This document shows positions 1 to 64,000 of a DNA stretch of 64,000 nt, in pieces; position 1 is the stretch's first letter; every line of letters starts with the position of its first letter. Both the position numbers and the translations under genes were made by a program. The notes below the pieces were generated by a model. It did not search any database and was not told the origin of the DNA. It saw only the letters and a list, made by a program, of their open reading frames with translations. The DNA is taken from contig NZ_PVTR01000011.1 of NCBI RefSeq assembly GCF_003003005.1, forward strand, positions 1 to 64,000, in the 5' to 3' direction. This DNA is from Mongoliibacter ruber. GTDB taxonomy: Bacteria; Bacteroidota; Bacteroidia; Cytophagales; Cyclobacteriaceae.

Positions 1-535
1 GGGGATTGATGAATTGATGAACTGACGAATTGACGAACCGAGATCAGTACACCAAACCTTAAACTCAGTATTAACCCCAATCTAAAATCTAAGATCTACA
101 ATTTTGGTGTTAAAGGTTAAAAATGTTAAAAGTTGGGTGGATTGTGGGTGTGGGGTTTTTGACGAACTGACGAACTGGGGAATTGATGAACTGAGATCAG
201 TACACCAAACCTTAAACTCAGTATTAACCCCAATCTAAAATCTAAGATCTACAATCTTGGTGTTAAAGGTTAAAAATGTTAAAAGTTGGGTGGATTGTGG
301 GTGTGGGGGATTGATGAATTGATGAACTGATGAATTGACGAACCGAGATCAGTACACCAAACCTTAAACTCAGTATTAACCCCAATCTAAAATCTAAGAT
401 CTACAATCTACAATTTTGGTGTTAAAGGTTAAAAATGTTAAAAGTTGGGTGGATTGTGGGTGTGGGGTTTTTGATGAACTGACGAATTGGGGAACTGAGG
501 AACTGATGAATTGGGGAATCTAAAATCCACAAGCT
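1..535. repeat. Three tandem copies of a ~150-bp intergenic repeat (family A)
   Basis: Three near-identical units begin near 1, 159 and 307. Each has a run of short words alternating GATGAACTG / GACGAATTG, then a core starting GATCAGTACACC, an AT-rich stretch with TCTAAAATCTAAGATC, and a tail GGTGGATTGTGGGTG. A degenerate fourth start lies at 468-530. The same family is present in the opposite orientation at 28790-29290, 31650-31960 and 33400-33900. No reading frame is preserved between copies. It is non-coding dispersed repeat DNA; its function is unknown. Confidence 0.85.
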
Positions 536-603
536 AAATCCTCTCCTTCTTACTTTAATACAGGATTCAGCCTTTTCGATTCTCCATAAACGAAATAAAT
601 TCC

Positions 604-611
604 TATTTTTG
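604..611 (+). promoter_or_regulatory. Bacteroidota -7 element of ffh
   Basis: TATTTTTG fits the Bacteroidota -7 consensus TAnnTTTG and lies 19 bases before the ffh ATG, implying a very short leader. The -33 region (TTTTCG near 573-578) is only a weak match. Inferred from consensus, not measured. Confidence 0.45.
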
Positions 612-630
612 CTTCAAATAACGAATAAGC

Positions 631-1968
631 ATGTTTGATAATCTTAGTTTTAAGTTAGATAGAGCTTTTAAGACCCTTAAGGGTACTGGAAAAATTACAG
701 AAATTAACGTCGCTACCACTGTCAAAGAAATCAGAAGAGCTTTGATAGATGCCGACGTCAACTATAAAGTTGCCAAAGACGTAACTGATACAATCAAGGA
801 AGAAGCCCTTGGAAGAGACGTTTTGATCTCCGTTTCCCCAGGACAACTCTTGGTGAAAATCACTCAGGAAGAACTGACCAAACTCATGGGCGGTACCAAG
901 GTGGATGTTACCCTGTCAGGTGATCCGGCTGTAGTATTGATTTCAGGTCTTCAAGGTTCGGGTAAAACGACTTTCACAGGTAAATTCGCCAATCTTCTTA
1001 AAAAGCAAGGCAAACAGGTACTTTTAGCCGCTTGTGATATCTACAGACCAGCTGCGATTGACCAATTGAAGGTCTTGGGTGAACAGATTGGTGTGGAGGT
1101 GTATGCAGAACCTGAAAATAAAAATGCCCTTCAGATTGCTAACAATGCCTTGGCCCATGCCAAGAAAACAGGCAAGAAAATCGTTATTGTCGATACAGCA
1201 GGTCGTCTAGCTGTGGATGAGCAGATGATGCAGGAGATAGAGACTTTGAAAAAAGAGCTTAACCCTTCTGAAACATTGTTTGTGGTCGATTCAATGACCG
1301 GTCAAGATGCTGTGAATACGGCCAAAGCTTTTGACGAACGTCTGAATTTTGACGGGGTTGTCCTGACCAAATTGGATGGTGATACCAGAGGTGGTGCAGC
1401 CATTTCAATTCGTCATGTGGTCAACAAACCGATCAAGTTTATCTCCACCGGAGAGAAGATGGAAAATATCGACGTCTTCCATCCTGACCGTATGGCACAG
1501 AGAATTCTGGGAATGGGGGATGTTATTTCCTTGGTGGAGCGCGCCCAACAGACTTTTGATGAGGATGAAGCCAAGCGTATCAATTCTAAAATCAGAAAGA
1601 ACCAATTTAACTTTGATGACTTCCTGTCCCAACTTGAACAAATCAAGAAAATGGGTAATATCAAAGACCTGATGGGGATGATTCCGGGAATGGGTAAAGC
1701 GATGAAAGGTTTGGACATAGATGATGATTCCTTCAGACCAATTGAGGCTATCATCAGAAGTATGACGCCTCTGGAAAGGGAAAATCCGGATGTGATTGAT
1801 GGCAGCAGAAGAAAAAGAATTGCCACTGGAAGCGGTAGAAGCATTCAGGAAGTCAATAACTTGATGAAGCAGTTTGGCGATATGCGCAAAATGATGAAAC
1901 AAATGAATAAGATGGGTGGAGCCCAAAAAGCCCTTGGAAGCATGATGCCAAATCTTAAGAGGAAGTAG
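631..1968 (+). CDS. ffh: Signal recognition particle protein Ffh
   Basis: Ffh is the GTPase of the signal recognition particle. It binds 4.5S RNA and hydrophobic signal sequences on nascent chains and delivers them to FtsY at the membrane. The 445-residue protein has the N-terminal helical bundle (about 1-85), the GTPase G domain with P-loop GLQGSGKTT (106-114), DTAGR (188-192) and TKLDGD (246-251), and a C-terminal methionine-rich M domain (about 300-445, for example MRKMMKQMNKMGG near the end). Length is normal for the family. The ATG start fits the conserved MFDNLS beginning and a -7 promoter word just upstream. It stands alone between repeat islands; no 4.5S RNA gene was recognised beside it. 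Confidence 0.98.
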   Translation: MFDNLSFKLDRAFKTLKGTGKITEINVATTVKEIRRALIDADVNYKVAKDVTDTIKEEALGRDVLISVSPGQLLVKITQEELTKLMGGTKVDVTLSGDPAVVLISGLQGSGKTTFTGKFANLLKKQGKQVLLAACDIYRPAAIDQLKVLGEQIGVEVYAEPENKNALQIANNALAHAKKTGKKIVIVDTAGRLAVDEQMMQEIETLKKELNPSETLFVVDSMTGQDAVNTAKAFDERLNFDGVVLTKLDGDTRGGAAISIRHVVNKPIKFISTGEKMENIDVFHPDRMAQRILGMGDVISLVERAQQTFDEDEAKRINSKIRKNQFNFDDFLSQLEQIKKMGNIKDLMGMIPGMGKAMKGLDIDDDSFRPIEAIIRSMTPLERENPDVIDGSRRKRIATGSGRSIQEVNNLMKQFGDMRKMMKQMNKMGGAQKALGSMMPNLKRK

Positions 1969-3310
1969 GGGAAGGTGGAAAAGGATTAAAGGGGAAAGGA
2001 AAGGATGAAGGATTGACAGGGTTGGTTGAAACACCTGTCAAGACAAGACCAAATGCCATCGGCATGACTGAAATAATAGCCCGGTAATTTATTGTCGGGA
2101 ACAATGGTTAAGAGTTGGTTTTAAAGTGCCATTAGAGACAAGAGGCAAGAGTCAAGATGGGTTGATGTTGACCTTTGGGGTTTCCAAAACCCCGAAGATC
2201 TGGATGGAGGAAGGATGATAAAAAATCCATTAATTGGTAAAGGTGGTGCGTTATCCGAAGGTTGTACCTTCGGATTTATGGTTTTTGAGCTTATAGCTCA
2301 AAAGGGTATTGAAAGTCCCTATACGGCAGAAATACTATTGAAATCGAAGTGTAGCATAGATCCCGAGAACGAAGAGAATCGGGATAAAATTAAGAACCTA
2401 TGCGTATTGAAGATTCCGAACGCTTAAATGGCCATGAGTGAGGACACTCACGGCGGCGAAATTGTTTCTACTTTTTCTGACAAAAAAACCTTCGAGGTCG
2501 AAAAAAGACCTCAAAGGTTAGCAGTCCCTGACCTTTGGGGTTTCCAAAACCTCGAAGGTCTGGATGGAGGAAGGATGATAAAAAATCCATTTCGCCTCGG
2601 TTAGTGTCTCACTAACCGACCCCTGCTTATTTGAAAGTATTTATTTTCCCGCAGATATCGCAGACGAACGCTGATAAGCCTCGCTTTTGAAATTCTTCGC
2701 TCACTTTTAGCCTTTGGCTGAAACCTGAGAATTATAGTTGACAATTGGTGCGTTATCCGAAGGTTGTACCTTTGGATTTATGGTTTTTGAGCTTATAGCT
2801 CAAAAGGGTATTGAAAGTCCCTATATTGCAGAAATACTATTGAAATCGAAGTGTAACATAGATCCCGAGAACGAAGGGAATCGGGATAAAATTAAGAACC
2901 TATGCGTATTGAAGATTCTAAACGCTTAAATGGCCATGAGTGATGACACTCACGGCGGCGAAATTGTTTCTACTTTTTCTGACAAAAAAACCTTCGAGGT
3001 CCAAAAAAGACCTCAAAGGTTAGCAGTCCCTGACCTTTTGGGGTTTCCAAAACCCCGAAGGTCTGGATGGAGGAAGGATGATAAAAAATCCATTTCGCCT
3101 CGGTTAGTGTCTCACTAACCGACCCCTGCTTATTTGAAAGTGTTTATTTTCCCGCAGATATCGCAGACGAACGCAGATAAGCCTCGCTTTTGAAATTCTT
3201 CGCTCACTTTTAGCCTTTGGCTGAAACCTGAGAATTATAGTTGACAATTGGTGCGTTATCCGAAGGTTGTACCTTCGGATTTATGGTTTTTGAGCTTGTA
3301 GCTCAATATA
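1969..3310. repeat. Palindrome mosaic with two long direct copies
   Basis: No gene. From about 2130 a ~500-bp composite is repeated twice and a half (from about 2240, 2742 and 3245). In order it carries: hairpin ATCCGAAGGT / ACCTTCGGAT (2253-2275; again from 2755 and 3258); hairpin TTTTGAGCT / AGCTCAAAA (2283-2303); arms ATCCCGA / TCGGGAT; hairpin TGAGTG / CACTCA (2435-2450, 2937-2952); arms GGGGTTT / AAACCCC; perfect hairpin TCGGTTAGTG / CACTAACCGA (2597-2619, 3100-3122); and a CGCAGAT-type direct repeat (2650-2680, 3155-3180). Short open frames across it are repeat artefacts. Confidence 0.85.
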
Positions 3311-3550
3311 GCACTAAAACTCCAATTACGGTAAAATCCCCTGCTCCCACAATCCTCCCAACTTTTAACTTTTTTTACTTTTCACAACCATAAGAAGTCT
3401 GATTTTAGCCTTAAACTCCCTTGAAGTGGATCGAAGGTTTTTTTAAAAAAAGCAGAATAAAAAAAATCAATAAGTCTATTTTTGGGTTAAGTTTTTATTC
3501 TTTGGCAAAAACTATATTCTGTCTTTTATTGGCGTAAAACACATTTTAAT

Positions 3551-4225
3551 ATGAAAAAGATTTTACTCATTGCGTTCATTCTGCAACTCCCTTTCTTTTT
3601 GCAAGCCCAAAAGCAAGTCAGCACTTATCCCAATACCTACTGGAGCAGTGGGGGAGAATGGATTTTTTCCGGAGGTGCAGTAGAAGGTGTCAATAATGTG
3701 GTTCGTTGGGCTCCGGTCATCAACCTTCAGAATTTCCTGAACTTTGACAGCAATGAAAACTTCGGTTGGTTCACGGGAATTAACTTAAGAAATGTGGGAT
3801 TTATTTTTGACGAGACTCCACAAATCAGAAAAAAAGTAAGAACCTACAATGCTGGGGTACCTTTGGGTGTAAAATTCGGTAACCTAGACAGCCAATTTTT
3901 CTTTGCCGGATACGAACTGGAATGGGCTTTCAATTATAGAGAAAGGACATTTGTGGACGAAAGGAGAGTAGATCGATTTAATGTCTGGTTCAGCGATAGG
4001 GTCAATAGGTGGCAAAGTTCATTTTTCGCAGGAGTCACTTTACCGGGAGGTACCAGTATTAAAGTAAAGTATTATCCTACAGAGTTTTTTAACAGGGATT
4101 TTACAGTAAGCCCAGACCCCGGAGTTTTTATACGCCCTTATGAAAACCTCAGGGCCAATGTCGTGTATGTTTCCCTAAGCTTTAATGTGTTTAGCCGAGG
4201 AGAATTTTCCATAGGGGAGAATTAG
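3551..4225 (+). CDS. Secreted outer-membrane beta-barrel-like protein
   Basis: A 224-residue protein with a clear signal peptide (MKKILLIAFILQLPFFLQAQ, cleavage expected after the LQAQ region). The mature part is rich in alternating aromatic/polar strands (for example WFTGINLRNVGF, FFFAGYELEWAF, SSFFAGVTLPGG) and ends with a strand-like segment before a short polar tail, as in small 8-10-stranded outer-membrane barrels. No catalytic motif was seen and the exact family is not recognised. It is isolated: repeats flank it on both sides and no operon partner is near. TATTTTTG at 3477-3484 is a possible -7 element, though it would leave a ~65-base leader. Confidence 0.75.
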   Translation: MKKILLIAFILQLPFFLQAQKQVSTYPNTYWSSGGEWIFSGGAVEGVNNVVRWAPVINLQNFLNFDSNENFGWFTGINLRNVGFIFDETPQIRKKVRTYNAGVPLGVKFGNLDSQFFFAGYELEWAFNYRERTFVDERRVDRFNVWFSDRVNRWQSSFFAGVTLPGGTSIKVKYYPTEFFNRDFTVSPDPGVFIRPYENLRANVVYVSLSFNVFSRGEFSIGEN

Positions 4226-5060
4226 TCGAGAGCCTTCTGGGCTTTGCATTTAGGCCAAATAGAAATAAAGGAAGAGGGATGAAAAAAGGATGAGGGAGGA
4301 AGGATGAAAGGGATGGGGTTGTGGGAGGTTATTCTTTTAATTTACGATTTACCAATTACGAGGCTTTTTATTGAAGTGAGGCTAGATGGACTTGCAAACA
4401 TTGAATTTGAAATAATATCGAATTTCGAATGATGGATGATGAATGATGAAGTAAAATGGTTGGTTGTAGGTAGGAGGTTATTCTTTTAATTTACGATTTA
4501 CGACTTGGCTTTCCGGTAGGTAGGTTTCTGCGTTATCCGAAGGTTGTACCTTCGGATTTATGGTTTTTGAGCTTATAGCTCAAAAGGGTATTGAAAGTTC
4601 CTATATGGCAGAAATACCATTGAAATCGAAGTGTAACATAGATCCCGAGAACGAAGAGAATCGGGATAAAGTGGAAATAAAAGCAAGAACCCTGAAGGAC
4701 CGATCTATAAAAGCTAAATGTAGATCAAAGGTTTTTCTGAATCCAATTATTAACAATTTTCAGAAGATAATGTGTATTTTTTTTGTACATAAACATTTCA
4801 TTTATGTTTTCTTGCATTTTAAAAATCTCCGAGTAAATTTGTTACTCATGAGTAAGTTTATTACTCATCCCGCTAGGTTTCCCCTGGGACTGAAAGGGCG
4901 AAGCGTCCATAACAATTACGATTTTAGATTTACGACCTGCCTTCCGGTAGGAAGGTTTACGACGCTTTGCTCTGTTCATCTCGATTTGTTAAAGGTTAAT
5001 GGTTAAATGTTAATTGGCCGTCACTCACCTGAACCTTTAACTTTTAACACTTAACATTTA
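4226..5060. repeat. Intergenic repeat mosaic
   Basis: No gene supported. It holds a GGATGAGGGAGGAAGGATG-type word (about 4280-4310, also near 28400 and inverted near 37440), two similar stretches with ATTTACGATTTAC (about 4340 and 4490), another copy of the double hairpin module starting at 4535, and a CCTTCCGGTAGGAAGG-like palindrome near 4940. The open frame that starts inside it at 4560 begins in the repeated hairpin module and has no protein-like character beyond it. Confidence 0.75.
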
Positions 5061-5101
5061 ACAACCCCCCTCAATTAAGCAATTCCCCACCAGTACCCCC
5101 T

Positions 5102-5614
5102 GTGCTCGACTCCCTCGTCACTTCTAAAACCCGCATCAAACTCCTCCTGAAGTTTTTTTCACACAACAATTCAGGGTACTTGCGTTCGCTTGCCAAGGAA
5201 TTTGACGAATCGACCAACTCGGTCAGAGTGGAACTCAACCGTCTCACGGAAGCGGGACTCCTGACTTCAGGAGAAGAGGGCAAAACCAAGGTCTACCGAG
5301 CCAATCAGGCACACCCTTTTTTCGAAGAAATCACCAACATGGTCTCCAAATTCCTGGGACTCGATACCCTGATGGAACAGGTGGTGCGCCGTATGGGAGA
5401 TGTTCAAAAAGCCTATATCATAGGAGACTATGCCAAAGGAATCGACTCCGGAACCGTCGAAATGGTCCTGATTGGCAATGACCTTGATCTTGACTATCTC
5501 GAGTTCCTAAAAAGCAAAACATTTGAAAAGACAAAGCGGAAAGTTAAGGTTCACCTGTTCACCGAAGATCCGGGAGATGTTTCCGGGATTATGGTGTTTG
5601 GAAGCGGAGGGTAG
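5102..5614 (+). CDS. Winged-helix regulator with nucleotidyltransferase-like C-half
   Basis: 170 residues. Residues 1-75 form a winged helix-turn-helix (SYLRSLAKEF-like helix pair, then STNSVRVELNRLTEAGLL recognition helix, then a wing), similar to ArsR/MarR-type regulators. Residues 90-165 resemble a minimal nucleotidyltransferase fold (IIGDYAKGIDSGTVEMVLIG), a pairing known in Bacteroidota regulators beside surface-polysaccharide loci. The start is GTG at 5102, which gives the family's usual MLDSLVTSKTR beginning. It precedes the glycan locus and probably regulates it; this is inference from position. The gene stands about 100 bp before an AAA ATPase gene that has its own promoter word. Confidence 0.8.
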   Translation: MLDSLVTSKTRIKLLLKFFSHNNSGYLRSLAKEFDESTNSVRVELNRLTEAGLLTSGEEGKTKVYRANQAHPFFEEITNMVSKFLGLDTLMEQVVRRMGDVQKAYIIGDYAKGIDSGTVEMVLIGNDLDLDYLEFLKSKTFEKTKRKVKVHLFTEDPGDVSGIMVFGSGG

Positions 5615-5666
5615 ATTCATTCATTTTAAATTTTTATCTAATAAATACAAGTCGTAAATTTTGTAT

Positions 5667-5696
5667 ATTGTGGTAAACAATAACAGCCTATTTTTG
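5667..5696 (+). promoter_or_regulatory. Promoter of the AAA ATPase gene
   Basis: TATTTTTG at 5689-5696 matches TAnnTTTG; TATTG at 5666-5670 lies about 18 bases upstream as a possible -33 element. The predicted start is near 5703, giving a leader of about 16 bases before ATG 5719. Confidence 0.4.
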
Positions 5697-5718
5697 TATA
5701 GTCTAATAAACAGAAATA

Positions 5719-6897
5719 ATGGAACCACTCTTTGAGCTTTACTTTAAACTCCTTAAAAATGTAAATCTCAGTTTTCAAAGAAGCTTGATGGAGAAGATCC
5801 AATGGCAACATCGGCTTATTGGCATTACCGGTGCCAGAGGGGTAGGGAAAACAACCATCTTACTCCAGTACTTAAGTAAATCCAAATTAAGCAGAAATGA
5901 ATCATTGTATGTTTCCCTAGATCATATTTGGTTCTCAAAAAACTCACTCTTGGATCTAGCAGATCAATTTTCAAAATCAGGAGGGAAAGTCTTGGTTATA
6001 GATGAAGTTCATAAATATGCCAATTGGTCCAAAGAAATAAAAAACATCTACGACTTCTATCCGGAATTGAAGGTAATATTCACCGGCTCATCTTTACTTG
6101 AAATTTTAAATTCAGCTGCTGATCTAAGTCGAAGAGCTGTATTGTATTCCATGGGTGGACTTTCCTTCCGGGAATTTCTGAATTTCGATCAGGGTCTTAA
6201 CCTCCCTTTTTATAGCCTCGAAACAATCCTAAAACAGCATCAGGAAATTGCAGATGAAATCGTTTCCCAAGTTAAACCCTTGCAGTTTTGGAATCAATAC
6301 CTCAAACAAGGTTATTATCCTTTCTACAAAGAATTTGGTGAATTGTATCATCAACAAATTTTGGCTGTAATTAACCTCACCTTAGAAGTAGAACTGCCTT
6401 TACTCAGAAAAGTAGATGTGGCTTATATTCCCAAAATCAAGCAACTGCTCGCCATCATCGCTGATTCAGTGCCTTTTACTCCCAATATTTCTAAGCTTAG
6501 TGAAAAAATCGGAATCAATAGAACCACCTTGCTAACTTATCTTCATTTTCTTGAGGAAAGCGGTTTGATCTATGGATTACACCAAAATACCGAAGGTGTT
6601 TCCCTCCTCCAAAAACCGGGAAAAATTTACCTTAACAACCCAAATCTTGCATTTGCGCTTGGGTCAAATGTTGATATAGGAAATATAAGAGAAACATTCT
6701 TCCTCAATCAGGTGAATGTAAGCCATAAACTCAATCTTCCGCCAAATGCTGATTTTCAAATCGATAAAAATACCATCGTCGAAGTAGGAGGAAAGAATAA
6801 AAAGGGAAACCAAACCTGCGATTATTATGCGCTTGATCATATTGAAACAGGACTAAATAATAAAATACCCCTTTGGCTTTTCGGGTTCTTATATTGA
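5719..6897 (+). CDS. AAA family ATPase (DUF4143-type)
   Basis: 392 residues. Walker A GARGVGKTT at 38-46 and Walker B VLVIDEVHK at 91-99 are followed by a sensor-like FTGSS. The C-terminal half has a helix-turn-helix-like segment (KLSEKIGINRTTLLTYLHFL) and the endonuclease-like fold typical of the AAA_14/DUF4143 ATPases. These proteins are common, often horizontally moved, and of uncertain role; some are thought to act in toxin-like or mobile contexts. It lies between the regulator and the degraded start of the glycan locus and has its own promoter word. No partner gene is evident. Length is typical and the reading frame intact. Confidence 0.85.
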   Translation: MEPLFELYFKLLKNVNLSFQRSLMEKIQWQHRLIGITGARGVGKTTILLQYLSKSKLSRNESLYVSLDHIWFSKNSLLDLADQFSKSGGKVLVIDEVHKYANWSKEIKNIYDFYPELKVIFTGSSLLEILNSAADLSRRAVLYSMGGLSFREFLNFDQGLNLPFYSLETILKQHQEIADEIVSQVKPLQFWNQYLKQGYYPFYKEFGELYHQQILAVINLTLEVELPLLRKVDVAYIPKIKQLLAIIADSVPFTPNISKLSEKIGINRTTLLTYLHFLEESGLIYGLHQNTEGVSLLQKPGKIYLNNPNLAFALGSNVDIGNIRETFFLNQVNVSHKLNLPPNADFQIDKNTIVEVGGKNKKGNQTCDYYALDHIETGLNNKIPLWLFGFLY

Positions 6898-7204
6898 AAA
6901 TAATTCTTCAGGTTTAGTCAAAATGTAAATTTAAAAATTAGAAATTTAAAATTAGGGAAACCATCCACGCAGGAAAAATCTTCGTTTTAAATTACATAGT
7001 TATCACTTAGGAAAAACCCTAAATCTACACCAAACCCCACTTTTACCCCTCCCGACATTCGCTGGGGTAAGTTTTAACATTTAACGATCCAGTCATCAGT
7101 TCATCAGTTCATCGATTCATCAATCAAGGAATACCCTTAAATCTCAGGTTGTTCCTCTACGTTTAACAAACCAATCATCACTTATGCTGCACGGACTGCC
7201 TGGT
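6898..7204. other. Intergenic region with a family A fragment
   Basis: No gene seen. About 7075-7127 carries a short family A fragment (TTTAACATTTAACGATCC followed by repeated TCATCAGT words). The rest is AT-rich without a recognisable feature. Confidence 0.5.
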
Positions 7205-7235
7205 ACATTTTTCCTTTCCTGATATCTAAAAGTCC

Positions 7236-7454
7236 TTGGACAATTTCAAAAAATCAGGAGCCAAATACCTCCTGACCACAAGCTTTATAAATCACCCTAC
7301 CAATACAGACATCCAAACCGGTTATTGGAGACCTATCAACTTGACTCAACCACCATTCTCATTCCCTACACATCTAAAGACAATTAATGAAAAGTGTACA
7401 GAAGGAGGAGGGAAGCATAAGAGTTTGGTGTTGGTAGGGTTAGAAAATATCTAA
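7236..7454 (+). pseudogene. C-terminal relic of a SAM-dependent methyltransferase
   Basis: The 72-codon open stretch reads like the C-terminal end of a sugar-locus class I methyltransferase: FKKSGAKYLLTTSF, then a conserved-looking TGYWRPINLTQPPFSFP and INEKCTEGGGKHKSLVL. In that family these segments follow the SAM-binding Rossmann core, which is missing here, and the start is not preceded by any of the expected domain. The last residues are frayed. I read it as decayed remains of a formerly complete gene. The family match is from memory of the motif. Confidence 0.6.
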
Positions 7455-7456
7455 GA

Positions 7457-7537
7457 ATGCTTTTTAACTCCTACGAATACTTACTTTTCTTACCAGTAGT
7501 TTTCCTGCTGTACTGGTTTGATTCTTGGAGAACTTAA
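7457..7537 (+). pseudogene. N-terminal relic of an MBOAT (AlgI/DltB-like) acyltransferase
   Basis: ATG at 7457 opens 26 codons beginning MLFNSYEYLLFLPVVFLLYW before a stop at 7535. This is the standard opening of membrane-bound O-acyltransferases of the AlgI type, normally about 470 residues long. The rest of the gene is absent; within 45 bases the frame of an unrelated ABC exporter opens. Together with the methyltransferase relic it marks a deletion junction at the head of the glycan locus. Confidence 0.65.
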
Positions 7538-7674
7538 AATCACAAAATAAAATTGGTGACTGAATTTTATCCCAAAATTAAATAATAAACAAAATCTCTT
7601 TCAATAAACTTAAATACTTCAATTATTTCTATTCCATCCTTGGTTTTAGAATCCTGATTGCATTTAGCCTGAGT

Positions 7675-9369
7675 TTGTTGGTGGCACTAATGGATGGATT
7701 TGGCCTTGCAATGTTTTTACCTTTGTTGCAGATGGTAGATGGGGGAGATATAAATATTGAGGTGTTGGGTCGGTTGGGGTTTATTTTGGAAGGGCTTGTT
7801 TTTTTAAGAATTCCGATCAATCTGGTTTCCGTTTTGATTTTGATTTTTGTTTTTTTCAGTTTAAAAGGAATTATCAAATTTTTTGAAGGATTGTATAAGA
7901 CTGTCCTGAATCAATTATTTATGCGCAAAGTCAGAGATGAACACGTAGATTTATTGTCTAATTACAAGTATAAAGCCTTTTCAGTAGCTGATTCCGGTAA
8001 AATACAAAATACCATTACAGGTGAAGTCAATAAACTAAATGCAGCATATAGTGCATATTTTTTGGCCATGCAGGCATTGGTGATGGTAACTGTTTATATG
8101 GCCCTTGCCTTCAGTGTCAATGCCAAATTCTCCATTTTGGTTATTGTAGGAGGTCTTTTGACCAACTTTATCTACACTTATATTTTTAAAAGAACAAAAG
8201 CCCTTTCAAAAAAACTTACGGTAATTAATCATCAGTTCCAGGGTTTATTGATACAAAAAGTAGCTTTCTTCAAATACCTTAAAGCCACAGGGTCTATAGG
8301 CAAATTCAAGGATAAATTGAAATCAGGTATCCGTAATATCGAAGAAAACCAAAAGTGGATCGGAGTCAACAATGCTGTGGTAAATGCCATCAGAGAACCG
8401 ATAATTATAGGAATTGTAGTGGCGGTAATATTGCTTGAGATATTGATGTTCAAAGGAAGCCTGGCATTGATTATCCTGAGCCTGATGTTTTTTTATAGGG
8501 CTTTGACTTATGTGCTCAATTTCCAGAATTATTGGAACATGTTTTTATCCAATTATGGGACCCTTGAAAATATGGTGGAATTTTCCAAAGAACTGGGAAA
8601 AGATCAAGAAACATTAGGAGGGCTTCAGTTGAAAAGGTTTGCCGAACAGATCGCTTTTGATGATGTTTGGTTTTTCTATGATGCTGTTCCAGTATTGAAG
8701 GAAATTAACTTAAGGATATCCAAAAATCAAACCATTGCCCTGGTCGGTGAAAGCGGTGCAGGAAAAACCACCCTAATAAACCTGATATCTGGATTGTACT
8801 TGCCCGATAAGGGAACGCTAAGCATTGACGGAATTCCTTTTCAAGATATTGATATGAGAACCTATCAAAACAAAATAGGATATATTACGCAAGAGCCTGT
8901 GATTTTTGATGATTCAATATTCAATAATGTCACTTTTTGGGCAGAACAGAATGAACAGAATATAAAGAGATTTTGGGAAGCAGTGGAAAAGGCTTCCATC
9001 AAGGATTTTATTCTTAGCCTGGAACAAAAGGAAAACAGTAGATTGGGCAACAATGGGATTTTGGTCAGCGGGGGGCAAAAACAAAGGCTTTCTATTGCAA
9101 GGGAGCTTTTCAAGGAAGTGGAAATACTCTTGATGGACGAGGCTACTTCTGCACTTGATTCCGAAACTGAGGCTTCCATCCAAACAAATATCGAAAAGTT
9201 GAAAGGACAATTCACCATCATCATCATCGCCCATAGACTGTCCACTGTAAAAAATGCAGATCAGCTGATATTGATGGAGAAAGGAAGAATCAAGCAAATG
9301 GGAACCTTTGAAGTATTGATGCAAGAATCCCAAGGATTTAAGAAAATGGTAGAATTTCAATTATTTTAA
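7675..9369 (+). CDS. ABC transporter, fused permease/ATPase (glycan flippase type)
   Basis: A half-size ABC exporter: transmembrane domain (about 1-300), then nucleotide-binding domain with Walker A GESGAGKTT (358-366), signature VSGGQKQR, Walker B ILLMDEATSALD and H-loop IIAHR. It likely flips a lipid-linked glycan across the inner membrane (PglK/MsbA-like), since no Wzx gene is present. The listed start is TTG 7675, the first conventional start, but the same frame is open from 7582 and encodes family-like sequence (YFYSILGFRILIAFSLSLL) forming the first membrane helix. No ATG, GTG or TTG precedes it, so the true start is non-standard or was lost in the rearrangement that left the relics upstream. 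pseB follows after 3 bases. Confidence 0.88.
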   Translation: MLVALMDGFGLAMFLPLLQMVDGGDINIEVLGRLGFILEGLVFLRIPINLVSVLILIFVFFSLKGIIKFFEGLYKTVLNQLFMRKVRDEHVDLLSNYKYKAFSVADSGKIQNTITGEVNKLNAAYSAYFLAMQALVMVTVYMALAFSVNAKFSILVIVGGLLTNFIYTYIFKRTKALSKKLTVINHQFQGLLIQKVAFFKYLKATGSIGKFKDKLKSGIRNIEENQKWIGVNNAVVNAIREPIIIGIVVAVILLEILMFKGSLALIILSLMFFYRALTYVLNFQNYWNMFLSNYGTLENMVEFSKELGKDQETLGGLQLKRFAEQIAFDDVWFFYDAVPVLKEINLRISKNQTIALVGESGAGKTTLINLISGLYLPDKGTLSIDGIPFQDIDMRTYQNKIGYITQEPVIFDDSIFNNVTFWAEQNEQNIKRFWEAVEKASIKDFILSLEQKENSRLGNNGILVSGGQKQRLSIARELFKEVEILLMDEATSALDSETEASIQTNIEKLKGQFTIIIIAHRLSTVKNADQLILMEKGRIKQMGTFEVLMQESQGFKKMVEFQLF

Positions 9370-9372
9370 AAT

Positions 9373-10383
9373 ATGCTTTCAAACAAATCAATATTGATCA
9401 CAGGCGGAACGGGTTCTTTGGGTAAGGCATTGACCAAGTATATCTTTGGGACCTATCCTGATGTGAAAAGGCTGGTAATTTTTTCAAGGGACGAGCAAAA
9501 ACAATACCATATGGTACAGGAATATCCTGCTGATAAATTTCCGCAGATCAGGTTTTTTATCGGGGATGTGAGGGATAAGGAAAGATTGGTCAGGGCATTG
9601 AATGGGATTGATTATGTAATTCATGCTGCGGCCATGAAGCATGTCCCTATAGCGGAATACAATCCTGATGAATGTATCAAAACCAATGTGGGTGGTGCCC
9701 AAAATTTAATAGATGCCTGTTTGGATTCAAAAGTGGAGCGGGTCGTAGCCTTGTCCACCGACAAAGCCTGTGCGCCTATCAACCTGTATGGCGCTACCAA
9801 ACTCACATCTGATAAGTTATTTATTGCGGCCAACAACATCAAAGGATGGAATCCTATTCGTTTTTCTGTGGTAAGGTATGGTAATGTAATGGGTTCAAAT
9901 GGTTCTGTAATTCCATTTTTTTTGAATAAAAAGAAAGATGGGATATTGCCGATCACTGATCCTGAAATGACAAGATTCAATATTTCACTGAAAGGAGGAG
10001 TGGAAATGGTCATGCATGCGCTTGAACATATGTGGGGAGGGGAGCTCTTTGTACCCAAAATCCCATCATACAGAATTACCGATGTGGCGGAAGCCATTGG
10101 ACCGGAATGCGAAAAGTCTGTAGTGGGAATCCGACCTGGCGAAAAAGTCCATGAGGAAATGATTACCGCTTCTGATAGTTATTATACCTATGATTTGGGG
10201 GCTTATTATGCCATACTGCCTTCTACTCATCAATGGAAATTGGAGGACTTTGTTAAGACTTTTAATGCCAAGAAAGTGCCAAAAGGATTTCAATATAATT
10301 CCGAACAAAATCAAGATTGGGAATCAGTGGAGAGTTTAAGAGAATTGATTAAAGAGCATGTTGACCAAAACTTCAAAATCTGA
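9373..10383 (+). CDS. pseB: UDP-GlcNAc 4,6-dehydratase (inverting), pseudaminic acid pathway
   Basis: PseB converts UDP-GlcNAc to UDP-2-acetamido-2,6-dideoxy-beta-L-arabino-hexos-4-ulose, step one of CMP-pseudaminic acid synthesis. The 336-residue extended short-chain dehydrogenase has the NADP-binding GGTGSLG (11-17), the active-site STDKA (129-133) and the YxxxK pair in YGATK (140-144), plus HAAAMKHVP typical of the FlaA1/PseB group. Length matches the family. Its stop shares one base with the pseC start, so translation is probably coupled. Confidence 0.95.
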   Translation: MLSNKSILITGGTGSLGKALTKYIFGTYPDVKRLVIFSRDEQKQYHMVQEYPADKFPQIRFFIGDVRDKERLVRALNGIDYVIHAAAMKHVPIAEYNPDECIKTNVGGAQNLIDACLDSKVERVVALSTDKACAPINLYGATKLTSDKLFIAANNIKGWNPIRFSVVRYGNVMGSNGSVIPFFLNKKKDGILPITDPEMTRFNISLKGGVEMVMHALEHMWGGELFVPKIPSYRITDVAEAIGPECEKSVVGIRPGEKVHEEMITASDSYYTYDLGAYYAILPSTHQWKLEDFVKTFNAKKVPKGFQYNSEQNQDWESVESLRELIKEHVDQNFKI

Positions 10384-11540
10384 TGATGAATAAAATACCC
10401 TACGGAAGACAACATATTTCTGAAGAAGATATAGAGGCTGTTGTTGATGTTTTGAAGTCAGATTGGTTGACCCAAGGTCCGAACATCAAACTATTTGAAG
10501 AAGCATTTGCCAAGTATGTAGGTGCCAAATACGCTGTTGCGGTTTCCAATGGGACCGCAGCTTTGCATTTAAATGTTTTGGCCCTTGGGCTTCAACCGGG
10601 AGAGAAGGTCATCACAACTCCCATCACCTTTGTAGCCTCTGCGAATTGCATCCGCTATTGTGGCGGTGAGGTTGTATTTGCCGATATCGACCCTGAGACC
10701 TACTTATTGGACATCAATGCTGTTCGGGCAATATTGGAGAATGACAAGGAAGGCAATTTCAAAGGGATTATCCCGGTCAATTTTGCGGGAAGGGTAGTGG
10801 ACTTGGAGGCATTCAGGAAGCTTGCCGATGAATTTGCGCTTTGGATCATTGAGGATGCCTGCCATTCTCCTGGAGGTTACTTTACTGATTCCCATGGTGA
10901 AATCCAAAAATCAGGAAATGGTAATTTTGCTGATTTGGCGATATTTTCCTTTCATCCTGTCAAGCATATTGCAACGGGAGAAGGAGGAATGATTACCACC
11001 AATAACGAGATGCTATTTAAAAAGCTCCTCAATTTGAGAACCCATGGTATTCAGCAGGATTTCCAAAAGAAAATTTATGATCATGGGCTTTGGTATTATG
11101 AGATGCAGGAATTGGGGTTTAACTATAGGTTTACAGATTTTCAGGCTGCTTTGGGTTTAAGCCAACTGAAAAGAGCCGATCAGGGACTGGTACGCAGAAA
11201 AGAGATTGCCCAAAAATATCATGATGCCTTTGCCAATGCTGCTTTTGTTCATGGGCAGTCCGGGGTCATAGAAGGTCATGCTTATCATCTATATGTCGTG
11301 GAATTCGAAAATCGGGATAAGCTGATCGGGTATCTTAGGGAGAAAAACATTTGGGCCCAAGTCCACTATATCCCTGCCCATTTGATGCCCTATTATAGGC
11401 AATTTGGTTGGAAAGACGGGGATTTGCCCTTGTCCGAAAATTACTATTCCAAATGTCTCAGTTTACCTGTGTATCCTACATTGACTGAGGAAGAACAGGA
11501 ATTCGTTATTGACACTATCAACAAATTCTATCGTGGCTAA
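10383..11540 (+). CDS. pseC: UDP-4-amino-4,6-dideoxy-N-acetyl-beta-L-altrosamine transaminase
   Basis: PseC is the PLP-dependent C4 aminotransferase acting on the PseB product with glutamate as donor. The 385-residue protein is a DegT/DnrJ/EryC1 aminotransferase: SNGTAALHL near 55-63 for cofactor phosphate, EDACHSPGG around 157-165, and the Schiff-base lysine in FSFHPVKHIATGEGG (Lys194). Two ATG codons stand in tandem at 10383 and 10386. The 3' end overlaps pseF by 8 bases when pseF starts at GTG 11533. Confidence 0.95.
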   Translation: MMNKIPYGRQHISEEDIEAVVDVLKSDWLTQGPNIKLFEEAFAKYVGAKYAVAVSNGTAALHLNVLALGLQPGEKVITTPITFVASANCIRYCGGEVVFADIDPETYLLDINAVRAILENDKEGNFKGIIPVNFAGRVVDLEAFRKLADEFALWIIEDACHSPGGYFTDSHGEIQKSGNGNFADLAIFSFHPVKHIATGEGGMITTNNEMLFKKLLNLRTHGIQQDFQKKIYDHGLWYYEMQELGFNYRFTDFQAALGLSQLKRADQGLVRRKEIAQKYHDAFANAAFVHGQSGVIEGHAYHLYVVEFENRDKLIGYLREKNIWAQVHYIPAHLMPYYRQFGWKDGDLPLSENYYSKCLSLPVYPTLTEEEQEFVIDTINKFYRG

Positions 11541-12210
11541 TCTTTGTATCATTCCTGCCCGGGGAGGAAGCAAACGGATTCCCAGAAAAAATGTCAAGGA
11601 TTTTTTGGGAAAGCCCATCATAGCTTATTCCATAGAAGTAGCCCTTCAATCAGGCCTTTTTGATGAGGTGATGGTTTCGACTGATGATATTGAAATAGCG
11701 GAGGTAGGAAAAAAGTATGGGGCGAAGGTTCCGTTTTTGAGAAGCTCAAAAAATTCAAATGATTACGCTTCTACTAGTGATGTAATTAATGAGGTTCTTG
11801 TTTGTTATAAAGAGAATGGGATTCATTTTGATTTTTGTTGTTGTCTTTATCCTACTGCTCCTTTTGTTACTTCTGATAACCTTCATGAGGGTTTTTCCAA
11901 AATACAGCTTGATAATCTAAACACGGTGTTTCCAGTTGTGGAGTTTTCTTACCCAATTTTTCGAAGCCTAAAAAGAGAAAACAATAAGACTACCATGTTT
12001 TGGCCTGAGTATTTGAACAACAGATCTCAAGATTTGCCTAAAGCTTATCATGATGCAGGTCAATGGTATTGGTTAAACTTAAAAACATTTGAAGGAAAGC
12101 TATGGACAGACCAAACTCATTCAATTATTTTAGAGGAAAGCAGGGTTCAAGACATTGATTCACTTTCTGATTGGTCATTAGCTGAATTAAAATATAAATA
12201 CCTCCAATGA
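11533..12210 (+). CDS. pseF: CMP-pseudaminic acid cytidylyltransferase
   Basis: PseF activates pseudaminic acid with CTP. The 225-residue protein opens IIPARGGSKRIPRKN (6-20), the CTP-binding motif of CMP-nonulosonate synthetases, and has LYPTAPF as in NeuA/PseF. GTG 11533 is chosen as start because it gives the family-standard short leader before the motif; an upstream TTG at 11509 would add eight residues coded inside pseC. Base composition becomes more AT-rich in the second half of this gene, the beginning of a low-GC stretch that runs to about 17.2 kb. Confidence 0.93.
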   Translation: MANLCIIPARGGSKRIPRKNVKDFLGKPIIAYSIEVALQSGLFDEVMVSTDDIEIAEVGKKYGAKVPFLRSSKNSNDYASTSDVINEVLVCYKENGIHFDFCCCLYPTAPFVTSDNLHEGFSKIQLDNLNTVFPVVEFSYPIFRSLKRENNKTTMFWPEYLNNRSQDLPKAYHDAGQWYWLNLKTFEGKLWTDQTHSIILEESRVQDIDSLSDWSLAELKYKYLQ

Positions 12211-12232
12211 TGCAAACAAGGTTAAATCTTAA

Positions 12233-13207
12233 ATGAATAAAGTAGTTTTAAAAGCTAATGCAAGCTTCTCTGAAGGATATGGTCATGTATATAGGCTTTT
12301 GGCTCTTTATAAAATTCTTGAGAATTATTTTGACTGCTCCTTTATTTCTGGAGTATTACCTAATGCGATAAGAAGGACTTTAATTGAAAAAAAATTATCA
12401 TTTTTTGAATTTGAGAATGAAAATCTGGAAATAGAATTTATTTCTAAGAATAGGGGCGCAATAGTTGTTTTAGATGGGTATAATTTCACGTCCAATTATT
12501 TTGAAAAAATTAAACATCACAACTGTAAAATTATTAAAGTAGATGATTTTTATGAATGCAATCCAATCTTTGATGGAATTATAAATCACTCACCTCTAGC
12601 TCAATTAGGTGACTATGTAAGGCCCTTTGTGCATCAAAACTTTGCTTTAGGGGCTGATTATGTATTACTAAGGAAGGCTTTTTTAAAAGCGGCTAGAAAA
12701 AGAAACAATGAAATTCAAGGCATAACAAAGGTATTTGTTTGTTTTGGTGGTACCGATCCTAAAAACATTTCATCAATTGTATTAGAGGAGTTATTAAAGA
12801 ATAGTGTAATTAATGAAATTCATATAATTTCTGATAAGCTTCTCTATAATGAGTCTGATTCAAATGTGAAAATTTTTACTTACAAAAATTTAGATGAATA
12901 TGAGATTATCGATTTGTTAAGGAAATCCCATCTTACTATTTGTCCCCCAAGTACAATAAGTTTGGAAGCGTGTGCTGTTGGGACACCACTCATAGTAATT
13001 CCTGTTGTTGACAATCAGATCGAAATTGGCAAAGGATTATCGACGAAGAAAGCTGCATATCTTTTAGAGTTTGCTCATCTAAATAAATTGAATTCAGTAA
13101 TAAATTCTCTCAAATCCAGTGATTTGGAAGATATCAAGTATTATCAATCTCAACTTATTGATGGAAAGTCAAGCGATAGGTTAATAGAATTTTTTAGAAA
13201 ATTTTGA
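12233..13207 (+). CDS. pseG: UDP-2,4-diacetamido-2,4,6-trideoxy-beta-L-altropyranose hydrolase
   Basis: PseG removes UDP from the diacetamido sugar nucleotide, giving the free sugar used by PseI. The 324-residue protein has a GT-B-like fold: N-terminal EGYGHVYR carries the catalytic histidine (His18) at the position of the family's GxGHVxR motif, and the C-half has VFVCFGGTDPKN and a SLEACAVGTPLIVIP nucleotide-binding segment. The N-terminal sequence is more divergent than usual (KANASFSEGYGH). The gene is strongly AT-rich: 13 G/C in 60 bases at 12361-12420. It overlaps pseH by TTGA. Confidence 0.88.
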   Translation: MNKVVLKANASFSEGYGHVYRLLALYKILENYFDCSFISGVLPNAIRRTLIEKKLSFFEFENENLEIEFISKNRGAIVVLDGYNFTSNYFEKIKHHNCKIIKVDDFYECNPIFDGIINHSPLAQLGDYVRPFVHQNFALGADYVLLRKAFLKAARKRNNEIQGITKVFVCFGGTDPKNISSIVLEELLKNSVINEIHIISDKLLYNESDSNVKIFTYKNLDEYEIIDLLRKSHLTICPPSTISLEACAVGTPLIVIPVVDNQIEIGKGLSTKKAAYLLEFAHLNKLNSVINSLKSSDLEDIKYYQSQLIDGKSSDRLIEFFRKF

Positions 13208-13713
13208 AATTAATTCAATTAAATAAAGTGTATTTAGATAAGAACATGGATTCGATTTTAGCTATTGAAAATCATGTGTTCAACGCGTTTGGAAATATCT
13301 ATGATGAAACAAAATGGACATATAAAGAATTTGCTCATTCACTTCCAAAGAAAGAAATATATAGTATAGGGGGGATAATTGATAACCAATTGGTAGGTTT
13401 TTCAATTGGTTACGAGTTCAAACCTAAGTTTTCTCATGTTTCTAGATTTGCAATCAGCCCTCATTTCATCGGTACAGGAATAAGCAAGAAGATTATGTTA
13501 TTTCAATTAGAAATAATGTCACAAAATAATTGTGAAAAATGTTCTATTGATTTAACAAGGAAAAATGAAAGGGCATTTAAATTTTATTCTAGTTTGGGAT
13601 TTAAACAATTAAAGGGTGATGATCTTGAAGAATATGTGTTGCTAAAGAATAGGGATGAAAGTCAATATTTAGATGAGGATAGTTCACATATTGCGATGGT
13701 ATTAATTTTATAA
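13204..13713 (+). CDS. pseH: GNAT acetyltransferase, probable pseudaminic acid PseH
   Basis: A 169-residue GNAT-fold protein. The acetyl-CoA site is around FAISPHFIGTGISKKIM (80-100) followed by RKNERAFKFYSSLGFK, the usual motif B. In the pathway PseH acetylates the C4 amine made by PseC, and this is the only GNAT gene inside the pseB-I run, so the assignment is by position plus fold. The start is probably TTG 13204, overlapping the pseG stop as TTGA; ATG 13246 is the alternative and would remove 14 residues. The C-terminal tail is acidic. Confidence 0.75.
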   Translation: MKLIQLNKVYLDKNMDSILAIENHVFNAFGNIYDETKWTYKEFAHSLPKKEIYSIGGIIDNQLVGFSIGYEFKPKFSHVSRFAISPHFIGTGISKKIMLFQLEIMSQNNCEKCSIDLTRKNERAFKFYSSLGFKQLKGDDLEEYVLLKNRDESQYLDEDSSHIAMVLIL

Positions 13714-13715
13714 TT

Positions 13716-14750
13716 ATGAATTTTTCATTAAAACAAAGGACAAAGAATAGTGTTTTCATTATTGCTGAAATCGGCAATAATCATAATGGAAGTAAAAAAA
13801 CAGCATTTGAGTTAATTGATATTGCTGCTGAATCAGGAGTTGATGCTGTGAAGTTTCAAACATTTACCGGATTAGATATAGTTACACCAAAAGTTAAAGC
13901 TGACGAATATAAAGGTTGGAATGTAAAGGGTTATGCATATTGGTTCGAATTTTTAGACTCCATTGCCTTACCATTAGAAGATCATCTTGAAGTTTTTAAT
14001 TATGCTATCAATAAAGGTTTAATTCCTTTTTCTACACCTACATCATCTGAAATTGTTGGTTTCCTGGAAAAAATTAATACTCCATTGTATAAGATTGCTT
14101 CAATGGATTTGACAAATATTAAATTACTTAAATCTGTCGCAGATACTGGTAAACCAGTTATTATCTCCACAGGTATGGGAACTGATGAGGAAATCAGAAA
14201 AGCGATATCTATCTTCAGTAAAAATGAATTAGCAATTTTGCATTGCATAAGTGATTATCCAACAAAACCTGAAAATGCGAACCTAAAAGCAGTTTCTTAT
14301 ATAAAAGAAAGGTATAAAGTTCTTACTGGTTTATCAGACCACTCTGTAACAAATGTATTTAGTCTTGGTGCAGTTGCTTTAGGAGGGAGAATTATAGAAA
14401 AGCATATCACTTATTCAAGGAAAGAAAAAAGAAAGGCCGAACATCATTTTTCCTTGGAACCCAAAGAATTAAAATTACTGGTTGAAAGTATCAGAACACT
14501 TGAAAAAGGTTTAGGTGAAAATAAATTAATTAGAACTCCCGATGAAGATTTAAATAAATTTAAATACAGAAGAAGTTTGCATTTAAACAAAGCTTTAAAT
14601 AAAGGTGATCGAATTAGTATTGAAGACATTTCAATTTTGCGACCAAATATCGGAGATGCCCCATCTGAATTTGATAATTATATAGGAAAAGAGTTGGTTA
14701 GGGACATTGGACCATGGACAGGGTTAAATAAAGATATGATTAAAGGATGA
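13716..14750 (+). CDS. pseI: Pseudaminic acid synthase (NeuB family)
   Basis: PseI condenses the PseG product with phosphoenolpyruvate to form pseudaminic acid. The 344-residue protein has the NeuB TIM barrel (AEIGNNHNGSKK near 17-28, VDAVKFQTF, YKIASMDLTN, STGMGTDEEI, GLSDHS, IIEKHIT) and a C-terminal SAF/antifreeze-like domain (about 285-344). NeuB, LegI and PseI are hard to tell apart by eye; the complete PseB-C-F-G set decides the substrate. Its last four bases ATGA are the start of the next gene. Confidence 0.88.
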   Translation: MNFSLKQRTKNSVFIIAEIGNNHNGSKKTAFELIDIAAESGVDAVKFQTFTGLDIVTPKVKADEYKGWNVKGYAYWFEFLDSIALPLEDHLEVFNYAINKGLIPFSTPTSSEIVGFLEKINTPLYKIASMDLTNIKLLKSVADTGKPVIISTGMGTDEEIRKAISIFSKNELAILHCISDYPTKPENANLKAVSYIKERYKVLTGLSDHSVTNVFSLGAVALGGRIIEKHITYSRKEKRKAEHHFSLEPKELKLLVESIRTLEKGLGENKLIRTPDEDLNKFKYRRSLHLNKALNKGDRISIEDISILRPNIGDAPSEFDNYIGKELVRDIGPWTGLNKDMIKG

Positions 14751-15472
14751 AAATCATTTCTGCCCATCAACCAGCATATCTGCCTTGGCTAGGTTATTTT
14801 CATAAAATACTGTTAAGCGATGAATTTGTAATAATGGATGATGTTCAATACGAAAAGAATTCTTATATAAATCGAAATCAAATTGTAAATAATAAACAAA
14901 AATTTTGGTTAACCATTCCATTAATCAATAAGAGTGATAATTCTGGAATAATTAAAGAAATGGAGCTGGCTAATCATATATGGAAAGTTAAACACATCAA
15001 GTCGATTGAATATTCTTATAAAAAATCTCCATTTTTTAGTGAAATAATGCCAATTATTGAAAGCAGTCTTGAAATTCAGAGTAATTATTTAATTGACTAT
15101 ACCAACAGCTTTCTATTTCAAATTTTAGATTATCTTGATATTGAAACGAAAATTCATTTCGCCAGTGATTTAAAAATCCGATCGAAAAAACTTGATTACG
15201 TTGTTGAATTGACAAAGAAACTTGAAGGAGATTTATTTGTTTTTGGAAAACTAGGGTCAGACTATGCTAATAAATCCACCTTTGAAGGGAATGGCATTAA
15301 GGCATATTTTCAAAATTATCTTCATCCTGATTATCGACAATATAACCAAGATGATTTTTTTTCACACATTTCTATAATCGATTTACTTTTTAATTATGGA
15401 TCTATTGAAACGGTGAGTGTAATTATGAGAAGTAATGTCTCAAAACAAGATATAGTTAACTATCAAGGATGA
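14747..15472 (+). CDS. WbqC-like family protein
   Basis: 241 residues with the WbqC family opening HQPAYLPWLGYFHKI (6-20), the VIMDDVQYEKNSYINRNQI segment and a DYANKST-type C-half. WbqC proteins are found in O-antigen and other sugar loci; their activity is not firmly known and a role in modifying a nucleotide sugar or nonulosonate has been suggested. It is coupled by ATGA overlaps to pseI upstream and to a GNAT gene downstream, so it most likely acts on the pseudaminic acid product. It belongs to the low-GC part of the locus. Confidence 0.8.
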   Translation: MKIISAHQPAYLPWLGYFHKILLSDEFVIMDDVQYEKNSYINRNQIVNNKQKFWLTIPLINKSDNSGIIKEMELANHIWKVKHIKSIEYSYKKSPFFSEIMPIIESSLEIQSNYLIDYTNSFLFQILDYLDIETKIHFASDLKIRSKKLDYVVELTKKLEGDLFVFGKLGSDYANKSTFEGNGIKAYFQNYLHPDYRQYNQDDFFSHISIIDLLFNYGSIETVSVIMRSNVSKQDIVNYQG

Positions 15473-16377
15473 AATATTCTTGTGACCCTAGCCTTCTTTT
15501 TGATTCCCAGTATTCTGAAGATTTAGATCATGAATATTTATTAAATATTCATGAACAATTAGATTTAAATTCGAACCAAGGATTTTATGTAGATTCTTCA
15601 AATTGTTATTTGAAAGCAAGCTTTTTGAATTGGGACTCTAATCATTTTGGCTTTCCGATGGCTCGCCTTGAATATCTATTTTTCACTGATAGTAATGTGA
15701 TTGAAAATAATTGGAAACTGTTTATTGATTGGTTGACTGAAAACAGAATAAATCATGTATCGTTTAGGTCCAATTCACAAAACATTGAAGTTATTAATTA
15801 CCTAAAGTCAAATAATTTTTCAATTATATCTAGGAAGTATATGCTAAGGATAGCTAAGGATAGATATGTAAATAAACAAACTATATTACCATTGTTTGAA
15901 TTGCCTTTAAATAATGAAATATTATACCTTGGTGAGAAAAGCTTCAAATATGGTAGATTTTTTAACGATCAATTTATTGACAATTCTAAAGCTAAATTAC
16001 TTTATAAAAAGTGGCTTGAGAATAGCATAATTGATAAAAATCATAGCATTATTCTCAATGTTAAAGAGGATGAAGTATTAGGATTTGTTCTTTTTAAAAA
16101 AGGCCTAAATTACAGTAGTGATTTAGACCTACAATTTCCACACGGTCTAATATCACTAATAGCAACCAATGAAAACCATGCGGGTAAAGGCATAGGAAAA
16201 CAGTTATTGAATTCCGCCATGTGGCACCTGTTTGAAAGAGAAAGCTGTAAGGTTGTATATGCTAACACAGATATAATGAACCTAGAGAGTTTAAGGCTGT
16301 TTCAATCTCAGGGTTTTACAGTTTATAATGAATTGTCTGAATTAAGAATGTGGTATTCAAGTGATAGCTCAAAATAA
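15469..16377 (+). CDS. GNAT acyltransferase (WecD/RffC-like)
   Basis: 302 residues. The N-half has WDSNHFGFPMARLEYLFF, the family signature of TDP-fucosamine acetyltransferase-like proteins (FDxxxFxxxxxxL), and the C-half has a GNAT acetyl-CoA motif (LISLIATNENHAGKGIGKQL) followed by NLESLRLFQSQGF. It probably acylates an amino group on a sugar nucleotide or nonulosonate. It overlaps the WbqC-like gene by ATGA and is the second acyltransferase of the cluster, hinting at an N-acyl variant of pseudaminic acid. Substrate not determinable here. Confidence 0.8.
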   Translation: MKYSCDPSLLFDSQYSEDLDHEYLLNIHEQLDLNSNQGFYVDSSNCYLKASFLNWDSNHFGFPMARLEYLFFTDSNVIENNWKLFIDWLTENRINHVSFRSNSQNIEVINYLKSNNFSIISRKYMLRIAKDRYVNKQTILPLFELPLNNEILYLGEKSFKYGRFFNDQFIDNSKAKLLYKKWLENSIIDKNHSIILNVKEDEVLGFVLFKKGLNYSSDLDLQFPHGLISLIATNENHAGKGIGKQLLNSAMWHLFERESCKVVYANTDIMNLESLRLFQSQGFTVYNELSELRMWYSSDSSK

Positions 16378-16405
16378 AATAGGTTCATAATAGATTTAAA
16401 AATTT

Positions 16406-17119
16406 ATGATAGATTCTTATCAAAACAAGAAAATACTTTTAGTTGTTGCTCATCCTGATGATGAAATATTAGGCGTTGGGGGTACTATGCATAGATTAAT
16501 AATTGAGAGAAATTGTATTGTTAGAACGATTATTCTAGGAGAGGGCATCACATCTCGTTCGGATTCAAGGAATATTGAAAAATGGGAGACTGAACTTAAA
16601 ATCCACAGGTCTAATATCGAGAAAGCAAGAGAGTTTATAGGTTTCCATTCTGTAGGAATATATGATTTCCCTGATAATCGATTTGACAGCGTTGAACTTT
16701 TAGATATAATCAAGGTAATTGAAAAAGAAAAAGAGGACTTTAGACCTGAAGTGATATTTACCCATCATGGCGGAGATTTAAATATTGATCATCAAAAAAC
16801 CTTTGATGCAGTAATGACTGCATGTAGACCAATGAATACAGAAGGTGTTAAAACAATTATAACCTTCGAAACTATGTCCGGGACAGAATGGCGGGCTTCT
16901 ACAGATCCTCGTCACTTTATTCCGAATATGTTCATTTCCATCTCAGAAACTGATTTGCAAGCTAAACTTAATGCAATTGAATCTTATGAATTTGAGAGAA
17001 GAAAATTCCCTCATCCAAGATCATCAGAAGCTTTAAAAATCCGTGCCCAAATGTGGGGCATTGCAAATGGAGTTGATTATGCGGAGGCTTTTTGCATTGT
17101 TCGGAACATTTGCTTTTAA
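16406..17119 (+). CDS. PIG-L/LmbE-type deacetylase
   Basis: 237 residues with the zinc-binding HPDDEILGVGG (16-26) and a second metal ligand in HHGGDLNIDHQ (120-130). Family members are zinc-dependent N-deacetylases of N-acetylglucosamine conjugates, and homologues in sugar loci deacetylate nucleotide sugars. Its place directly after two acyltransferase-like genes suggests removal of an acetyl group that is replaced by another acyl group. It is the last gene of the low-GC stretch; a 114-base gap follows. Confidence 0.85.
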   Translation: MIDSYQNKKILLVVAHPDDEILGVGGTMHRLIIERNCIVRTIILGEGITSRSDSRNIEKWETELKIHRSNIEKAREFIGFHSVGIYDFPDNRFDSVELLDIIKVIEKEKEDFRPEVIFTHHGGDLNIDHQKTFDAVMTACRPMNTEGVKTIITFETMSGTEWRASTDPRHFIPNMFISISETDLQAKLNAIESYEFERRKFPHPRSSEALKIRAQMWGIANGVDYAEAFCIVRNICF

Positions 17120-17233
17120 CCTAAGATTTTTAAGGAATTTTTGATTTAGTAGTTACTATAGATTCAAAATGTACTGGAATCGATTTTTATCCCATTTAAT
17201 ATTTAATAGTTGATTTATATATTTTACTGATAA

Positions 17234-18625
17234 ATGATTTCCAAATCAAGACAAGTCATATCTCATTCACTACATGGTAGAAATAAAATGTATGAAAAAA
17301 GGGGGGTGGGCATGCTTGGTAACCAAAACTTCACCAAAGCATTTTTTAAAGTATGGAAACTTAAGGGAGTTGAATTTGCCAAACAATTGATCAAGTTGAA
17401 GTTTAATTTCATCAATCCATTTGCATTTAAGAAATTTCTTTTTGTCTTTGTCACCCACAATCAATACCTGGCGATTGCGCCAATATTTGAAAAGTTCAGG
17501 GGTGATTCCACTGGGATCAAACATGAGTTCAATGTCAATCAGAAGTTAGGGAACAGTTCCAACTTACCATTTTTATATATCTTTTTTTTGGATTTTATCA
17601 GCTTTCCGGTTTTTTATCTTCTGCACAGAAAATTTCTGATTTCCACTTACGGATCACATATCAAGGACATTACCTTAATAAATCTGTCTTCCTTCACTCT
17701 TTCCATTTATAGGATATTCGCATTTTTATTTTGGATTAAAAAGCCGCAATACCTGATTATGGCCAATGACCATTCGGATATCAATGTAGGGGCGTTTCAT
17801 GCAGCCAAGAGGAACCAAATCACCACGATCTATTTTCAGCACGCCAATGTCTCGGATATATTCCCTCCCATGACATTTGACTATGCTTTTTTATATTCTG
17901 AGATGGCAGCAGAAGTTTATAGCAACATCAAGCAAACTAATACTTCGATGATTTCTGTCGGCAATATGAAGGCGGATGGATTTATCCAAATCAACCAAGA
18001 AAGGGTTTTTGACAGGAATAATCTCAGAATAGTCCTTTGCGTCAATACAGTAGCCGAAATCGAGACGTACGTGAGCTTGGCAAAAAAACTCGCAGATCTT
18101 GACAATGTGAAATTGATCAAATTCAGATTGCACCCTTATCTGCTGAAATTCCAAATGGATTTTGATCACCCCAAAATCATCATCAGCAACAGTAAATTGG
18201 AGAATTCATTTGAATGTTTTAAGGATATGGATCTAAATATTGCCGGCAACAGCAGTATTATCGAGGAAGCGTTGTTTACCGATACACCTACAGTGTATTT
18301 TGACTTGGATGAAAAGATGAGTGATTACTATGGTTATGCCAAAAATCAAATAGTCATAACCACTTTGAAGAACATTGATGCCGTGATTGGTTTTATAAAG
18401 AATTATGATTCACCTATTTCTGTAATTTCAAAAGCAGTCATATATTCCTCTTCTATCAACACCAAATTTACCGGAAAGACAAGCGAGTTGGTCGGGAAAA
18501 TCATTATGGATATCGATTCAGGAAAATTCCCCGATCCTGAGGTTTTGGAGAAGGATAATGCCGAAAGCTCGGAAAATATTTACCGCATTGTGGGTACTGA
18601 TGTTAATTTGCCAATTTCGGGATAG
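17234..18625 (+). CDS. Putative glycan transferase, CDP-glycerol/capsule-transferase fold
   Basis: 463 residues, not confidently placed in a family. The central IYFQHANVSDIFPP followed by DYAFLYSEMAAEVY and a later NSSIIEEALFTDTPTVYFDLDE resemble the acceptor and nucleotide-binding parts of GT-B capsule transferases (TagF/KpsS type). Residues about 110-130 include a hydrophobic stretch (FLYIFFLDFISFPVFYLL). A CMP-pseudaminic acid user is needed in this locus and this gene, right after the Pse genes, is a candidate; that is inference. ATG 17234 is used; ATG 17288 is an alternative. Base composition returns to about 40% GC here. Confidence 0.6.
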   Translation: MISKSRQVISHSLHGRNKMYEKRGVGMLGNQNFTKAFFKVWKLKGVEFAKQLIKLKFNFINPFAFKKFLFVFVTHNQYLAIAPIFEKFRGDSTGIKHEFNVNQKLGNSSNLPFLYIFFLDFISFPVFYLLHRKFLISTYGSHIKDITLINLSSFTLSIYRIFAFLFWIKKPQYLIMANDHSDINVGAFHAAKRNQITTIYFQHANVSDIFPPMTFDYAFLYSEMAAEVYSNIKQTNTSMISVGNMKADGFIQINQERVFDRNNLRIVLCVNTVAEIETYVSLAKKLADLDNVKLIKFRLHPYLLKFQMDFDHPKIIISNSKLENSFECFKDMDLNIAGNSSIIEEALFTDTPTVYFDLDEKMSDYYGYAKNQIVITTLKNIDAVIGFIKNYDSPISVISKAVIYSSSINTKFTGKTSELVGKIIMDIDSGKFPDPEVLEKDNAESSENIYRIVGTDVNLPISG

Positions 18626-18627
18626 TT

Positions 18628-19560
18628 ATGTTTTCAGTAATCATTCCTGTTTTCAATAAGAGACCTCATATAGAGCGGGCAATCAATTCAGTACTGAATC
18701 AGACATATCAAGAATTTGAACTCATCTTGGTTGATGATGGGTCAACGGATGGCAGCAGGGAATTTGTGTCCACCTTGCAGGATGAGGATAAAATCAAGGT
18801 GTTTTTCAGGGACAAGCCTGGTCCTGGAGGATATGCTGCCAGGAATTTTGGGATCAAACAGTCAAAGTATGGCTGGATTGCTTTTTTGGATGCAGACGAT
18901 GAATGGGATTTGGAGAGGCTCCAACAAATGAAAGATCTCAGTGAGCAATTTCCAGAAGCCTCGTTCCTCACCTCTGCTTGGAATGAGTATTTCAGTCAAA
19001 AGGAAATTGTTCCCGATTATTACTATTTGGCCCACAAGGATGAACCATCCCATTACTTTGACCTCAAAACATTTCTTTACGACAAGCAAATGGTATGCAC
19101 CACTGTTGCCATCATCAGGAAAGAGGTGTTGTTGGCCGTTCAGGGATTTGATGAAACATGGAAGCGAGGGGCGGATCTGGATTTATGGCTTCGGGTGTTG
19201 CTGCAAGGTGTGAGAGGTGCCTGGTTGAATCAGATCAATGCCACCTATTTTAGGGATTCTGTAAATATGGTCACGGAGAATGTGGAATACGTGATTTCAC
19301 CCGTAATGCCTACCATTCAAAAGTTTTTGAAAGAAAATGGTGATTTTCATCAAAAAACAGATTTGGAGAAATACTCCAATAAGCTGACTTATATTACAGT
19401 AAAACGACTGTTGATCACCAAAAAACCCTTTCGAAAAACCGGCTTTCATTATTTTTTTTTCAGTCCATTAAACCTCAATAAAATCTATTTGGGATTTCTT
19501 GCTTTGGTTTTCTTTCCTACAGGGGTTTCTAAGTTTTTTATCGGAAAGCGTATTCTTTGA
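18628..19560 (+). CDS. Glycosyltransferase family 2
   Basis: 310 residues. The GT-A domain begins FSVIIPVFNKRPHIERAI (2-19), followed by ILVDDGSTDGS (33-43) and the metal-binding DADD (88-91). A GADLDLWLRVLL segment near 180-190 fits the ED-type catalytic region of GT2 enzymes. It transfers a sugar to the growing lipid-linked glycan on the cytoplasmic side. It is two bases after the previous gene and overlaps the next by TTGA. Donor and acceptor cannot be told. Confidence 0.92.
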   Translation: MFSVIIPVFNKRPHIERAINSVLNQTYQEFELILVDDGSTDGSREFVSTLQDEDKIKVFFRDKPGPGGYAARNFGIKQSKYGWIAFLDADDEWDLERLQQMKDLSEQFPEASFLTSAWNEYFSQKEIVPDYYYLAHKDEPSHYFDLKTFLYDKQMVCTTVAIIRKEVLLAVQGFDETWKRGADLDLWLRVLLQGVRGAWLNQINATYFRDSVNMVTENVEYVISPVMPTIQKFLKENGDFHQKTDLEKYSNKLTYITVKRLLITKKPFRKTGFHYFFFSPLNLNKIYLGFLALVFFPTGVSKFFIGKRIL

Positions 19561-20744
19561 AGCGTAAAGTAGTGTCTGTGAAACAGCGAAAAGAAATTCT
19601 TGTTTTTATCAATTACTATAATTCCAAGACTGAATCCTTTATTCTTTCCCAACTGGAATTTTTTAAAAAGAAGGGACTTGACTATTCCTTATTGGCTTAC
19701 AACTATGCAGGTTCAGAAAAAGGAATTTATTCTGTTCCAATAGGGAGTAATTTTAAGGAACGCTTAGCAAACATCAAGCTTAATTCATGGAAAAAACTTT
19801 GGTTATTTTTTTCAAGCTTGAAATTCAAAAGTGGCTGGAATCTTAGCTTATACCAAACAGGCCTCCATTTTTTGGATCACCAATATGACTTTATTTACTG
19901 TCATTTTGGAACCAACGGAAAACTCATCGCCCAACTCAAAAACATAAGTGTAATCAATGCCCAAACGCAAATCATAGTACAGTTCCATGGCCTGGACCTG
20001 AACAGAAAGAAATATGGGACAGACTATTACTCCATTTTTAATAGAGAGGTAGAATATGTGATTTATGGTTCAGACCTTGCATTCAGGCTTTTGCAGGAGT
20101 TTACAATCACTAAACCCAAAAACCTAAAAATCCCTGTTTCAATTGATTTTTCGAAACTACATGAAGTAAGTAGGGAAAGGGATATTAAGGATACCGTGAA
20201 ACTGATTTCAGTTGGAAGATTGATTCCCCTGAAGGGCCATGAAATCGCATTAAATTTGATTTCTCTTTTGAAATTAAAAACCTCAAAGAAGATTCTATTT
20301 GAGATCATTGGAGATGGGCATTTAAAATCAGCACTTGAAAATAAAATCAAGGCTTTGGGATTGGAAAGGGAGGTGTTGCTTTCCGGATGGAAAAGCCATG
20401 ATGACGTTTTGAAGACATTGGCCGGATCACATATTTATTTATACACAGGAATTCAGGATCAAGACGGCAGGGTTGAGATGCAGGGCCTTGCCAATCTAGA
20501 AGCAATGGCATTGGGTTTGACAGTTGTTTCAACGGATGTGGGAGGAGTAGGTGAGATTGTGCTGGATCAAAAGAATGGTATTATCATTGATCCTAATGAA
20601 TTGGAAGCTGCATCGGAAAAACTCAGGAATATCTTGGAAAATTATGAAGATCATAATCATTTGAGACTGGAAGCGAAATCACATGTCTTTGCCCATTACA
20701 ATATGGATAAAGTTTATCAGGTAGTTTTGGATATCCTTAATTGA
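19557..20744 (+). CDS. Glycosyltransferase family 4
   Basis: 395 residues, GT-B fold. The C-terminal domain shows LISVGRLIPLKGHEIALNL, then GDGHLKSALENK, GWKSHDDVLKTL and EAMALGLTVVSTDVGGVGEIV, the usual GT4 donor-binding series with its EX7E-like segment (EMQGLANLEAM). The predicted start is TTG 19557 inside the preceding stop (TTGA); GTG 19572 or 19578 would be alternatives and cost few residues. The next gene starts immediately at its stop. Confidence 0.9.
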   Translation: MKRKVVSVKQRKEILVFINYYNSKTESFILSQLEFFKKKGLDYSLLAYNYAGSEKGIYSVPIGSNFKERLANIKLNSWKKLWLFFSSLKFKSGWNLSLYQTGLHFLDHQYDFIYCHFGTNGKLIAQLKNISVINAQTQIIVQFHGLDLNRKKYGTDYYSIFNREVEYVIYGSDLAFRLLQEFTITKPKNLKIPVSIDFSKLHEVSRERDIKDTVKLISVGRLIPLKGHEIALNLISLLKLKTSKKILFEIIGDGHLKSALENKIKALGLEREVLLSGWKSHDDVLKTLAGSHIYLYTGIQDQDGRVEMQGLANLEAMALGLTVVSTDVGGVGEIVLDQKNGIIIDPNELEAASEKLRNILENYEDHNHLRLEAKSHVFAHYNMDKVYQVVLDILN

Positions 20745-21824
20745 ATGAAGATAGCAAGGGTAGTTCCATTTTTGGATTTTGGAGGAGTTGAAAAAGTGGT
20801 TGAAATTGCTACTTTGGAATTCTCCAAAAATGATGATTTGGAGCATGTTGTAATTGTTTTAGGTCTAAGTGGGAGAGTAGCGGCGTATCTTGAAAGTCAG
20901 GGTATCGAGGTAATTTGCCTGAATCAAAACCCTAGAATTCCAAACCTTTTTTTACTTTCCAATCTGTATATGCTATTTAGACAAAGACAATTTGATGTGG
21001 TCCATACTTCCGGAGCGGAAGCCAATTTTCATGGGATTCTTGCAGCTAGGTTGGCAGGTGTAAAAACAAGGATTGGAGAAGAAATCGGATTCCCAAAGCA
21101 CCATCTTGCGTGGAGATTTATTTTTAAATTTATCTATTCCCAAGCTACCAAGGTCATTGTAATATCAGAAGCTGTCAAGAAAAAGCTAATCGCATTGGGA
21201 GAGTTAGGAGATGGTAAAGCTAAGGTGGTATATAACCCTGCCCAATTGCCAAGTGAACTTCGATTTCCTAAGGAAAAGAAAACTTATCTAACATTTGTGA
21301 TGGTATGCAGGTTAACCCCGATCAAAAACATTCCGGCTGCAATTGAGGCATTTGCAAGTTTGGAACCTTCTTTTCAGAATAGGTACAAATTGTTAATTGT
21401 AGGTGATGGGGAACAGAAGGTCTTATTGGAAAAAAAGGTGGCGGAAATGGGATTCGAAAAGAAAGTAACATTTTGCGGTTATCAAGCCAATGTATCTGAT
21501 TTTCTAAATCAATCTGATGTTTTTTTGATACCATCATTTTCGGAGGGTTCCTCTGTTGCCTTGACAGAAGCAATGCTCTATGGATTGCCTTCCATTGTGA
21601 CTTCAGTTGGTGGAGCATCTGAGATTATTGGAAGCAGTGGATCGGCAGTTTTGGTTGATCCCAATAGTATTCCTGAAATCAGCAACGCAATTGAATATTT
21701 TCTTACCCTGCCGGCATCGGAATTGGCAATGATGGGAGCGAGGGCGAAGCAATATGCAGGCACCCATTTTTCACCTCAGAAATACGCAAGGGATTTACTC
21801 ACTTTATACAAAAATCCAGTTTGA
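20745..21824 (+). CDS. Glycosyltransferase family 4
   Basis: 359 residues. The N-domain opens KIARVVPFLDFGGVEKVV, a GG-x-E acceptor loop typical of GT4, and the C-domain has MVCRLTPIKNIPAAIEAF, LLIVGDGEQK, FCGYQANVSDFLNQSDVFLIPS and SEGSSVALTEAMLYGLP with the two conserved glutamates. It starts with ATG directly after the previous stop and overlaps the next gene by TTGA. Substrate unknown. Confidence 0.92.
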   Translation: MKIARVVPFLDFGGVEKVVEIATLEFSKNDDLEHVVIVLGLSGRVAAYLESQGIEVICLNQNPRIPNLFLLSNLYMLFRQRQFDVVHTSGAEANFHGILAARLAGVKTRIGEEIGFPKHHLAWRFIFKFIYSQATKVIVISEAVKKKLIALGELGDGKAKVVYNPAQLPSELRFPKEKKTYLTFVMVCRLTPIKNIPAAIEAFASLEPSFQNRYKLLIVGDGEQKVLLEKKVAEMGFEKKVTFCGYQANVSDFLNQSDVFLIPSFSEGSSVALTEAMLYGLPSIVTSVGGASEIIGSSGSAVLVDPNSIPEISNAIEYFLTLPASELAMMGARAKQYAGTHFSPQKYARDLLTLYKNPV

Positions 21825-22945
21825 AAGTCAGGGTTTTATTCTGTCAGGAAACCATAGCATCAGGTGGGGTTGAGCAAAGAAGATTAAGCCTTGCGAGATT
21901 TTTGGATAATGAAAAATATGAAGTCAAAATTATTTGTACTTACAAGAAAGGACCATTACCCTCGGAATTTGAAAAAGCAGGAGTAGAGGTCATTGCAGTT
22001 GGAGGAATGAAACATCCTTTTCATTGGGCAATTCATAAAAAAGTATTGGGAATCATCAAGCAATTTAAACCACATATCATCCACGGGGCAGTTTTTGAAG
22101 GAAATGCAATGGCTTCCATTGGAGGTTTTATCGGTAAGGTTCCTATTGTCTTGGTAGAGGAAACTTCTCATCCTATTTATAGGTCAAAAAAAGCAATATT
22201 ACTTCAAAGATTTCTTTTTACTGCTGCGGATAGGATAATTGGGATTTCACAATCCGTAACAGAGTTTTTAAAGGAGGTTGTGAAAATCCCCTCAAAGAAG
22301 ATAAAGCTTATCAACAATGGAGTGGGCATTCCGGAAATCGATCTGGATTTTGACAAGCAGTCTTTTCGAAGTTCAATAGGTATTGGAACAAATGATTTTG
22401 TAGTAGGATTTGTGGGGAGGCTTTTTGATGATGTAAAACTAGTTACGATACTAGTTAAAGCCATTGCTGAATTAAAAGATGAAAAAGTAAAACTCGTTAT
22501 TGTGGGAGATGGAAAGGATTTTGATTTGATACAAAAAACAATCATTGAATTGAAGCTTACCAAACAGGTTTTTATGGTAGGATATCAGCAAATCCCTTCG
22601 CCTTATTACCAAATCATGGATGTTTTTGCTATACCATCTGCGCATGAAGGTTTTGGATTGTCAGCGGTAGAAGCTATGATGCATAGACTTCCAGTGATTG
22701 CTTCCAATGTTGGAGGATTGAAAAATATTGTTGTAGAAGGTACGACAGGTTATCTAGTTCCTTCGAACTCAGTGGAAGCACTTACAGAGAAAATACAGTC
22801 ACTGATTCAATTTGCTGAAAGAAGAATCAAAATGGGTAATGATGGATACGAGCGGGCAATGGAATTTTATACTTCCAAAAAATATTGTGAAGCAGTAGAA
22901 AATTTATATTTGGATTTGTTAATTGAGAAAGGAATCTCCAAATAG
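21821..22945 (+). CDS. Glycosyltransferase family 4
   Basis: 374 residues. Acceptor loop SGGVEQRRLSLARFL near the N-terminus, then VGFVGRLFDDVKLV, LVIVGDGKDFDLI, VGYQQIPSPYYQIMDVFAIPS and HEGFGLSAVEAMMHRLPVIAS, a standard GT4 donor site. It resembles its upstream neighbour in architecture and may be an old duplicate. The start is TTG 21821 within the TTGA overlap. This is the last transferase of the tight run. Confidence 0.92.
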   Translation: MKVRVLFCQETIASGGVEQRRLSLARFLDNEKYEVKIICTYKKGPLPSEFEKAGVEVIAVGGMKHPFHWAIHKKVLGIIKQFKPHIIHGAVFEGNAMASIGGFIGKVPIVLVEETSHPIYRSKKAILLQRFLFTAADRIIGISQSVTEFLKEVVKIPSKKIKLINNGVGIPEIDLDFDKQSFRSSIGIGTNDFVVGFVGRLFDDVKLVTILVKAIAELKDEKVKLVIVGDGKDFDLIQKTIIELKLTKQVFMVGYQQIPSPYYQIMDVFAIPSAHEGFGLSAVEAMMHRLPVIASNVGGLKNIVVEGTTGYLVPSNSVEALTEKIQSLIQFAERRIKMGNDGYERAMEFYTSKKYCEAVENLYLDLLIEKGISK

Positions 22946-22974
22946 CCAGAAAATAAATTTAAAATTTACATAGT

Positions 22975-24228
22975 TTGCTGGATATCATAATCATATTAGC
23001 CTGCTTGATTGCTTTGGCCAATACCAATTCGAGTATTGCAAGGAAATTTGGTTTGCCATCAAAGTATGAAATGCAATTGCATTATCTTTTGGCTTACCAT
23101 GTGATTTTCATTTTTATCTTTACTTGGTACATTTTGAATTTCGGTGGCGATTCCAAGGGATATTGGCTGATTGATACCATGGAGCAGGTCAAGATTATAG
23201 ACCCTACATGGGACAAATATTTCGGGCCTAGTACTACATTTATTATTTGGTTGACTTATGTTCCAAGCAAAATATTGGGATTGGAATATATCACTGGGAA
23301 TATGTTGTTCGGTTTTTTGGGATTTATAGGAATCAGGTATCTTTTTGTGATGACTGCCAGTTATTTCCCTGCTAACCACTCTGTATTAAATTTTCCTTTG
23401 TTTCCAATCATATTCTATTTTCCAAACCTACATTTTTGGACAGCAGGGGTAGGTAAGGATTCCCTTTGTTTTTGGGGGATTGCATGGTTTTTATATGCGG
23501 TTCAGGCATATAAAAAGAGGTGGTGGCAAGGTGTTTTTGCATTGTTCTTTGTCTATATGGCTCGTCCTCATATGGGACAAGCTTTGATTGCTGGGGCAGC
23601 AATTGCGATTTTACTTGGTTCAGAAATAAAAAGGGAATATAAAATTGGTTTAGGCATAATTGCGTTTGTAGGAAGTATTTATCTTAGTGCCTCGACCTTG
23701 CAGTTTTTGCATTTGGAAGAATTTTCTATTGAAGCTATGGGTGCCCTTGCTGATAAGACTTCTGGGTTGTTGAATTCCGGTAAGGTGGGGTCAGGAGTAA
23801 ATATATCGTCCTATTCAACTCCAATGAGGATATTTACATATATGTTCAGACCACTGTTTTTTGATGCACATAATATCATTTCCTTTTTTAGCTCATTTGA
23901 GAATCTACTCTACCTATACCTCAGTTTTTTTATCTATCGAAATTGGACGCCAGAGGCGATTAGGGATATGCCAGTGTTTTTAAAAGCAGGAATAATTGTA
24001 TTTGTTCCTACAATGATAGCATTTGCCAATAGCTTAGGAAATCTTGGGGCTATCATGCGGATGAAGAACATGACCATGATTTATTTTGTGCTATTTGTAT
24101 TTTTCCTGATTGCCTACAACAAGAAACTCCGTTTCCAAAAACTTCAGGAAAAAATTCGCTACTACAAGCGCCGCGAAGAAATCATCGCCCAAAAAAAGCA
24201 AGCCGCCGAGCAGCTTCCTGCGCGGTAA
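22975..24228 (+). CDS. Polytopic membrane protein, candidate O-antigen polymerase (Wzy/EpsG-like)
   Basis: 417 residues with about ten hydrophobic segments and a large loop containing WTAGVGKDSLCFWGIAWF, then ARPHMGQALIAG, both in positions where Wzy/EpsG-type polymerases keep conserved charged residues (GKD, RPH). The C-terminus is a basic, soluble tail (about 385-417). Wzy sequences diverge greatly, so the assignment rests on topology and on its place at the end of the glycan locus. The first usable start is TTG 22975; the frame opens at 22963. Confidence 0.6.
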   Translation: MLDIIIILACLIALANTNSSIARKFGLPSKYEMQLHYLLAYHVIFIFIFTWYILNFGGDSKGYWLIDTMEQVKIIDPTWDKYFGPSTTFIIWLTYVPSKILGLEYITGNMLFGFLGFIGIRYLFVMTASYFPANHSVLNFPLFPIIFYFPNLHFWTAGVGKDSLCFWGIAWFLYAVQAYKKRWWQGVFALFFVYMARPHMGQALIAGAAIAILLGSEIKREYKIGLGIIAFVGSIYLSASTLQFLHLEEFSIEAMGALADKTSGLLNSGKVGSGVNISSYSTPMRIFTYMFRPLFFDAHNIISFFSSFENLLYLYLSFFIYRNWTPEAIRDMPVFLKAGIIVFVPTMIAFANSLGNLGAIMRMKNMTMIYFVLFVFFLIAYNKKLRFQKLQEKIRYYKRREEIIAQKKQAAEQLPAR

Positions 24229-24326
24229 ATGGACGGCTGAACAGGCGGATCGAGATTTGTAATCTTGAATTTACATGCTGAAGGTATACCGTGATAAATA
24301 AGGATTTTCAATACTCTTATTTTTCC

Positions 24327-24487
24327 GCCTGCCTAAAGCAAGCAAGCCTACCTATGGCAGGCAAGCCTAACTAAAACAGGCGAGCCTAACTACGGCAGGC
24401 AAGCCTACCTAAAGCAAGCAAACCTACTTACGGCAGGCAAGCCTATCTACGGCAGGCAAGCCTACCTACGGCAGGCAAGCTTGAAAA
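24327..24487. repeat. 19-bp tandem repeat, about 8 units
   Basis: Units of 19 bases of the type AAGCCTACCTACGGCAGGC follow one another with point changes; some carry AAAGCAAGC in place of ACGGCAGGC. Each unit holds GCCT and AGGC, so neighbouring units can pair. It lies 100 bp after the last glycan-locus gene. Confidence 0.85.
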
Positions 24488-24696
24488 GCCCATTATTGTA
24501 ACAAGTTGCTACCAATAGAAAAATCCTCTGGGATTTGATCCAACACAGATCTGCCCTTCAGGCCTCGTAACCTTGAAGGCATCCATAAACCCAGAATTTC
24601 GCAAACCTACAGTCTGGGCTGACACAGGGTAGCCCTATAGGCTTTATGTGCCATCGGCACATCATCTTATTGGTGGAAAAAAACGATTGATACGAT
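24488..24696. other. Intergenic palindrome patch
   Basis: No gene. It contains TGTGCCATCGGCACA (about 24649-24664), of which a shorter variant ATGCCATCGGCAT lies near 2053, and a CTTCAGGCC/ CTTGAAGGC pair. It lies at the 3' end of the minus-strand lipoprotein gene. Confidence 0.45.
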
Positions 24697-25281
24697 CTAA
24701 TCCATACTCGCAGCGCTTCTAAAGCTCCCTTCTATATCAATTGTTCGTTCTTCGGTGTCTCCAGAGCTAAATGGAAAAAGAACTGCCTTGCCTTTAAAAC
24801 TCCCTTCTATTGTAAACTTGATAGGATCATGATTTCGAAGGGTTACCTCGAAAGGTAAAGGCTCTGGACCAGGCAATTGGCCTCTCCTAAATACTCTATT
24901 GGGCTCACCAAATAATACACCTCCAAATATTGGATCTGTATTCTTCCCTATGGTATTTAATCCAGCCACACTTATAAATATGCATGCATTTTTTCCGGGT
25001 GCTTGATTGCACTCCTTCTGAATATCTATTTGCATTGTACTGTGGTACACAAGAATAACATTTCTACCAACACCAGGTATTCTTTCATCCAATATCGGTC
25101 TGTTGCCAGATGTTCTATAATTTTCTTGAAAATTATATCCATACTCATATTCTTCACCATCAATTATTGCTTTGACAAAAAGGTCATATTCGTCTTCAAT
25201 CAAGGGCTCAGTATCTTTTTCCTCTGAACAGGAAGCAAGGCATAAAGAAAAAAGCATTGCGATGAGTAGGGTTTTTTTCAT
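24697..25281 (-). CDS. Putative lipoprotein
   Basis: 194 residues with a lipoprotein signal (MKKTLLIAMLFSLCLASC; lipobox LASC, lipidated Cys18), followed by an acidic linker. The mature part is predicted mostly beta (FVKAIIDGEEYEYGYNF, PFEVTLRNHDPIKFTIEGSFKGKAVLF, IDIEGSF), as in secreted beta-sandwich lipoproteins of Bacteroidota. No family was recognised. It is monocistronic and points toward the glycan locus. The only acidic residues right after Cys (SEEKDTE) could act as a surface-export signal in Bacteroidota, which is inference. Confidence 0.75.
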   Translation of the reverse strand: MKKTLLIAMLFSLCLASCSEEKDTEPLIEDEYDLFVKAIIDGEEYEYGYNFQENYRTSGNRPILDERIPGVGRNVILVYHSTMQIDIQKECNQAPGKNACIFISVAGLNTIGKNTDPIFGGVLFGEPNRVFRRGQLPGPEPLPFEVTLRNHDPIKFTIEGSFKGKAVLFPFSSGDTEERTIDIEGSFRSAASMD

Positions 25282-26627
25282 TTTGATAAAATTTTTATGA
25301 TCTATGAAAGTTTAAGAACTAAAGAGATAAATGCTTCATTAAATGAACGATTAAAGTAAGTTGCAGTATTCTTTTATCCTAAGCGATAAGCAAATAGTAT
25401 TAGACTTTTGTTATTGTCCTCTATAGTCCTACTTTTTTAAAAGTATGTTTATTACAATTTAAAAACAATACCCAAAAATGGGTGTTTTTTGAAAAAAAAA
25501 TATTGTCATCATTTAATTGCCAGAATCCCAAAGTCTTAGGCGTTACCGAAGGTGCAAATTCTTGACTAAGTGTGTTGATACTTTTTTTGAGTTGAATATG
25601 ATCTTTATATAATATTCCAATTTAAATTTTCACTCTAGCTGATTTCCGTGTTTCCACAAATGGTTTATCATTGTATATCTTTTTGGCCATATTTCGGTTA
25701 GTGACGACACTAACCGAGGCTGAGTGTCACTAAGGGCTCCAAACCGATATATCAAAGGATTAACCTTTAAGAATTTCTATCGCATTTATGCGGTGGTTTT
25801 TTCTCTAAAATATAGGGAACAGGCTTCAGCCGAAATATTTTGCGACTAAAGTCAGCATACCCAAAGAAACAGCATGCACCACGGGCTAAAGCGCCGTGGA
25901 AATCAAAAAAAAGCTACTTGGATAGCTTATTGTCCGATGGCTGTGCCTTCAGACCCTGATTAATGAGCTTGTAGCGCTTTCTTGTCCAAATCTTAAAACC
26001 TACCAGATGCAGGAGAATTTCTCCCTACTCCATTTAGGAAGATGGGCAAGGGGTGAGGGTTTGACCCCAATGCCGCCGTGTTGTCCCCAAAAAAGGCTCC
26101 CCAAATTCAACGCCGCCGTTCGTGTCTCCACGAATGGCTCTCCAAAACTTCATTATTCCTGCAAGAAGCAGGAGGGCATTGGGTGTTCGATATTCGATAT
26201 TCAAATTTTAATTTTCCCTCGTATAGGGCTATCCCTTCCACGGCCTTCAAGCCTCGGTTCATGTACTCACTTATCCCCAGGCCGTGCAATGGCCTTTGAT
26301 TACTATTGACCACGGGTTGCGGCGCTAGGAGGTAAGAGCATGGGAAAGCATATATTTGCGCCTTACCCATGGCTACCAATATTTTGCCCCTATGGGGCTA
26401 CTGGATAGGGTGTTTTCTATGTTGCGAATTTACTAATACCTTCCTTTCTGCATGTGGGTTGGGAAGGAATTTCGACCGGGCCAGCGCAGGCCTTGTGGGC
26501 TGATAGGATTCGAAATTCTTGACTTTTTTGGTTACTTTTTTTGTCAATAAAAAAAGTGACTAGAAAGAATTACTTAATAAAGATTCCAGAATAAAGAATC
26601 AATAAGCAGTTTAGCTACTTCACTCTA
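25282..26627. other. 1.35-kb intergenic region with scattered palindromes
   Basis: No gene supported. It contains the perfect hairpin arms TCGGTTAGTG / CACTAACCGA (25694-25717), CCACGG / CCGTGG near 25878-25900, a GCCGTTCGTG / CACGAATGGC hairpin (26115-26138), and a run around 26550-26580 where TTTTTT and AAAAAA words could pair. Open frames at 26007-26379 on both strands run through these repeats and look non-coding. Confidence 0.55.
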
Positions 26628-28355
26628 ATGAAAGAAAATAGCAGCAAATTCATATTCCAAAAAGACTTCTGGTTAGGGCTGGTACTTATACTGATATTTT
26701 TCTCCCACTATATCCTCATGGGACAAAACAGCATCTGGTATGCCAATGACTACGCTGAGTTGATCATCCATTGGTATACGCTTTTGATAGAACAGGATGG
26801 CTTATGGAAAGCCAATGAATATCCTATCTCTGGAATGTTGGATACCCTGCCAAGGGGGAGTTTTGCTTCAGAGTTTTTTCTGAAAACCTGGTTATTCTAT
26901 TTCTTTAAGCCATACACGGCCATCGTAATCAACAAACTCCTTATCCATGTCTTGGCCTATCTGGCAGCCTATCATTTCCTTGAGCACTTTTTACCCAAGG
27001 AATCCCGAAAACTGATCCCTTACTATGCCCTGATATGGGCAGTCATTCCTTTTTGGCCGGAAGCGGGAATTGGACTGGCTTTTACGCCAAGTCTTTTTTT
27101 GGTCTTTTATTCCCTACAAAAAGGGGAGAGGTTTAGCCTCTTGCATGTCTTGGTGATCGGGCTATATTGTTTTTATTCCTCCCTTAATCTGAACGGTTTA
27201 TTTGTAGCCTTTGCCTTGTTTTTTTATGGCCTTGCCGGATTTTACCAAAGCGGGAAAATGAGGTGGAAATTTTGGTTGGCTTTGGCCGGGTTTACCTTGC
27301 TTTTTTGCATCTTCAATTTCCGCCTCTTTGATATCTACTATTTTCAGAGAGACTGGTTTGTCCCCCATAGGGTAGAGTATGACATTTACAGTTTTGTGAG
27401 GTACCATGACAACATACTCTTGCGCTATGTAGAAATCCTGTTTTTGGGAAATATCCATGCGGGATATGTAGTGCCCCTGTTTTACATCATTTTGTTGGGT
27501 TTTTTAGCAATGCAATTGTTTTCAATTGAAAAAAGTGCTTTGTTCCATCCTTTGATGAAGGTCTTTGTAGCGATCAATTTTGTGGCCTTGTTTGCCGCTA
27601 TGATCACCTTTAGGCCTTGGGTGGAGCAGATACCTGCTTTACTCCTAATCAGACAATTTACCATAGATAGGTTTTATTTTTTGATTTATCCGCTGATGGT
27701 TTTCTCAGTTATTTTCGTGTTGGACTGGTTATGGAACTTGAAAAAAAGAAAAACCCTGACAGGCATATTGATTTTTATTTTTGTGGTATATCCGCTGATT
27801 GCATTAGACAACAATGCCAAAAATTATCTCCTTAAACCCATACTTGGAACAGGAGAAAAATACCCTACCTATAGGGAATTTTTTGCAGAAGATCAGTTTC
27901 AACAAATCAAGAATTTCCTACAAGAACAGAGTCCCTATGGGTTTAAAGTGGCGAGTCTTGGCTTCCATCCCGCCATTTCGTCTTTTAATGGTATGCAGGC
28001 CATTGATGGCTATACCATGAATTACCCTTTGGCCTACAAAGATGACCTCTATGAGGTGATCAAGGAGGAGTTAGGCTCTACTGACAGAGAAAACTGGTTG
28101 TATTGGCACTTTAAAGGTTGGGGAAACAAGGCTTATCTATTTAACCAAACCCATAAGGATGACTTTATGCGAATGAAGTGGTTAGAATCCAAAGTCATTT
28201 ACCATCCCAAGTACAATTATGAAAAGATGAAAGCATTAGGATGCCGCTTCATACTTTCAATAGATCCGGTTATTGATGAGCAACACCTTGAATTTTTAAA
28301 GAAATCAGAACATCCCCAATCTGCATGGAATATCCATATTTATAAAATCAAGTAG
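26628..28355 (+). CDS. Polytopic membrane protein (DUF6044-like)
   Basis: 575 residues. About eleven membrane segments fill residues 15-395, and a soluble C-terminal domain follows (about 400-575). The layout and the opening (short tail, first helix, then YANDYAELIIHWYTLLIEQ on the outside) resemble GT-C-type membrane proteins such as the DUF6044/YfhO group. A polysaccharide or lipid-linked sugar transferase role is plausible but not shown. It is bounded by repeat islands and has no operon partner. Recognition of the DUF is tentative. Confidence 0.7.
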   Translation: MKENSSKFIFQKDFWLGLVLILIFFSHYILMGQNSIWYANDYAELIIHWYTLLIEQDGLWKANEYPISGMLDTLPRGSFASEFFLKTWLFYFFKPYTAIVINKLLIHVLAYLAAYHFLEHFLPKESRKLIPYYALIWAVIPFWPEAGIGLAFTPSLFLVFYSLQKGERFSLLHVLVIGLYCFYSSLNLNGLFVAFALFFYGLAGFYQSGKMRWKFWLALAGFTLLFCIFNFRLFDIYYFQRDWFVPHRVEYDIYSFVRYHDNILLRYVEILFLGNIHAGYVVPLFYIILLGFLAMQLFSIEKSALFHPLMKVFVAINFVALFAAMITFRPWVEQIPALLLIRQFTIDRFYFLIYPLMVFSVIFVLDWLWNLKKRKTLTGILIFIFVVYPLIALDNNAKNYLLKPILGTGEKYPTYREFFAEDQFQQIKNFLQEQSPYGFKVASLGFHPAISSFNGMQAIDGYTMNYPLAYKDDLYEVIKEELGSTDRENWLYWHFKGWGNKAYLFNQTHKDDFMRMKWLESKVIYHPKYNYEKMKALGCRFILSIDPVIDEQHLEFLKKSEHPQSAWNIHIYKIK

Positions 28356-29380
28356 GTCCATCGAGGGGATTGAATTGGGGAAGAAAGGATGAAAAAAAGG
28401 ATGAGGGAGGAAGGATGAAAAGGTGAGGTAAGATGGGTTGATGTTGACCTTTGGGGTTTCCAAAAACCCGAAAATTCTTTTCAGTAAAAAAGCCTTTTAT
28501 TGTTTCTACTTTTTCTAACAAAAAAACCTTCGAGGTCCAAAAAAGACCTCAAAGGTTAGCAGTCCCTGACCTTTGGGGTTTCCAAAATTCCGAAGATTCT
28601 TTTCAGTAAAAAAGCCTTTTATTGTTTCTGCTTTTTCTAATAAAAAAACCTTCGAGGTCCGAAAAAGACCTCAAAGGTTAGCAGTCCCTGACCTTTGGGG
28701 TTTCCAAAAACCCCGAAGGTCTGGATGGAGGAAATGGGTGATGAAGAATCATTCCCTATTTACCGAACAAAAAAAGTGTGGAGAATCCCCCACACCCACA
28801 ATCCACCCAACCTTTAACGCCAAAATTGTAGATTGTAGATCTTAGATTTTAGATTGGGGTTAATACTGAGTTTAAGGTTTGGTGTACTGATCTCGGTTCG
28901 TCAATTCGTCAGTTCATCAATTCATCAATCCCCTACACCTACAATCCACCCAACCTTTAACATTTTTAACCTTTAACACCAAAATTGTAGATTGTAGATC
29001 TTAGATTTTAGATTGGGGTTAATACTGAGTTTAAGGTTTGGTGTACTGATCTCGGTTCGTCAATTCGTCAGTTCATCAATTCATCAATCCCTCACACCCA
29101 CAATCCACCCAACCTTTAACATTTTTAACCTTTAACACCAAAATTGTAGATTGTAGATCTTAGATTTTAGATTGGGGTTAATACTGAGTTTAAGGTTTGG
29201 TGTACTGATCTCGGTTCGTCAGTTCCTCAGTTCATCAATTCCCCAGTTCGTCAGTTCGTCAAAAACCCAAAACCCACAATCCGCCCAACCTTTAACATTT
29301 TTAACCATTAACCATTTAATCCCCCTGAACAGACTTCAACCACGCTAGCCCATGAATGAGGAGACTCACGGTGGCGAAAC
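28356..29380. repeat. Repeat island: palindromes then three family A copies
   Basis: 28383-28420 holds the GGATGAGGGAGGAAGGATG-type word. 28440-28740 holds three copies of a unit with arms GGGGTTT / AAACCCC (or degraded) and GACCTCAAAGGTT. 28790-29290 holds three family A units in the orientation opposite to that at 1-467, each ending in 8-base words GTTCGTCA / ATTCATCA. No coding potential. Confidence 0.8.
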
Positions 29381-29569
29381 AATCAATATAGTCATCATTT
29401 CTTCAGCCAATCATCTCCTCAAACAAAAACTTTTGCCTAAAAAATTAGAAAAGATTGAATTTTTTTTAGACTTTTCGAATAAGATATTCACCGTTTACAA
29501 CACCCATCTTATAGTGCCCATTAAATTGAACTTGGTGTATACAAATTTGTACCCTAGATTTTGAGTCCA

Positions 29570-30664
29570 GTGAAAATACTTTTTCTATCGAAATATCCGA
29601 GACTTGGAGCCAGCAGTAGGTTGAGAACTTTTCAGTTTCAACCCTCATGGGAATCAATTAATTGCCAAACAAAAATCTCTTCTTTTTTTAATGAAAAATA
29701 CCTCCGTGAAATCTACCTTCACCAAAGACCTTCTACAGTCAATGTCCTTTTTTGCTACTTCAAAAGATTCTTTCAGATTTTAAGTGCTTGGAGATATGAT
29801 GTAGTATGGGTGGAAAAGGAAATCTTCCCCTATCTGCCTTCTTATGCAGAATTTGTCCTCAATAAAATCGGAACTGGATATATCGTAGACTATGATGATG
29901 CGGTATTCCACAATTATGACAAACACAACAACCCTTTGATCAAAAGGTGGATGGGTAACAAGATTGATTGGGTGATGCGCAATTCCAAACTTACAATCGT
30001 AGGAAATGCTTACTTGGAAAAGAGGGCTAACGGAGCCGGAGCAAAAAATATCCTTCGTTTGCCTACAGTCATAGACAGTAAGAAGTATATAAAAAAACAA
30101 ATGAAGCAAAATGTCCATCCTGTCACAATAGGTTGGATGGGAAGTCCTACCACCGTAAAGTACCTAAAGGAATTGCTTCCGATCTTGGAAGAATTGCAGA
30201 AGGAAATCCCTTTTAAATTGTTGGTTGCCAATGGACAAAAGACCATTGATTTTGAGGGTGATTATGAATGTGTCAGGTGGTCAGAAGAAACAGAGGTGTC
30301 TATCATCCATCAGATGGATATTGGGATTATGCCACTGCCTGATGATGATTGGGAAAAAGGGAAATGTTCGTATAAGTTGATTCAGTATATGGCCTGTGGT
30401 CTTCCTGTAGTGGCCTCACCTGTAGGCATGAACACCGAAGTAGTGGATCATGAGGTGACCGGATATTTGGCCAGGACCAAAGAAGAATGGAAGGGGTACC
30501 TGAGTAAATTGATTTTAGACCAAGCGTTACGAAAAGAAATAGGGGATAGAGGATATACCAAGGCCCATACTTACTATACTTTAGAGAGGAATTTTGAATT
30601 GATGAGCCGACTTGTATTTGAAGAAAATTATGTCCTTACCCAGCTCCATCATACACCTGAATAA
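29570..30664 (+). CDS. Glycosyltransferase (GT4-like)
   Basis: About 364 residues from GTG 29570, which gives MKILFLSKYPRLGASSRLR; TTG 29561 is three codons further upstream. The N-half includes VVWVEKEIFPYLP and DYDDAVFHNYDKHNNPL, and the C-half VTIGWMGSPTTVKYLKELL, IMPLPDDDWEKGKCSYKLIQYMA (here the lysine/glutamine pair replaces the usual E-x7-E) and CGLPVVASPVGMNTEVV. It is a GT-B enzyme related to GT4 of the kind found near polysaccharide loci. It stands alone between repeat islands, 5 kb from the main locus. Confidence 0.85.
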   Translation: MKILFLSKYPRLGASSRLRTFQFQPSWESINCQTKISSFFNEKYLREIYLHQRPSTVNVLFCYFKRFFQILSAWRYDVVWVEKEIFPYLPSYAEFVLNKIGTGYIVDYDDAVFHNYDKHNNPLIKRWMGNKIDWVMRNSKLTIVGNAYLEKRANGAGAKNILRLPTVIDSKKYIKKQMKQNVHPVTIGWMGSPTTVKYLKELLPILEELQKEIPFKLLVANGQKTIDFEGDYECVRWSEETEVSIIHQMDIGIMPLPDDDWEKGKCSYKLIQYMACGLPVVASPVGMNTEVVDHEVTGYLARTKEEWKGYLSKLILDQALRKEIGDRGYTKAHTYYTLERNFELMSRLVFEENYVLTQLHHTPE

Positions 30665-30710
30665 GATGGTGAAGCGTATCTAAGCTGCTTTTTACGATTT
30701 CTAATTACGA

Positions 30711-30792
30711 AATACGATAGAAATATGATAGAAATACAGTAGAAATAAGATAGAAATATAGGAGAAATACGATAGAAATACAGTAGAAATAA
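30711..30792. repeat. 11-bp tandem repeat, about 7 units
   Basis: Units of 11 bases of the type GATAGAAATAC (variants CAGTAGAAATA, AGATAGAAATA, TAGGAGAAATA). Shorter runs occur at 30880-30920, 32645-32695 and 56285-56330, and inverted near 37125-37180. The period is not a multiple of three. Confidence 0.85.
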
Positions 30793-32047
30793 AATTAAGA
30801 ACCTAGCATATTGAAGGTCCTAAACGCTTAAATGGCCATGAGTGGGGACACTCACGGCGGGGAAAGAAATAAAATAGATATATTGTGGAAATACAGTAGA
30901 AATACAATAGAAATAAGTCTAAGGACTAAAGCGAATTGATGCTCTCAATGCTTTTTGTTTTTTATTTTAGACCCTTAAAATTCTATTTATTGTTAAAGGA
31001 GGTGCGATATCCGAAGGTTGCACCTTCGGATTTATGATTCTTGAGCTTTTAGCTCAAAAAGGTATTAAAACTCCGTTTATGGCAGTACCACATCCACAAT
31101 CCGCCCAATTACAATTAATCGATTCTACAATCACTAATACCCTCACCCCCGACCCCTCTCCCTTAATGGAGAGGGGAGAAACCCTCTGTTTAGAGTTCTT
31201 TTGTAATTGGAAATACAACAGGAATAATCTCTAGGGAATAGGTTATCTAAGACCCCAAAGGGGTCAAATGTTAATAGCCTCGGGTTGAAACCCGAGGATT
31301 ATGGTTGATAATTTGGTGTTGGTTTTTGGCCGCATTATGCTTGCTATTGAACAAAGCTTTTCGCCAAAAACAGGGATGTGGAAGGATCATCTACCACAAA
31401 ATTCAGAAAAAACCAAAAAGTTAATGGCATGAGTGATACTCACGGTAGTGAAAAAATATAGTGGAAATATGATTGAAATCGAAGTGTAACGTAGGTCCCG
31501 AGAACGAAGAGAATCGGGATAAAATTAAGAACCAAGCGTATTGAAGGTCCTAAACGCTTAAATGGCCATGAGTGAGGACACTCACGGCGGGGAAAGTATT
31601 TATTTCCCGCAGATATCGCAGATTAACGCAGATAAGCTTCGCTTTTGACACAACAATTGTAGAGTGTAGATCTTAGATTTCAGATTGGGGTTAATACTGA
31701 GTTGAAGGTTTGGTGTTCTGGTCTCAGTTCGTCAGTTTATCAATTCCCTACACCCACAATCCGCCCAACTTTTAACATTTTTAACCTTTAACACAAAAAT
31801 TGTAGATTGTAGATCTTAGATTTTAGATTGGGGTTAATACTGAGTTTAAGGTTTGGTGTACTGATCTCGGTTCGTCAATTCGTCAGTTCATCAGTTCGTC
31901 AAAAACCCCAAACCCACAATCCACCCAACTTTTAACATTTTTAACCATTAACAATCCAGTCCCCAGTTCATCAATTCATCAGTTCATCATTTCTCCATTT
32001 CACCAAAGCGTGTAACCCATTCATCCAGATTCTTCCATTTAAACAAA
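30793..32047. repeat. Repeat island with composite palindrome element
   Basis: It starts with the TTAAG...CTTAA module and the TGAGTG / CACTCA hairpin near 30840, then the ATCCGAAGGT hairpin at 31009 and a perfect CCCCTCTCC / GGAGAGGGG pair near 31150. A ~190-bp composite (31251-31440) carries GACCCC / GGGGTC, CCTCGGG / CCCGAGG and arms TTTTTGGC / GCCAAAAA (31323-31330, 31363-31370). Two family A units fill about 31650-31960. No gene; the 66-codon frame at 31034 is repeat sequence. Confidence 0.8.
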
Positions 32048-32094
32048 ACCCTATAAAAAAGATAGGGTAATTAGGATAATAAAAAAAATGATTT

Positions 32095-32102
32095 TACTTT
32101 TG
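32095..32102 (+). promoter_or_regulatory. -7 element for the orphan gene at 32140
   Basis: TACTTTTG matches TAnnTTTG exactly, about 38 bases before the ATG. A small hairpin with arms ACCCTAT / ATAGGGT (32048-32068) stands just upstream. No clear -33 element. Confidence 0.4.
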
Positions 32103-32139
32103 AAGGGTAGTCCAGTATCCATTACAAGAATTCAATCTT

Positions 32140-32625
32140 ATGTCAGTAGCCTTTTCTAAAAATTCGCCATCTTATTCCGATGTTTTTGCTTTTCAACAAG
32201 TCAGTAAGTCAAGTCCTTCAATAGCTGAAAATCAATCCCTTTTAGAAATGATTGCGGATTCAGGAATTTTCCAAGTTATAGGAAGTGCTGGTTTTGATTT
32301 CCCGAATTTTCCTGAAACCCAAAAGAAATTTAAGGTCCTATACTTGAATTTGTCTGATGACTTTTCCTCACTAATGGGTATCCTCAATGGATTGATACAT
32401 CTTGGACAACCTTCTGGAGTTGTTTTGCAGTACGAAAAAGAATTGGACAGATTCAACTTGAAGTTTTACCTACATGATGAAGAATTGGTAAGAAATTACC
32501 TGGTTAAATTGTTCGCTTCTATAAGCGGTGAAAAACGTTTTAGAAAAGTTTTGCGCAGGGTAATTGAAGTAGAAAAGGCCAGAAAGGTGGAAGAGAAATT
32601 TTTATACCAAGAATTGTTGGCTTAA
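32140..32625 (+). CDS. Uncharacterised protein
   Basis: 161 residues, no signal peptide or membrane segment, no family recognised. The N-terminal 30 residues are Ser-rich and low complexity; the middle (FKVLYLNLSDDFSSLMGILNGLIHLGQPSGVVLQYE) looks like a mixed alpha/beta fold; the last 50 residues are a strongly charged helix (KRFRKVLRRVIEVEKARKVE). A clear -7 promoter word and clean codon structure support it as a real gene, although repeat islands flank it. Function unknown. Confidence 0.65.
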   Translation: MSVAFSKNSPSYSDVFAFQQVSKSSPSIAENQSLLEMIADSGIFQVIGSAGFDFPNFPETQKKFKVLYLNLSDDFSSLMGILNGLIHLGQPSGVVLQYEKELDRFNLKFYLHDEELVRNYLVKLFASISGEKRFRKVLRRVIEVEKARKVEEKFLYQELLA

Positions 32626-33535
32626 AAGTCACTCACGGAGGTGAAAGAAATAAAGTAGATATATTGTGGAAATACAGTAGAAATACGATAGAAATAAAAT
32701 TAAGAACCTATGCGTATTGAAGATTCTCAACGCTTAAATGGCCATGAGTGAGGACACTCACGGCGGCGAAAGAGATGGGTTGATGTTGACCTTTGGGGTT
32801 TCCAAAACCCCGAAGGTCTGGATGGAGAAAAAGGTGATGAAGAATCATTTACGATTTACTGAGCAAAAAATGTGGAGAGAATCCCCCAAACCCACAATCC
32901 ACCCAAGTTTTAACCTTTCCCTCCGGGAGGTAAGTTTACCATGCATTTTTTATCTGTGTTTATCCATGATATGAGCAGATATTTTTTGCGGTTTAAGTAG
33001 GGATACCTGGGACCCCAAAGGGGTCAAATGTTAATAGCCTCGGGTTGAAACCCGAGGATTATGGTTGATAATTTGATTTTGGTCTTTGGCCGCATTATGC
33101 TTGCTATTGAACAAAGCTTTTCGCCAAAAACAGGGATGTGGAAGGATCATCTACCACAAAATTCAGGAAAAACCGGAATGTCAATGGCATGAGTTAACAT
33201 TCACGGTGGTGAAGAAATAGGATTGAAATCAAAGTGTAACGTAGATCCCGAGAACGAAGAGAATTGGGATAAAATTAAGAACCTAGCATATTGAAGGTCC
33301 TAAACGCTTAAATGGCCATGAGGGACACTCACGGAGGCGAAAGTATTTATTTCCCGCAGATATCGCAGATGATCGCAGAAAAGCTTCGCTTTTGACACAA
33401 CAATTGTAGAGTGTAGATCTTAGATTTCAGATTGGGGTTAATACTGAGTTGAAGGTTTGGTATTCTGGTCTCAGTTCGTCAGTTTATCAATTCCCTACAC
33501 CCACAATCCGCCCAACCTTTAACAATTTAACATTT
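32626..33535. repeat. Repeat island (mosaic)
   Basis: Contains an 11-bp-type run (32645-32695), the TGAGTG / CACTCA hairpin near 32750, the arms GGGGTTT / AAACCCC near 32795, and a second copy of the ~190-bp composite (33011-33200; arms CTTTGGC / GCCAAAA at 33084-33130). A CGCAGAT direct repeat (33353-33378) and one family A unit (about 33400-33500) follow. No gene. Confidence 0.8.
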
Positions 33536-33880
33536 AACGATCTAGTTACCAGTTCCCCAGTTCCTCAATTCGTCAGTTCCCCAATTCGTCAGTTCATCAG
33601 TTCCCCAGTTCGTCAGTTCCCCAGTTCGTCAGTTCGTCATTTCCCCGGTTCGTCAATTCATCAGTTCCCCAGTTCGTCAGTTCGTCAAAAACCCTACACC
33701 CACAATCCGCCCAACTTTTAACATTTTTAACCTTTAACAATCCAGTCCCCAGTTCCCCAATTCATCAGTTCGTCATTTCCCCGGTTCGTCAATTCATCAG
33801 TTCATCAGTTCCCCAGTTCATCAGTTCCTCAATTCGTCAGTTCATCAATTCCCCAGTTCAACACCTTTATGTTCAATCCA
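33536..33880. repeat. 8-bp imperfect tandem repeat
   Basis: From about 33546 to 33690 and again 33750-33860 the sequence is made of 8-base words AGTTCCCC, AGTTCGTC, AATTCGTC, AGTTCATC in irregular order, over thirty in total. A family A tail interrupts it. Read in frame, three words give an eight-residue repeat (SSPVRQF-like), which is an artefact of the 8-base period. Confidence 0.85.
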
Positions 33881-33971
33881 TGATCAAAACCTTGAACTGA
33901 AATAGAGGAACGATAATTGTTTTATTTTTTGGTCATCAAGAAGTTGAGTTAAATCATTAATTTCCAATAAG

Positions 33972-34004
33972 AAAGAGCCTTCAAGATTTGGATTGCTCTT
34001 TTTT
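33972..34004 (+). terminator. Terminator-like hairpin in the kinase leader (attenuator candidate)
   Basis: Arms AAAGAGC (33972-33978) and GCTCTTT (33995-34001), with an inner CAA / TTG pair, run into TTTTTT. This has the form of a Rho-independent terminator, but it ends only about 14 bases before the ATG of the hybrid kinase, leaving no room for a promoter in between. It could attenuate the kinase transcript. Confidence 0.5.
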
Positions 34005-34017
34005 AAAGATAGCATGC

Positions 34018-36540
34018 ATGAAAACAAACAAAAACATTAAACTAAGGGGTAAGATTGTATTGGGCTTTTTATTAGCCTCATTTCTGGTCATTTCTGTTTC
34101 TGCAATTACTTTTTTCAGCATTAGAAATTTGCTTAACACGGTAGAGAACCTTTCCGAACCAAACGAAAAACTTAGACAATTGAACGGACTTTTGGCAGAC
34201 ATCTACTTGTTGGATGTATCCAAAACTGAGCTTACTTCGGATAAAGATTCGGTTTTGGAGGAAACACTTGATAGGATCAAAGGTAGGTTAGAGTGGTTTA
34301 AGACACTGGCTGAAGATTCACTGGAAATGGAAAGTTTCGATAATATCAGTATGAATATCTCTGAACTGATGGTGGTGTATGCTGGTTTGGAGGAGGTGCG
34401 TTACAATCTTACCAGCAAGACTTTTAGTGAGGAAGCACTGAAAAATATTGAAAGGAGCATCAAAAGGCAGCAGGAACAGAGTGAAATGCAGTTTTTGGGT
34501 CGGGTAAGACAGCGAGACTTTCTGTCGGAAATTTCGGGTTTGGGAAATGAATCGTCACGATCGAGCAGAGACCGTCAGGAGGCTGCCAGAAAATACGAAG
34601 ATGAGTTATTGGAGATTTTTAAAGATTATGAAGAGGATCAATTAAACCAGGATTCGGTAGAAGCCGGCCCTACCTATACAGAGAGTACTTTAGAGACTTT
34701 ACGCTCTTTTATGACCCAGATGTATCAGGATGAACAGAAGCTGCAGCAGGAGTTTGTTTTTCTGGAAAATAAGCTGATTGATAAAAACAAGGAGGTGTTT
34801 TCTGAAGTACAGGGATTGATTTCCAATATGCAGAGGGAGCTTTTGATTGAATATAGGGGCAGAAACCAATCTGCCTATGATCTGACTTACACGGTATCAG
34901 TGATCTTATCCGTTTTGGTGTTTTTGGGAATTATCGGTTCCCTGGGGTTTATTTATAGTATTCTGAATGAAGTCAAAAAGGCCAATACTTACCGAAGACA
35001 GTTGGAAGAGGCAAAAATCCATTCAGAAAACCTGGCAAAGGCCAAACAGGATTTCTTGGCCAATATGAGTCATGAAATCAGAAACCCACTACATGCCATC
35101 CAAGGCTATCAGCAAGCCATCCAAAAATCACCTTTGAATGATCAGCAGCAGGAGTTTGTCAAAATGATAGGTTTTGCATCTGACACCTTAATTGGTATTG
35201 TAAACGATATATTGGATTTTTCAAAATTGGAAGCGGGGAAGATTACGATCGAAAAAAATCCATTTGACCCATTGAAACTTTTTCTATCGATTAAAAGCTT
35301 TTTCTCTTTCAAAGCGGAAGAAAAAGACCTGTATTTTAATTGGAAAATTGATTTGCCAAAAGAAAAATGGTTTTTGGGAGATTCCCTCAGAATCAATCAG
35401 ATTTTAAATAACCTTTTGTCCAATTCTATCAAATTCACCAAAGAAGGTGGGATTACTGTGACAGTGAATTATTCCGAAAACGGAGATTTGCACATGAAAG
35501 TAGAGGACACGGGGATGGGTATGACTGATAAAGTGAAGAAAAATATTTTTCAGGAGTTTGATCAGGGCGACACCTCGATTACAAGGCAGTTTGGCGGTAC
35601 TGGCCTTGGGCTTACCATTATCAAAAAGTTGGTGGACCTACATGGTGGAACGATTGAAGTGCAAAGCGAGGCAAATTACGGTACATCAATACAGGTGATT
35701 CTTCCTGTTGAAACTACTGTTCCTCAAGTCACCAATTCAGAGGTAGAAACGCATGGTGATTATGATCTTTCAGGGTTGACTATTCTGGTGGTAGATGATG
35801 ATCAGATTGGCATTAAGTTGATCAGGCTCTTATTGGAATCCAAAGGAGCAAATGTGCGGAGTTATCCTGGGGGGCTTTATTTCAGTTCAGATTTTAAGTA
35901 TGATATCGATTTTGACTTGGCTATTTTGGATATTCAAATGCCAGAAGTGAGTGGAATAGAGGTCCTGACACTATTGAGGGATAAACCAAGGTATGAGAGA
36001 TTACCGATTTTGGCCATTACAGCCAATGTCTTTGCTGACGAAAAAAATAGGCTTAGGAATGTGGGATTTGATGGCTTGATTCTGAAGCCATTCAAAGAGA
36101 CTCAATTTATAGGAAAAATTGCAGAGGTCCTCAATTTGGAAGTAAGTGTCACCGGAGAAGCAGCATCCAAGGGGCTGGCTCAAAAGCATGTATCTGTAGC
36201 GTATGACCTGGAAGATTTGAAGAAATTTTGTATGGGAGATGAGGAAATGCTCTTAGAGGTAATGGGTGACATCATTGAGACGACTAAAATTGATCTTAAA
36301 AAACTTGAAACTTCTATCGGTAAAGAAGATGTGGCTACCATGAGGGAAGTCACACATCAACTATCCAGCAGGTTGAGGCAGATCAAATTGAAGGTTGGGG
36401 ACAAGGCAAAAGAGATTGAAGTACGGATCAAGGAAGGGCAAACAGAAGGTATTGTGGAGGAGGTACAAGAATTGATCTTTGAAATTTCTGAAAGTCTTGA
36501 TGTGCTGGAAGCTGACTTTAACCTTTCTCAAAAAGCATAG
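34018..36540 (+). CDS. Hybrid sensor histidine kinase with receiver and Hpt domains
   Basis: 840 residues from ATG 34018; the earlier TTG 33988 lies inside a leader hairpin and is unlikely. Order: TM1 (about 11-33), periplasmic all-helical sensor region (34-295), TM2 (about 296-318), coiled linker, HisKA with H352 in MSHEIRNPL, HATPase with [16 protein letters not shown] and GGTGLGL, receiver with Asp638 in LAILDIQMP and a K in LILKPF, and a C-terminal Hpt-type helical domain with H780 (VTHQLSSRL). It is a complete phosphorelay protein. The sensor resembles four-helix-bundle ligand domains. It converges with an NtrC-type regulator 1.17 kb away, the probable output partner. Confidence 0.92.
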
Positions 36541-36558
36541 AACTCCTTTGTTGACGTG

Positions 36559-36733
36559 AAACAAGAGACGAGAGGAATGAGGCAAGAGGCAAGAGACGAG
36601 AGGCAAGAGACAAGAAACAAGAAACAAGAGGCAAGAGGCAAGAGGCAGGAGGCAGGAGGCAAGAGATAAGAAACAAGAGACGAGAGACGAGAGACGAGAG
36701 GCAGGAGGAAAGAGGCAAGAAGCAAGAGGCAAG
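36559..36733. repeat. Purine-rich ~7-bp tandem repeat
   Basis: An almost pure A/G strand of words such as CAAGAGG, CGAGAGG, CAAGAAA, about 24 units with occasional C. A small copy lies at 2134-2160. A long purine tract of this kind can form unusual DNA structure. Open frames on the opposite strand (rich in Leu, Ser, Pro, Cys) are artefacts. Confidence 0.85.
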
Positions 36734-36739
36734 TAGTTT

Positions 36740-37340
36740 GGCGGATGAAAAAGTATTGAGTAAATTTTCCAGCCTCAGGTGGTGTCCTCAATGACCTAAA
36801 TGTAATAACAGCATTGGATAGTGTCTTCACCAACCGAAACTTTAAAATTTGGCTATGCTGGATTAAAAGCCATGATTGTGGACACTTTCAGCGACGGCAG
36901 CGAAGTTGAAGACCGATCAGGAACCTAAGTTGAAAAATTTCAAAAAGCTTTACCTTGTCATGTCGAACCCTTTACAGCTGTCAGGAAGAGATATCTATAT
37001 AGGTCGGCTGGTTAAAATGTTAAAGGTTGGGCGGATTTTGGGTGTAGGGGACTTCGCCGCAGTGAGTGTCCTCACTCATTGCCATTTAAGCGTTTAGGAT
37101 CTTCAATACGCTTAAGTTCTTAATTTTATTTCTATTTATTTCAATCATATTTCTACCTTATTTCTATTGTAATTCTATTTAATCCAGGGGAAGTCATCTT
37201 CCACATCCCTGTTTTTGGCGAAAAGCTTTTTTCCTAAGCAAACACCACGCGGCCAAAAAACCTAAAAAAATTTTCAACCATAATCCTCGGGTTGAAACCC
37301 GAGGCTATAAACATTTGACCCCTTTGGGGTCTGAACTAAT
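36740..37340. repeat. Inverted palindrome mosaic
   Basis: The modules seen at 30.8-33.3 kb occur here in reverse order and orientation: GTGAGTG / CACTCAT hairpin (37067-37085), the TTAAG module (37086-37120), TTTCTATT words (37125-37180), arms TTTTTGGC / GCCAAAAA (37212-37219, 37252-37259), then CCTCGGG / CCCGAGG and GACCCC / GGGGTC near 37285-37330. Variant palindromes (about 36775 and 36815) are degraded. No gene. Confidence 0.75.
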
Positions 37341-37432
37341 CTCGCCTCGTATACCTGACTCCCGGAAGGCTAGGTCATAAATCGTAATTCGTGAATTAAT
37401 AGACCAACCTCCTACAGATCACCGCCATTTTC

Positions 37433-37710
37433 ATCCTTCCTCCCTCATCCTTCTTCCTTTCTATACTCTCGCTTCTCGTATCTTGAACACGATCCTCCAC
37501 CTACGTTTCACCCATTTCATCCTTCCTCCCTCATCCTTTCTATACTCTCGCTTCTCATATCTTGAACACGACCCTCCACCTACGTTTCACCCAATTCATC
37601 CTTCCTCCCTCATCCTTCCTCCTTTCTATACTCTCGCTTCTCGTATCTTGAGCACGACCCTCTACCTACGTTTCACCCATTTCATCCTTCCTCCCTCACA
37701 CTTCATCCTT
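37433..37710. repeat. ~80-bp tandem repeat, three copies
   Basis: The marker CTTGAACACGA recurs at 37482 and 37561 and, as CTTGAGCACGA, at 37647, giving periods of 79 and 86 bases. Each unit also holds CCTACGTTTCACCCA and TCATCCTTCCTCCCTCA. It lies directly 3' of the minus-strand regulator gene. Confidence 0.8.
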
Positions 37711-37711
37711 T

Positions 37712-39049
37712 CTAAGACAGTCCGTACTTTTCAAGTTTGTTGTACAGGGTTTTTCTATCCATTCCAAGAATTTTGGCAGCCTGACTTTTATTCTGCTTGG
37801 CTGTCTCCAATGCTTTGATGATATTCTCTTTTTCCTGTGCGATCATACTCTCCTTAAAGGTGTGGGTATGTGATGGAAGGCCAGCCGTATTTTTAGTGGT
37901 CAATTCTTGGGGAAGCAAATCGAGCGTAATGCTGTCGCCTTTGGATAAAAGAACTGCCCTTCTGATGATATTTTTCAATTCCCTGAGGTTTCCAGGCCAT
38001 CCGTAATTCCTGAAAAGGTCCAGCACTTTTGGGTCGACAGTGCTTACATTTCTGTTTAGCCTTTGGTTGCTGGATTGGATAAAAAATTGTACAAACACAT
38101 TTAAATCTTCTTTCCTTTCCCTCAAAGGAAGAATATGAAGGGAGAACTCGTTGAGTCTGTGGAATAAATCTTCTCTGAAAGAAGCATTGAGATCACCTGC
38201 CTTAAGTGCTTCATTAGTAGCTGAAATGATCCTGATATCAAGAGGGATTTCTTGGTTACTGCCAATTTTCCTAATCGTCCTTTCCTGAATAGCCCTCAAC
38301 AGTTTGAGCTGTATCTCATAATCCAAATTGCCTACTTCATCTAAAAATAAGGTGCCTCCATTGGCGAATTCAAAATGCCCAATCTTATCTTCCAAAGCCC
38401 CGGTAAAGGACCCTTTGATATGCCCAAACAATTCGCTTGCTGCTAGTTCTGAGCTGAGCGCCCCACAGTCTATCGCTACAAAGGGTTGCTCTCTTCGGTT
38501 GGATTTTTGATGTATTCTCTTGGCTAAGTATTCTTTACCTGTTCCTGTCTCACCCAAGACCATCACAGACAGGTCTGTAGGTGCGACCAATTCTACATGC
38601 TCTTCAAGTAATCTTGCAGCATCACTGTTACCTTCTATGTATTCGTACGAGGCTGATTCTTGTGCTTCAATCAAATCTGGAGTTTTACTTCCCCCTTCAA
38701 AAACTTCTTTCACTGTGGCAAGCAGCTCGTCAGGATTGATAGGTTTCGTGATGTATTCATGTGCACCGATTTTCATTGCCTTCACCGCAATTCTGATATC
38801 GGAGTAATTGGTTATCAAAATGACCTCAATTCCTTGATGTTGGCGTTTAGTATATTCCAGTATTTCCATTCCATTACCATCAGGGAGTCTATAATCGGTT
38901 ATGATCAGTTGTGGCCATTCTGATTTGATGATGGGGAGTGCTGTTTTTACTTTTTCACTTGTCTTTACTTCAAAACCGTTCTTTTCCAAAAATCTTTGGA
39001 TAATCCTAGAATACGAAAGGTCATCTTCAATCAGAAGTATTTTGGACAT
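37712..39049 (-). CDS. Sigma-54-dependent response regulator (NtrC type)
   Basis: 445 residues. Receiver domain with phosphoacceptor Asp52 (LIITDYRLPD), a sigma-54 AAA+ domain with Walker A GETGTGKE (166-173), the sigma-54 contact loop as GSFTGA (213-218, a Ser in place of the usual Ala) and Walker B GGTLFLDEVGNL, and a C-terminal Fis-type helix-turn-helix (SQAAKILGMDRKTLYNKL). Regulators of this type activate sigma-54 promoters. It converges with the hybrid kinase gene and is probably its partner. A terminator-like hairpin ends 24 bases before its ATG (39085-39112). Confidence 0.95.
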   Translation of the reverse strand: MSKILLIEDDLSYSRIIQRFLEKNGFEVKTSEKVKTALPIIKSEWPQLIITDYRLPDGNGMEILEYTKRQHQGIEVILITNYSDIRIAVKAMKIGAHEYITKPINPDELLATVKEVFEGGSKTPDLIEAQESASYEYIEGNSDAARLLEEHVELVAPTDLSVMVLGETGTGKEYLAKRIHQKSNRREQPFVAIDCGALSSELAASELFGHIKGSFTGALEDKIGHFEFANGGTLFLDEVGNLDYEIQLKLLRAIQERTIRKIGSNQEIPLDIRIISATNEALKAGDLNASFREDLFHRLNEFSLHILPLRERKEDLNVFVQFFIQSSNQRLNRNVSTVDPKVLDLFRNYGWPGNLRELKNIIRRAVLLSKGDSITLDLLPQELTTKNTAGLPSHTHTFKESMIAQEKENIIKALETAKQNKSQAAKILGMDRKTLYNKLEKYGLS

Positions 39050-39072
39050 GTTGCTTTATTTTTTCACAATCT

Positions 39073-39112
39073 AACAAAAAAAATAAAGTACCGAAGACCT
39101 CCCCGGTACCTT
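39073..39112 (-). terminator. Terminator between the microprotein and the NtrC-type regulator
   Basis: On the minus strand, arms AAGGTACCG and CGGTACTTT (plus coordinates 39104-39112 and 39085-39093; one wobble pair) enclose a 10-base loop and run into a T-rich tail. It can end the 52-residue gene's transcript or attenuate read-through into the regulator, whose ATG (39049) lies only about 24 bases beyond. Confidence 0.6.
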
Positions 39113-39167
39113 ATTAGTCATGAAACCTATTTATTTTTTATTATTTACAATTGAAATGCTAATTCTG

Positions 39168-39326
39168 TCAGGGGGTATAAAAATTCTTCTCTAATTCATG
39201 GGATAGAAATTTTTCAACTTTCTCTTCATGATGGGTATATACTTTTACCGCAGATGAATAATACACCTGATACCCTATTAGAAGGATGTTTAGTAATAAA
39301 ATCAGTATAATTAAGCCTTTTTTCAT
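39168..39326 (-). CDS. 52-residue membrane microprotein
   Basis: Too short for usual gene callers. ATG 39326 opens MKKGLIILILLLNILLIGYQ, one strongly hydrophobic helix, followed by YYSSAVKVYTHHEEKVEKF and a charged C-terminus. The likely topology is one N-terminal membrane helix with a short soluble tail. It lies between the receiver-gene terminator (39479-39507) and its own terminator (39085-39112), as expected for a small independent gene. It could be a membrane partner of the neighbouring kinase/regulator pair; this is a guess from position. Confidence 0.55.
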   Translation of the reverse strand: MKKGLIILILLLNILLIGYQVYYSSAVKVYTHHEEKVEKFLSHELEKNFYTP

Positions 39327-39478
39327 CACTTATTTTAATACACCTCTTATGCCAAGTACTAAAAGCTCAAATTTGGCTTCTAACCCCTATCTGCTTTAAT
39401 CTACCTGTAGAAAAATTCTACAATTGTAGAAGAGATACACAGTTTAAGTGCAATTAAAATCTAATTGAAAATAAAAAA

Positions 39479-39507
39479 CCTGAAGGAATTCAAAAATTGC
39501 CTTCAGG
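39479..39507 (-). terminator. Rho-independent terminator of the minus-strand receiver operon
   Basis: Arms CCTGAAGG (39479-39486) and CCTTCAGG (39500-39507) give an 8-bp stem. On the minus strand the stem is followed by TTTTTTATTTT. It lies downstream of the receiver-domain gene on that strand. Confidence 0.65.
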
Positions 39508-39864
39508 TCAGGGGAAAGATTATGTATGCCTAGATGGATTTAATAGCTAAGAATTACTTTGTCTTTGAGGATCCAGCGTCTACAAATATCCAGTATCTAT
39601 AATTAATGGTGAATATCCACTAATATCGAAATACTCCACAGAATATAACTTTTATGTATATCCGCTTTCATACCAGTAGAATCTAAATAATTGAATTAAC
39701 CTGTGATTTCGAACCAATATCGATAAATATCCAACCCGCCTCCCGGAGGGCAGGTATCTATTAGTATCCCTTTGCCAAAAAATCCTCGTTTAATTGATTA
39801 GTGGCATGATTGCGGGTAATCAAATATCTTTATTTTCAAAACCGTAAAATGAAAGACTCCTGCA
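39508..39864. other. Intergenic stretch
   Basis: No gene seen. It carries repeated AATATC-type words (GAATATCCACTAATATCG, CAATATCGATAAATATCC) and a short GCCTCCCGGAGGGC palindrome near 39738. Confidence 0.4.
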
Positions 39865-40221
39865 TTAAAGTCCTTTGATCACTTCAAGTAGTTCTGTTGG
39901 ATTGATGGGTTTGGAAACAAAAGCGTCGGCACCTTCTTCTACAGCCTTGTTGGCAATTCCTTCATCTCCATACCGAGTCATCAATATGACCTTTGTGCTG
40001 TTTTCTTTGGCTTTTAGTTTTTTGAGAATATCAATTCCATTCATGTCCGGAAGTCTGTAATCCAATATCGCCAAATCAAAAGAATTGGTCTCTATGAGCT
40101 GGAGAGCTTCTTTTCCCGCTTGGGCATCCAATACCTGAAAATCATTTTTAGTCAAAAATCTTGTTAGTAGTTTGCAAAAAACCACATCGTCTTCTACGAT
40201 CAATATTTTATTTGTGTCCAT
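39865..40221 (-). CDS. Single-domain response regulator (CheY-like)
   Basis: 118 residues: a bare receiver domain with the acidic pair EDD (10-12), phosphoacceptor Asp54 (AILDYRLPD), and Lys in FVSKPINP. The start is ATG 40221 (MDTNKILIVEDD); longer frames upstream would overlap the preceding gene. No output domain, so it signals through another protein. It is 22 bases downstream of the ATP-grasp-like gene and shares its strand, so they are likely co-transcribed; a terminator follows at 39479-39507. Confidence 0.9.
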   Translation of the reverse strand: MDTNKILIVEDDVVFCKLLTRFLTKNDFQVLDAQAGKEALQLIETNSFDLAILDYRLPDMNGIDILKKLKAKENSTKVILMTRYGDEGIANKAVEEGADAFVSKPINPTELLEVIKGL

Positions 40222-40243
40222 GTTGTGTGCTTGATTTCGGAAA

Positions 40244-41629
40244 TTAAACATAAGGATTTTTCTTGCCAAAGGTTTGAATGGCATTTTGATCAATGGCATA
40301 AACGGCCATGGCACTCTGCACGAAGCCTTTTATCAGTTCGTCAATGCCAAGCCCCAACTGACCAAAATTCCTGATATCAAACAACATCAGCCTTTCGTCT
40401 GCATAGGTCCAGCCATCTTCTCCCTTAATGGACAGGTTGGTGCCGTATACTTCCCATGAGTTTTTGCCCTCTGGTAATGGTTCATTGAGTGGGAAACCGG
40501 ATCTTCTCGAATAGACGGCCAATGGACGCAGTCCCTCTGATGTGGCATGCATCATCAACCTCAAGTCAAAAGCGTAACTCCTGCCCTTAAAATCAGGAAT
40601 AGTTCCCACATGATACCACGACTTTGATTTATCTAAGCCTTCTTCATAGTTACTGTGAATCAACTGTTGCACAAGATAAAGATCATCTTTGGAGATTTGA
40701 GATAGGGCATACTCAAGTTCTTCTTCACTGACCACTGTATATACACCCTGTCCTGCATTGGAATCGGGTACTTTGATGACCATGCTTCCGCCGAGAATTT
40801 CTAAATATTTCTTCAATTCTTCATAGGGAACTTTGGTGAAAGTCTTTGGTGTGAAGATTCCGATACCCTTATCCTTGAATTTTTCATTGAAAACATCATA
40901 GGCTCCGCTTGCGACTTCTTTGTTTCTTCCTCCAGCCAGGCAAGCTTCGATTGGATTCAATATTAGCGTTTTGGGATTTTTTGGCAATCTTGTCCATGGT
41001 TCCTGTGTCACATAACGAAACGCGGCCCTGATCTCTTCCCATTTTTCTTTCTCATTTTTGACAAACATTTTGCCCTCTTCAAATTTTACAGGAGGCTCTT
41101 TGTCATCCTTGTCAAATTTGGCTAAAAACACATTTTCATCAAAAACATCCGCGATGGTGGCGGCATAACCTATGTTTTCCATGGGGTTTTTGTCATAAAT
41201 GACAGCCAAAGCTCCTCCTTCCTGATGTTGGTCCACCATAGGCTTAAAGGTCTTTTCTATCAGTCTTTTGTAGCCTCCCTGTTCCACGTTCAGATCAAGC
41301 AGCGGCATTGATTTTTGCCCTGATGGACAAGAATTGGTTTCAATTACAGTCAGTTTTCTATTTCCCTCATGGTTGGTAACATGCATCAGATCCGTACCCG
41401 CCCACCTGAAATAAGAGGGTTGATACTTCAGGATTTCCAAAATCGCTTCCTTGTCCGCTTTAGGATTGAGCCGTTGGTAGCGTTCGGTCATTTGTTCATG
41501 GGAGAGATTCAAAAAGTAGGATACCAAGGGATGTATATTGGAGTTCAACACCCGTGGGTACCAATGATCCGTAGGTTCAAAATCTCCCGGTTCTACTAAA
41601 TGTACATTTTTCGAAATGGATAGTTTCAT
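40244..41629 (-). CDS. ATP-grasp-like protein of unknown function
   Basis: 461 residues, cytoplasmic, no signal. The middle has ETNSCPSGQKSMPL (about 96-110) and SMVIKVPDSNAGQGVYTVVS (about 280-300), the latter resembling the ATP-grasp glycine-rich phosphate loop and its preceding strand; FDLRLMMH (about 360) matches the DLR motif that binds ATP and metal in such ligases. It may ligate a carboxylate to an amine. It stands in a minus-strand run: TauE/SafE, this gene, receiver domain, opposite arginine decarboxylase. Substrate unknown; the fold call is from motifs, not alignment. Confidence 0.65.
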   Translation of the reverse strand: MKLSISKNVHLVEPGDFEPTDHWYPRVLNSNIHPLVSYFLNLSHEQMTERYQRLNPKADKEAILEILKYQPSYFRWAGTDLMHVTNHEGNRKLTVIETNSCPSGQKSMPLLDLNVEQGGYKRLIEKTFKPMVDQHQEGGALAVIYDKNPMENIGYAATIADVFDENVFLAKFDKDDKEPPVKFEEGKMFVKNEKEKWEEIRAAFRYVTQEPWTRLPKNPKTLILNPIEACLAGGRNKEVASGAYDVFNEKFKDKGIGIFTPKTFTKVPYEELKKYLEILGGSMVIKVPDSNAGQGVYTVVSEEELEYALSQISKDDLYLVQQLIHSNYEEGLDKSKSWYHVGTIPDFKGRSYAFDLRLMMHATSEGLRPLAVYSRRSGFPLNEPLPEGKNSWEVYGTNLSIKGEDGWTYADERLMLFDIRNFGQLGLGIDELIKGFVQSAMAVYAIDQNAIQTFGKKNPYV

Positions 41630-41688
41630 TTTAAATTATTGAATTAATTCTAAATTTATTTTCAAATTTTATTGGGTCGGACAAAGTC

Positions 41689-42444
41689 CTAGCCCATTGA
41701 GGCCACAATTTCGCCTATGTAGTCTTTGTTTTTCCAAAGCATCAAAACCCCGCTAAGCACCATACTGGCTACTACTATTTTCCTGAAGAACAGCTCAGAA
41801 ATTTTGGCTAGAATCAATTTGCCGAAATACACCGCGATCATAGATGATACTCCTATCAGGATACCAAATTTGAGCACTTCACCTGTGACATAGCCATAAT
41901 ATGCGTAGCTGATGATTTTGGTGATATGTAAAATGATGGCATTTGCCGAGCGAGTTCCTAGCAAGGACTCCTTGCTGATACCATAATTGAGGTAAGCGGA
42001 ATTCATCAATGGACCAACACCTCCAATCAGACCTGAAAGAAAAGCAACCACAAGTCCCATAGGGGCAAAGTGCCATGCCTTTACTTTGAAGCCTGTTTTT
42101 TTCTCTTTCCTATTCCATTGAAAAATGGTGGACAGTAAGAGCAAACCGATAAGGATCTGCAAAAAGTCTGAAGAAAGGGCGGCAAACATCCTTGCGCCTA
42201 TAAGCGACCCAACTATGGTAGAGGGGAAGAGCCAGACGAAAAGCTTCCAGTCTATGTATTTCCAGAAAAAGAAGACTTTAGAAGTGCTACTCATTCCAAT
42301 ACTGATGGCCATAACAGGTGCGACGGCCTTTACACCAACCACTACTGCGACGATAGGCATCAATAAAAGACTGGCCCCACCACCAGTGAGGGTACTTAAT
42401 ATAAATACTATAAATGCTCCTATGAGCACTAAAATTAATTGCAT
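41689..42444 (-). CDS. TauE/SafE family sulfite-type exporter
   Basis: 251 residues with about eight membrane helices, two internal halves each containing a G-G/A rich turn (LTGGGASLLLMPIV and LSGLIGGVGPLMNSAYL), the hallmark of the TauE/SafE (DUF81) family. Members move sulfur-containing or organic anions across the inner membrane. It starts the minus-strand run and is 59 bases upstream of the ATP-grasp-like gene. Another TauE/SafE gene begins at the end of the window (63491). Confidence 0.88.
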   Translation of the reverse strand: MQLILVLIGAFIVFILSTLTGGGASLLLMPIVAVVVGVKAVAPVMAISIGMSSTSKVFFFWKYIDWKLFVWLFPSTIVGSLIGARMFAALSSDFLQILIGLLLLSTIFQWNRKEKKTGFKVKAWHFAPMGLVVAFLSGLIGGVGPLMNSAYLNYGISKESLLGTRSANAIILHITKIISYAYYGYVTGEVLKFGILIGVSSMIAVYFGKLILAKISELFFRKIVVASMVLSGVLMLWKNKDYIGEIVASMG

Positions 42445-42834
42445 AAATTAAATGAATAATATGAACGTAATGTCATCCTATAGACCTGATTAGTATGTTT
42501 TTGGTTTTGCTTTGAAAAACACATTGCATGAAATGAAAAAGGCCAAAAATAGGATTGAGTGTTGACCATTTATGAGATTAAAGAAAATTTCATGCCTAAA
42601 ATGACTTTGCTGTCAGCAACTGTGAGCTCTGTTCAGATATAGTGTTGGGTAATTTTTCCACACACTGTAGATTTTTTCGTCATCACTCATCTATAAGCCT
42701 TCACCGAGGCTGTTGTCTTTGTGGAAAAAATTTACAAGGTCAGATCTAAAAATATTTGAATTTTTTAATGAAGTAAAATATATGTCTTTTCTCAACTAAT
42801 ATAAAGATAGATCCTTAGGTTTTCCCCGTTTTCA
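42445..42834. other. Divergent intergenic region
   Basis: A ~450-base gap separates the TauE/SafE gene (minus) from speA (plus). Promoters for both must lie here; only the speA one has a convincing match. No other feature seen. Confidence 0.4.
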
Positions 42835-42865
42835 TTTGATTTACCAATAATATGAGCAAATTTTG
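42835..42865 (+). promoter_or_regulatory. Promoter of the arginine decarboxylase gene
   Basis: TTTG at 42835-42838 and AAATTTTG at 42858-42865, spaced 19 bases, fit the Bacteroidota -33/-7 pattern with one mismatch in the -7 word. The predicted start near 42872 gives a leader of about 27 bases. Confidence 0.45.
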
Positions 42866-42898
42866 TAGTCGTTTTTTACGCTACAACCCTAATCCGAA

Positions 42899-44287
42899 AT
42901 GAATAATTACAAAGACCTCATACAGCAAACTTTCGATTTCCCTACCAAAGAATTTCATGTAGACAATAATGAGCTTCACTTCAATGGTGTCAATTTGATG
43001 GAAATCATCAAAACATACGGCACACCGCTGAAATTGAGCTACCTGCCCAAGATTTCGGAGAACATCCAAAATGCCAAAACCTATTTTGGCAATGCCATAC
43101 AGCAGCATAACTACAAAGGAAATTACACATACTGCTATTGTACCAAGTCATCGCATTTCAGTTTTGTCTTGGATGAGGCTTTGAAAAACGATATCCATAT
43201 CGAGACTTCTTCCACTTTTGATATTCCCTTGGTAAAGAGCCTCTATGAAAAAGGCAAAATATCCAAAGAAACCTACATTGTATGCAACGGCTTCAAAAGA
43301 GACCTTTACAAGCAATACATCACAGAATTGCTTAATGACGGTTTTGTGAATTGTATTCCTGTATTGGATAACCTTACCGAAATTGATTATTACCTCGAGC
43401 ACGTCAAGGTGCCATTTCAGGTGGGAATCAGGATTGCAGCAGATGAAGAGCCTAAGTTTGGTTTTTATACCTCAAGATTGGGGGTGCGGTACAATGATAT
43501 CATCAAGCTGTACGAAGAAAAAATCAAAGACAATCCTAATGTGAGTTTGAAGATGTTGCACTTCTTCATCAACTCAGGGATCAAAGATACAGCCTACTAT
43601 TGGTCTGAATTGACCCGTTTTATCCAGAAGTATGTAGACCTTAAAAAGATCGCCCCTAGCTTGGATACCATGGATATTGGCGGTGGATGGCCAATCAAGA
43701 CCAATGTCTTTTTTGACTATGACTACCAATATATGGCAGAACAAATTGTCAAAAATATCAAATGGATGTGCGCCAAAAATCATACAGATGAACCCAATAT
43801 CTTTACTGAATTTGGGAGCTACACAGTAGGGGAGAGCGGCGCAGTTTTGTATTCTGTTTTGGATGAAAAGCTGCAGAATGACAAAGAGTTATGGTATATG
43901 ATTGACGGCAGTTTTATCACCCAGTTGCCCGATAGTTGGGGGCTCAATCAGAAATACATCATGCTTGCTGTGAACAACTGGAATCAGGAATACCACAATA
44001 TCAACTTGGGAGGACTGACCTGTGACAGCATGGATTATTACAATTCAGAAGCCCATCAGTTTAATATCTACTTGCCCAAAGCCGAAACAGGCACGAAGCA
44101 ATATTTGGGATTCTTCCATACGGGAGCCTATCAGGAGTCACTTGGAGGTTATGGAGGGATTCAGCATTGCCTGATACCTGCGCCTAAGCACGTGATCATT
44201 GACAGGGAAAAAGACGGAAGCATCAAGCATTGGCTGTTTGCACCTGAGCAAAGTTCAGAAAGCATGATGAAGACTTTGGGGTATTAA
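42899..44287 (+). CDS. speA: Arginine decarboxylase (short Bacteroidota type)
   Basis: 462 residues, a fold type III PLP decarboxylase/alanine racemase-like enzyme. The Schiff-base lysine is in YCYCTKSSHFS (about 80-90), the phosphate-binding region in DIGGGWPIKTN, and late conserved EFGSYTVGESGAV and CLIPAPKHV. It matches the arginine decarboxylases of Flavobacteria/Cytophaga that start polyamine synthesis (arginine to agmatine). A related diamine decarboxylase specificity is possible. The gene has a promoter match and a strong terminator. No agmatinase or spermidine gene follows in the window. Confidence 0.8.
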   Translation: MNNYKDLIQQTFDFPTKEFHVDNNELHFNGVNLMEIIKTYGTPLKLSYLPKISENIQNAKTYFGNAIQQHNYKGNYTYCYCTKSSHFSFVLDEALKNDIHIETSSTFDIPLVKSLYEKGKISKETYIVCNGFKRDLYKQYITELLNDGFVNCIPVLDNLTEIDYYLEHVKVPFQVGIRIAADEEPKFGFYTSRLGVRYNDIIKLYEEKIKDNPNVSLKMLHFFINSGIKDTAYYWSELTRFIQKYVDLKKIAPSLDTMDIGGGWPIKTNVFFDYDYQYMAEQIVKNIKWMCAKNHTDEPNIFTEFGSYTVGESGAVLYSVLDEKLQNDKELWYMIDGSFITQLPDSWGLNQKYIMLAVNNWNQEYHNINLGGLTCDSMDYYNSEAHQFNIYLPKAETGTKQYLGFFHTGAYQESLGGYGGIQHCLIPAPKHVIIDREKDGSIKHWLFAPEQSSESMMKTLGY

Positions 44288-44292
44288 AAAAG

Positions 44293-44322
44293 AAAAAGAG
44301 AGCTTATTTTGGCTCTCTTTTT
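44293..44322 (+). terminator. Rho-independent terminator after speA
   Basis: Arms AAAAAGAGAGC (44293-44303) and GCTCTCTTTTT (44312-44322) give an 11-bp stem with an 8-base loop and a T-rich tail. It may work on both strands. Confidence 0.85.
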
Positions 44323-44364
44323 GGTTTATGGTTAGTAAATCAATCTTGATAAGACATTTGGCCT

Positions 44365-44682
44365 ATGGGAAAGACTGTTATCATATTATTTCTTTTCAGT
44401 TTTATTTTATTTAGACAGGAAGACTGTGTGAAAATCACCTATTTGGAAAATAAACCTCAAGCCGAGGCTGATTTTAAGTATTTTCTCAAATACGGCAATG
44501 ATCAGTTGGATCAGGAAGAAATGATTTTGATTGAAGCAGAAGAAGATATTAAAAAATTTGCCCTTCAAAACAAGTACAGAGAAGTCGAAATTTATGTATT
44601 GGAAAAAAGAAGCGGTACGATAAGTACGGAGTCCGAATCAGGTGCTTTGGGATTTGTCAAATTGTTGGTTTCAATGAATTAA
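44365..44682 (+). CDS. Small secreted or membrane-anchored protein
   Basis: 105 residues with an N-terminal hydrophobic helix (MGKTVIILFLFSFILF) that could be a signal anchor, then an acidic, charged soluble part (DFKYFLKYGNDQLDQEE, AEEDIKKFALQNKY). No family recognised. It lies between the speA terminator and the first envelope module. A gap of about 225 bases follows. Coding status is moderately supported by codon structure. Confidence 0.55.
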   Translation: MGKTVIILFLFSFILFRQEDCVKITYLENKPQAEADFKYFLKYGNDQLDQEEMILIEAEEDIKKFALQNKYREVEIYVLEKRSGTISTESESGALGFVKLLVSMN

Positions 44683-44908
44683 TTTTTATCTTTAATGTAG
44701 GTCAACACATATTTTTTATCACTTTTCAACTTTTTAAGGAGGCTAAATTTCAATTTAGCGTTAAAAACACTTAAATCAATTGGTCGTTCTTATTTTTTTA
44801 AGCACTTTTGGGGTTGTTATGTAGATAATTTCTACACAATTTCGACATATTCCACAATTCAGGAATGATGTTCCTAAATACATAACATTGAAACCTATTT
44901 AAATTTTT

Positions 44909-46861
44909 ATGAAAAATTATTTATTGCTTTTGATGCTGTTTTGGTATGCCAATTCAGCAATTGGGCAGGAGAAATATTCAGGCGATTACACTTTTAATGG
45001 GTTAAGAGGAGAAGGCGAATTTGAGTTTGTAAAAGGAGAGGGTGACGCAATTCTCAAACAAGGTGAATTCAAGTTTATTCGCAAAGAGAGGGATATTGAA
45101 GATAAGACCATTTTTTACAGGACGGAAATATTTGGTTCATATGAGAAAGATCAAAAAACCGGAACTTGGAATTATAGAGAAGAAAAGCACAATGTACTTT
45201 TAGAGGATGTCAAAGATTTTAAATTAGAGTATGACATCAACAGCCAACAAATAATACTTAAAGCATCCTATTTAAATGGAGCCCCAGAGGGAAAATGGAT
45301 TTTTGAGGAGAATGAATATAGAGAAGGAGAGTTAAGAAAAAAGTCAGTAGTTGATGACCTTATTTTTGAAGAAGGTGACCTTAAAGGAAGGTTTCAATAT
45401 AGAACTTTTATCGATGATAGGTCCAATTTTATCCGTGGAGAATTGTTACCTGGAGGAGTAATGAATGGTGAATGGACATTTGTTTATCAGCAAGGGGATG
45501 TTTTAGTAAGTGAAGTAAGGAATTATGAAAATGGATTTCTCTTGGGATTGGTGAAGCGTAACCTTGAGACTGGTGAGAACCTTGGAGATTTAGTTTTTTT
45601 TCAGACTATAGCTAAGCTCAATAGGCTAAATAGTGGTGAGAAGGTTCCCTTTAGGATTGCTGATGAAAAGTCAGGAATATTTTTTAATGATGGAATTTTG
45701 GCTTCATCAGAACAATATCAAAAGCAAGTAGAAGCAAATATTTTTATTTCAGAGTTTCTCACAAATGTCTTGAGATATGATGAGTCTTTTGTAAACCAAG
45801 ATGGAGACTTAATAGAGTATCCGGTACACACCAGAAGATTTGTTTTTGACCTTAGTCGAACCCAACAAAAAGCGATTGAAGATTTACCTATTGAATTTGA
45901 TAGAATTAAAAGAATTGTCAGAGACTATTCCAATAGAAATAGTTTAAGGATAAATAGACAACGGTCAGATAGCTTGGCGTATGCCAATGCCTACTTTGAT
46001 TTCAGAGCTAAAAGACTTGAAGAATTTGAAGAGTTAATCGAACTTTTTAAGTCAAAAGAGATTCAGTATTACGATGTAGAATACATGGTTGAAACGGGAT
46101 TGCCATTTATTGAGGAAGTTGACAGAATAGAATACATATATGATGGAGATACTATTGTCAGAGAATTGGAATTTGACTTATCTGCTTTTGAACTTGGGTT
46201 TTATGAAGGAATGACTGATTATTTCACTCAGTTAGCAAGTTCTTTATTGAGTACAAAATCCTATGTAGATAATTCTTTATCCCAGATTGAAAGAGATTCA
46301 GACTTGAGGTCAATTGAAAACCAAATACAAGATAGAAAACTTTTATTGGACGAAATTTATATCAATACCGAAGGGATTGACGACAGAGATGCAGTGGTCC
46401 TTTTATCTGTTCATCAAAATATCCTGATTGAAGAATTTGAGAGCAAGCTGGAAGAATACAGTAAGCTCAATAGGTTCGCTGAGAAAAAAGAAAATGCTAG
46501 GATTATTTTGGATTTACTTGAAGATATGGAAGAACAGCATTCCAGACTTCAAACACTTCATGAAATTGTAGATAACCTTGATAAACTTTATCAAGAAGAA
46601 GTTTTTAATCCTTTTACCTATTCGAGATATGATCAGCGGGCCAAGTCAAGATTATATGAAGCTGCTGAGGTTCTAATAGAGCATTATTTTGAGTCAATTA
46701 AAAGTGAAAGAGATTATACACAAATAAAGATTTGGATTGACAAACTTGAATTATTGGATGTGAGAATGAGAGAGTTAAGAGAAGCAGATACACGTCGCCT
46801 AGAAAATAGGATCAATAGGAGAATGGATGTTAGTAGAATTGAGTCAATGCTTGATATATAA
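44909..46861 (+). CDS. Large secreted protein, module protein 1 (MORN-like plus helical)
   Basis: 650 residues, signal peptide (about 1-19, cleaved near AIGQ). The N-half (20-220) has repeated G-x-W-x-F/Y units (KTGTWNYREE, PEGKWIFEE, MNGEWTFVY) resembling MORN repeats, ending VRNYENGFLLGLVKRN. The C-half (300-650) is mostly helical with coiled-coil-prone stretches (QQKAIEDLPIEFDRIKRIV) and ends RRMDVSRIESMLDI. It is the first of three paralogues (also 48767 and 53476), each followed by a DUF2490 gene; they share the N-half units, YNxFL turn and C-terminal motif. Function unknown; periplasmic or outer-membrane scaffolding is plausible. Confidence 0.85.
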   Translation: MKNYLLLLMLFWYANSAIGQEKYSGDYTFNGLRGEGEFEFVKGEGDAILKQGEFKFIRKERDIEDKTIFYRTEIFGSYEKDQKTGTWNYREEKHNVLLEDVKDFKLEYDINSQQIILKASYLNGAPEGKWIFEENEYREGELRKKSVVDDLIFEEGDLKGRFQYRTFIDDRSNFIRGELLPGGVMNGEWTFVYQQGDVLVSEVRNYENGFLLGLVKRNLETGENLGDLVFFQTIAKLNRLNSGEKVPFRIADEKSGIFFNDGILASSEQYQKQVEANIFISEFLTNVLRYDESFVNQDGDLIEYPVHTRRFVFDLSRTQQKAIEDLPIEFDRIKRIVRDYSNRNSLRINRQRSDSLAYANAYFDFRAKRLEEFEELIELFKSKEIQYYDVEYMVETGLPFIEEVDRIEYIYDGDTIVRELEFDLSAFELGFYEGMTDYFTQLASSLLSTKSYVDNSLSQIERDSDLRSIENQIQDRKLLLDEIYINTEGIDDRDAVVLLSVHQNILIEEFESKLEEYSKLNRFAEKKENARIILDLLEDMEEQHSRLQTLHEIVDNLDKLYQEEVFNPFTYSRYDQRAKSRLYEAAEVLIEHYFESIKSERDYTQIKIWIDKLELLDVRMRELREADTRRLENRINRRMDVSRIESMLDI

Positions 46862-47692
46862 ATGATGATTGAATTAAAGTACGTCACACGCCTTTGCTTT
46901 ATTATATTGTTTTTAAGCAGTTTGTCAATAATTAATGTGCAAGCTCAAGAGGCTCCTGAAGTTCCTGAACGAGTCAATTTACCTGGGACTACTGAAAACT
47001 GGAATGGTCTGTATCTTAAGTTGAGAATGACTGATAAATGGTTTTGGTATCAGGAAAATCATTACAGGAGAAGAAATAGCGCAAACAATCCAAGGGACTT
47101 TGTAGGAAGGATGAGTCAGTTGTATAACAGGTTTGGTTTTACATACCTATTTACAGATAATTTTGAGGTCACCTTTGGACCTACCTTAGTGTGGAATTTT
47201 TCCCCAGATCGTGGGAATCCTGAATTTGTAGATTCCGTTCTTGAGCCAAGATTTTGGCACCAGTGGTTATTGACACAAGGTGTGGGTCCTATCAAAATCC
47301 TGCATCAATTTAGATTTGAGCACAGGTTTAAAAGAAACAATAATCTGGCAGCTGAATTTGATTATACAGACCGTTGGAGATATAAAATCACCGCTTATGT
47401 TCCTCTAAACAAACCGAGGATGGAGAATAAAACTTTTTTCATTGCTCCATCGAACGAATTTTTCTTTGAATCAGGGAAACAGGTGTGGAATATCTTTGAG
47501 GAAAATAGGGTCTACACAGCTATAGGATATACTTTAAACAATTATATGTTTTTTGGAGGACATATGTGGACTTATGGTCCAACTGCTTTGCCAGGTGTCT
47601 ACCGAAATAGGCATATAATTAGGCTAAATGTCATGTACACGATTGACTTTAGGGAAAGAAGAAGACCATTAACTAGAGATTTTGCATTTTAA
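46862..47692 (+). CDS. DUF2490 outer-membrane protein, module 1
   Basis: 276 residues with a signal peptide (cleavage near VQAQ, about 25-30) and a beta-barrel-like body: WFWYQENHYRRR, FGFTYLFTDNFEVTFGP, FRFEHRFKRNNN, YRNRHIIRLNVMYTIDF. The pattern of aromatic strands, Arg-rich turns and paired short strands is that of DUF2490. It directly follows module protein 1 (ATG after TAA). It is more divergent than the other two DUF2490 copies, which are closest to each other. Confidence 0.75.
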   Translation: MMIELKYVTRLCFIILFLSSLSIINVQAQEAPEVPERVNLPGTTENWNGLYLKLRMTDKWFWYQENHYRRRNSANNPRDFVGRMSQLYNRFGFTYLFTDNFEVTFGPTLVWNFSPDRGNPEFVDSVLEPRFWHQWLLTQGVGPIKILHQFRFEHRFKRNNNLAAEFDYTDRWRYKITAYVPLNKPRMENKTFFIAPSNEFFFESGKQVWNIFEENRVYTAIGYTLNNYMFFGGHMWTYGPTALPGVYRNRHIIRLNVMYTIDFRERRRPLTRDFAF

Positions 47693-47703
47693 TAACATTA
47701 CGA

Positions 47704-48183
47704 ATGTCGAAGGTGATTAAGGAAATTTTGTTAGTTTTTATTTTTTCAACTCTTTTGTCTACGGCTTATGCTCAATACAAAGATCAGGTAAGAGTTTACC
47801 ATGGATACGAATGGCCTAGTGAAACCTGGTTTTACGGGATAAATTTTACTGGGGAATTTTTCCCCATCAATTATTTTTCAATAGCGCCTTCATTTACCCT
47901 ATTTGTTCCATCTACGGGTAATGCAAGGGCTTATGACATCAATGCCAGGTATTATTTTACTGAAAAAGAAAGACAGTGGTATGGCACTTTTGGATATGGA
48001 CACTATACAAGAGTTTATGAATTTAATCCAATAGGAAGGATTTCAACCAACTCTGTAAACATTGGAGGCGGTGGTGTCTTTAAAATCAATGATGAAATAG
48101 GTATTAATCCAGAAATCAGGTACCAACCCATTCAAAGAAATGAAATGATTTTTAAAATTTCAATATTGTATTTTGTGAATTGA
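47704..48183 (+). CDS. Small outer-membrane barrel protein
   Basis: 159 residues with a signal peptide (TAYAQ cleavage, about 24). The body is all aromatic/beta (ETWFYGINFTGEFFPINYFSIAPSF, ARYYFTEKERQWYGTFGYG) and ends with the strand-like MIFKISILYFVN, suggesting an eight-stranded barrel. It belongs to the first module operon (11 bases after the DUF2490 gene). Family not recognised. Confidence 0.65.
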   Translation: MSKVIKEILLVFIFSTLLSTAYAQYKDQVRVYHGYEWPSETWFYGINFTGEFFPINYFSIAPSFTLFVPSTGNARAYDINARYYFTEKERQWYGTFGYGHYTRVYEFNPIGRISTNSVNIGGGGVFKINDEIGINPEIRYQPIQRNEMIFKISILYFVN

Positions 48184-48253
48184 TTGAAGGCCTTTGATTA
48201 GCTTTAAAAGGGATCTAATAGGTCAAATAGATTGCTATTTTGTTCTCAAGTAT

Positions 48254-48595
48254 CTACTGATCGTTATTTACCAACTCATACCTTAATATTGTTCGGTTAC
48301 TTGTATTGATGATGAATTTCACTGCTTCAGCAGTATCGTAAGGAGATGAACCATCATCATTGGTAGCTGTAGATCTTGATCCAGTCGTGCCGGGAAATTT
48401 ACTATCAAAACGGTCGTAAGTCCATATTGTATACATTCCCTCAGTTTCTATCTGATCAGGATCTCCCCATTTTTCAATCAATTCATTTGCATTTGCGCCA
48501 ATCCACTGGCTAAGGGCCTTTCGGTTAGACATGCAGCTTAAAACGAGTAAGCAAGAGACAATGATTAGAGCTAGATTAAGTTTAGTAGTTTTCAT
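48254..48595 (-). CDS. BamE/SmpA-like lipoprotein
   Basis: 113 residues. Lipoprotein signal with Cys21 in VLSCMSNR; the mature part contains IGANANELIEKWGDPDQIE and YTIWTYDRF, the turn-strand pattern of BamE/SmpA/OmlA lipoproteins (K..E.. G.P....W.Y). A role in outer-membrane protein assembly would fit the barrel-rich neighbourhood, but it is antisense to it and short. Assignment rests on motif similarity. Confidence 0.6.
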   Translation of the reverse strand: MKTTKLNLALIIVSCLLVLSCMSNRKALSQWIGANANELIEKWGDPDQIETEGMYTIWTYDRFDSKFPGTTGSRSTATNDDGSSPYDTAEAVKFIINTSNRTILRYELVNNDQ

Positions 48596-48621
48596 TTTTT
48601 TGGTACTTTTTATCCTTTTGG

Positions 48622-48629
48622 CAAATTTA
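48622..48629 (-). promoter_or_regulatory. -7 element of the BamE-like gene
   Basis: On the minus strand TAAATTTG matches TAnnTTTG, about 27 bases before the ATG at 48595; no clear -33 word. Confidence 0.4.
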
Positions 48630-48766
48630 TTGATGCCAAAATCGTGAAAATTAAATTAAAATAAGTCATCCCAATTCAAAAAACAGTAGTCTAATTAGTT
48701 TAGCTATTTCCAATTTTAGGTAAAATTTAAACCAAATAAAGCTAATATAACATTAATTGAACATAT

Positions 48767-50773
48767 ATGAGATTTTATTTATTCTTTGTTTTTCTGTTAG
48801 TGTTCACATCAAATATTGTACTTGGCCAGCAAAAAAAACAAGAAGTTTTTGAGGGAAGTTTCTTTCTCAAGGAGCATGAAGAGGGAAAGGTTAGATATGG
48901 TTTTTATCGGAATGAAGATGATGAAAAAGTGTTTCATGGCAATTTTTCCTTTTCATCTGAAAATTTAGATAGTTTAGATAATTTTTTCCAAAGAAAAATC
49001 ACTGGGACATATGCTGATGGATTAAAAAATGAAAAGTGGGTTTATCAGAATAATATTTTTAAAATAAATATCAGCACGGTTAATGACAGGTTTCAAGTTC
49101 AGTCTACTGCCGATGGCATTGTTCAAAAACTTGAGGCATCCTATAAGGACGGGAAAGCTGTTGGGATTTGGAGACTGGAAGAACATAAAGTAGAAAGTAG
49201 CCAACAGAAGGACCGAAAAATTTTGATGATAGCCAACTTTGAAGATGGCAGGATGATCGATAATTTTTTGTTTGACGGTTATCTTCATGGGAATAAAACA
49301 AAAGTTACGGGGAGATTCAGTAAAGACCAATTTTTTGATGGAGAATGGGAGTTTTCTTACACCAAGGATTCAGCCGAGTTTTATGAAAAAAGAGTGTATG
49401 ATAATGGGTTTTTAACTTCAATATTACAAAAAGACCTTACTAATAATGTTTCTTTTCATGATATCGAACTTACCAGGGTAGAAAAAAAATTGAGTAATGT
49501 CAAAAGAGGTCTTGATGATATTGACTATACCATAGGGAAAGATTTCTTTGGAGTTGGGTTTGATGATGGTTTCCCGTTTTTCAGTGAAGAAGCAATCTCC
49601 CAGAAATACGGAAATGATGTTTTAAACGAAATATTTTCTTTGTTCATTGAAAGGGAATACGTGGCAGGCTTGGATCTCGATGGTATAGAGAAACTTCGTC
49701 CAGGCGGCACAAGAAGGTTTGAATATACTTTTACAGGTAAAGAGAAAGAGGCATTGGAGGAAAGCGAAACACTTCTTGCAAACTATACTTCTGATTTGGA
49801 AAAATTTGTAAATAATACGACTCTATCTTTAAATAGGCAAAAAACAGATTCCTTGTCCTTTTCTTTTAGACTTGCTCAAAACATTCTCAATAATTTTAAA
49901 ATTTTGGAAGATAATATTGAATTGCTTAAAAGTGAAAGTTTTAAGTATCAAAGTAAAAGAACCTACTACAGGTCTGGGATAGAAGGAATCGAAAAGGTTG
50001 ATACAGTACGGTATACTTTTGATGGGGAAGAAAGAAAACGTATCATAGAAAATCCTGTAGATTTTTCAATTAGTGATGATGTTGTGTTTAATATCAGAAA
50101 CTATGTTCAGGCAAAAGGAAAAATTGTTGACCAACTCGATCTTTACTTCAAGGATATGATCATTGAAATTGAAAGGGATATGGTATCTCAACAGCTTGAA
50201 GAAGATCTTATAAATAGTATTCAAAAAGTTTCAGACACTTATGACATTGAAAGAGGGGTCGAAGGCATAGATGAAGAAGGTATTGTCCTTACAAGATTCC
50301 ATGTATCCATGTATCAGAATTACCAAAGGAAATTGGATTTGATGATGCAGGAATATAGTACGGTCGAAGGGTTTGAAGACAAACAAGAGAAGGGATTGGA
50401 AATCATTAACATGGCCCAAACCTACTACGAAGCATATTACCCTATTGGCGAAGTGAGAAAAAGACTACAACAATTGGATGAAGCTTACACCAAAATATCA
50501 TACAATCCTTATATGGACAGGCATGATATCAAAACAAGAGTTAAGAGAAATATCTATTTCGCGGCAGTTGATTATCTTCTGCCTGATTATAGAGAGAGAA
50601 TAATAAATGTAGATGATTTTAGAGAATTACCTGATTTGATTGATGAAATGAACGACGCATTTGATAGCCTGATTGAAATTGCCAATAAACCCGATAGTGA
50701 GACCAGGTCTATGGAGAGGAGATTAAGAAGAGAATCCAATCCTAGCAGAATTAAGAGAATTATTGATCTATAA
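48767..50773 (+). CDS. Large secreted protein, module protein 2 (MORN-like plus helical)
   Basis: 668 residues, signal peptide 1-22. N-half repeats (NEKWVYQNN, AVGIWRLEEHKVE, FDGEWEFSYTKD) then VYDNGFLTSILQKD; the long C-half is helical, ending ERRLRRESNPSRIKRIIDL. It is a paralogue of 44909-46861 and 53476-55467. It starts a compact operon of seven genes: module protein 2, DUF2490, lipoprotein, two barrels, module protein 3 and DUF2490, with gaps from about 4 to 70 bases. No catalytic residues recognised. Confidence 0.85.
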   Translation: MRFYLFFVFLLVFTSNIVLGQQKKQEVFEGSFFLKEHEEGKVRYGFYRNEDDEKVFHGNFSFSSENLDSLDNFFQRKITGTYADGLKNEKWVYQNNIFKINISTVNDRFQVQSTADGIVQKLEASYKDGKAVGIWRLEEHKVESSQQKDRKILMIANFEDGRMIDNFLFDGYLHGNKTKVTGRFSKDQFFDGEWEFSYTKDSAEFYEKRVYDNGFLTSILQKDLTNNVSFHDIELTRVEKKLSNVKRGLDDIDYTIGKDFFGVGFDDGFPFFSEEAISQKYGNDVLNEIFSLFIEREYVAGLDLDGIEKLRPGGTRRFEYTFTGKEKEALEESETLLANYTSDLEKFVNNTTLSLNRQKTDSLSFSFRLAQNILNNFKILEDNIELLKSESFKYQSKRTYYRSGIEGIEKVDTVRYTFDGEERKRIIENPVDFSISDDVVFNIRNYVQAKGKIVDQLDLYFKDMIIEIERDMVSQQLEEDLINSIQKVSDTYDIERGVEGIDEEGIVLTRFHVSMYQNYQRKLDLMMQEYSTVEGFEDKQEKGLEIINMAQTYYEAYYPIGEVRKRLQQLDEAYTKISYNPYMDRHDIKTRVKRNIYFAAVDYLLPDYRERIINVDDFRELPDLIDEMNDAFDSLIEIANKPDSETRSMERRLRRESNPSRIKRIIDL

Positions 50774-50783
50774 TTTATTTTAA

Positions 50784-51665
50784 ATGAAGTTTAATTTAAA
50801 AGTAGCAGTATTTGCACTCTGCACGGTATTTTGTTGTCATACCAGTTCTTTTTCTCAGATTCTAGATGAAGAAGCTTCAGTATATCGGCCTGACAGAAGG
50901 ATGTTGGATCAAAGGGTCTATTATACGAAATTCATTTTCTTGGACTATCTCTCTGAGTCAAAAACATGGTTTTATTATTTTGATATTATCAATAGAAGGC
51001 AAAGTGGTCTAACCAACAATAATTTTGTTGAGCAACCATTGAGGACAAGTGCCAGGTTTTTTATCGCTTATCAATTTGGGAGGTTTACCCGGGTCCATTT
51101 CAATCCAATAGGTCTTTATGTAAGTGATCCAAGACAAGGGCAACCTTCTGATGTCAACTTGATAGGAAACAGGGAATACGAATTACGAAGCATGCTGGAG
51201 ATCACCCAAGATGCATATATTAAAAAGGCTGGTAAGGAGTGGGTAAATATGACTCACAGGTGGCGTTTTGAAAGTAGGTGGAGGGGTGTAGATGAACCTA
51301 TGGGGCCAACATGGAATTATAGGTTAAGACAAAGGACTAGATTTAGGGTGCCACTTAACGGAAAGCATTTCTATGATAATAATGTTCTCTATACCACCAA
51401 CTACCATGAAATGCATATAGAGTTAGGTCCGAGATTTGGACTTAACCATTTTGCTCAAAATAGAAATTTTGTAGGGTTAGGTTATCGGTTTTGGGATTGG
51501 GCAAGAATAGATGTGGGATATATTCACCAGTATAACTTTAGGGGAGACGGGAGAACAATAGATATGACTAGAGGTCCGATGTTTTATTTCTTTGTAGACT
51601 ACTTTTCAAAGTTGAGAATCGGGAGAGATAACCGAGATAGGTTAGAAAATATCATCAATAATTGA
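50784..51665 (+). CDS. DUF2490 outer-membrane protein, module 2
   Basis: 293 residues, signal peptide (SSFSQ cleavage, about 27). Signature strands of DUF2490: THRWRFESRWRG, YRLRQRTRFRVPLNGK, NFVGLGYRFWDWARIDVGYIHQYN, ending with a short aromatic strand. It is close in sequence to the DUF2490 at 55482 (shared RFESRWRG, NYVGxGYRFWxWxRIE). It is 10 bases downstream of module protein 2. A barrel of about ten strands in the outer membrane is likely. Confidence 0.8.
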   Translation: MKFNLKVAVFALCTVFCCHTSSFSQILDEEASVYRPDRRMLDQRVYYTKFIFLDYLSESKTWFYYFDIINRRQSGLTNNNFVEQPLRTSARFFIAYQFGRFTRVHFNPIGLYVSDPRQGQPSDVNLIGNREYELRSMLEITQDAYIKKAGKEWVNMTHRWRFESRWRGVDEPMGPTWNYRLRQRTRFRVPLNGKHFYDNNVLYTTNYHEMHIELGPRFGLNHFAQNRNFVGLGYRFWDWARIDVGYIHQYNFRGDGRTIDMTRGPMFYFFVDYFSKLRIGRDNRDRLENIINN

Positions 51666-51674
51666 GAATCTTTT

Positions 51675-52067
51675 ATGCTTAAGTACGCAATTAGGATAGT
51701 ATTCATTTTGGTTTCTTCGTCGATTTTATCAACATCTTGTACAAACATTCTTGATTTTGAGGAAGCAACACCTTGTCCATGGCTACAGGATTTTGAACAA
51801 GTAAGGGTTTGGAATTCAGTTGATGGATTGGTAAGATTTGATACTGTAAGAGAAGAATACTTTATAGTAGCTAGATTTCCTGGTGATGACAGTTTATCAG
51901 TTCTTAGAGCCTGTAATATTCCGTCAGAATATTTATCAGATAGGGCGTTAATCAGGTTTTTTGGAAATGAGTATCTGCCTTTATTCGAGGAATTCATTGA
52001 AGAAGAAGATAAATTGGCCCAAATTGTTCCATTTGAAATTACTTATATTGAAACCGTCCGAAAGTAA
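51675..52067 (+). CDS. Small lipoprotein
   Basis: 130 residues with a lipoprotein signal (LSTSC, Cys22). The mature chain is short, acidic and helical at the end (YLPLFEEFIEEEDKLAQIV); residues 33-36 contain a TPCPW motif. No family recognised. It sits in the module operon between a DUF2490 gene and two barrels, 9 bases after the former and 7 before the next start. Confidence 0.6.
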   Translation: MLKYAIRIVFILVSSSILSTSCTNILDFEEATPCPWLQDFEQVRVWNSVDGLVRFDTVREEYFIVARFPGDDSLSVLRACNIPSEYLSDRALIRFFGNEYLPLFEEFIEEEDKLAQIVPFEITYIETVRK

Positions 52068-52074
52068 GATTGAA

Positions 52075-52704
52075 ATGAGATTTACAAAGTTTATAGTTTT
52101 AGTTTTCGTTTTAATTGTTATGTCTGGACTGGAAGCCATAGGACAGGGATTTGGGGTAAGGTTGTCTCCTAATTATCGTGTTGGCGGAAATGTCAAAACC
52201 CCTTCAGGAATAGTAATGCCAATGGAGGATTTTAGTTTTCAGACCTCACTCCATTATAAATTCGAAAATGGCCTGATGCTGGACGCCACCTATATAGGTG
52301 GTCCAACGTCGATTAAATACAAACCATTGAAGTGGGAGCCATGGGAAAATTTAGGAGAAGCTCAAGTGAGATCCTTTATGATGGGGGTATTTTATGAAAG
52401 AAATGACAATGACCCCGCAGTGATGCCTTATGGAGGAGTTAGATTGGGGAATTTTGCTGTAAATTCTCTAAATCCTGATTTTGAATCTTTTAATAAATTT
52501 GCATTTAGTATAGAAGGAGGAATTAAAATACCTTTCTCACCTCACTTTGGATTCTTTACACATGTAAATGTACTGGCTCCAATCCAATTTGGAGAAGGAG
52601 AGATTTTTAGAAACAGAACAGGAGAATATGACTTTACAGCAAGTCCTGGTTTGATTTTATTTCAGTTCAACCTAGCATATGGAATATATTTCCAATTGTA
52701 TTGA
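52075..52704 (+). CDS. Outer-membrane beta-barrel protein
   Basis: 209 residues from ATG 52075, which gives a normal signal peptide (MRFTKFIVLVFVLIVMSGL). Longer upstream frames overlap the lipoprotein gene and lack signal character. Mature part: FGVRLSPNYRVGGNVKTPSG, FSFQTSLHYKFENGLMLDATYIG, LILFQFNLAYGIYFQLY (C-terminal strand ending in an aromatic residue, then stop). It resembles the 8-stranded porin-like family; function unknown. Confidence 0.7.
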   Translation: MRFTKFIVLVFVLIVMSGLEAIGQGFGVRLSPNYRVGGNVKTPSGIVMPMEDFSFQTSLHYKFENGLMLDATYIGGPTSIKYKPLKWEPWENLGEAQVRSFMMGVFYERNDNDPAVMPYGGVRLGNFAVNSLNPDFESFNKFAFSIEGGIKIPFSPHFGFFTHVNVLAPIQFGEGEIFRNRTGEYDFTASPGLILFQFNLAYGIYFQLY

Positions 52705-52707
52705 TTC

Positions 52708-52738
52708 GTTAAAGGAATAAATAAGTATTACCTTTAAC
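52708..52738 (+). terminator. Weak hairpin between barrel genes
   Basis: Arms GTTAAAGG and CCTTTAAC (8 bp, 15-base loop) follow the stop at 52704 and are followed by TTTAAA, not a long T-run. It could be a weak terminator or a processing hairpin inside the operon. Confidence 0.35.
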
Positions 52739-52773
52739 TTTAAATCTAGTAACCCCACACAAGATTAAGCTCT

Positions 52774-53472
52774 ATGTTAGATCAATACTGGTGTACATCC
52801 AAATTTAAATTAATTGAGATTATTTTGATTATTTTTATTTTATTTCCTGTTTCAGGTTTTTCTCAGGAAGAAGATCAAGAAATTGAAGAAACTGAAAATA
52901 TCCTTGATCTTTCAAATTTGCCTTATTTTCTAAATGATGTCATGATCATCGGGGGGGTCAATTCTAGCGGAATTTATTGGAGTAATCATTTTCGGGATCT
53001 AACTATGGCTGGTGGTTTCAATTTAGGGCTTGAAGGATTTATACCTTTGGGTCAAGTCAGCTTTATTGATTATGGAGTACATTTTGCGCAACGAAATTTT
53101 AGGCATAGTCAACAAAATATTTTAATAAAAAACAACCACCTCGATTTTCCCCTTTATGTTTCTTTTATGTTACCAGAACTCCGAACGATTGATTGGAGAT
53201 TTTTTCTAGGCACACAGTTTAGTTATAGGCTTTCAAGTAATTTGAGTGAGAATTATAGTCCTTTTATTATGAATGATTTTCAGTATGATCCTCAGCGATT
53301 TAATCGCTTCGATACAGGCATGACTTTCGGTCTAAGTGGAGAAGTGGGGAATTTCTTTTTTAGGGCAAGATCCTATGTAGGGGTAAGTAAACTAGACAGA
53401 GCGGAACAAGGGGCTATGTTTTCAATGATGCTAGAAGGTGGATATTTTCTATTTAGAAATTACAGGAGGTAG
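52774..53472 (+). CDS. Outer-membrane beta-barrel protein
   Basis: 232 residues with a hydrophobic N-terminus (IIEIILIIFILFPVSGFSQ) as signal peptide and an acidic linker (EEDQEIEETEN). The body is strand-rich (GGFNLGLEGFIPLGQVSFIDYG, NNHLDFPLYVSFMLPELR) and ends MLEGGYFLFRNYRR. It looks like the PorT/OmpA-N-type barrel families of Bacteroidota but is not specifically recognised. Module protein 3 starts 4 bases after its stop. Confidence 0.65.
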   Translation: MLDQYWCTSKFKLIEIILIIFILFPVSGFSQEEDQEIEETENILDLSNLPYFLNDVMIIGGVNSSGIYWSNHFRDLTMAGGFNLGLEGFIPLGQVSFIDYGVHFAQRNFRHSQQNILIKNNHLDFPLYVSFMLPELRTIDWRFFLGTQFSYRLSSNLSENYSPFIMNDFQYDPQRFNRFDTGMTFGLSGEVGNFFFRARSYVGVSKLDRAEQGAMFSMMLEGGYFLFRNYRR

Positions 53473-53475
53473 ATA

Positions 53476-55467
53476 ATGGTAAAAAAAGCAATAAATATCT
53501 TTTGGTTTTTCTTTATTCTGGTGCAGGCTAATGGCCAAAATCTTCAAATGGTTGAAAGAGATACCATATACTTAGAAGAATTTTTAGGTATAGAGAAGGT
53601 GCAATATTATATGGATGATACTCTTTTTGTAAAGCAGGGCAACTATGATTTCATCTCCCAACTGTATAATCAATTGCTTTCAAATTCAATCAGAAAGTTA
53701 CAAATAAATGGTAAGTATCAGGAAAATCGATTCCATGGTCAATGGGAATATAAGCTTTCGGATTTGGATTTGGATATCAAATCTTTAACCGAAGGAAGAT
53801 CTATGGGTTTAGAGTATCTTCTAAATGGAATCGAAAGAAGTGCAAAGTTTAATTATTTGAATGGCATACCAGAAGGGAATTGGATGATTGAGGTTGTTAC
53901 AATTAAAGACAACAGAAGATTACCAGAAACGAATGGAGGAAACTTCACTTTTAAAAATGGGATTGCAGTAGGTGAATTTAAATTCGATGATCTTCAAGGT
54001 AAAAATTTTCTAAGAGGTAATCTAAACGATGAAGGATTTTTTGATGGTGACTTGATTCTAAGGTATATCAATAATGGAGATGAAATTAAAGAATCACGGG
54101 TCTATAGAGATGGGTTTTTATTAAAACTTAATAAGTTTAATGAAACAGCAGGTACGGTAGATGTAGATATCGCTTATGAAGATGTAATTCAAAAATTAGA
54201 AGATTCAGATGGGCAGATTCAAGAAATTGACTTTAGAATCAGCGAAGAAGGTTTTGGAGTGCTTTTTCAAAATGGCTACACAGAGATTGATGAAAAATTA
54301 ACCGAACAGGTTGAAGGCAATTCTATACTGGATAATATTTTATACAGGTTTAATAGATTTTCAGAGGGTTTAACAGACGAAAGAGAAGATCCTGCTTTTA
54401 AATTGACCCGAAGATTTAAGTTTGTATACCCTGAAGAAGAAGAAAGATTGATCAGAAGCGTGCAGCCAAGACTTAATATCATGTTGGATGAATACAATGA
54501 CTTTTTAAGTAATGCCAAGTTTATCCTGAACCGAGATAGAATTGACAGTCTGCCCTATATTTTTGGTTTTATAGACCATGCCCGTAGAAAGTCTCAGGAC
54601 ATGCTGGAGGTAATTGAATTGACCGAAGAGGGCTTTTTTGATTTTCTTTATAGACCAAACTATTATCCAAATGGTCTACCAAATCTGAATCAGGCAGATA
54701 GTTTTACCTATGAGGAAGCCGGTGTAGAAAAAGAAGCAACATTTGATTTGGGGATTTATGTTGATTCTCCGCACAGGTTGATGGAACAGATAGAAGCATT
54801 CACAGATACCTTGAAGCAACGGACTGATGAATACTTAGACTACTCTTTTATGGAAATCAGGATTTTTGACGAACAAGCTACAATTGATAGTTTGGATAAT
54901 CAGATTGTCCAGCTAAAAACAAGAGCTGACGCGATGTACTCCTTTCTACAGGTTATTCCTGAAGACCGCACTTTCGAAGAAATGCCACTGGATTATAGAA
55001 TTTACCGTGTGATTCATAACAATACCCTTCAGAGACTTCAGAATGAATACCTTGATGCAGAAGATTATGATGAAAAAGTAAGGTTGGGTAAGGAGCTGAC
55101 CTGTATGCTGGATTATCTGATCAACCAACATGATGAAATCCTCTTCATTGAAAATATGCCAGAGCGGCTTGACAAAGAATTCACCAGATTTTCCCCAAAC
55201 CCATTCTTTGAAAGGGATATAGAGACTAAGATATTACCTGCCATATATGGCAAAGGGACTGGGCCATTGTTCAATGCCTATGCTGAAAATCTGTTCGAAT
55301 CCCGAAACTGTAAGGATTTGCAAAACAACTTGGAGAAATTCCGGAAACTAGAAAACAGACTGAAGGAATTGGTGAAAAGAAGCGATACCGAAGAAGTGGT
55401 GAGACTTGACCGTGCCTTGAGGAGAGAAAACATTCCAAGTCGAATTGAAAGATTATTGAACCTGTAG
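53476..55467 (+). CDS. Large secreted protein, module protein 3 (MORN-like plus helical)
   Basis: 663 residues, signal peptide 1-19. N-half units FHGQWEYKLSD, PEGNWMIEVVTI, FDGDLILRYIN, then VYRDGFLLKLNKFN; helical C-half; end LRRENIPSRIERLLNL. It is a paralogue of the two proteins at 44909 and 48767. It is directly followed by a DUF2490 gene (14 bases). The conserved C-terminus (R-R-x-x-x-x-SRI-x-x-x-L) in all three suggests a shared partner or export signal. No known family. Confidence 0.85.
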   Translation: MVKKAINIFWFFFILVQANGQNLQMVERDTIYLEEFLGIEKVQYYMDDTLFVKQGNYDFISQLYNQLLSNSIRKLQINGKYQENRFHGQWEYKLSDLDLDIKSLTEGRSMGLEYLLNGIERSAKFNYLNGIPEGNWMIEVVTIKDNRRLPETNGGNFTFKNGIAVGEFKFDDLQGKNFLRGNLNDEGFFDGDLILRYINNGDEIKESRVYRDGFLLKLNKFNETAGTVDVDIAYEDVIQKLEDSDGQIQEIDFRISEEGFGVLFQNGYTEIDEKLTEQVEGNSILDNILYRFNRFSEGLTDEREDPAFKLTRRFKFVYPEEEERLIRSVQPRLNIMLDEYNDFLSNAKFILNRDRIDSLPYIFGFIDHARRKSQDMLEVIELTEEGFFDFLYRPNYYPNGLPNLNQADSFTYEEAGVEKEATFDLGIYVDSPHRLMEQIEAFTDTLKQRTDEYLDYSFMEIRIFDEQATIDSLDNQIVQLKTRADAMYSFLQVIPEDRTFEEMPLDYRIYRVIHNNTLQRLQNEYLDAEDYDEKVRLGKELTCMLDYLINQHDEILFIENMPERLDKEFTRFSPNPFFERDIETKILPAIYGKGTGPLFNAYAENLFESRNCKDLQNNLEKFRKLENRLKELVKRSDTEEVVRLDRALRRENIPSRIERLLNL

Positions 55468-55481
55468 TTACTCAAACCTAG

Positions 55482-56282
55482 ATGAAGAAAGTTTTAATTT
55501 TAACATTTATATCCCTCTTTTTAGGTGTTGCGCATACATTTGCACAGGAGGATGAATTGGAATTTCTGGATAACAGAATGATGTATACCAAATATTATGT
55601 TTCTGATTTTTTCAACGACACCACCAAGTGGGCTTGGGAAGCAGATGTAGTGTATAGAAGGCAGAGTCAATTGGGTCAAGGTGATATTTGGGATGCTCCT
55701 CTAAGACTGAGTATCAGGCCTTGGATTGCCTATCAGTTTACCAAGTTGACCCGAGTAAGTTTGAACCCGATGGGGATATTTTATTCAGCTCCAAGATATC
55801 CATTGGAATCTGACCTCGACAGGCCCTTTGAAAGGGAAATGAGAACTACCTTGCAGATCAACAATTATGTGTATTACAACCGTTTTAATTTCACGCACAG
55901 GCTGAGATTTGAGTCCAGGTGGAGGGGAATAGATGGGGATACAAGACCTAATCACAATTGGCGGGTGCGCTATAGATTAAGAACCAGAATACCGCTTAAC
56001 ACAGATTATTTTTACACCAACAACACCTGGTATATTTCCCAATACTCCGAAATGCATGTTGAATGGGGGAGGGATTACGGTACGAATTTCTTTTCACAAA
56101 ACAGAAATTATGTAGGTATAGGATATAGGTTCTGGGAGTGGACCCGAATAGAATTAGGCTATATCGTTCAGCTCAATACCAGAGGAAACAACAGGCAAGT
56201 TGATTTGTCTCAAGGGCCAATGTTTTACCTGTTTATGGATGTCTTAAGTAAAAATAAGAGAAGGTATAATTATAGTTTTTAG
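55482..56282 (+). CDS. DUF2490 outer-membrane protein, module 3
   Basis: 266 residues, signal peptide (AHTFAQ, about 21). Strands FTHRLRFESRWRG, RVRYRLRTRIPLNTDYFY, NRNYVGIGYRFWEWTRIELGY and the end FYLFMDVLSK. Very similar to the copy at 50784. It closes the seven-gene operon. Confidence 0.8.
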   Translation: MKKVLILTFISLFLGVAHTFAQEDELEFLDNRMMYTKYYVSDFFNDTTKWAWEADVVYRRQSQLGQGDIWDAPLRLSIRPWIAYQFTKLTRVSLNPMGIFYSAPRYPLESDLDRPFEREMRTTLQINNYVYYNRFNFTHRLRFESRWRGIDGDTRPNHNWRVRYRLRTRIPLNTDYFYTNNTWYISQYSEMHVEWGRDYGTNFFSQNRNYVGIGYRFWEWTRIELGYIVQLNTRGNNRQVDLSQGPMFYLFMDVLSKNKRRYNYSF

Positions 56283-56768
56283 ATATGAAGTAGAAATACG
56301 GTATAAATACAGTAGAAATATAATGGAAATAGGGCTTAGAGCTCAATAGAAATGAGGTTCTCTTTTTTTAAGTTACGGCCATAGAATCCATTTGCTGGCA
56401 AAGGTGGTGCGTTATCCGAAGGTTGCACCTTCGGAATTATGATTCTTGAGCTTATAGCTCAAAAAGGTATTAAAAGTCCGTTTACGACAGTACCACATCC
56501 ACAATCCGCCCAATCACAATTAATCGATTCTACAATCACTAATACCCTCACCCCCAACCCCACTCCCTTAATGGAGAGGGGAGAAACCCTCTGTTTAGAG
56601 TTCTTTTGTAGTTGGAAATACAACAGGAATAATCTCTAGGGAATAGATCATCTAAGACCCCAAAGCGGTCAAATGTTAATAACCTCGGGTTTCAACCCCA
56701 CTCACAACGACGAAATCTTCTGCACCGACAATCCGCGCAACCTTTAACATTTCCAAACCTTTGCCCCC
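56283..56768. repeat. Repeat island after the module operon
   Basis: 11-bp-type words (56285-56330), the hairpin ATCCGAAGGT / ACCTTCGGA at 56413, a perfect CCCCACTCC-like / GGAGAGGGG pair, and a partial copy of the ~190-bp composite (56657-56697). The block 56405-56640 is a near copy of 31000-31235. No gene. Confidence 0.75.
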
Positions 56769-57240
56769 GTTAGTGTCCTCACTAACGGCTAAAAAACCTT
56801 CATCACATAAGACTATATTTGAAACGATATATTTTGGGTTAAAAACTCAAACTCAAGGTCCAGCGGTACAACTGTCTGATAACGCCTCCACTTCCTGGAA
56901 ACCCCAACAATCTCCCGCAGATCTCGCAGATTTTCGCAGGATGCTTCGCTATTTTCGCCGCCGTTCGTGTCTCCACGAATGGCTCAAAAATCTTCATCAC
57001 ATAGGACTATATTTGAAACGAGGTATTTTGGGTTAAAAACTCAAACTCAAGGTCCAGCGGTACAACTGTCTGATAACGCCTCCACTTCCTGGAAACCCCA
57101 ACAATCTCCCTCAGATCTCGCAGATTTTCGCAGAATGCTTCGCTATTTTCGCCGCCGTTCGTGTCTCCACGAATGGCTCAAAAATCTTCATCACATAAGA
57201 CTAGATTTGAAACGAGATATTTTGGGTTAAAAACTCTTTA
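56769..57240. repeat. 194-bp tandem repeat (2 copies plus a partial third)
   Basis: The markers CATCACATAAGACT / CATCACATAGGACT / CATCACATAAGACT begin at 56801, 56995 and 57189, an exact 194-bp period. Each unit opens with a hairpin at the same phase: GTTAGTG / CACTAAC (56769-56786) in the first, GTTCGTG / CACGAAT in the second (56963-56980) and third (57157-57174). Units include a CGCAGAT-type direct repeat. Open frames across it are artefacts. Confidence 0.9.
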
Positions 57241-57311
57241 CTCAAAAGTCCCGCAAAGCAACCGAGTGCCAACTCCTCCACTCAGCCCAAACCTACTTTT
57301 AACTATACTCA

Positions 57312-60300
57312 TCAATTAAAAATATACCTCACCCCCAACTGCATCTGCCATACGTCTCCAATATTGGCGGTTCTGACGAAAGTACGGTTTGGTAATTCGC
57401 TTCCTGATGGGTTCAATTGGTAAGTCGGTACATTCGTCACCGGGTCAATGTTAGTGATCCCAATTGGTGATTCATTGGCAATGATCTGCCCTACGCCCCA
57501 ATTACTGTTAATCATGTTGGTGAAGTTGAAGATATCAGCCCTTACCTGTATGGTGTTCCTTTTGTCACCAATATTGACAAAAAACTCTTGCATAAAGGAT
57601 AGGTCAAGTCTTCCAACTACTGGGAACTGAACACCATTTCTGACTGCGTATCTACCTCTTCTTGTGCTGAGGTGCGGATCCTGCATAATGAAATCATTAA
57701 ATAGGGCCCTTTGATCCGTTTGGGTGAAGGTAGTACCGTTTACAGTCAAAGGCTCAAATTGCATTTCCTGAAGCTGTGATTCTGTCGGAACAAACAACAA
57801 GTCATTTCCTACGATCTGGTCTCCATTGACATCTGTGTTATACACATAAGACTCAACACCTTGATTTCTCAGTTCATAGAATAAAGAAATGGTGGATGCC
57901 ATGTTTTTCGCGTATTCTTTTCTATAACCTACCGAACTGATGATTCTATGTCTTTGGTCGTCCAAAGAAAAGCCCAATTCAGGGAAATTACCTCCTCTGA
58001 CAGAATGGATATTCTCATAGGAGAGGAAATGTTGGGTATTTCCATCGACCATATTTTTGGCCACAGCATAGTTGTAGGCAGCCATGGCATGAAGTCCATT
58101 GTCGAAGTTTTTTGTTAGCTGAAAAGTCAAACTGTAGGAATATCCTTGAGAAGTGTTGTCAAGCACTACTGCATTGGTTATATTTTGGTTTCTTCTATTG
58201 GCTTCATCAGAAAACCCATAAAGCGGTCTATTGTCCGGACCAGCAAGGTTTCTCGTGGAAGGATTCAAATTGGAATCGTAAAACAATAAATCGGAAACCT
58301 GAGCGGTATAAATACCTTCAAAAGTACCCACAATACCGGCAAACAATTCTTTGTCAATTCCAAGGTTACTTCTCCAAACCTGTGGATTTCTGAATCCCGG
58401 ATCAATATAGGCTAAATCATAGGTTTCAGGTGTTCCTGGATTTTGAGGGATATAGGCATTTGGGTCAGGGCTAAATGGGAAATTTGTCGTGTTGTCTTCT
58501 CTGACCTGACCCTGCAATACCCCATTGGTATTGACCATGTTGGAAATATTGATGTAAATAGGTCTTCCTGAGAAAAGGCCTGTTCCACCACGAACTTGAA
58601 AAGTCCTGTCACCCATGACATCCCAATTGAATCCCATTCTAGGGCTCCACATGTATTGTGGATCAGGAAGCCGGTCAGTATTTATTTGGATCGGACTTCC
58701 ATCTGGCCTTCTAAAATCCAATTCTGCGGCTTGAGGATTGAATCTCGCTGTCTGGTTATAGAAAGGCACATCTAACCTCAAACCCAAAGTAACTTTTAAA
58801 TTGTTGGTGACATTCACTTCATCCTGTACATAGGCACTTGCTATAAATGCCTGTGTATTGGCAGTAGGAATATCCCCTCCAGGCAATGCGGAGAACCCTC
58901 TTTGAAATCTCCTCAGTTCTACCTCTTCTCCTCCAGCACTGGCATAAAAATCATCAAGCGAGTTAAACACATAATGCCCAAAGAAAGTAGGAGTAAAGGT
59001 GTAGTTGAAGTTGAAATACTCGAAGTTGACACCTGCTGTAAGGGTATGATTATTCAAATATGCTGAAAAATTGTTTTGAAACTGCCAGGTATCTGTCTCT
59101 AGAGCCCTATTTGGTGAAAGTAGGTCTGTTCCGAAAGACATGTAATTTCTTCCACCTTCCAAGATGTCGACCATTGGGAAGTTTCCGCCTTCCCAACTTC
59201 TGAAGTTTCTATTGGAGGTCAAACCAAACCTGAGTTCATTTGAAAACCTATTGCCGAAAGAGGAATTCAACTCCACAATACCAGAATAGATATTGTCATT
59301 TAGGAGGTAGTTGGAATTTTGGAAATTCAATGAAAACAAGTTTTGATTTCTGCCCCCAAACCCAAGGGAGGTCCTGGCTACAGGACGTTCCCTTGAGGAT
59401 AAGAGCGTATTGAATCTAGCACTTAGGTGGTGGTTTTCATTGATGTTATAATCTAATTTGATAAGAAATTTATCAGAGATGGTCGGCAAGTTATAATCTT
59501 CATACATGCCAGGGTCATAGTTGTAATTGGAAACCAAAAAGTCCCTCATATTATCCATATCAGATTGCTGTACCCGAGTGACATTAGCGCCGGATCTTCC
59601 CGGGCCATCGGCTATAAATGGAGAGTTTGGGTCGGATCTTCTTTCAGATTCTGCTGATACAAAAAAGAAAAGTTTGTCTTTGATAATTGGCCCACCTAAC
59701 CTGAATCCAAATTGTTGAACATTAAAATCGTCTGTCACTACTTCAGAACCTCTGGCATTGCTGCCTACAAATCTTTCATTCCTGTTGTTGATAAAAGCGG
59801 AACCACGGAATTCATTGTCCCCTGATCGGGTGATGGCATTGATGGCAGCACCGGTGAAGCCCCCTTGGGTCACATCATAAGGTGCTATGTTCACCTGAAT
59901 CTCTTCAATCGCTTCCAAAGAAATTGGGGTAGAATTGGTAGGTGCTCCAGGAATAGAGCCCGATAAACCAAAAGAATTGTTAAAAATACTACCATCCAAA
60001 GAAAAGTTGATGGCCTTTGGGTCTTGACCCGCAAAGGAATCACCGGAGGATTGAGGTGTCAACCTGGTGAAATCCTGAACGCTTCTGCTCAGTGTGGGCA
60101 TGGTGGTAATGGCTTCTCTGTTGATTGTAGTGGCTGCACCAGTTCTTTCATCATTCAGGAGATTGTCTTTAAAGCCCCTGATTTCGATAGCATCTAATGC
60201 AAAATCCTCATCACTCATTTGGGCATCTAATACAAATCGCTGTCCTAGGCGGAGTGTAATGTTATTGTAAACTTGAGTTTCAAAACCAATAAATGAGATT

Positions 60301-60557
60301 TCTATTGTATATGGTCCTCCAGTCCTCATGTTTGGAATGGTATATCGGCCATTGGGTTGGGTGACAGTTGTATAAGATGTACCGGAGGGTGTGTGTCTGG
60401 CCTGGATGGTAGCGCCAGGTAATGGCTCGTCCATATCATCTGTAATCAATCCAGTCAAACCGGAGGTTGTTGTTCCTTGACTATAGGAATTTTGGATTGT
60501 GAGTAAAGAGCAGCAAACAATCAGTAATGTAATCAGATATGTAAAAGATTTTTTCAT
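57312..60557 (-). CDS. TonB-dependent receptor with carboxypeptidase-like N-domain (Oar-like)
   Basis: 1081 residues, signal peptide 1-26. A CarboxypepD_reg-like domain (about 30-115, GLITDDMDEPLPGATIQAR, YTIPNMRTGGPYTIEISFIGFE) precedes the plug (ERTGAATTINREAITTMPT, RSVQDFTRLTPQS, LEAIEEIQVNIAPYDVTQGGF) and the barrel, ending MQLGVRYIFN with a C-terminal aromatic. Length and order match Oar-type receptors, thought to import or sense large substrates. It is divergent from a second receptor gene 318 bases away. No SusD or regulator is adjacent. Confidence 0.92.
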   Translation of the reverse strand: MKKSFTYLITLLIVCCSLLTIQNSYSQGTTTSGLTGLITDDMDEPLPGATIQARHTPSGTSYTTVTQPNGRYTIPNMRTGGPYTIEISFIGFETQVYNNITLRLGQRFVLDAQMSDEDFALDAIEIRGFKDNLLNDERTGAATTINREAITTMPTLSRSVQDFTRLTPQSSGDSFAGQDPKAINFSLDGSIFNNSFGLSGSIPGAPTNSTPISLEAIEEIQVNIAPYDVTQGGFTGAAINAITRSGDNEFRGSAFINNRNERFVGSNARGSEVVTDDFNVQQFGFRLGGPIIKDKLFFFVSAESERRSDPNSPFIADGPGRSGANVTRVQQSDMDNMRDFLVSNYNYDPGMYEDYNLPTISDKFLIKLDYNINENHHLSARFNTLLSSRERPVARTSLGFGGRNQNLFSLNFQNSNYLLNDNIYSGIVELNSSFGNRFSNELRFGLTSNRNFRSWEGGNFPMVDILEGGRNYMSFGTDLLSPNRALETDTWQFQNNFSAYLNNHTLTAGVNFEYFNFNYTFTPTFFGHYVFNSLDDFYASAGGEEVELRRFQRGFSALPGGDIPTANTQAFIASAYVQDEVNVTNNLKVTLGLRLDVPFYNQTARFNPQAAELDFRRPDGSPIQINTDRLPDPQYMWSPRMGFNWDVMGDRTFQVRGGTGLFSGRPIYINISNMVNTNGVLQGQVREDNTTNFPFSPDPNAYIPQNPGTPETYDLAYIDPGFRNPQVWRSNLGIDKELFAGIVGTFEGIYTAQVSDLLFYDSNLNPSTRNLAGPDNRPLYGFSDEANRRNQNITNAVVLDNTSQGYSYSLTFQLTKNFDNGLHAMAAYNYAVAKNMVDGNTQHFLSYENIHSVRGGNFPELGFSLDDQRHRIISSVGYRKEYAKNMASTISLFYELRNQGVESYVYNTDVNGDQIVGNDLLFVPTESQLQEMQFEPLTVNGTTFTQTDQRALFNDFIMQDPHLSTRRGRYAVRNGVQFPVVGRLDLSFMQEFFVNIGDKRNTIQVRADIFNFTNMINSNWGVGQIIANESPIGITNIDPVTNVPTYQLNPSGSELPNRTFVRTANIGDVWQMQLGVRYIFN

Positions 60558-60586
60558 TTGAAATACTCGGTTAATGAGGTTTTAAT

Positions 60587-60594
60587 CAAAGATA
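60587..60594 (-). promoter_or_regulatory. -7 element of the Oar-like receptor gene
   Basis: On the minus strand TATCTTTG matches TAnnTTTG exactly; the predicted start lies about 22 bases before the ATG at 60557. No clear -33 word. Confidence 0.45.
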
Positions 60595-60802
60595 CCTAAG
60601 ATTATGCCTCATTTTTATGAAGCCCATAGGGCCTTTCAAGGGTGAAAAAAGATTAAAAGTTGGTTCTAATATTGTAGAAAAAATACCCAAGTGTAGAAAT
60701 GGTACACATTAATCCTTTCTCCGGTTTTTACCTGAATTGGATGTTTTTGCTTAGTTGAATTAGATTTTATTTTAAGCTTGGTAAAATTTAAAACTTATTC
60801 CA

Positions 60803-60835
60803 TACATTTGCGGTAATTCCTATCTAAATGATAGG
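60803..60835 (+). promoter_or_regulatory. -7 element and leader hairpin of the second receptor gene
   Basis: TACATTTG (60803-60810) matches TAnnTTTG; CTTG at 60777-60780 could serve as -33. Inside the ~55-base leader a hairpin with arms CCTATC / GATAGG (60819-60835) is present. Confidence 0.4.
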
Positions 60836-60874
60836 GTTAGTTAGGTATTGTTAAAGATCTTTCAATTATCTCTT

Positions 60875-63433
60875 ATGAAATTAAATCTACTCTTTGCGGC
60901 ATTTTTAGTCTTTGCAGTCCACAGTGTCACTGCCCAAGACCAGATCACAGGGTCAATTACAGATCCAACAGGTAAAGTCATTCCTGATGCTATGGTTGCC
61001 ATTAAATCTGCCAAACAGTTTACCTTGGTGGATGAATCGGGCAACTTTTCCATTACTCCAGAAATAGAATATCCTTTCAAAATCACCATTAGTGCAGTTG
61101 GGTTTGAAACATTCGAAATTCAATTGTCAAATAAGCCTACCGCACCGATTGTACTTGCCTTGGAAGAAGATAACCTGCTTTCTGAAATCGTCATCACAGC
61201 AAGAAGAAGGCAGGAAGAAATCCAGGCAGTACCTATTCCCATTAGTGTGGTTTCCGGGGCTTTGGTGGAAGACGCGCAGGCTTTCAATGTCAACCGACTC
61301 AAAGAATTGGTACCTTCTGTGCAGCTATATTCTTCTAATCCCAGGAATACAACACTGAATATCCGCGGTTTGGGATCCACCTTTGGTCTGACCAATGATG
61401 GGATTGATCCGGGAGTGGGTTTTTACATCGATGGGGTATATTATGCAAGACCTGCTGTGACATCCCTGGATTTTATTGATGTGGAGCAAATTGAGGTACT
61501 AAGGGGGCCGCAAGGAACACTTTTCGGTAAAAATACGACAGCTGGTGCATTTAACATTACAACGAAAAGACCACGATTTCAAAATGAGCTCACACTTGAA
61601 AGCAGCATGGGCAACTATGGCTTTGTACAGACCAGAGGTTCATTGACTGGACCTATAACAGAAAAATTGGCAGGAAGGGTATCTTTTACAGGAACCAAAA
61701 GAGATGGGCTTATATACAATACCAATACACAAAAATTCACTAATGATCTTAATAACCTTGGAATAAGAGGACAGTTGTTGTATTTACCTTCCGAAAAAAC
61801 AGAAATACTCATTGCCGGAGATTTTACAAGACAGAGGCCCGACGGTTATGCACAGGTAGTGGCAGGAGTGGTACAGACGCAAAGAGCAGATTTTAGGCAG
61901 TTTGGGAGTATCATCAATGACTTAGGTTACAGTCTTCCATCTGCCAATCCTTTTGACAGGTTAATTGACCATGATACTCCATGGAGGTCAGGTAATGACA
62001 TGGGAGGTGTCTCCGTCAATGTGGATTCTAAAATCGGTGGAGGAACACTGACATCAACCACAGCTTGGAGATATTGGAATTGGGATCCTTCCAATGACAG
62101 GGATTTCACAGGATTGCAGGCATTGACCTTATCCCAGGCTCCATCCAAACATGATCAGGTTTCTCAGGAGATCCGCTATGCGGGAGATTTCAATTCAAAA
62201 CTTTCGGGAGTGGTCGGTGTATACAGCCTTTGGCAGGATTTAAGGTCTACCCCTTTTCATTCTGAAGAATCAGGAATGCATCAGTGGAGGTTTGTCCAAA
62301 ACAATCAAAATCCACTATGGGAAACCCCCGGATTATTGGAGGGCTATGGTATCAGGACCAGGAATAGTTTAAAGAGTTTTTCAGGAGCAGTATTTGGTCA
62401 ATTGGACTGGAAAGTGACAGAGAAGTTCAGTGTTTTGCCTGGCTTGAGGTGGAATTATGACCAGAAAAGCGTGTTTTTCCAGAGAACCAGTTATGGTGGT
62501 CTTCAAACAGATGATCCGGAGCTGATAGCTTTGAAAAACTCCGTTTACAACGATCAGGAATTTGAAGCAGAAGTAGTAGAATCCAATTTTTCCGGACAGC
62601 TGACACTTGCTTACAAAGTTAATAATAAGGTGAACACTTTTGGGACTTACTCAACCAGTTTTAAGCCAGTCGGAATCAATTTGGGAGGTCTTCCCCGGGA
62701 AAATGGCCGGACCATGACAGAGCTGGCGCGTATAGAACCTGAATTTGTTTCTCACTATGAGTTTGGTATCAAAACCACTCCTGCCAGAGGAACTACTGTA
62801 AACCTTGTGCTTCACAACACAGACATCACTAATTTTCAGACATTGGTGCAGACCCCTGATCTGTCCGTGAACAGAGGTTATCTGGCCAATGCGGAACGGG
62901 TCAATGTCAAAGGAGTAGAATTGGACGCAACCACAAAGTTTCATAAGAATGTATCTGTTTTTGGCGCTATTGCCTTCACAGATGGCAGGTACATTGAGTT
63001 TACCAACGCACCAGTCCCCTTGGAGGAAGTAGGAGGAGAAAGCTTTAAGGATGTTTCAGGAGGTAGATTACCGGGAATTTCCAAATGGGCAGGTTCTTTG
63101 GGAGGTGAATGGACCAAAGATTTGAAATTCAAAAATACCGAAGGCAAATTCTTTTTTGCCTCTGAAATTTTTTATCGATCAGAATTCTCATCAAGTCCTT
63201 CGCCATCTGCTTACTTGAATATAGATGGTTATGCACTGGTAAATGCCAGAATGGGGCTAAGATTTCCAAATGGGACTTCTCTATTTTTATGGAGCAGAAA
63301 TCTGACTGACAGCCAATATTTTGAACAATTACTTCCAGGTGCAGGCAATGCAGGGCATTTTGCCGCAGTATTGGGTGATCCTAGGACTTATGGGTTTTCT
63401 GTAAGGTTTAAAATCGCTGATGAATCTTTTTGA
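60875..63433 (+). CDS. TonB-dependent receptor
   Basis: 852 residues from ATG 60875 (a TTG at 60848 would only lengthen the leader). Signal peptide about 1-22, a carboxypeptidase-like domain (GSITDPTGKVIPDAMVAIK), plug with EIVITARRRQEEIQAVPIP and IRGLGSTFGLTNDGIDPGVGFYIDGVYY, then the barrel, ending YGFSVRFKI. It resembles the large FecA/iron-complex group by the plug length; the ligand cannot be deduced. Promoter word and leader hairpin just upstream. A TauE/SafE gene follows 57 bases later, possibly in the same unit. Confidence 0.9.
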   Translation: MKLNLLFAAFLVFAVHSVTAQDQITGSITDPTGKVIPDAMVAIKSAKQFTLVDESGNFSITPEIEYPFKITISAVGFETFEIQLSNKPTAPIVLALEEDNLLSEIVITARRRQEEIQAVPIPISVVSGALVEDAQAFNVNRLKELVPSVQLYSSNPRNTTLNIRGLGSTFGLTNDGIDPGVGFYIDGVYYARPAVTSLDFIDVEQIEVLRGPQGTLFGKNTTAGAFNITTKRPRFQNELTLESSMGNYGFVQTRGSLTGPITEKLAGRVSFTGTKRDGLIYNTNTQKFTNDLNNLGIRGQLLYLPSEKTEILIAGDFTRQRPDGYAQVVAGVVQTQRADFRQFGSIINDLGYSLPSANPFDRLIDHDTPWRSGNDMGGVSVNVDSKIGGGTLTSTTAWRYWNWDPSNDRDFTGLQALTLSQAPSKHDQVSQEIRYAGDFNSKLSGVVGVYSLWQDLRSTPFHSEESGMHQWRFVQNNQNPLWETPGLLEGYGIRTRNSLKSFSGAVFGQLDWKVTEKFSVLPGLRWNYDQKSVFFQRTSYGGLQTDDPELIALKNSVYNDQEFEAEVVESNFSGQLTLAYKVNNKVNTFGTYSTSFKPVGINLGGLPRENGRTMTELARIEPEFVSHYEFGIKTTPARGTTVNLVLHNTDITNFQTLVQTPDLSVNRGYLANAERVNVKGVELDATTKFHKNVSVFGAIAFTDGRYIEFTNAPVPLEEVGGESFKDVSGGRLPGISKWAGSLGGEWTKDLKFKNTEGKFFFASEIFYRSEFSSSPSPSAYLNIDGYALVNARMGLRFPNGTSLFLWSRNLTDSQYFEQLLPGAGNAGHFAAVLGDPRTYGFSVRFKIADESF

Positions 63434-63490
63434 GATTAAATCATATATAAAAGATAGGAATTATAATATTGGTAGGGTATTTTTGAGTTC

Positions 63491-64000
63491 ATGAATATGG
63501 AAAGGTTAATCATAAAAATAAAAGAAGAACCTTACTGGATGGCATTTTTTGTCTTTTCAGCAGTTGTGTTGGCTCTTGTAATTTTTAAAACTTTCCCTCC
63601 CATGTTGGATTCGGCCATGGATTACGAAATGTTTTTCTGGTTTTTATTGGTGGGATTTGTGGCACAGACAATAGACGGGGCTTTGGGGATGGCTTATGGG
63701 GTAAGTTCGAATTCCATTTTGTTAGGTATTGGGATTCCACCTGCTACTGCCAGTGCTTGGGTGCATTTTGCACAGGTATTTACCAGTCTTGCCTCTGGAT
63801 TTTCACATTGGAAACTTGGGAATGTAAAATGGCATTTGGCGAAAAAAATCCTTATTCCCGGTGTATGTGGTGCGATTATCGGAGCCATTTTTCTATCCAA
63901 TGTTGATGGGGATGCCATCAAGCCTTTTATCGCAGTGTATTTGTTTGTTATGGGTTGTATTATCCTTTCCAAAGTCATCAAATACAAAAAGAAGACGGTC
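63491..64000 (+). CDS. TauE/SafE family exporter (partial)
   Basis: Open from ATG 63491 to the end of the window without a stop (170 codons). The translation has a hydrophobic first helix (AFFVFSAVVLALVIF), then VGFVAQTIDGALGMAYGVSSN and FAQVFTSLASGFSHW, the first family half with its G-rich turns. The C-half is beyond the window. ATG 63497 is an alternative start: TATTTTTG at 63478-63485 is too close to be a normal -7 for 63491. Possible co-transcription with the receptor upstream. Confidence 0.8.
   Translation, partial: MNMERLIIKIKEEPYWMAFFVFSAVVLALVIFKTFPPMLDSAMDYEMFFWFLLVGFVAQTIDGALGMAYGVSSNSILLGIGIPPATASAWVHFAQVFTSLASGFSHWKLGNVKWHLAKKILIPGVCGAIIGAIFLSNVDGDAIKPFIAVYLFVMGCIILSKVIKYKKKTV

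Follow-up and report, generated by a model that had tools for sequence, protein, structure and literature searches.

Three copies of a large exported protein paired with a DUF2490 barrel in Mongoliibacter ruber: a conserved unit and a possible anion channel

Introduction

The 64,000-nucleotide stretch of the Mongoliibacter ruber genome analysed here (the window) contains three genes for large exported proteins, each directly followed by a gene for an outer-membrane barrel of the DUF2490 family. This arrangement raises the question of whether the two proteins belong together and, if so, what a barrel would do with a companion of that size. The preliminary description of the window proposed a periplasm-spanning complex in three specialised versions. 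Here the large proteins are termed M (M1–M3 in the window), the barrels B (B1–B3), and a third protein that accompanies B in other genomes N.

Organization of the cluster

The first unit lies on the forward strand and consists of M1 (650 residues, 44909..46861), B1 (276 residues, 46862..47692; Pfam PF10677, E 4.4e-28) and a small barrel-like protein of 159 residues (47704..48183; weak OMP_b-brl match, E 0.0015, below cut-off). A reverse-strand ORF of 113 residues (48254..48595), lipoprotein-like by eye and with a homologue near the M2-type pair of another locus (L038), separates this unit from M2. The second run, again on the forward strand, is formed by M2 (668 residues, 48767..50773; BLASTP against M1, E 1.6e-42), B2 (293 residues, 50784..51665; PF10677, E 5.2e-18), a lipoprotein-like ORF of 130 residues (51675..52067; lipobox by eye, no Pfam match), two small barrels of 211 residues (52069..52704; OMP_b-brl, E 6e-05, below cut-off) and 232 residues (52774..53472; OMP_b-brl_2, E 7.7e-12), M3 (663 residues, 53476..55467; BLASTP against M2, E 6.6e-38) and B3 (266 residues, 55482..56282; PF10677, E 5.2e-26). 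The gaps within this run measure 1–69 bases, with the first small barrel started at its ATG at 52069.

M1–M3 are paralogues over nearly their full length, with 23–25% identity (BLASTP, E 4e-33 to 2e-42), and B2 and B3 share 43% identity. All three barrels exceed the DUF2490 gathering score of 29.8 bits (98.7, 65.9 and 92.0 for B1, B2 and B3). The three large paralogues, the DUF2490 gene behind each and the compact seven-gene run on one strand, all named in the preliminary description, are thus borne out by ORF calls, BLASTP and Pfam.

Several of the smaller genes recur elsewhere. Homologues of a 105-residue ORF located 5' of M1 (44365..44682, forward strand; no Pfam match) sit before M in other genomes (cluster c8, six members including the window), the 159-residue small barrel belongs to a cluster found at 10 loci including the window (c3), and the 232-residue barrel recurs next to M3-type pairs (c0, five loci including the window). 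Hairpin-terminator-like sites flank the cluster at 44293–44322 and 56415–56435; such sites are not enriched, with 8 found and 8.4 expected from shuffles. The Bacteroidetes-type promoter motif occurs once in the window, outside the cluster.

Other functional settings were considered and rejected. Anti-phage defence was set aside as ten proteins gave no PADLOC match, and a mobile origin was dropped as M1 had no match in the plasmid collection. A gene resembling arginine decarboxylase lies ahead of M1 and its relatives (cluster c2, 10 loci), and at one locus (L109) an ORF judged by eye to be of similar type lies 3' of N. A polyamine link was set aside because a hairpin lies between this gene and M1 and because many loci are devoid of the gene.

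Conservation of the pairing

Of 35 M segments, including the three of the window, 31 have B directly 3' of M, as do 35 of 36 segments from named genomes; the latter derive in part from the same genomes as the first set, and their sole exception is cut off by a contig end. In a sample of the bacterial family to which the window belongs, the same order is found at 79 of 85 M places, three of the 88 listed M rows being excluded (the second fragments G700:C18:20548 and G749:C4:2211 and the weak match G731:C94:8397). In other orders B follows directly at all four strong matches and is absent at three weak ones. M itself is accessory, occurring in 74 of the 245 genomes of the family sample, and 7 of 93 close B homologues are accompanied by neither M nor N. 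The expectation that DUF2490 would be paired with this large-protein family in relatives is upheld by these counts, and the opposite case, in which the two never neighbour each other, is contradicted.

The combination of M and DUF2490 is a genuine and conserved unit, of which a shallow literature search found no description. That the two are conserved neighbours with no physical partnership is hardly to be expected, as their adjacency persists across orders and in changing surroundings.

Phylogenetic trees were built after duplicate M segments had been collapsed (75 segments, 59 pairs and 5 segments without B). The three M types of the window pair with three corresponding B types, in agreement with the proposal of three specialised versions; the deeper branches of the M and B trees disagree. 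Mirror-tree analysis gave a correlation of r 0.68, with 0.28 as the highest value among 1000 permutations; it was discarded as proof of co-evolution, since the measure does not distinguish this from a species history common to both.

Fold of the large protein

The AlphaFold2 model of M1 (mean pLDDT 89.9) predicts a MORN-like sheet at about residues 20–229 and a mostly helical region at residues 231–647 that includes a helix of 55 residues. Foldseek alone found nothing below 0.001 for either M or B, and the fold comparisons used here come from a second look with VIA. The N-terminal half of M1 reaches Z 9.6 against MORN1 structures, with large rmsd values of 6.2–6.7 over 173–184 residues in the best three rows; OspA, a single-layer sheet protein, also reaches Z 8.6. 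The helical half gave weak matches to the designed repeat 8tm9 (Z 6.7) and to Embp 6gv5 (Z 6.0), both under the level that the VIA note calls meaningful for helical repeats.

At the level of sequence, none of 37 M members matched Pfam MORN (PF02493) at E up to 0.01, and M1 matched no Pfam or NCBIfam family above cut-off. A sequence search among solved structures found no convincing relative of M, the best match being a carboxylesterase stretch at E 0.012. The structure alignment of M covered 34 of the 36 M segments from named genomes and the three of the window. In the model, MORN-like is a description of the fold of M and not of its sequence family. The earlier picture of a MORN-like N-terminal half and a helical C-terminal half is borne out for M1 by its model and fold comparison, and by homology extends to M2 and M3.

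MORN-type sheets are shared with two proteins located between two membranes, namely junctophilin-2 (Z 7.7) and the TIC complex chain 8z9y_D (Z 5.6), although values below 8 may reflect only a common arrangement. These are eukaryotic or plastid proteins with no homology shown to M. Literature searches on chloroplast TIC and MORN, and on MORN repeats with outer membrane and Bacteroidetes, found nothing.

Lipid binding is a frequent assumption for MORN repeats, and the sheet of M could accordingly bind phospholipid or lipopolysaccharide, with B as an outer-membrane station. The consulted part of the source that records this assumption, however, concludes that MORN repeats are protein–protein interaction modules (PMC7725318). 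The barrel face is highly charged and no lipid-transport family was matched in Pfam, and a role in lipid handling is very improbable.

The third partner

N carries genuine MORN repeats and is predicted from its sequence to be anchored in the inner membrane. Pfam MORN (PF02493) was matched by all five N proteins scanned (E 4e-18 to 4e-25), and 34 of 36 carry a hydrophobic N-terminal stretch. B lies directly upstream of N in 35 of 36 cases, 25 of which have no M within the fetched stretch, and loci picked by N alone contain B in 19 of 19 instances (in one, L133, as weak fragments). The layouts known are M-B, B-N and M-B-N. N, the only inner-membrane partner found, is absent from the genome of the window; as a positive control, long matches were obtained in 11 of 33 genomes. 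M and N share no profile homology (hhalign probability 1.8), and a docking mode common to both would therefore rest on fold class.

The DUF2490 barrel

The AlphaFold2 model of B1 comprises 11 strands and a short edge bridge at residues 38–39, which together give a predicted 12-strand barrel. Its closest folds by VIA are NanC and VhGalP (both Z 15.1), PcoB (14.7) and KdgM (14.0). KdgM and NanC, which are monomeric 12-strand porins for acidic sugars, resemble B1 in predicted strand number and fold (Z 14–15), and B1 has a conserved charged face. In a Pfam scan of B1–B3, DUF2490 was the sole family at cut-off and no KdgM model appeared up to E 1; for this reason B is not filed as KdgM despite the KdgM-like predicted fold. 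KdgM and NanC are not known to have a dedicated MORN partner. As members of DUF2490, B1–B3 fall under TCDB 1.B.81, a putative porin family for which the relevant passage of one review gives no partner (PMC4827864).

Conserved residues on the polar strand face include 12 R, 8 E and 3 K, although this face was defined via hydrophobicity and charges are placed there by construction. R90, R130, R155, R171, R173, R216 and E199 are present in 84 of 84 DUF2490 sequences. In 57 further sequences R173 and E153 are found in 57, R155, R171 and E199 in 56, and R90 in 46. Arginine-based anion selection, the mechanism proposed here for B, has a precedent in the "arginine ladder" of the phosphate channel OprP, described in the consulted part of its source as a 16-strand trimer (PMC4849052), whereas DUF2490 models as 12 strands. 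Glu is nearly as numerous as Arg in the network of B, which could instead be a closed salt-bridge core.

A 12-strand barrel immediately preceded by a large protein with a signal peptide also recalls split autotransporter or two-partner systems, in which B would act as translocator and carry M out to the cell surface. The autotransporter barrels NalP, BrkA and EspP align with B1 at Z 13.1–13.7; the barrels NanC, VhGalP, PcoB and KdgM, however, score somewhat higher (13.9–15.1). B1 is a single barrel of 276 residues, too small for POTRA domains, B1–B3 match no POTRA model in Pfam, and all 59 pairs encode M and B in separate ORFs. The 25 N genes with B and no nearby M, the membrane-anchored look of N and the DUF2490 genes that occur without M or N also count against export, which is improbable.

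Genomic contexts of DUF2490 genes

DUF2490 was detected in 51 of the 148 genomes of a phylum sample (E 1e-10). Sixty regions, mostly higher-scoring, were hand-picked from 102 rows, leaving aside the genome of the window and places already known to hold M or N; L178, L182 and L215 left the neighbour count, as the simple ORF caller gave no DUF2490 ORF there. Among the 114 immediate neighbours of the remaining 57 genes are Sulfate_transp (3), carbonic anhydrase (3), TauE (2), PBP_like_2 (2) and NIR_SIR (2). These oxyanion-type neighbours fall in 8 of the 57 loci and 49 have none; over whole regions, 49 of 60 contain no gene of the oxyanion classes, which were partly named after the neighbour table was seen. 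None of 112 control genes matched those neighbours by BLASTP, the controls being shorter (mean 259 against 400 residues), and the Pfam table of the controls lists 25 of 151 families. An NCBIfam scan of the neighbours was uninformative.

Individual loci vary in their associations. ChrB_C and Chromate_transp adjoin DUF2490 at L132, and at L211, one of the 57, an N-like ORF does so. On plasmids, chrA (twice), carbonic anhydrase or a phosphate transporter lies directly next to DUF2490 in four of eight regions and the other four contexts hold no anion gene; the query was a chromate-linked DUF2490, and the chrA-linked matches are therefore not independent. In the genome of the window, an unpaired DUF2490 gene has a DctM TRAP gene in its vicinity, together with ORFs that look by eye to be of sugar-acid type. 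Among 745 ORFs at M-B and B-N loci there was no match to SulP, carbonic anhydrase, ChrA, Pit, sulfite reductase or phosphate-binding proteins; the six ORFs that did match were all TauE-type and lie 2.5–7 kb from M or B. The anion reading is weakened by this scarcity of anion genes at the M-B loci themselves, apart from the distant TauE.

The same scarcity of clear transport genes is compatible with a structural tether, in which B is an essentially closed barrel anchor with a salt-bridge core, and M and N link the outer membrane to peptidoglycan or the inner membrane with no transport. The near-equal numbers of Arg and Glu, the hydrophobic stretch at the N-terminus of 34 of the 36 N proteins and the predicted 55-residue helix of M1 would all suit such a role, and in the consulted part of one study MORN-type proteins of Fusobacterium purify together with FtsX and EnvC, both cell-wall proteins (PMC5915739). 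The nearest folds to B1, however, are substrate-specific porins, some DUF2490 genes elsewhere belong to oxyanion gene sets without M or N, and M is accessory (74 of 245 genomes). A pure tether is unlikely. It is unlikely, too, that DUF2490 is at large a family of oxyanion or acid-solute porins of which one branch became trans-envelope, with M or N plugging into or gating an arginine-lined channel and connecting it with the inner membrane or the cell wall.

Proposed mechanism

The preferred reading, to which we assign a probability of roughly 45%, makes B a channel of the outer membrane selective for anions, with M or N as its periplasmic MORN partner. For B1–B3 we infer anion selectivity, docking of M on B, and gating or tethering. 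B would form a 12-strand DUF2490 channel in the outer membrane, in which the conserved Arg/Glu network on the inner wall may select negatively charged solutes, as do KdgM and NanC for acidic sugars and OprP for phosphate. M would be a dedicated periplasmic partner. Through its MORN-like sheet it would bind to the periplasmic opening of B or to an adjacent protein, and its helical half may extend inward as a strut by which the channel is gated, positioned or tethered. Other lineages would pair the barrel with N, alone or alongside M, and through the predicted anchor of N the channel could be connected with the inner membrane. The lineage of the window may have lost N or never gained it, and has three matched M-B versions with small accessory barrels of their own.

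Conclusions

The DUF2490 family is widespread, and its functions were not established in the consulted part of one review (PMC4827864). The genomic contexts and the charge network turn this into a concrete hypothesis, that of an oxyanion-selective porin. A shallow literature search met no bacterial MORN–porin system and found no description of such an arrangement or counterpart to it. On the preferred reading, the pairing with M or N would give an outer-membrane channel a dedicated periplasmic MORN partner; on the less likely trans-envelope reading, the unit would be a kind of regulated porin with a periplasmic actuator of its own.

Pairing of large exported proteins with DUF2490 barrels

The preliminary description placed three pairs of a large protein and a DUF2490 gene between 44909 and 56282 of the window, and these coordinates are borne out. 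The large exported proteins M1 (44909-46861), M2 (48767-50773) and M3 (53476-55467), with a MORN-like N-half and a helical C-half modeled for M1 and expected from homology for M2 and M3, are directly followed by the outer-membrane barrels B1 (46862-47692), B2 (50784-51665) and B3 (55482-56282), all members of DUF2490. The genes form one compact run, M2-B2-lipoprotein-barrel-barrel-M3-B3, and a second, separate run, M1-B1-small barrel. M1-M3 match no Pfam or NCBIfam family above the cut-off, and the nearest named match to M1 is its Arthrospiribacter ruber counterpart (75% identity).

Profile searches detected M in 26 of 291 genomes of an order sample, 74 of 245 of a family sample and 12 of 395 of a phylum sample, with four of these 12 being weak or partial matches. 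Six-frame scans place B immediately after M on the same strand in 31 of 35 segments, counting the window's three and one decayed remnant (L062); the exceptions are one of the M segments in L046, the single one in L052, L060, where the barrel follows at 1.6 kb, and the weak match L063. The same arrangement is found in 35 of 36 segments from named genomes, a set that partly overlaps the first in its genomes, and the remaining segment (L081) stops at a contig edge. Outside the order, all four strong M matches have B and three weak matches do not. In the family sample, B is present within 400 bases of M in 79 of 85 places; the other six comprise one at a contig edge (G752), one with no B in the next 3.3 kb (G731:C135) and four weak or partial matches. 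Conversely, 79 of 93 close B homologues in this sample follow M, while five accompany N, the third partner described below, two closely follow an M-B pair as a second barrel, and seven lack both M and N. As B follows M or adjoins N in most loci, it is the constant component, usually partnered in this DUF2490 branch by a MORN-type protein. The L062 remnant (6694-8106) is a decayed M3-type unit in which a single ORF combines a barrel-like start with the last part of an M protein, and a truncated DUF2490 ORF follows.

A third partner with canonical MORN repeats

N (∼295 residues) is absent from the window's genome and comes third after M-B in each of the four loci from other orders and in several of those from the same order. 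It begins with a hydrophobic stretch, continues through a region judged helical by eye, and ends in canonical MORN repeats, which Pfam matches in five of five N proteins (E 4e-18 to 4e-25; an alignment was also made). Among 33 genomes searched together, 11 gave long matches. B is directly upstream on the same strand of 35 of 36 N genes, at spacings of -157 to +287 bases, and 25 of the 36 have no M within the stretch fetched; in the sole exception (L059), N is divergent and adjoins M. Eleven of these genes were fetched for M, six for B and 19 were picked by N alone, and B is present beside all 19, in L133 merely as weak fragments. In 34 of 36 N proteins, the hydrophobicity of the N-terminal stretch would suffice for a membrane anchor; no N protein has a second stretch of this kind, and in 24 of the 36 more positive charge precedes the stretch than follows it. 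Profile comparison finds M and N unrelated (probability 1.8). Near three DUF2490 genes with neither M nor N (L122, L123 and L124), a convergent gene encodes a secreted protein of ∼610 residues with MORN-like repeats, seen by eye in L122 and L123 and as weak N-profile matches in L122 and L124.

Types and accessory genes

In midpoint-rooted FastTree trees of 59 pairs, with supports not weighed, the window's three pairs fall in corresponding M and B groups (types 1-3), and types 2 and 3 are sisters in both trees. The trees conflict in deeper branches; for example, M groups with type 1 in L047, L049, L050 and L051, unlike the barrels of these loci. Similarity among type-1 barrels mostly exceeds that among their M proteins (77-79% versus 45-49% in one set), though in the closest relative the two identities are equal (76 and 75%). 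Small-barrel clusters track the types, with c3 after B1 (10 loci), c0 near M3 (five loci) and c28 with the M2 unit (two loci). An arginine decarboxylase-like gene (42899-44287), whose cluster occurs in 10 loci, precedes M1, and a similar ORF, judged by eye, follows M-B-N in another order (L109, 3531-4931).

Predicted folds and charge network

The M1 model, built from a 37-row alignment (pLDDT 89.9, pTM 0.66), has ∼14 strands over residues 20-229 and then mainly helices, the longest spanning 431-485. Its N-half scores Z 9.3-9.6 against MORN1 and radial-spoke MORN proteins (rmsd 5.7-7.5 Å); OspA, also a single-layer sheet, scores 8.6. The B1 model (pLDDT 85.1, pTM 0.74) has 11 strands and a short edge bridge. 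Among solved structures, it most resembles NanC and VhGalP (Z 15.1), PcoB (14.7) and KdgM (14.0), with autotransporter barrels scoring lower (13.1-13.7). KdgM is described in PMC4849052 as a 12-strand channel specific for acidic sugars.

When the more polar side of each B1 strand is taken as inward, a conservation threshold of 70% across 35 sequences retains 12 R, 8 E, 3 K, 2 H and 1 D on the inner face and 3 R, 1 E and 4 H on the outer one. Because the face was set by hydrophobicity, this division is in part circular, whereas the conservation is not. R90, R130, R155, R171, R173, R216 and E199 are present in all 84 DUF2490 sequences compared (59 M-paired, 22 N-paired and three others). In 57 further sequences from the phylum sample, the arginines are retained at R69 (51), R90 (46), R130 (54), R151 (49), R155 (56), R171 (56), R173 (57) and R216 (54), and the glutamates at E128 (55), E153 (57) and E199 (56). 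The Arg/Glu network of the barrel may be closed. An 'arginine ladder' is known from OprP.

A surface-glycan cluster in the window (7675-24225; seven genes scanned) includes an ABC ATPase, Polysacc_synt_2, a DegT aminotransferase, NeuB (13716-14747) and a glycosyltransferase. NeuB enzymes act in the synthesis of sialic-type acids, and NanC, the closest fold to B1, is a sialic-acid porin, which is possibly a coincidence.

Neighbors of other DUF2490 genes

Neighbors were surveyed for 60 of 102 DUF2490 rows, 57 of which had a called DUF2490 ORF. The 114 immediate neighbors include Sulfate_transp (3), carbonic anhydrases (3), TauE (2), PBP_like_2 (2) and NIR_SIR (2). Oxyanion-type neighbors, a class named partly after the neighbor table was seen, are confined to eight of the 57 loci: carbonic anhydrase-DUF2490-SulP (two), SulP (one) or carbonic anhydrase (one) beside DUF2490, sulfite reductase-DUF2490-siroheme/TauE fusion (two, with gaps of -7 to 3 bases), and a phosphate-type binding protein (two). 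The 112 outermost genes of these regions, which are shorter on average, served as controls, and none matches these proteins; such a gene occurs somewhere in 11 of the 60 regions.

The anion link was first suggested by L132, whose DUF2490 gene is flanked by ChrB_C-like ORFs and Chromate_transp (by eye, with Pfam matches for two of these). Its product, B1 and the unpaired DUF2490 of the window's genome (L064, 7719-8471) then served as queries against plasmid records; ten distinct records matched and eight contexts were read. In four, the gene directly beside DUF2490 is chrA (two), an inorganic phosphate transporter (one) or carbonic anhydrase (one, with chrB/chrA a further ∼3 kb on), three of them not independent of L132 because they were matched by the chromate-linked query; the other four have no such anion gene. 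The L064 gene is near a DctM TRAP gene, beyond which are KDPG-aldolase-, KDG-kinase- and altronate-dehydratase-like ORFs (named by eye).

The M-B and B-N loci lack these anion genes apart from the TauE type: six of 745 ORFs match the key set, all of them TauE-type and 2.5-7 kb from M or B (458 + 287 from two sets sharing some loci; named loci L065-L094 lie outside the scan). TauE/SafE-type genes flank the window's M-B region at 41692-42444 (∼2.5 kb) and 63491-64000 (∼7 kb, cut by the window end), and L036, L038, L039 and L046 have homologues at ∼3 kb from M. A 461-residue protein with no Pfam match (40244-41629) has homologues in L036 and L046, where they adjoin the TauE gene in the vicinity of M.

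Proposed mechanism

A passage of PMC4827864 calls DUF2490 a putative porin with functions not established, and one row of a Bacteroides thetaiotaomicron iron stimulon table contains DUF4956 and DUF2490 (excerpt of PMC10434189). MORN repeats are presented as protein-protein interaction modules in PMC7725318. A literature search combining MORN repeat, outer membrane and Bacteroidetes found no publication. In Fusobacterium nucleatum, MORN proteins and the MORN-variant (YwqK) type are reported to co-purify with FtsX and EnvC (PMC5915739), a link between MORN proteins of bacteria and their envelope that leans toward M and N joining the barrel to other envelope layers with no transport, a role that we consider rather unlikely. 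We favor B as a putative anion-selective outer-membrane channel; since M-B and B-N loci lack anion genes, this proposal for B1-B3 draws on the fold and on residues common to the wider family and not on their own neighbors. M in the window, or N elsewhere, would be the dedicated periplasmic MORN partner of B that may dock to, gate or tether it.
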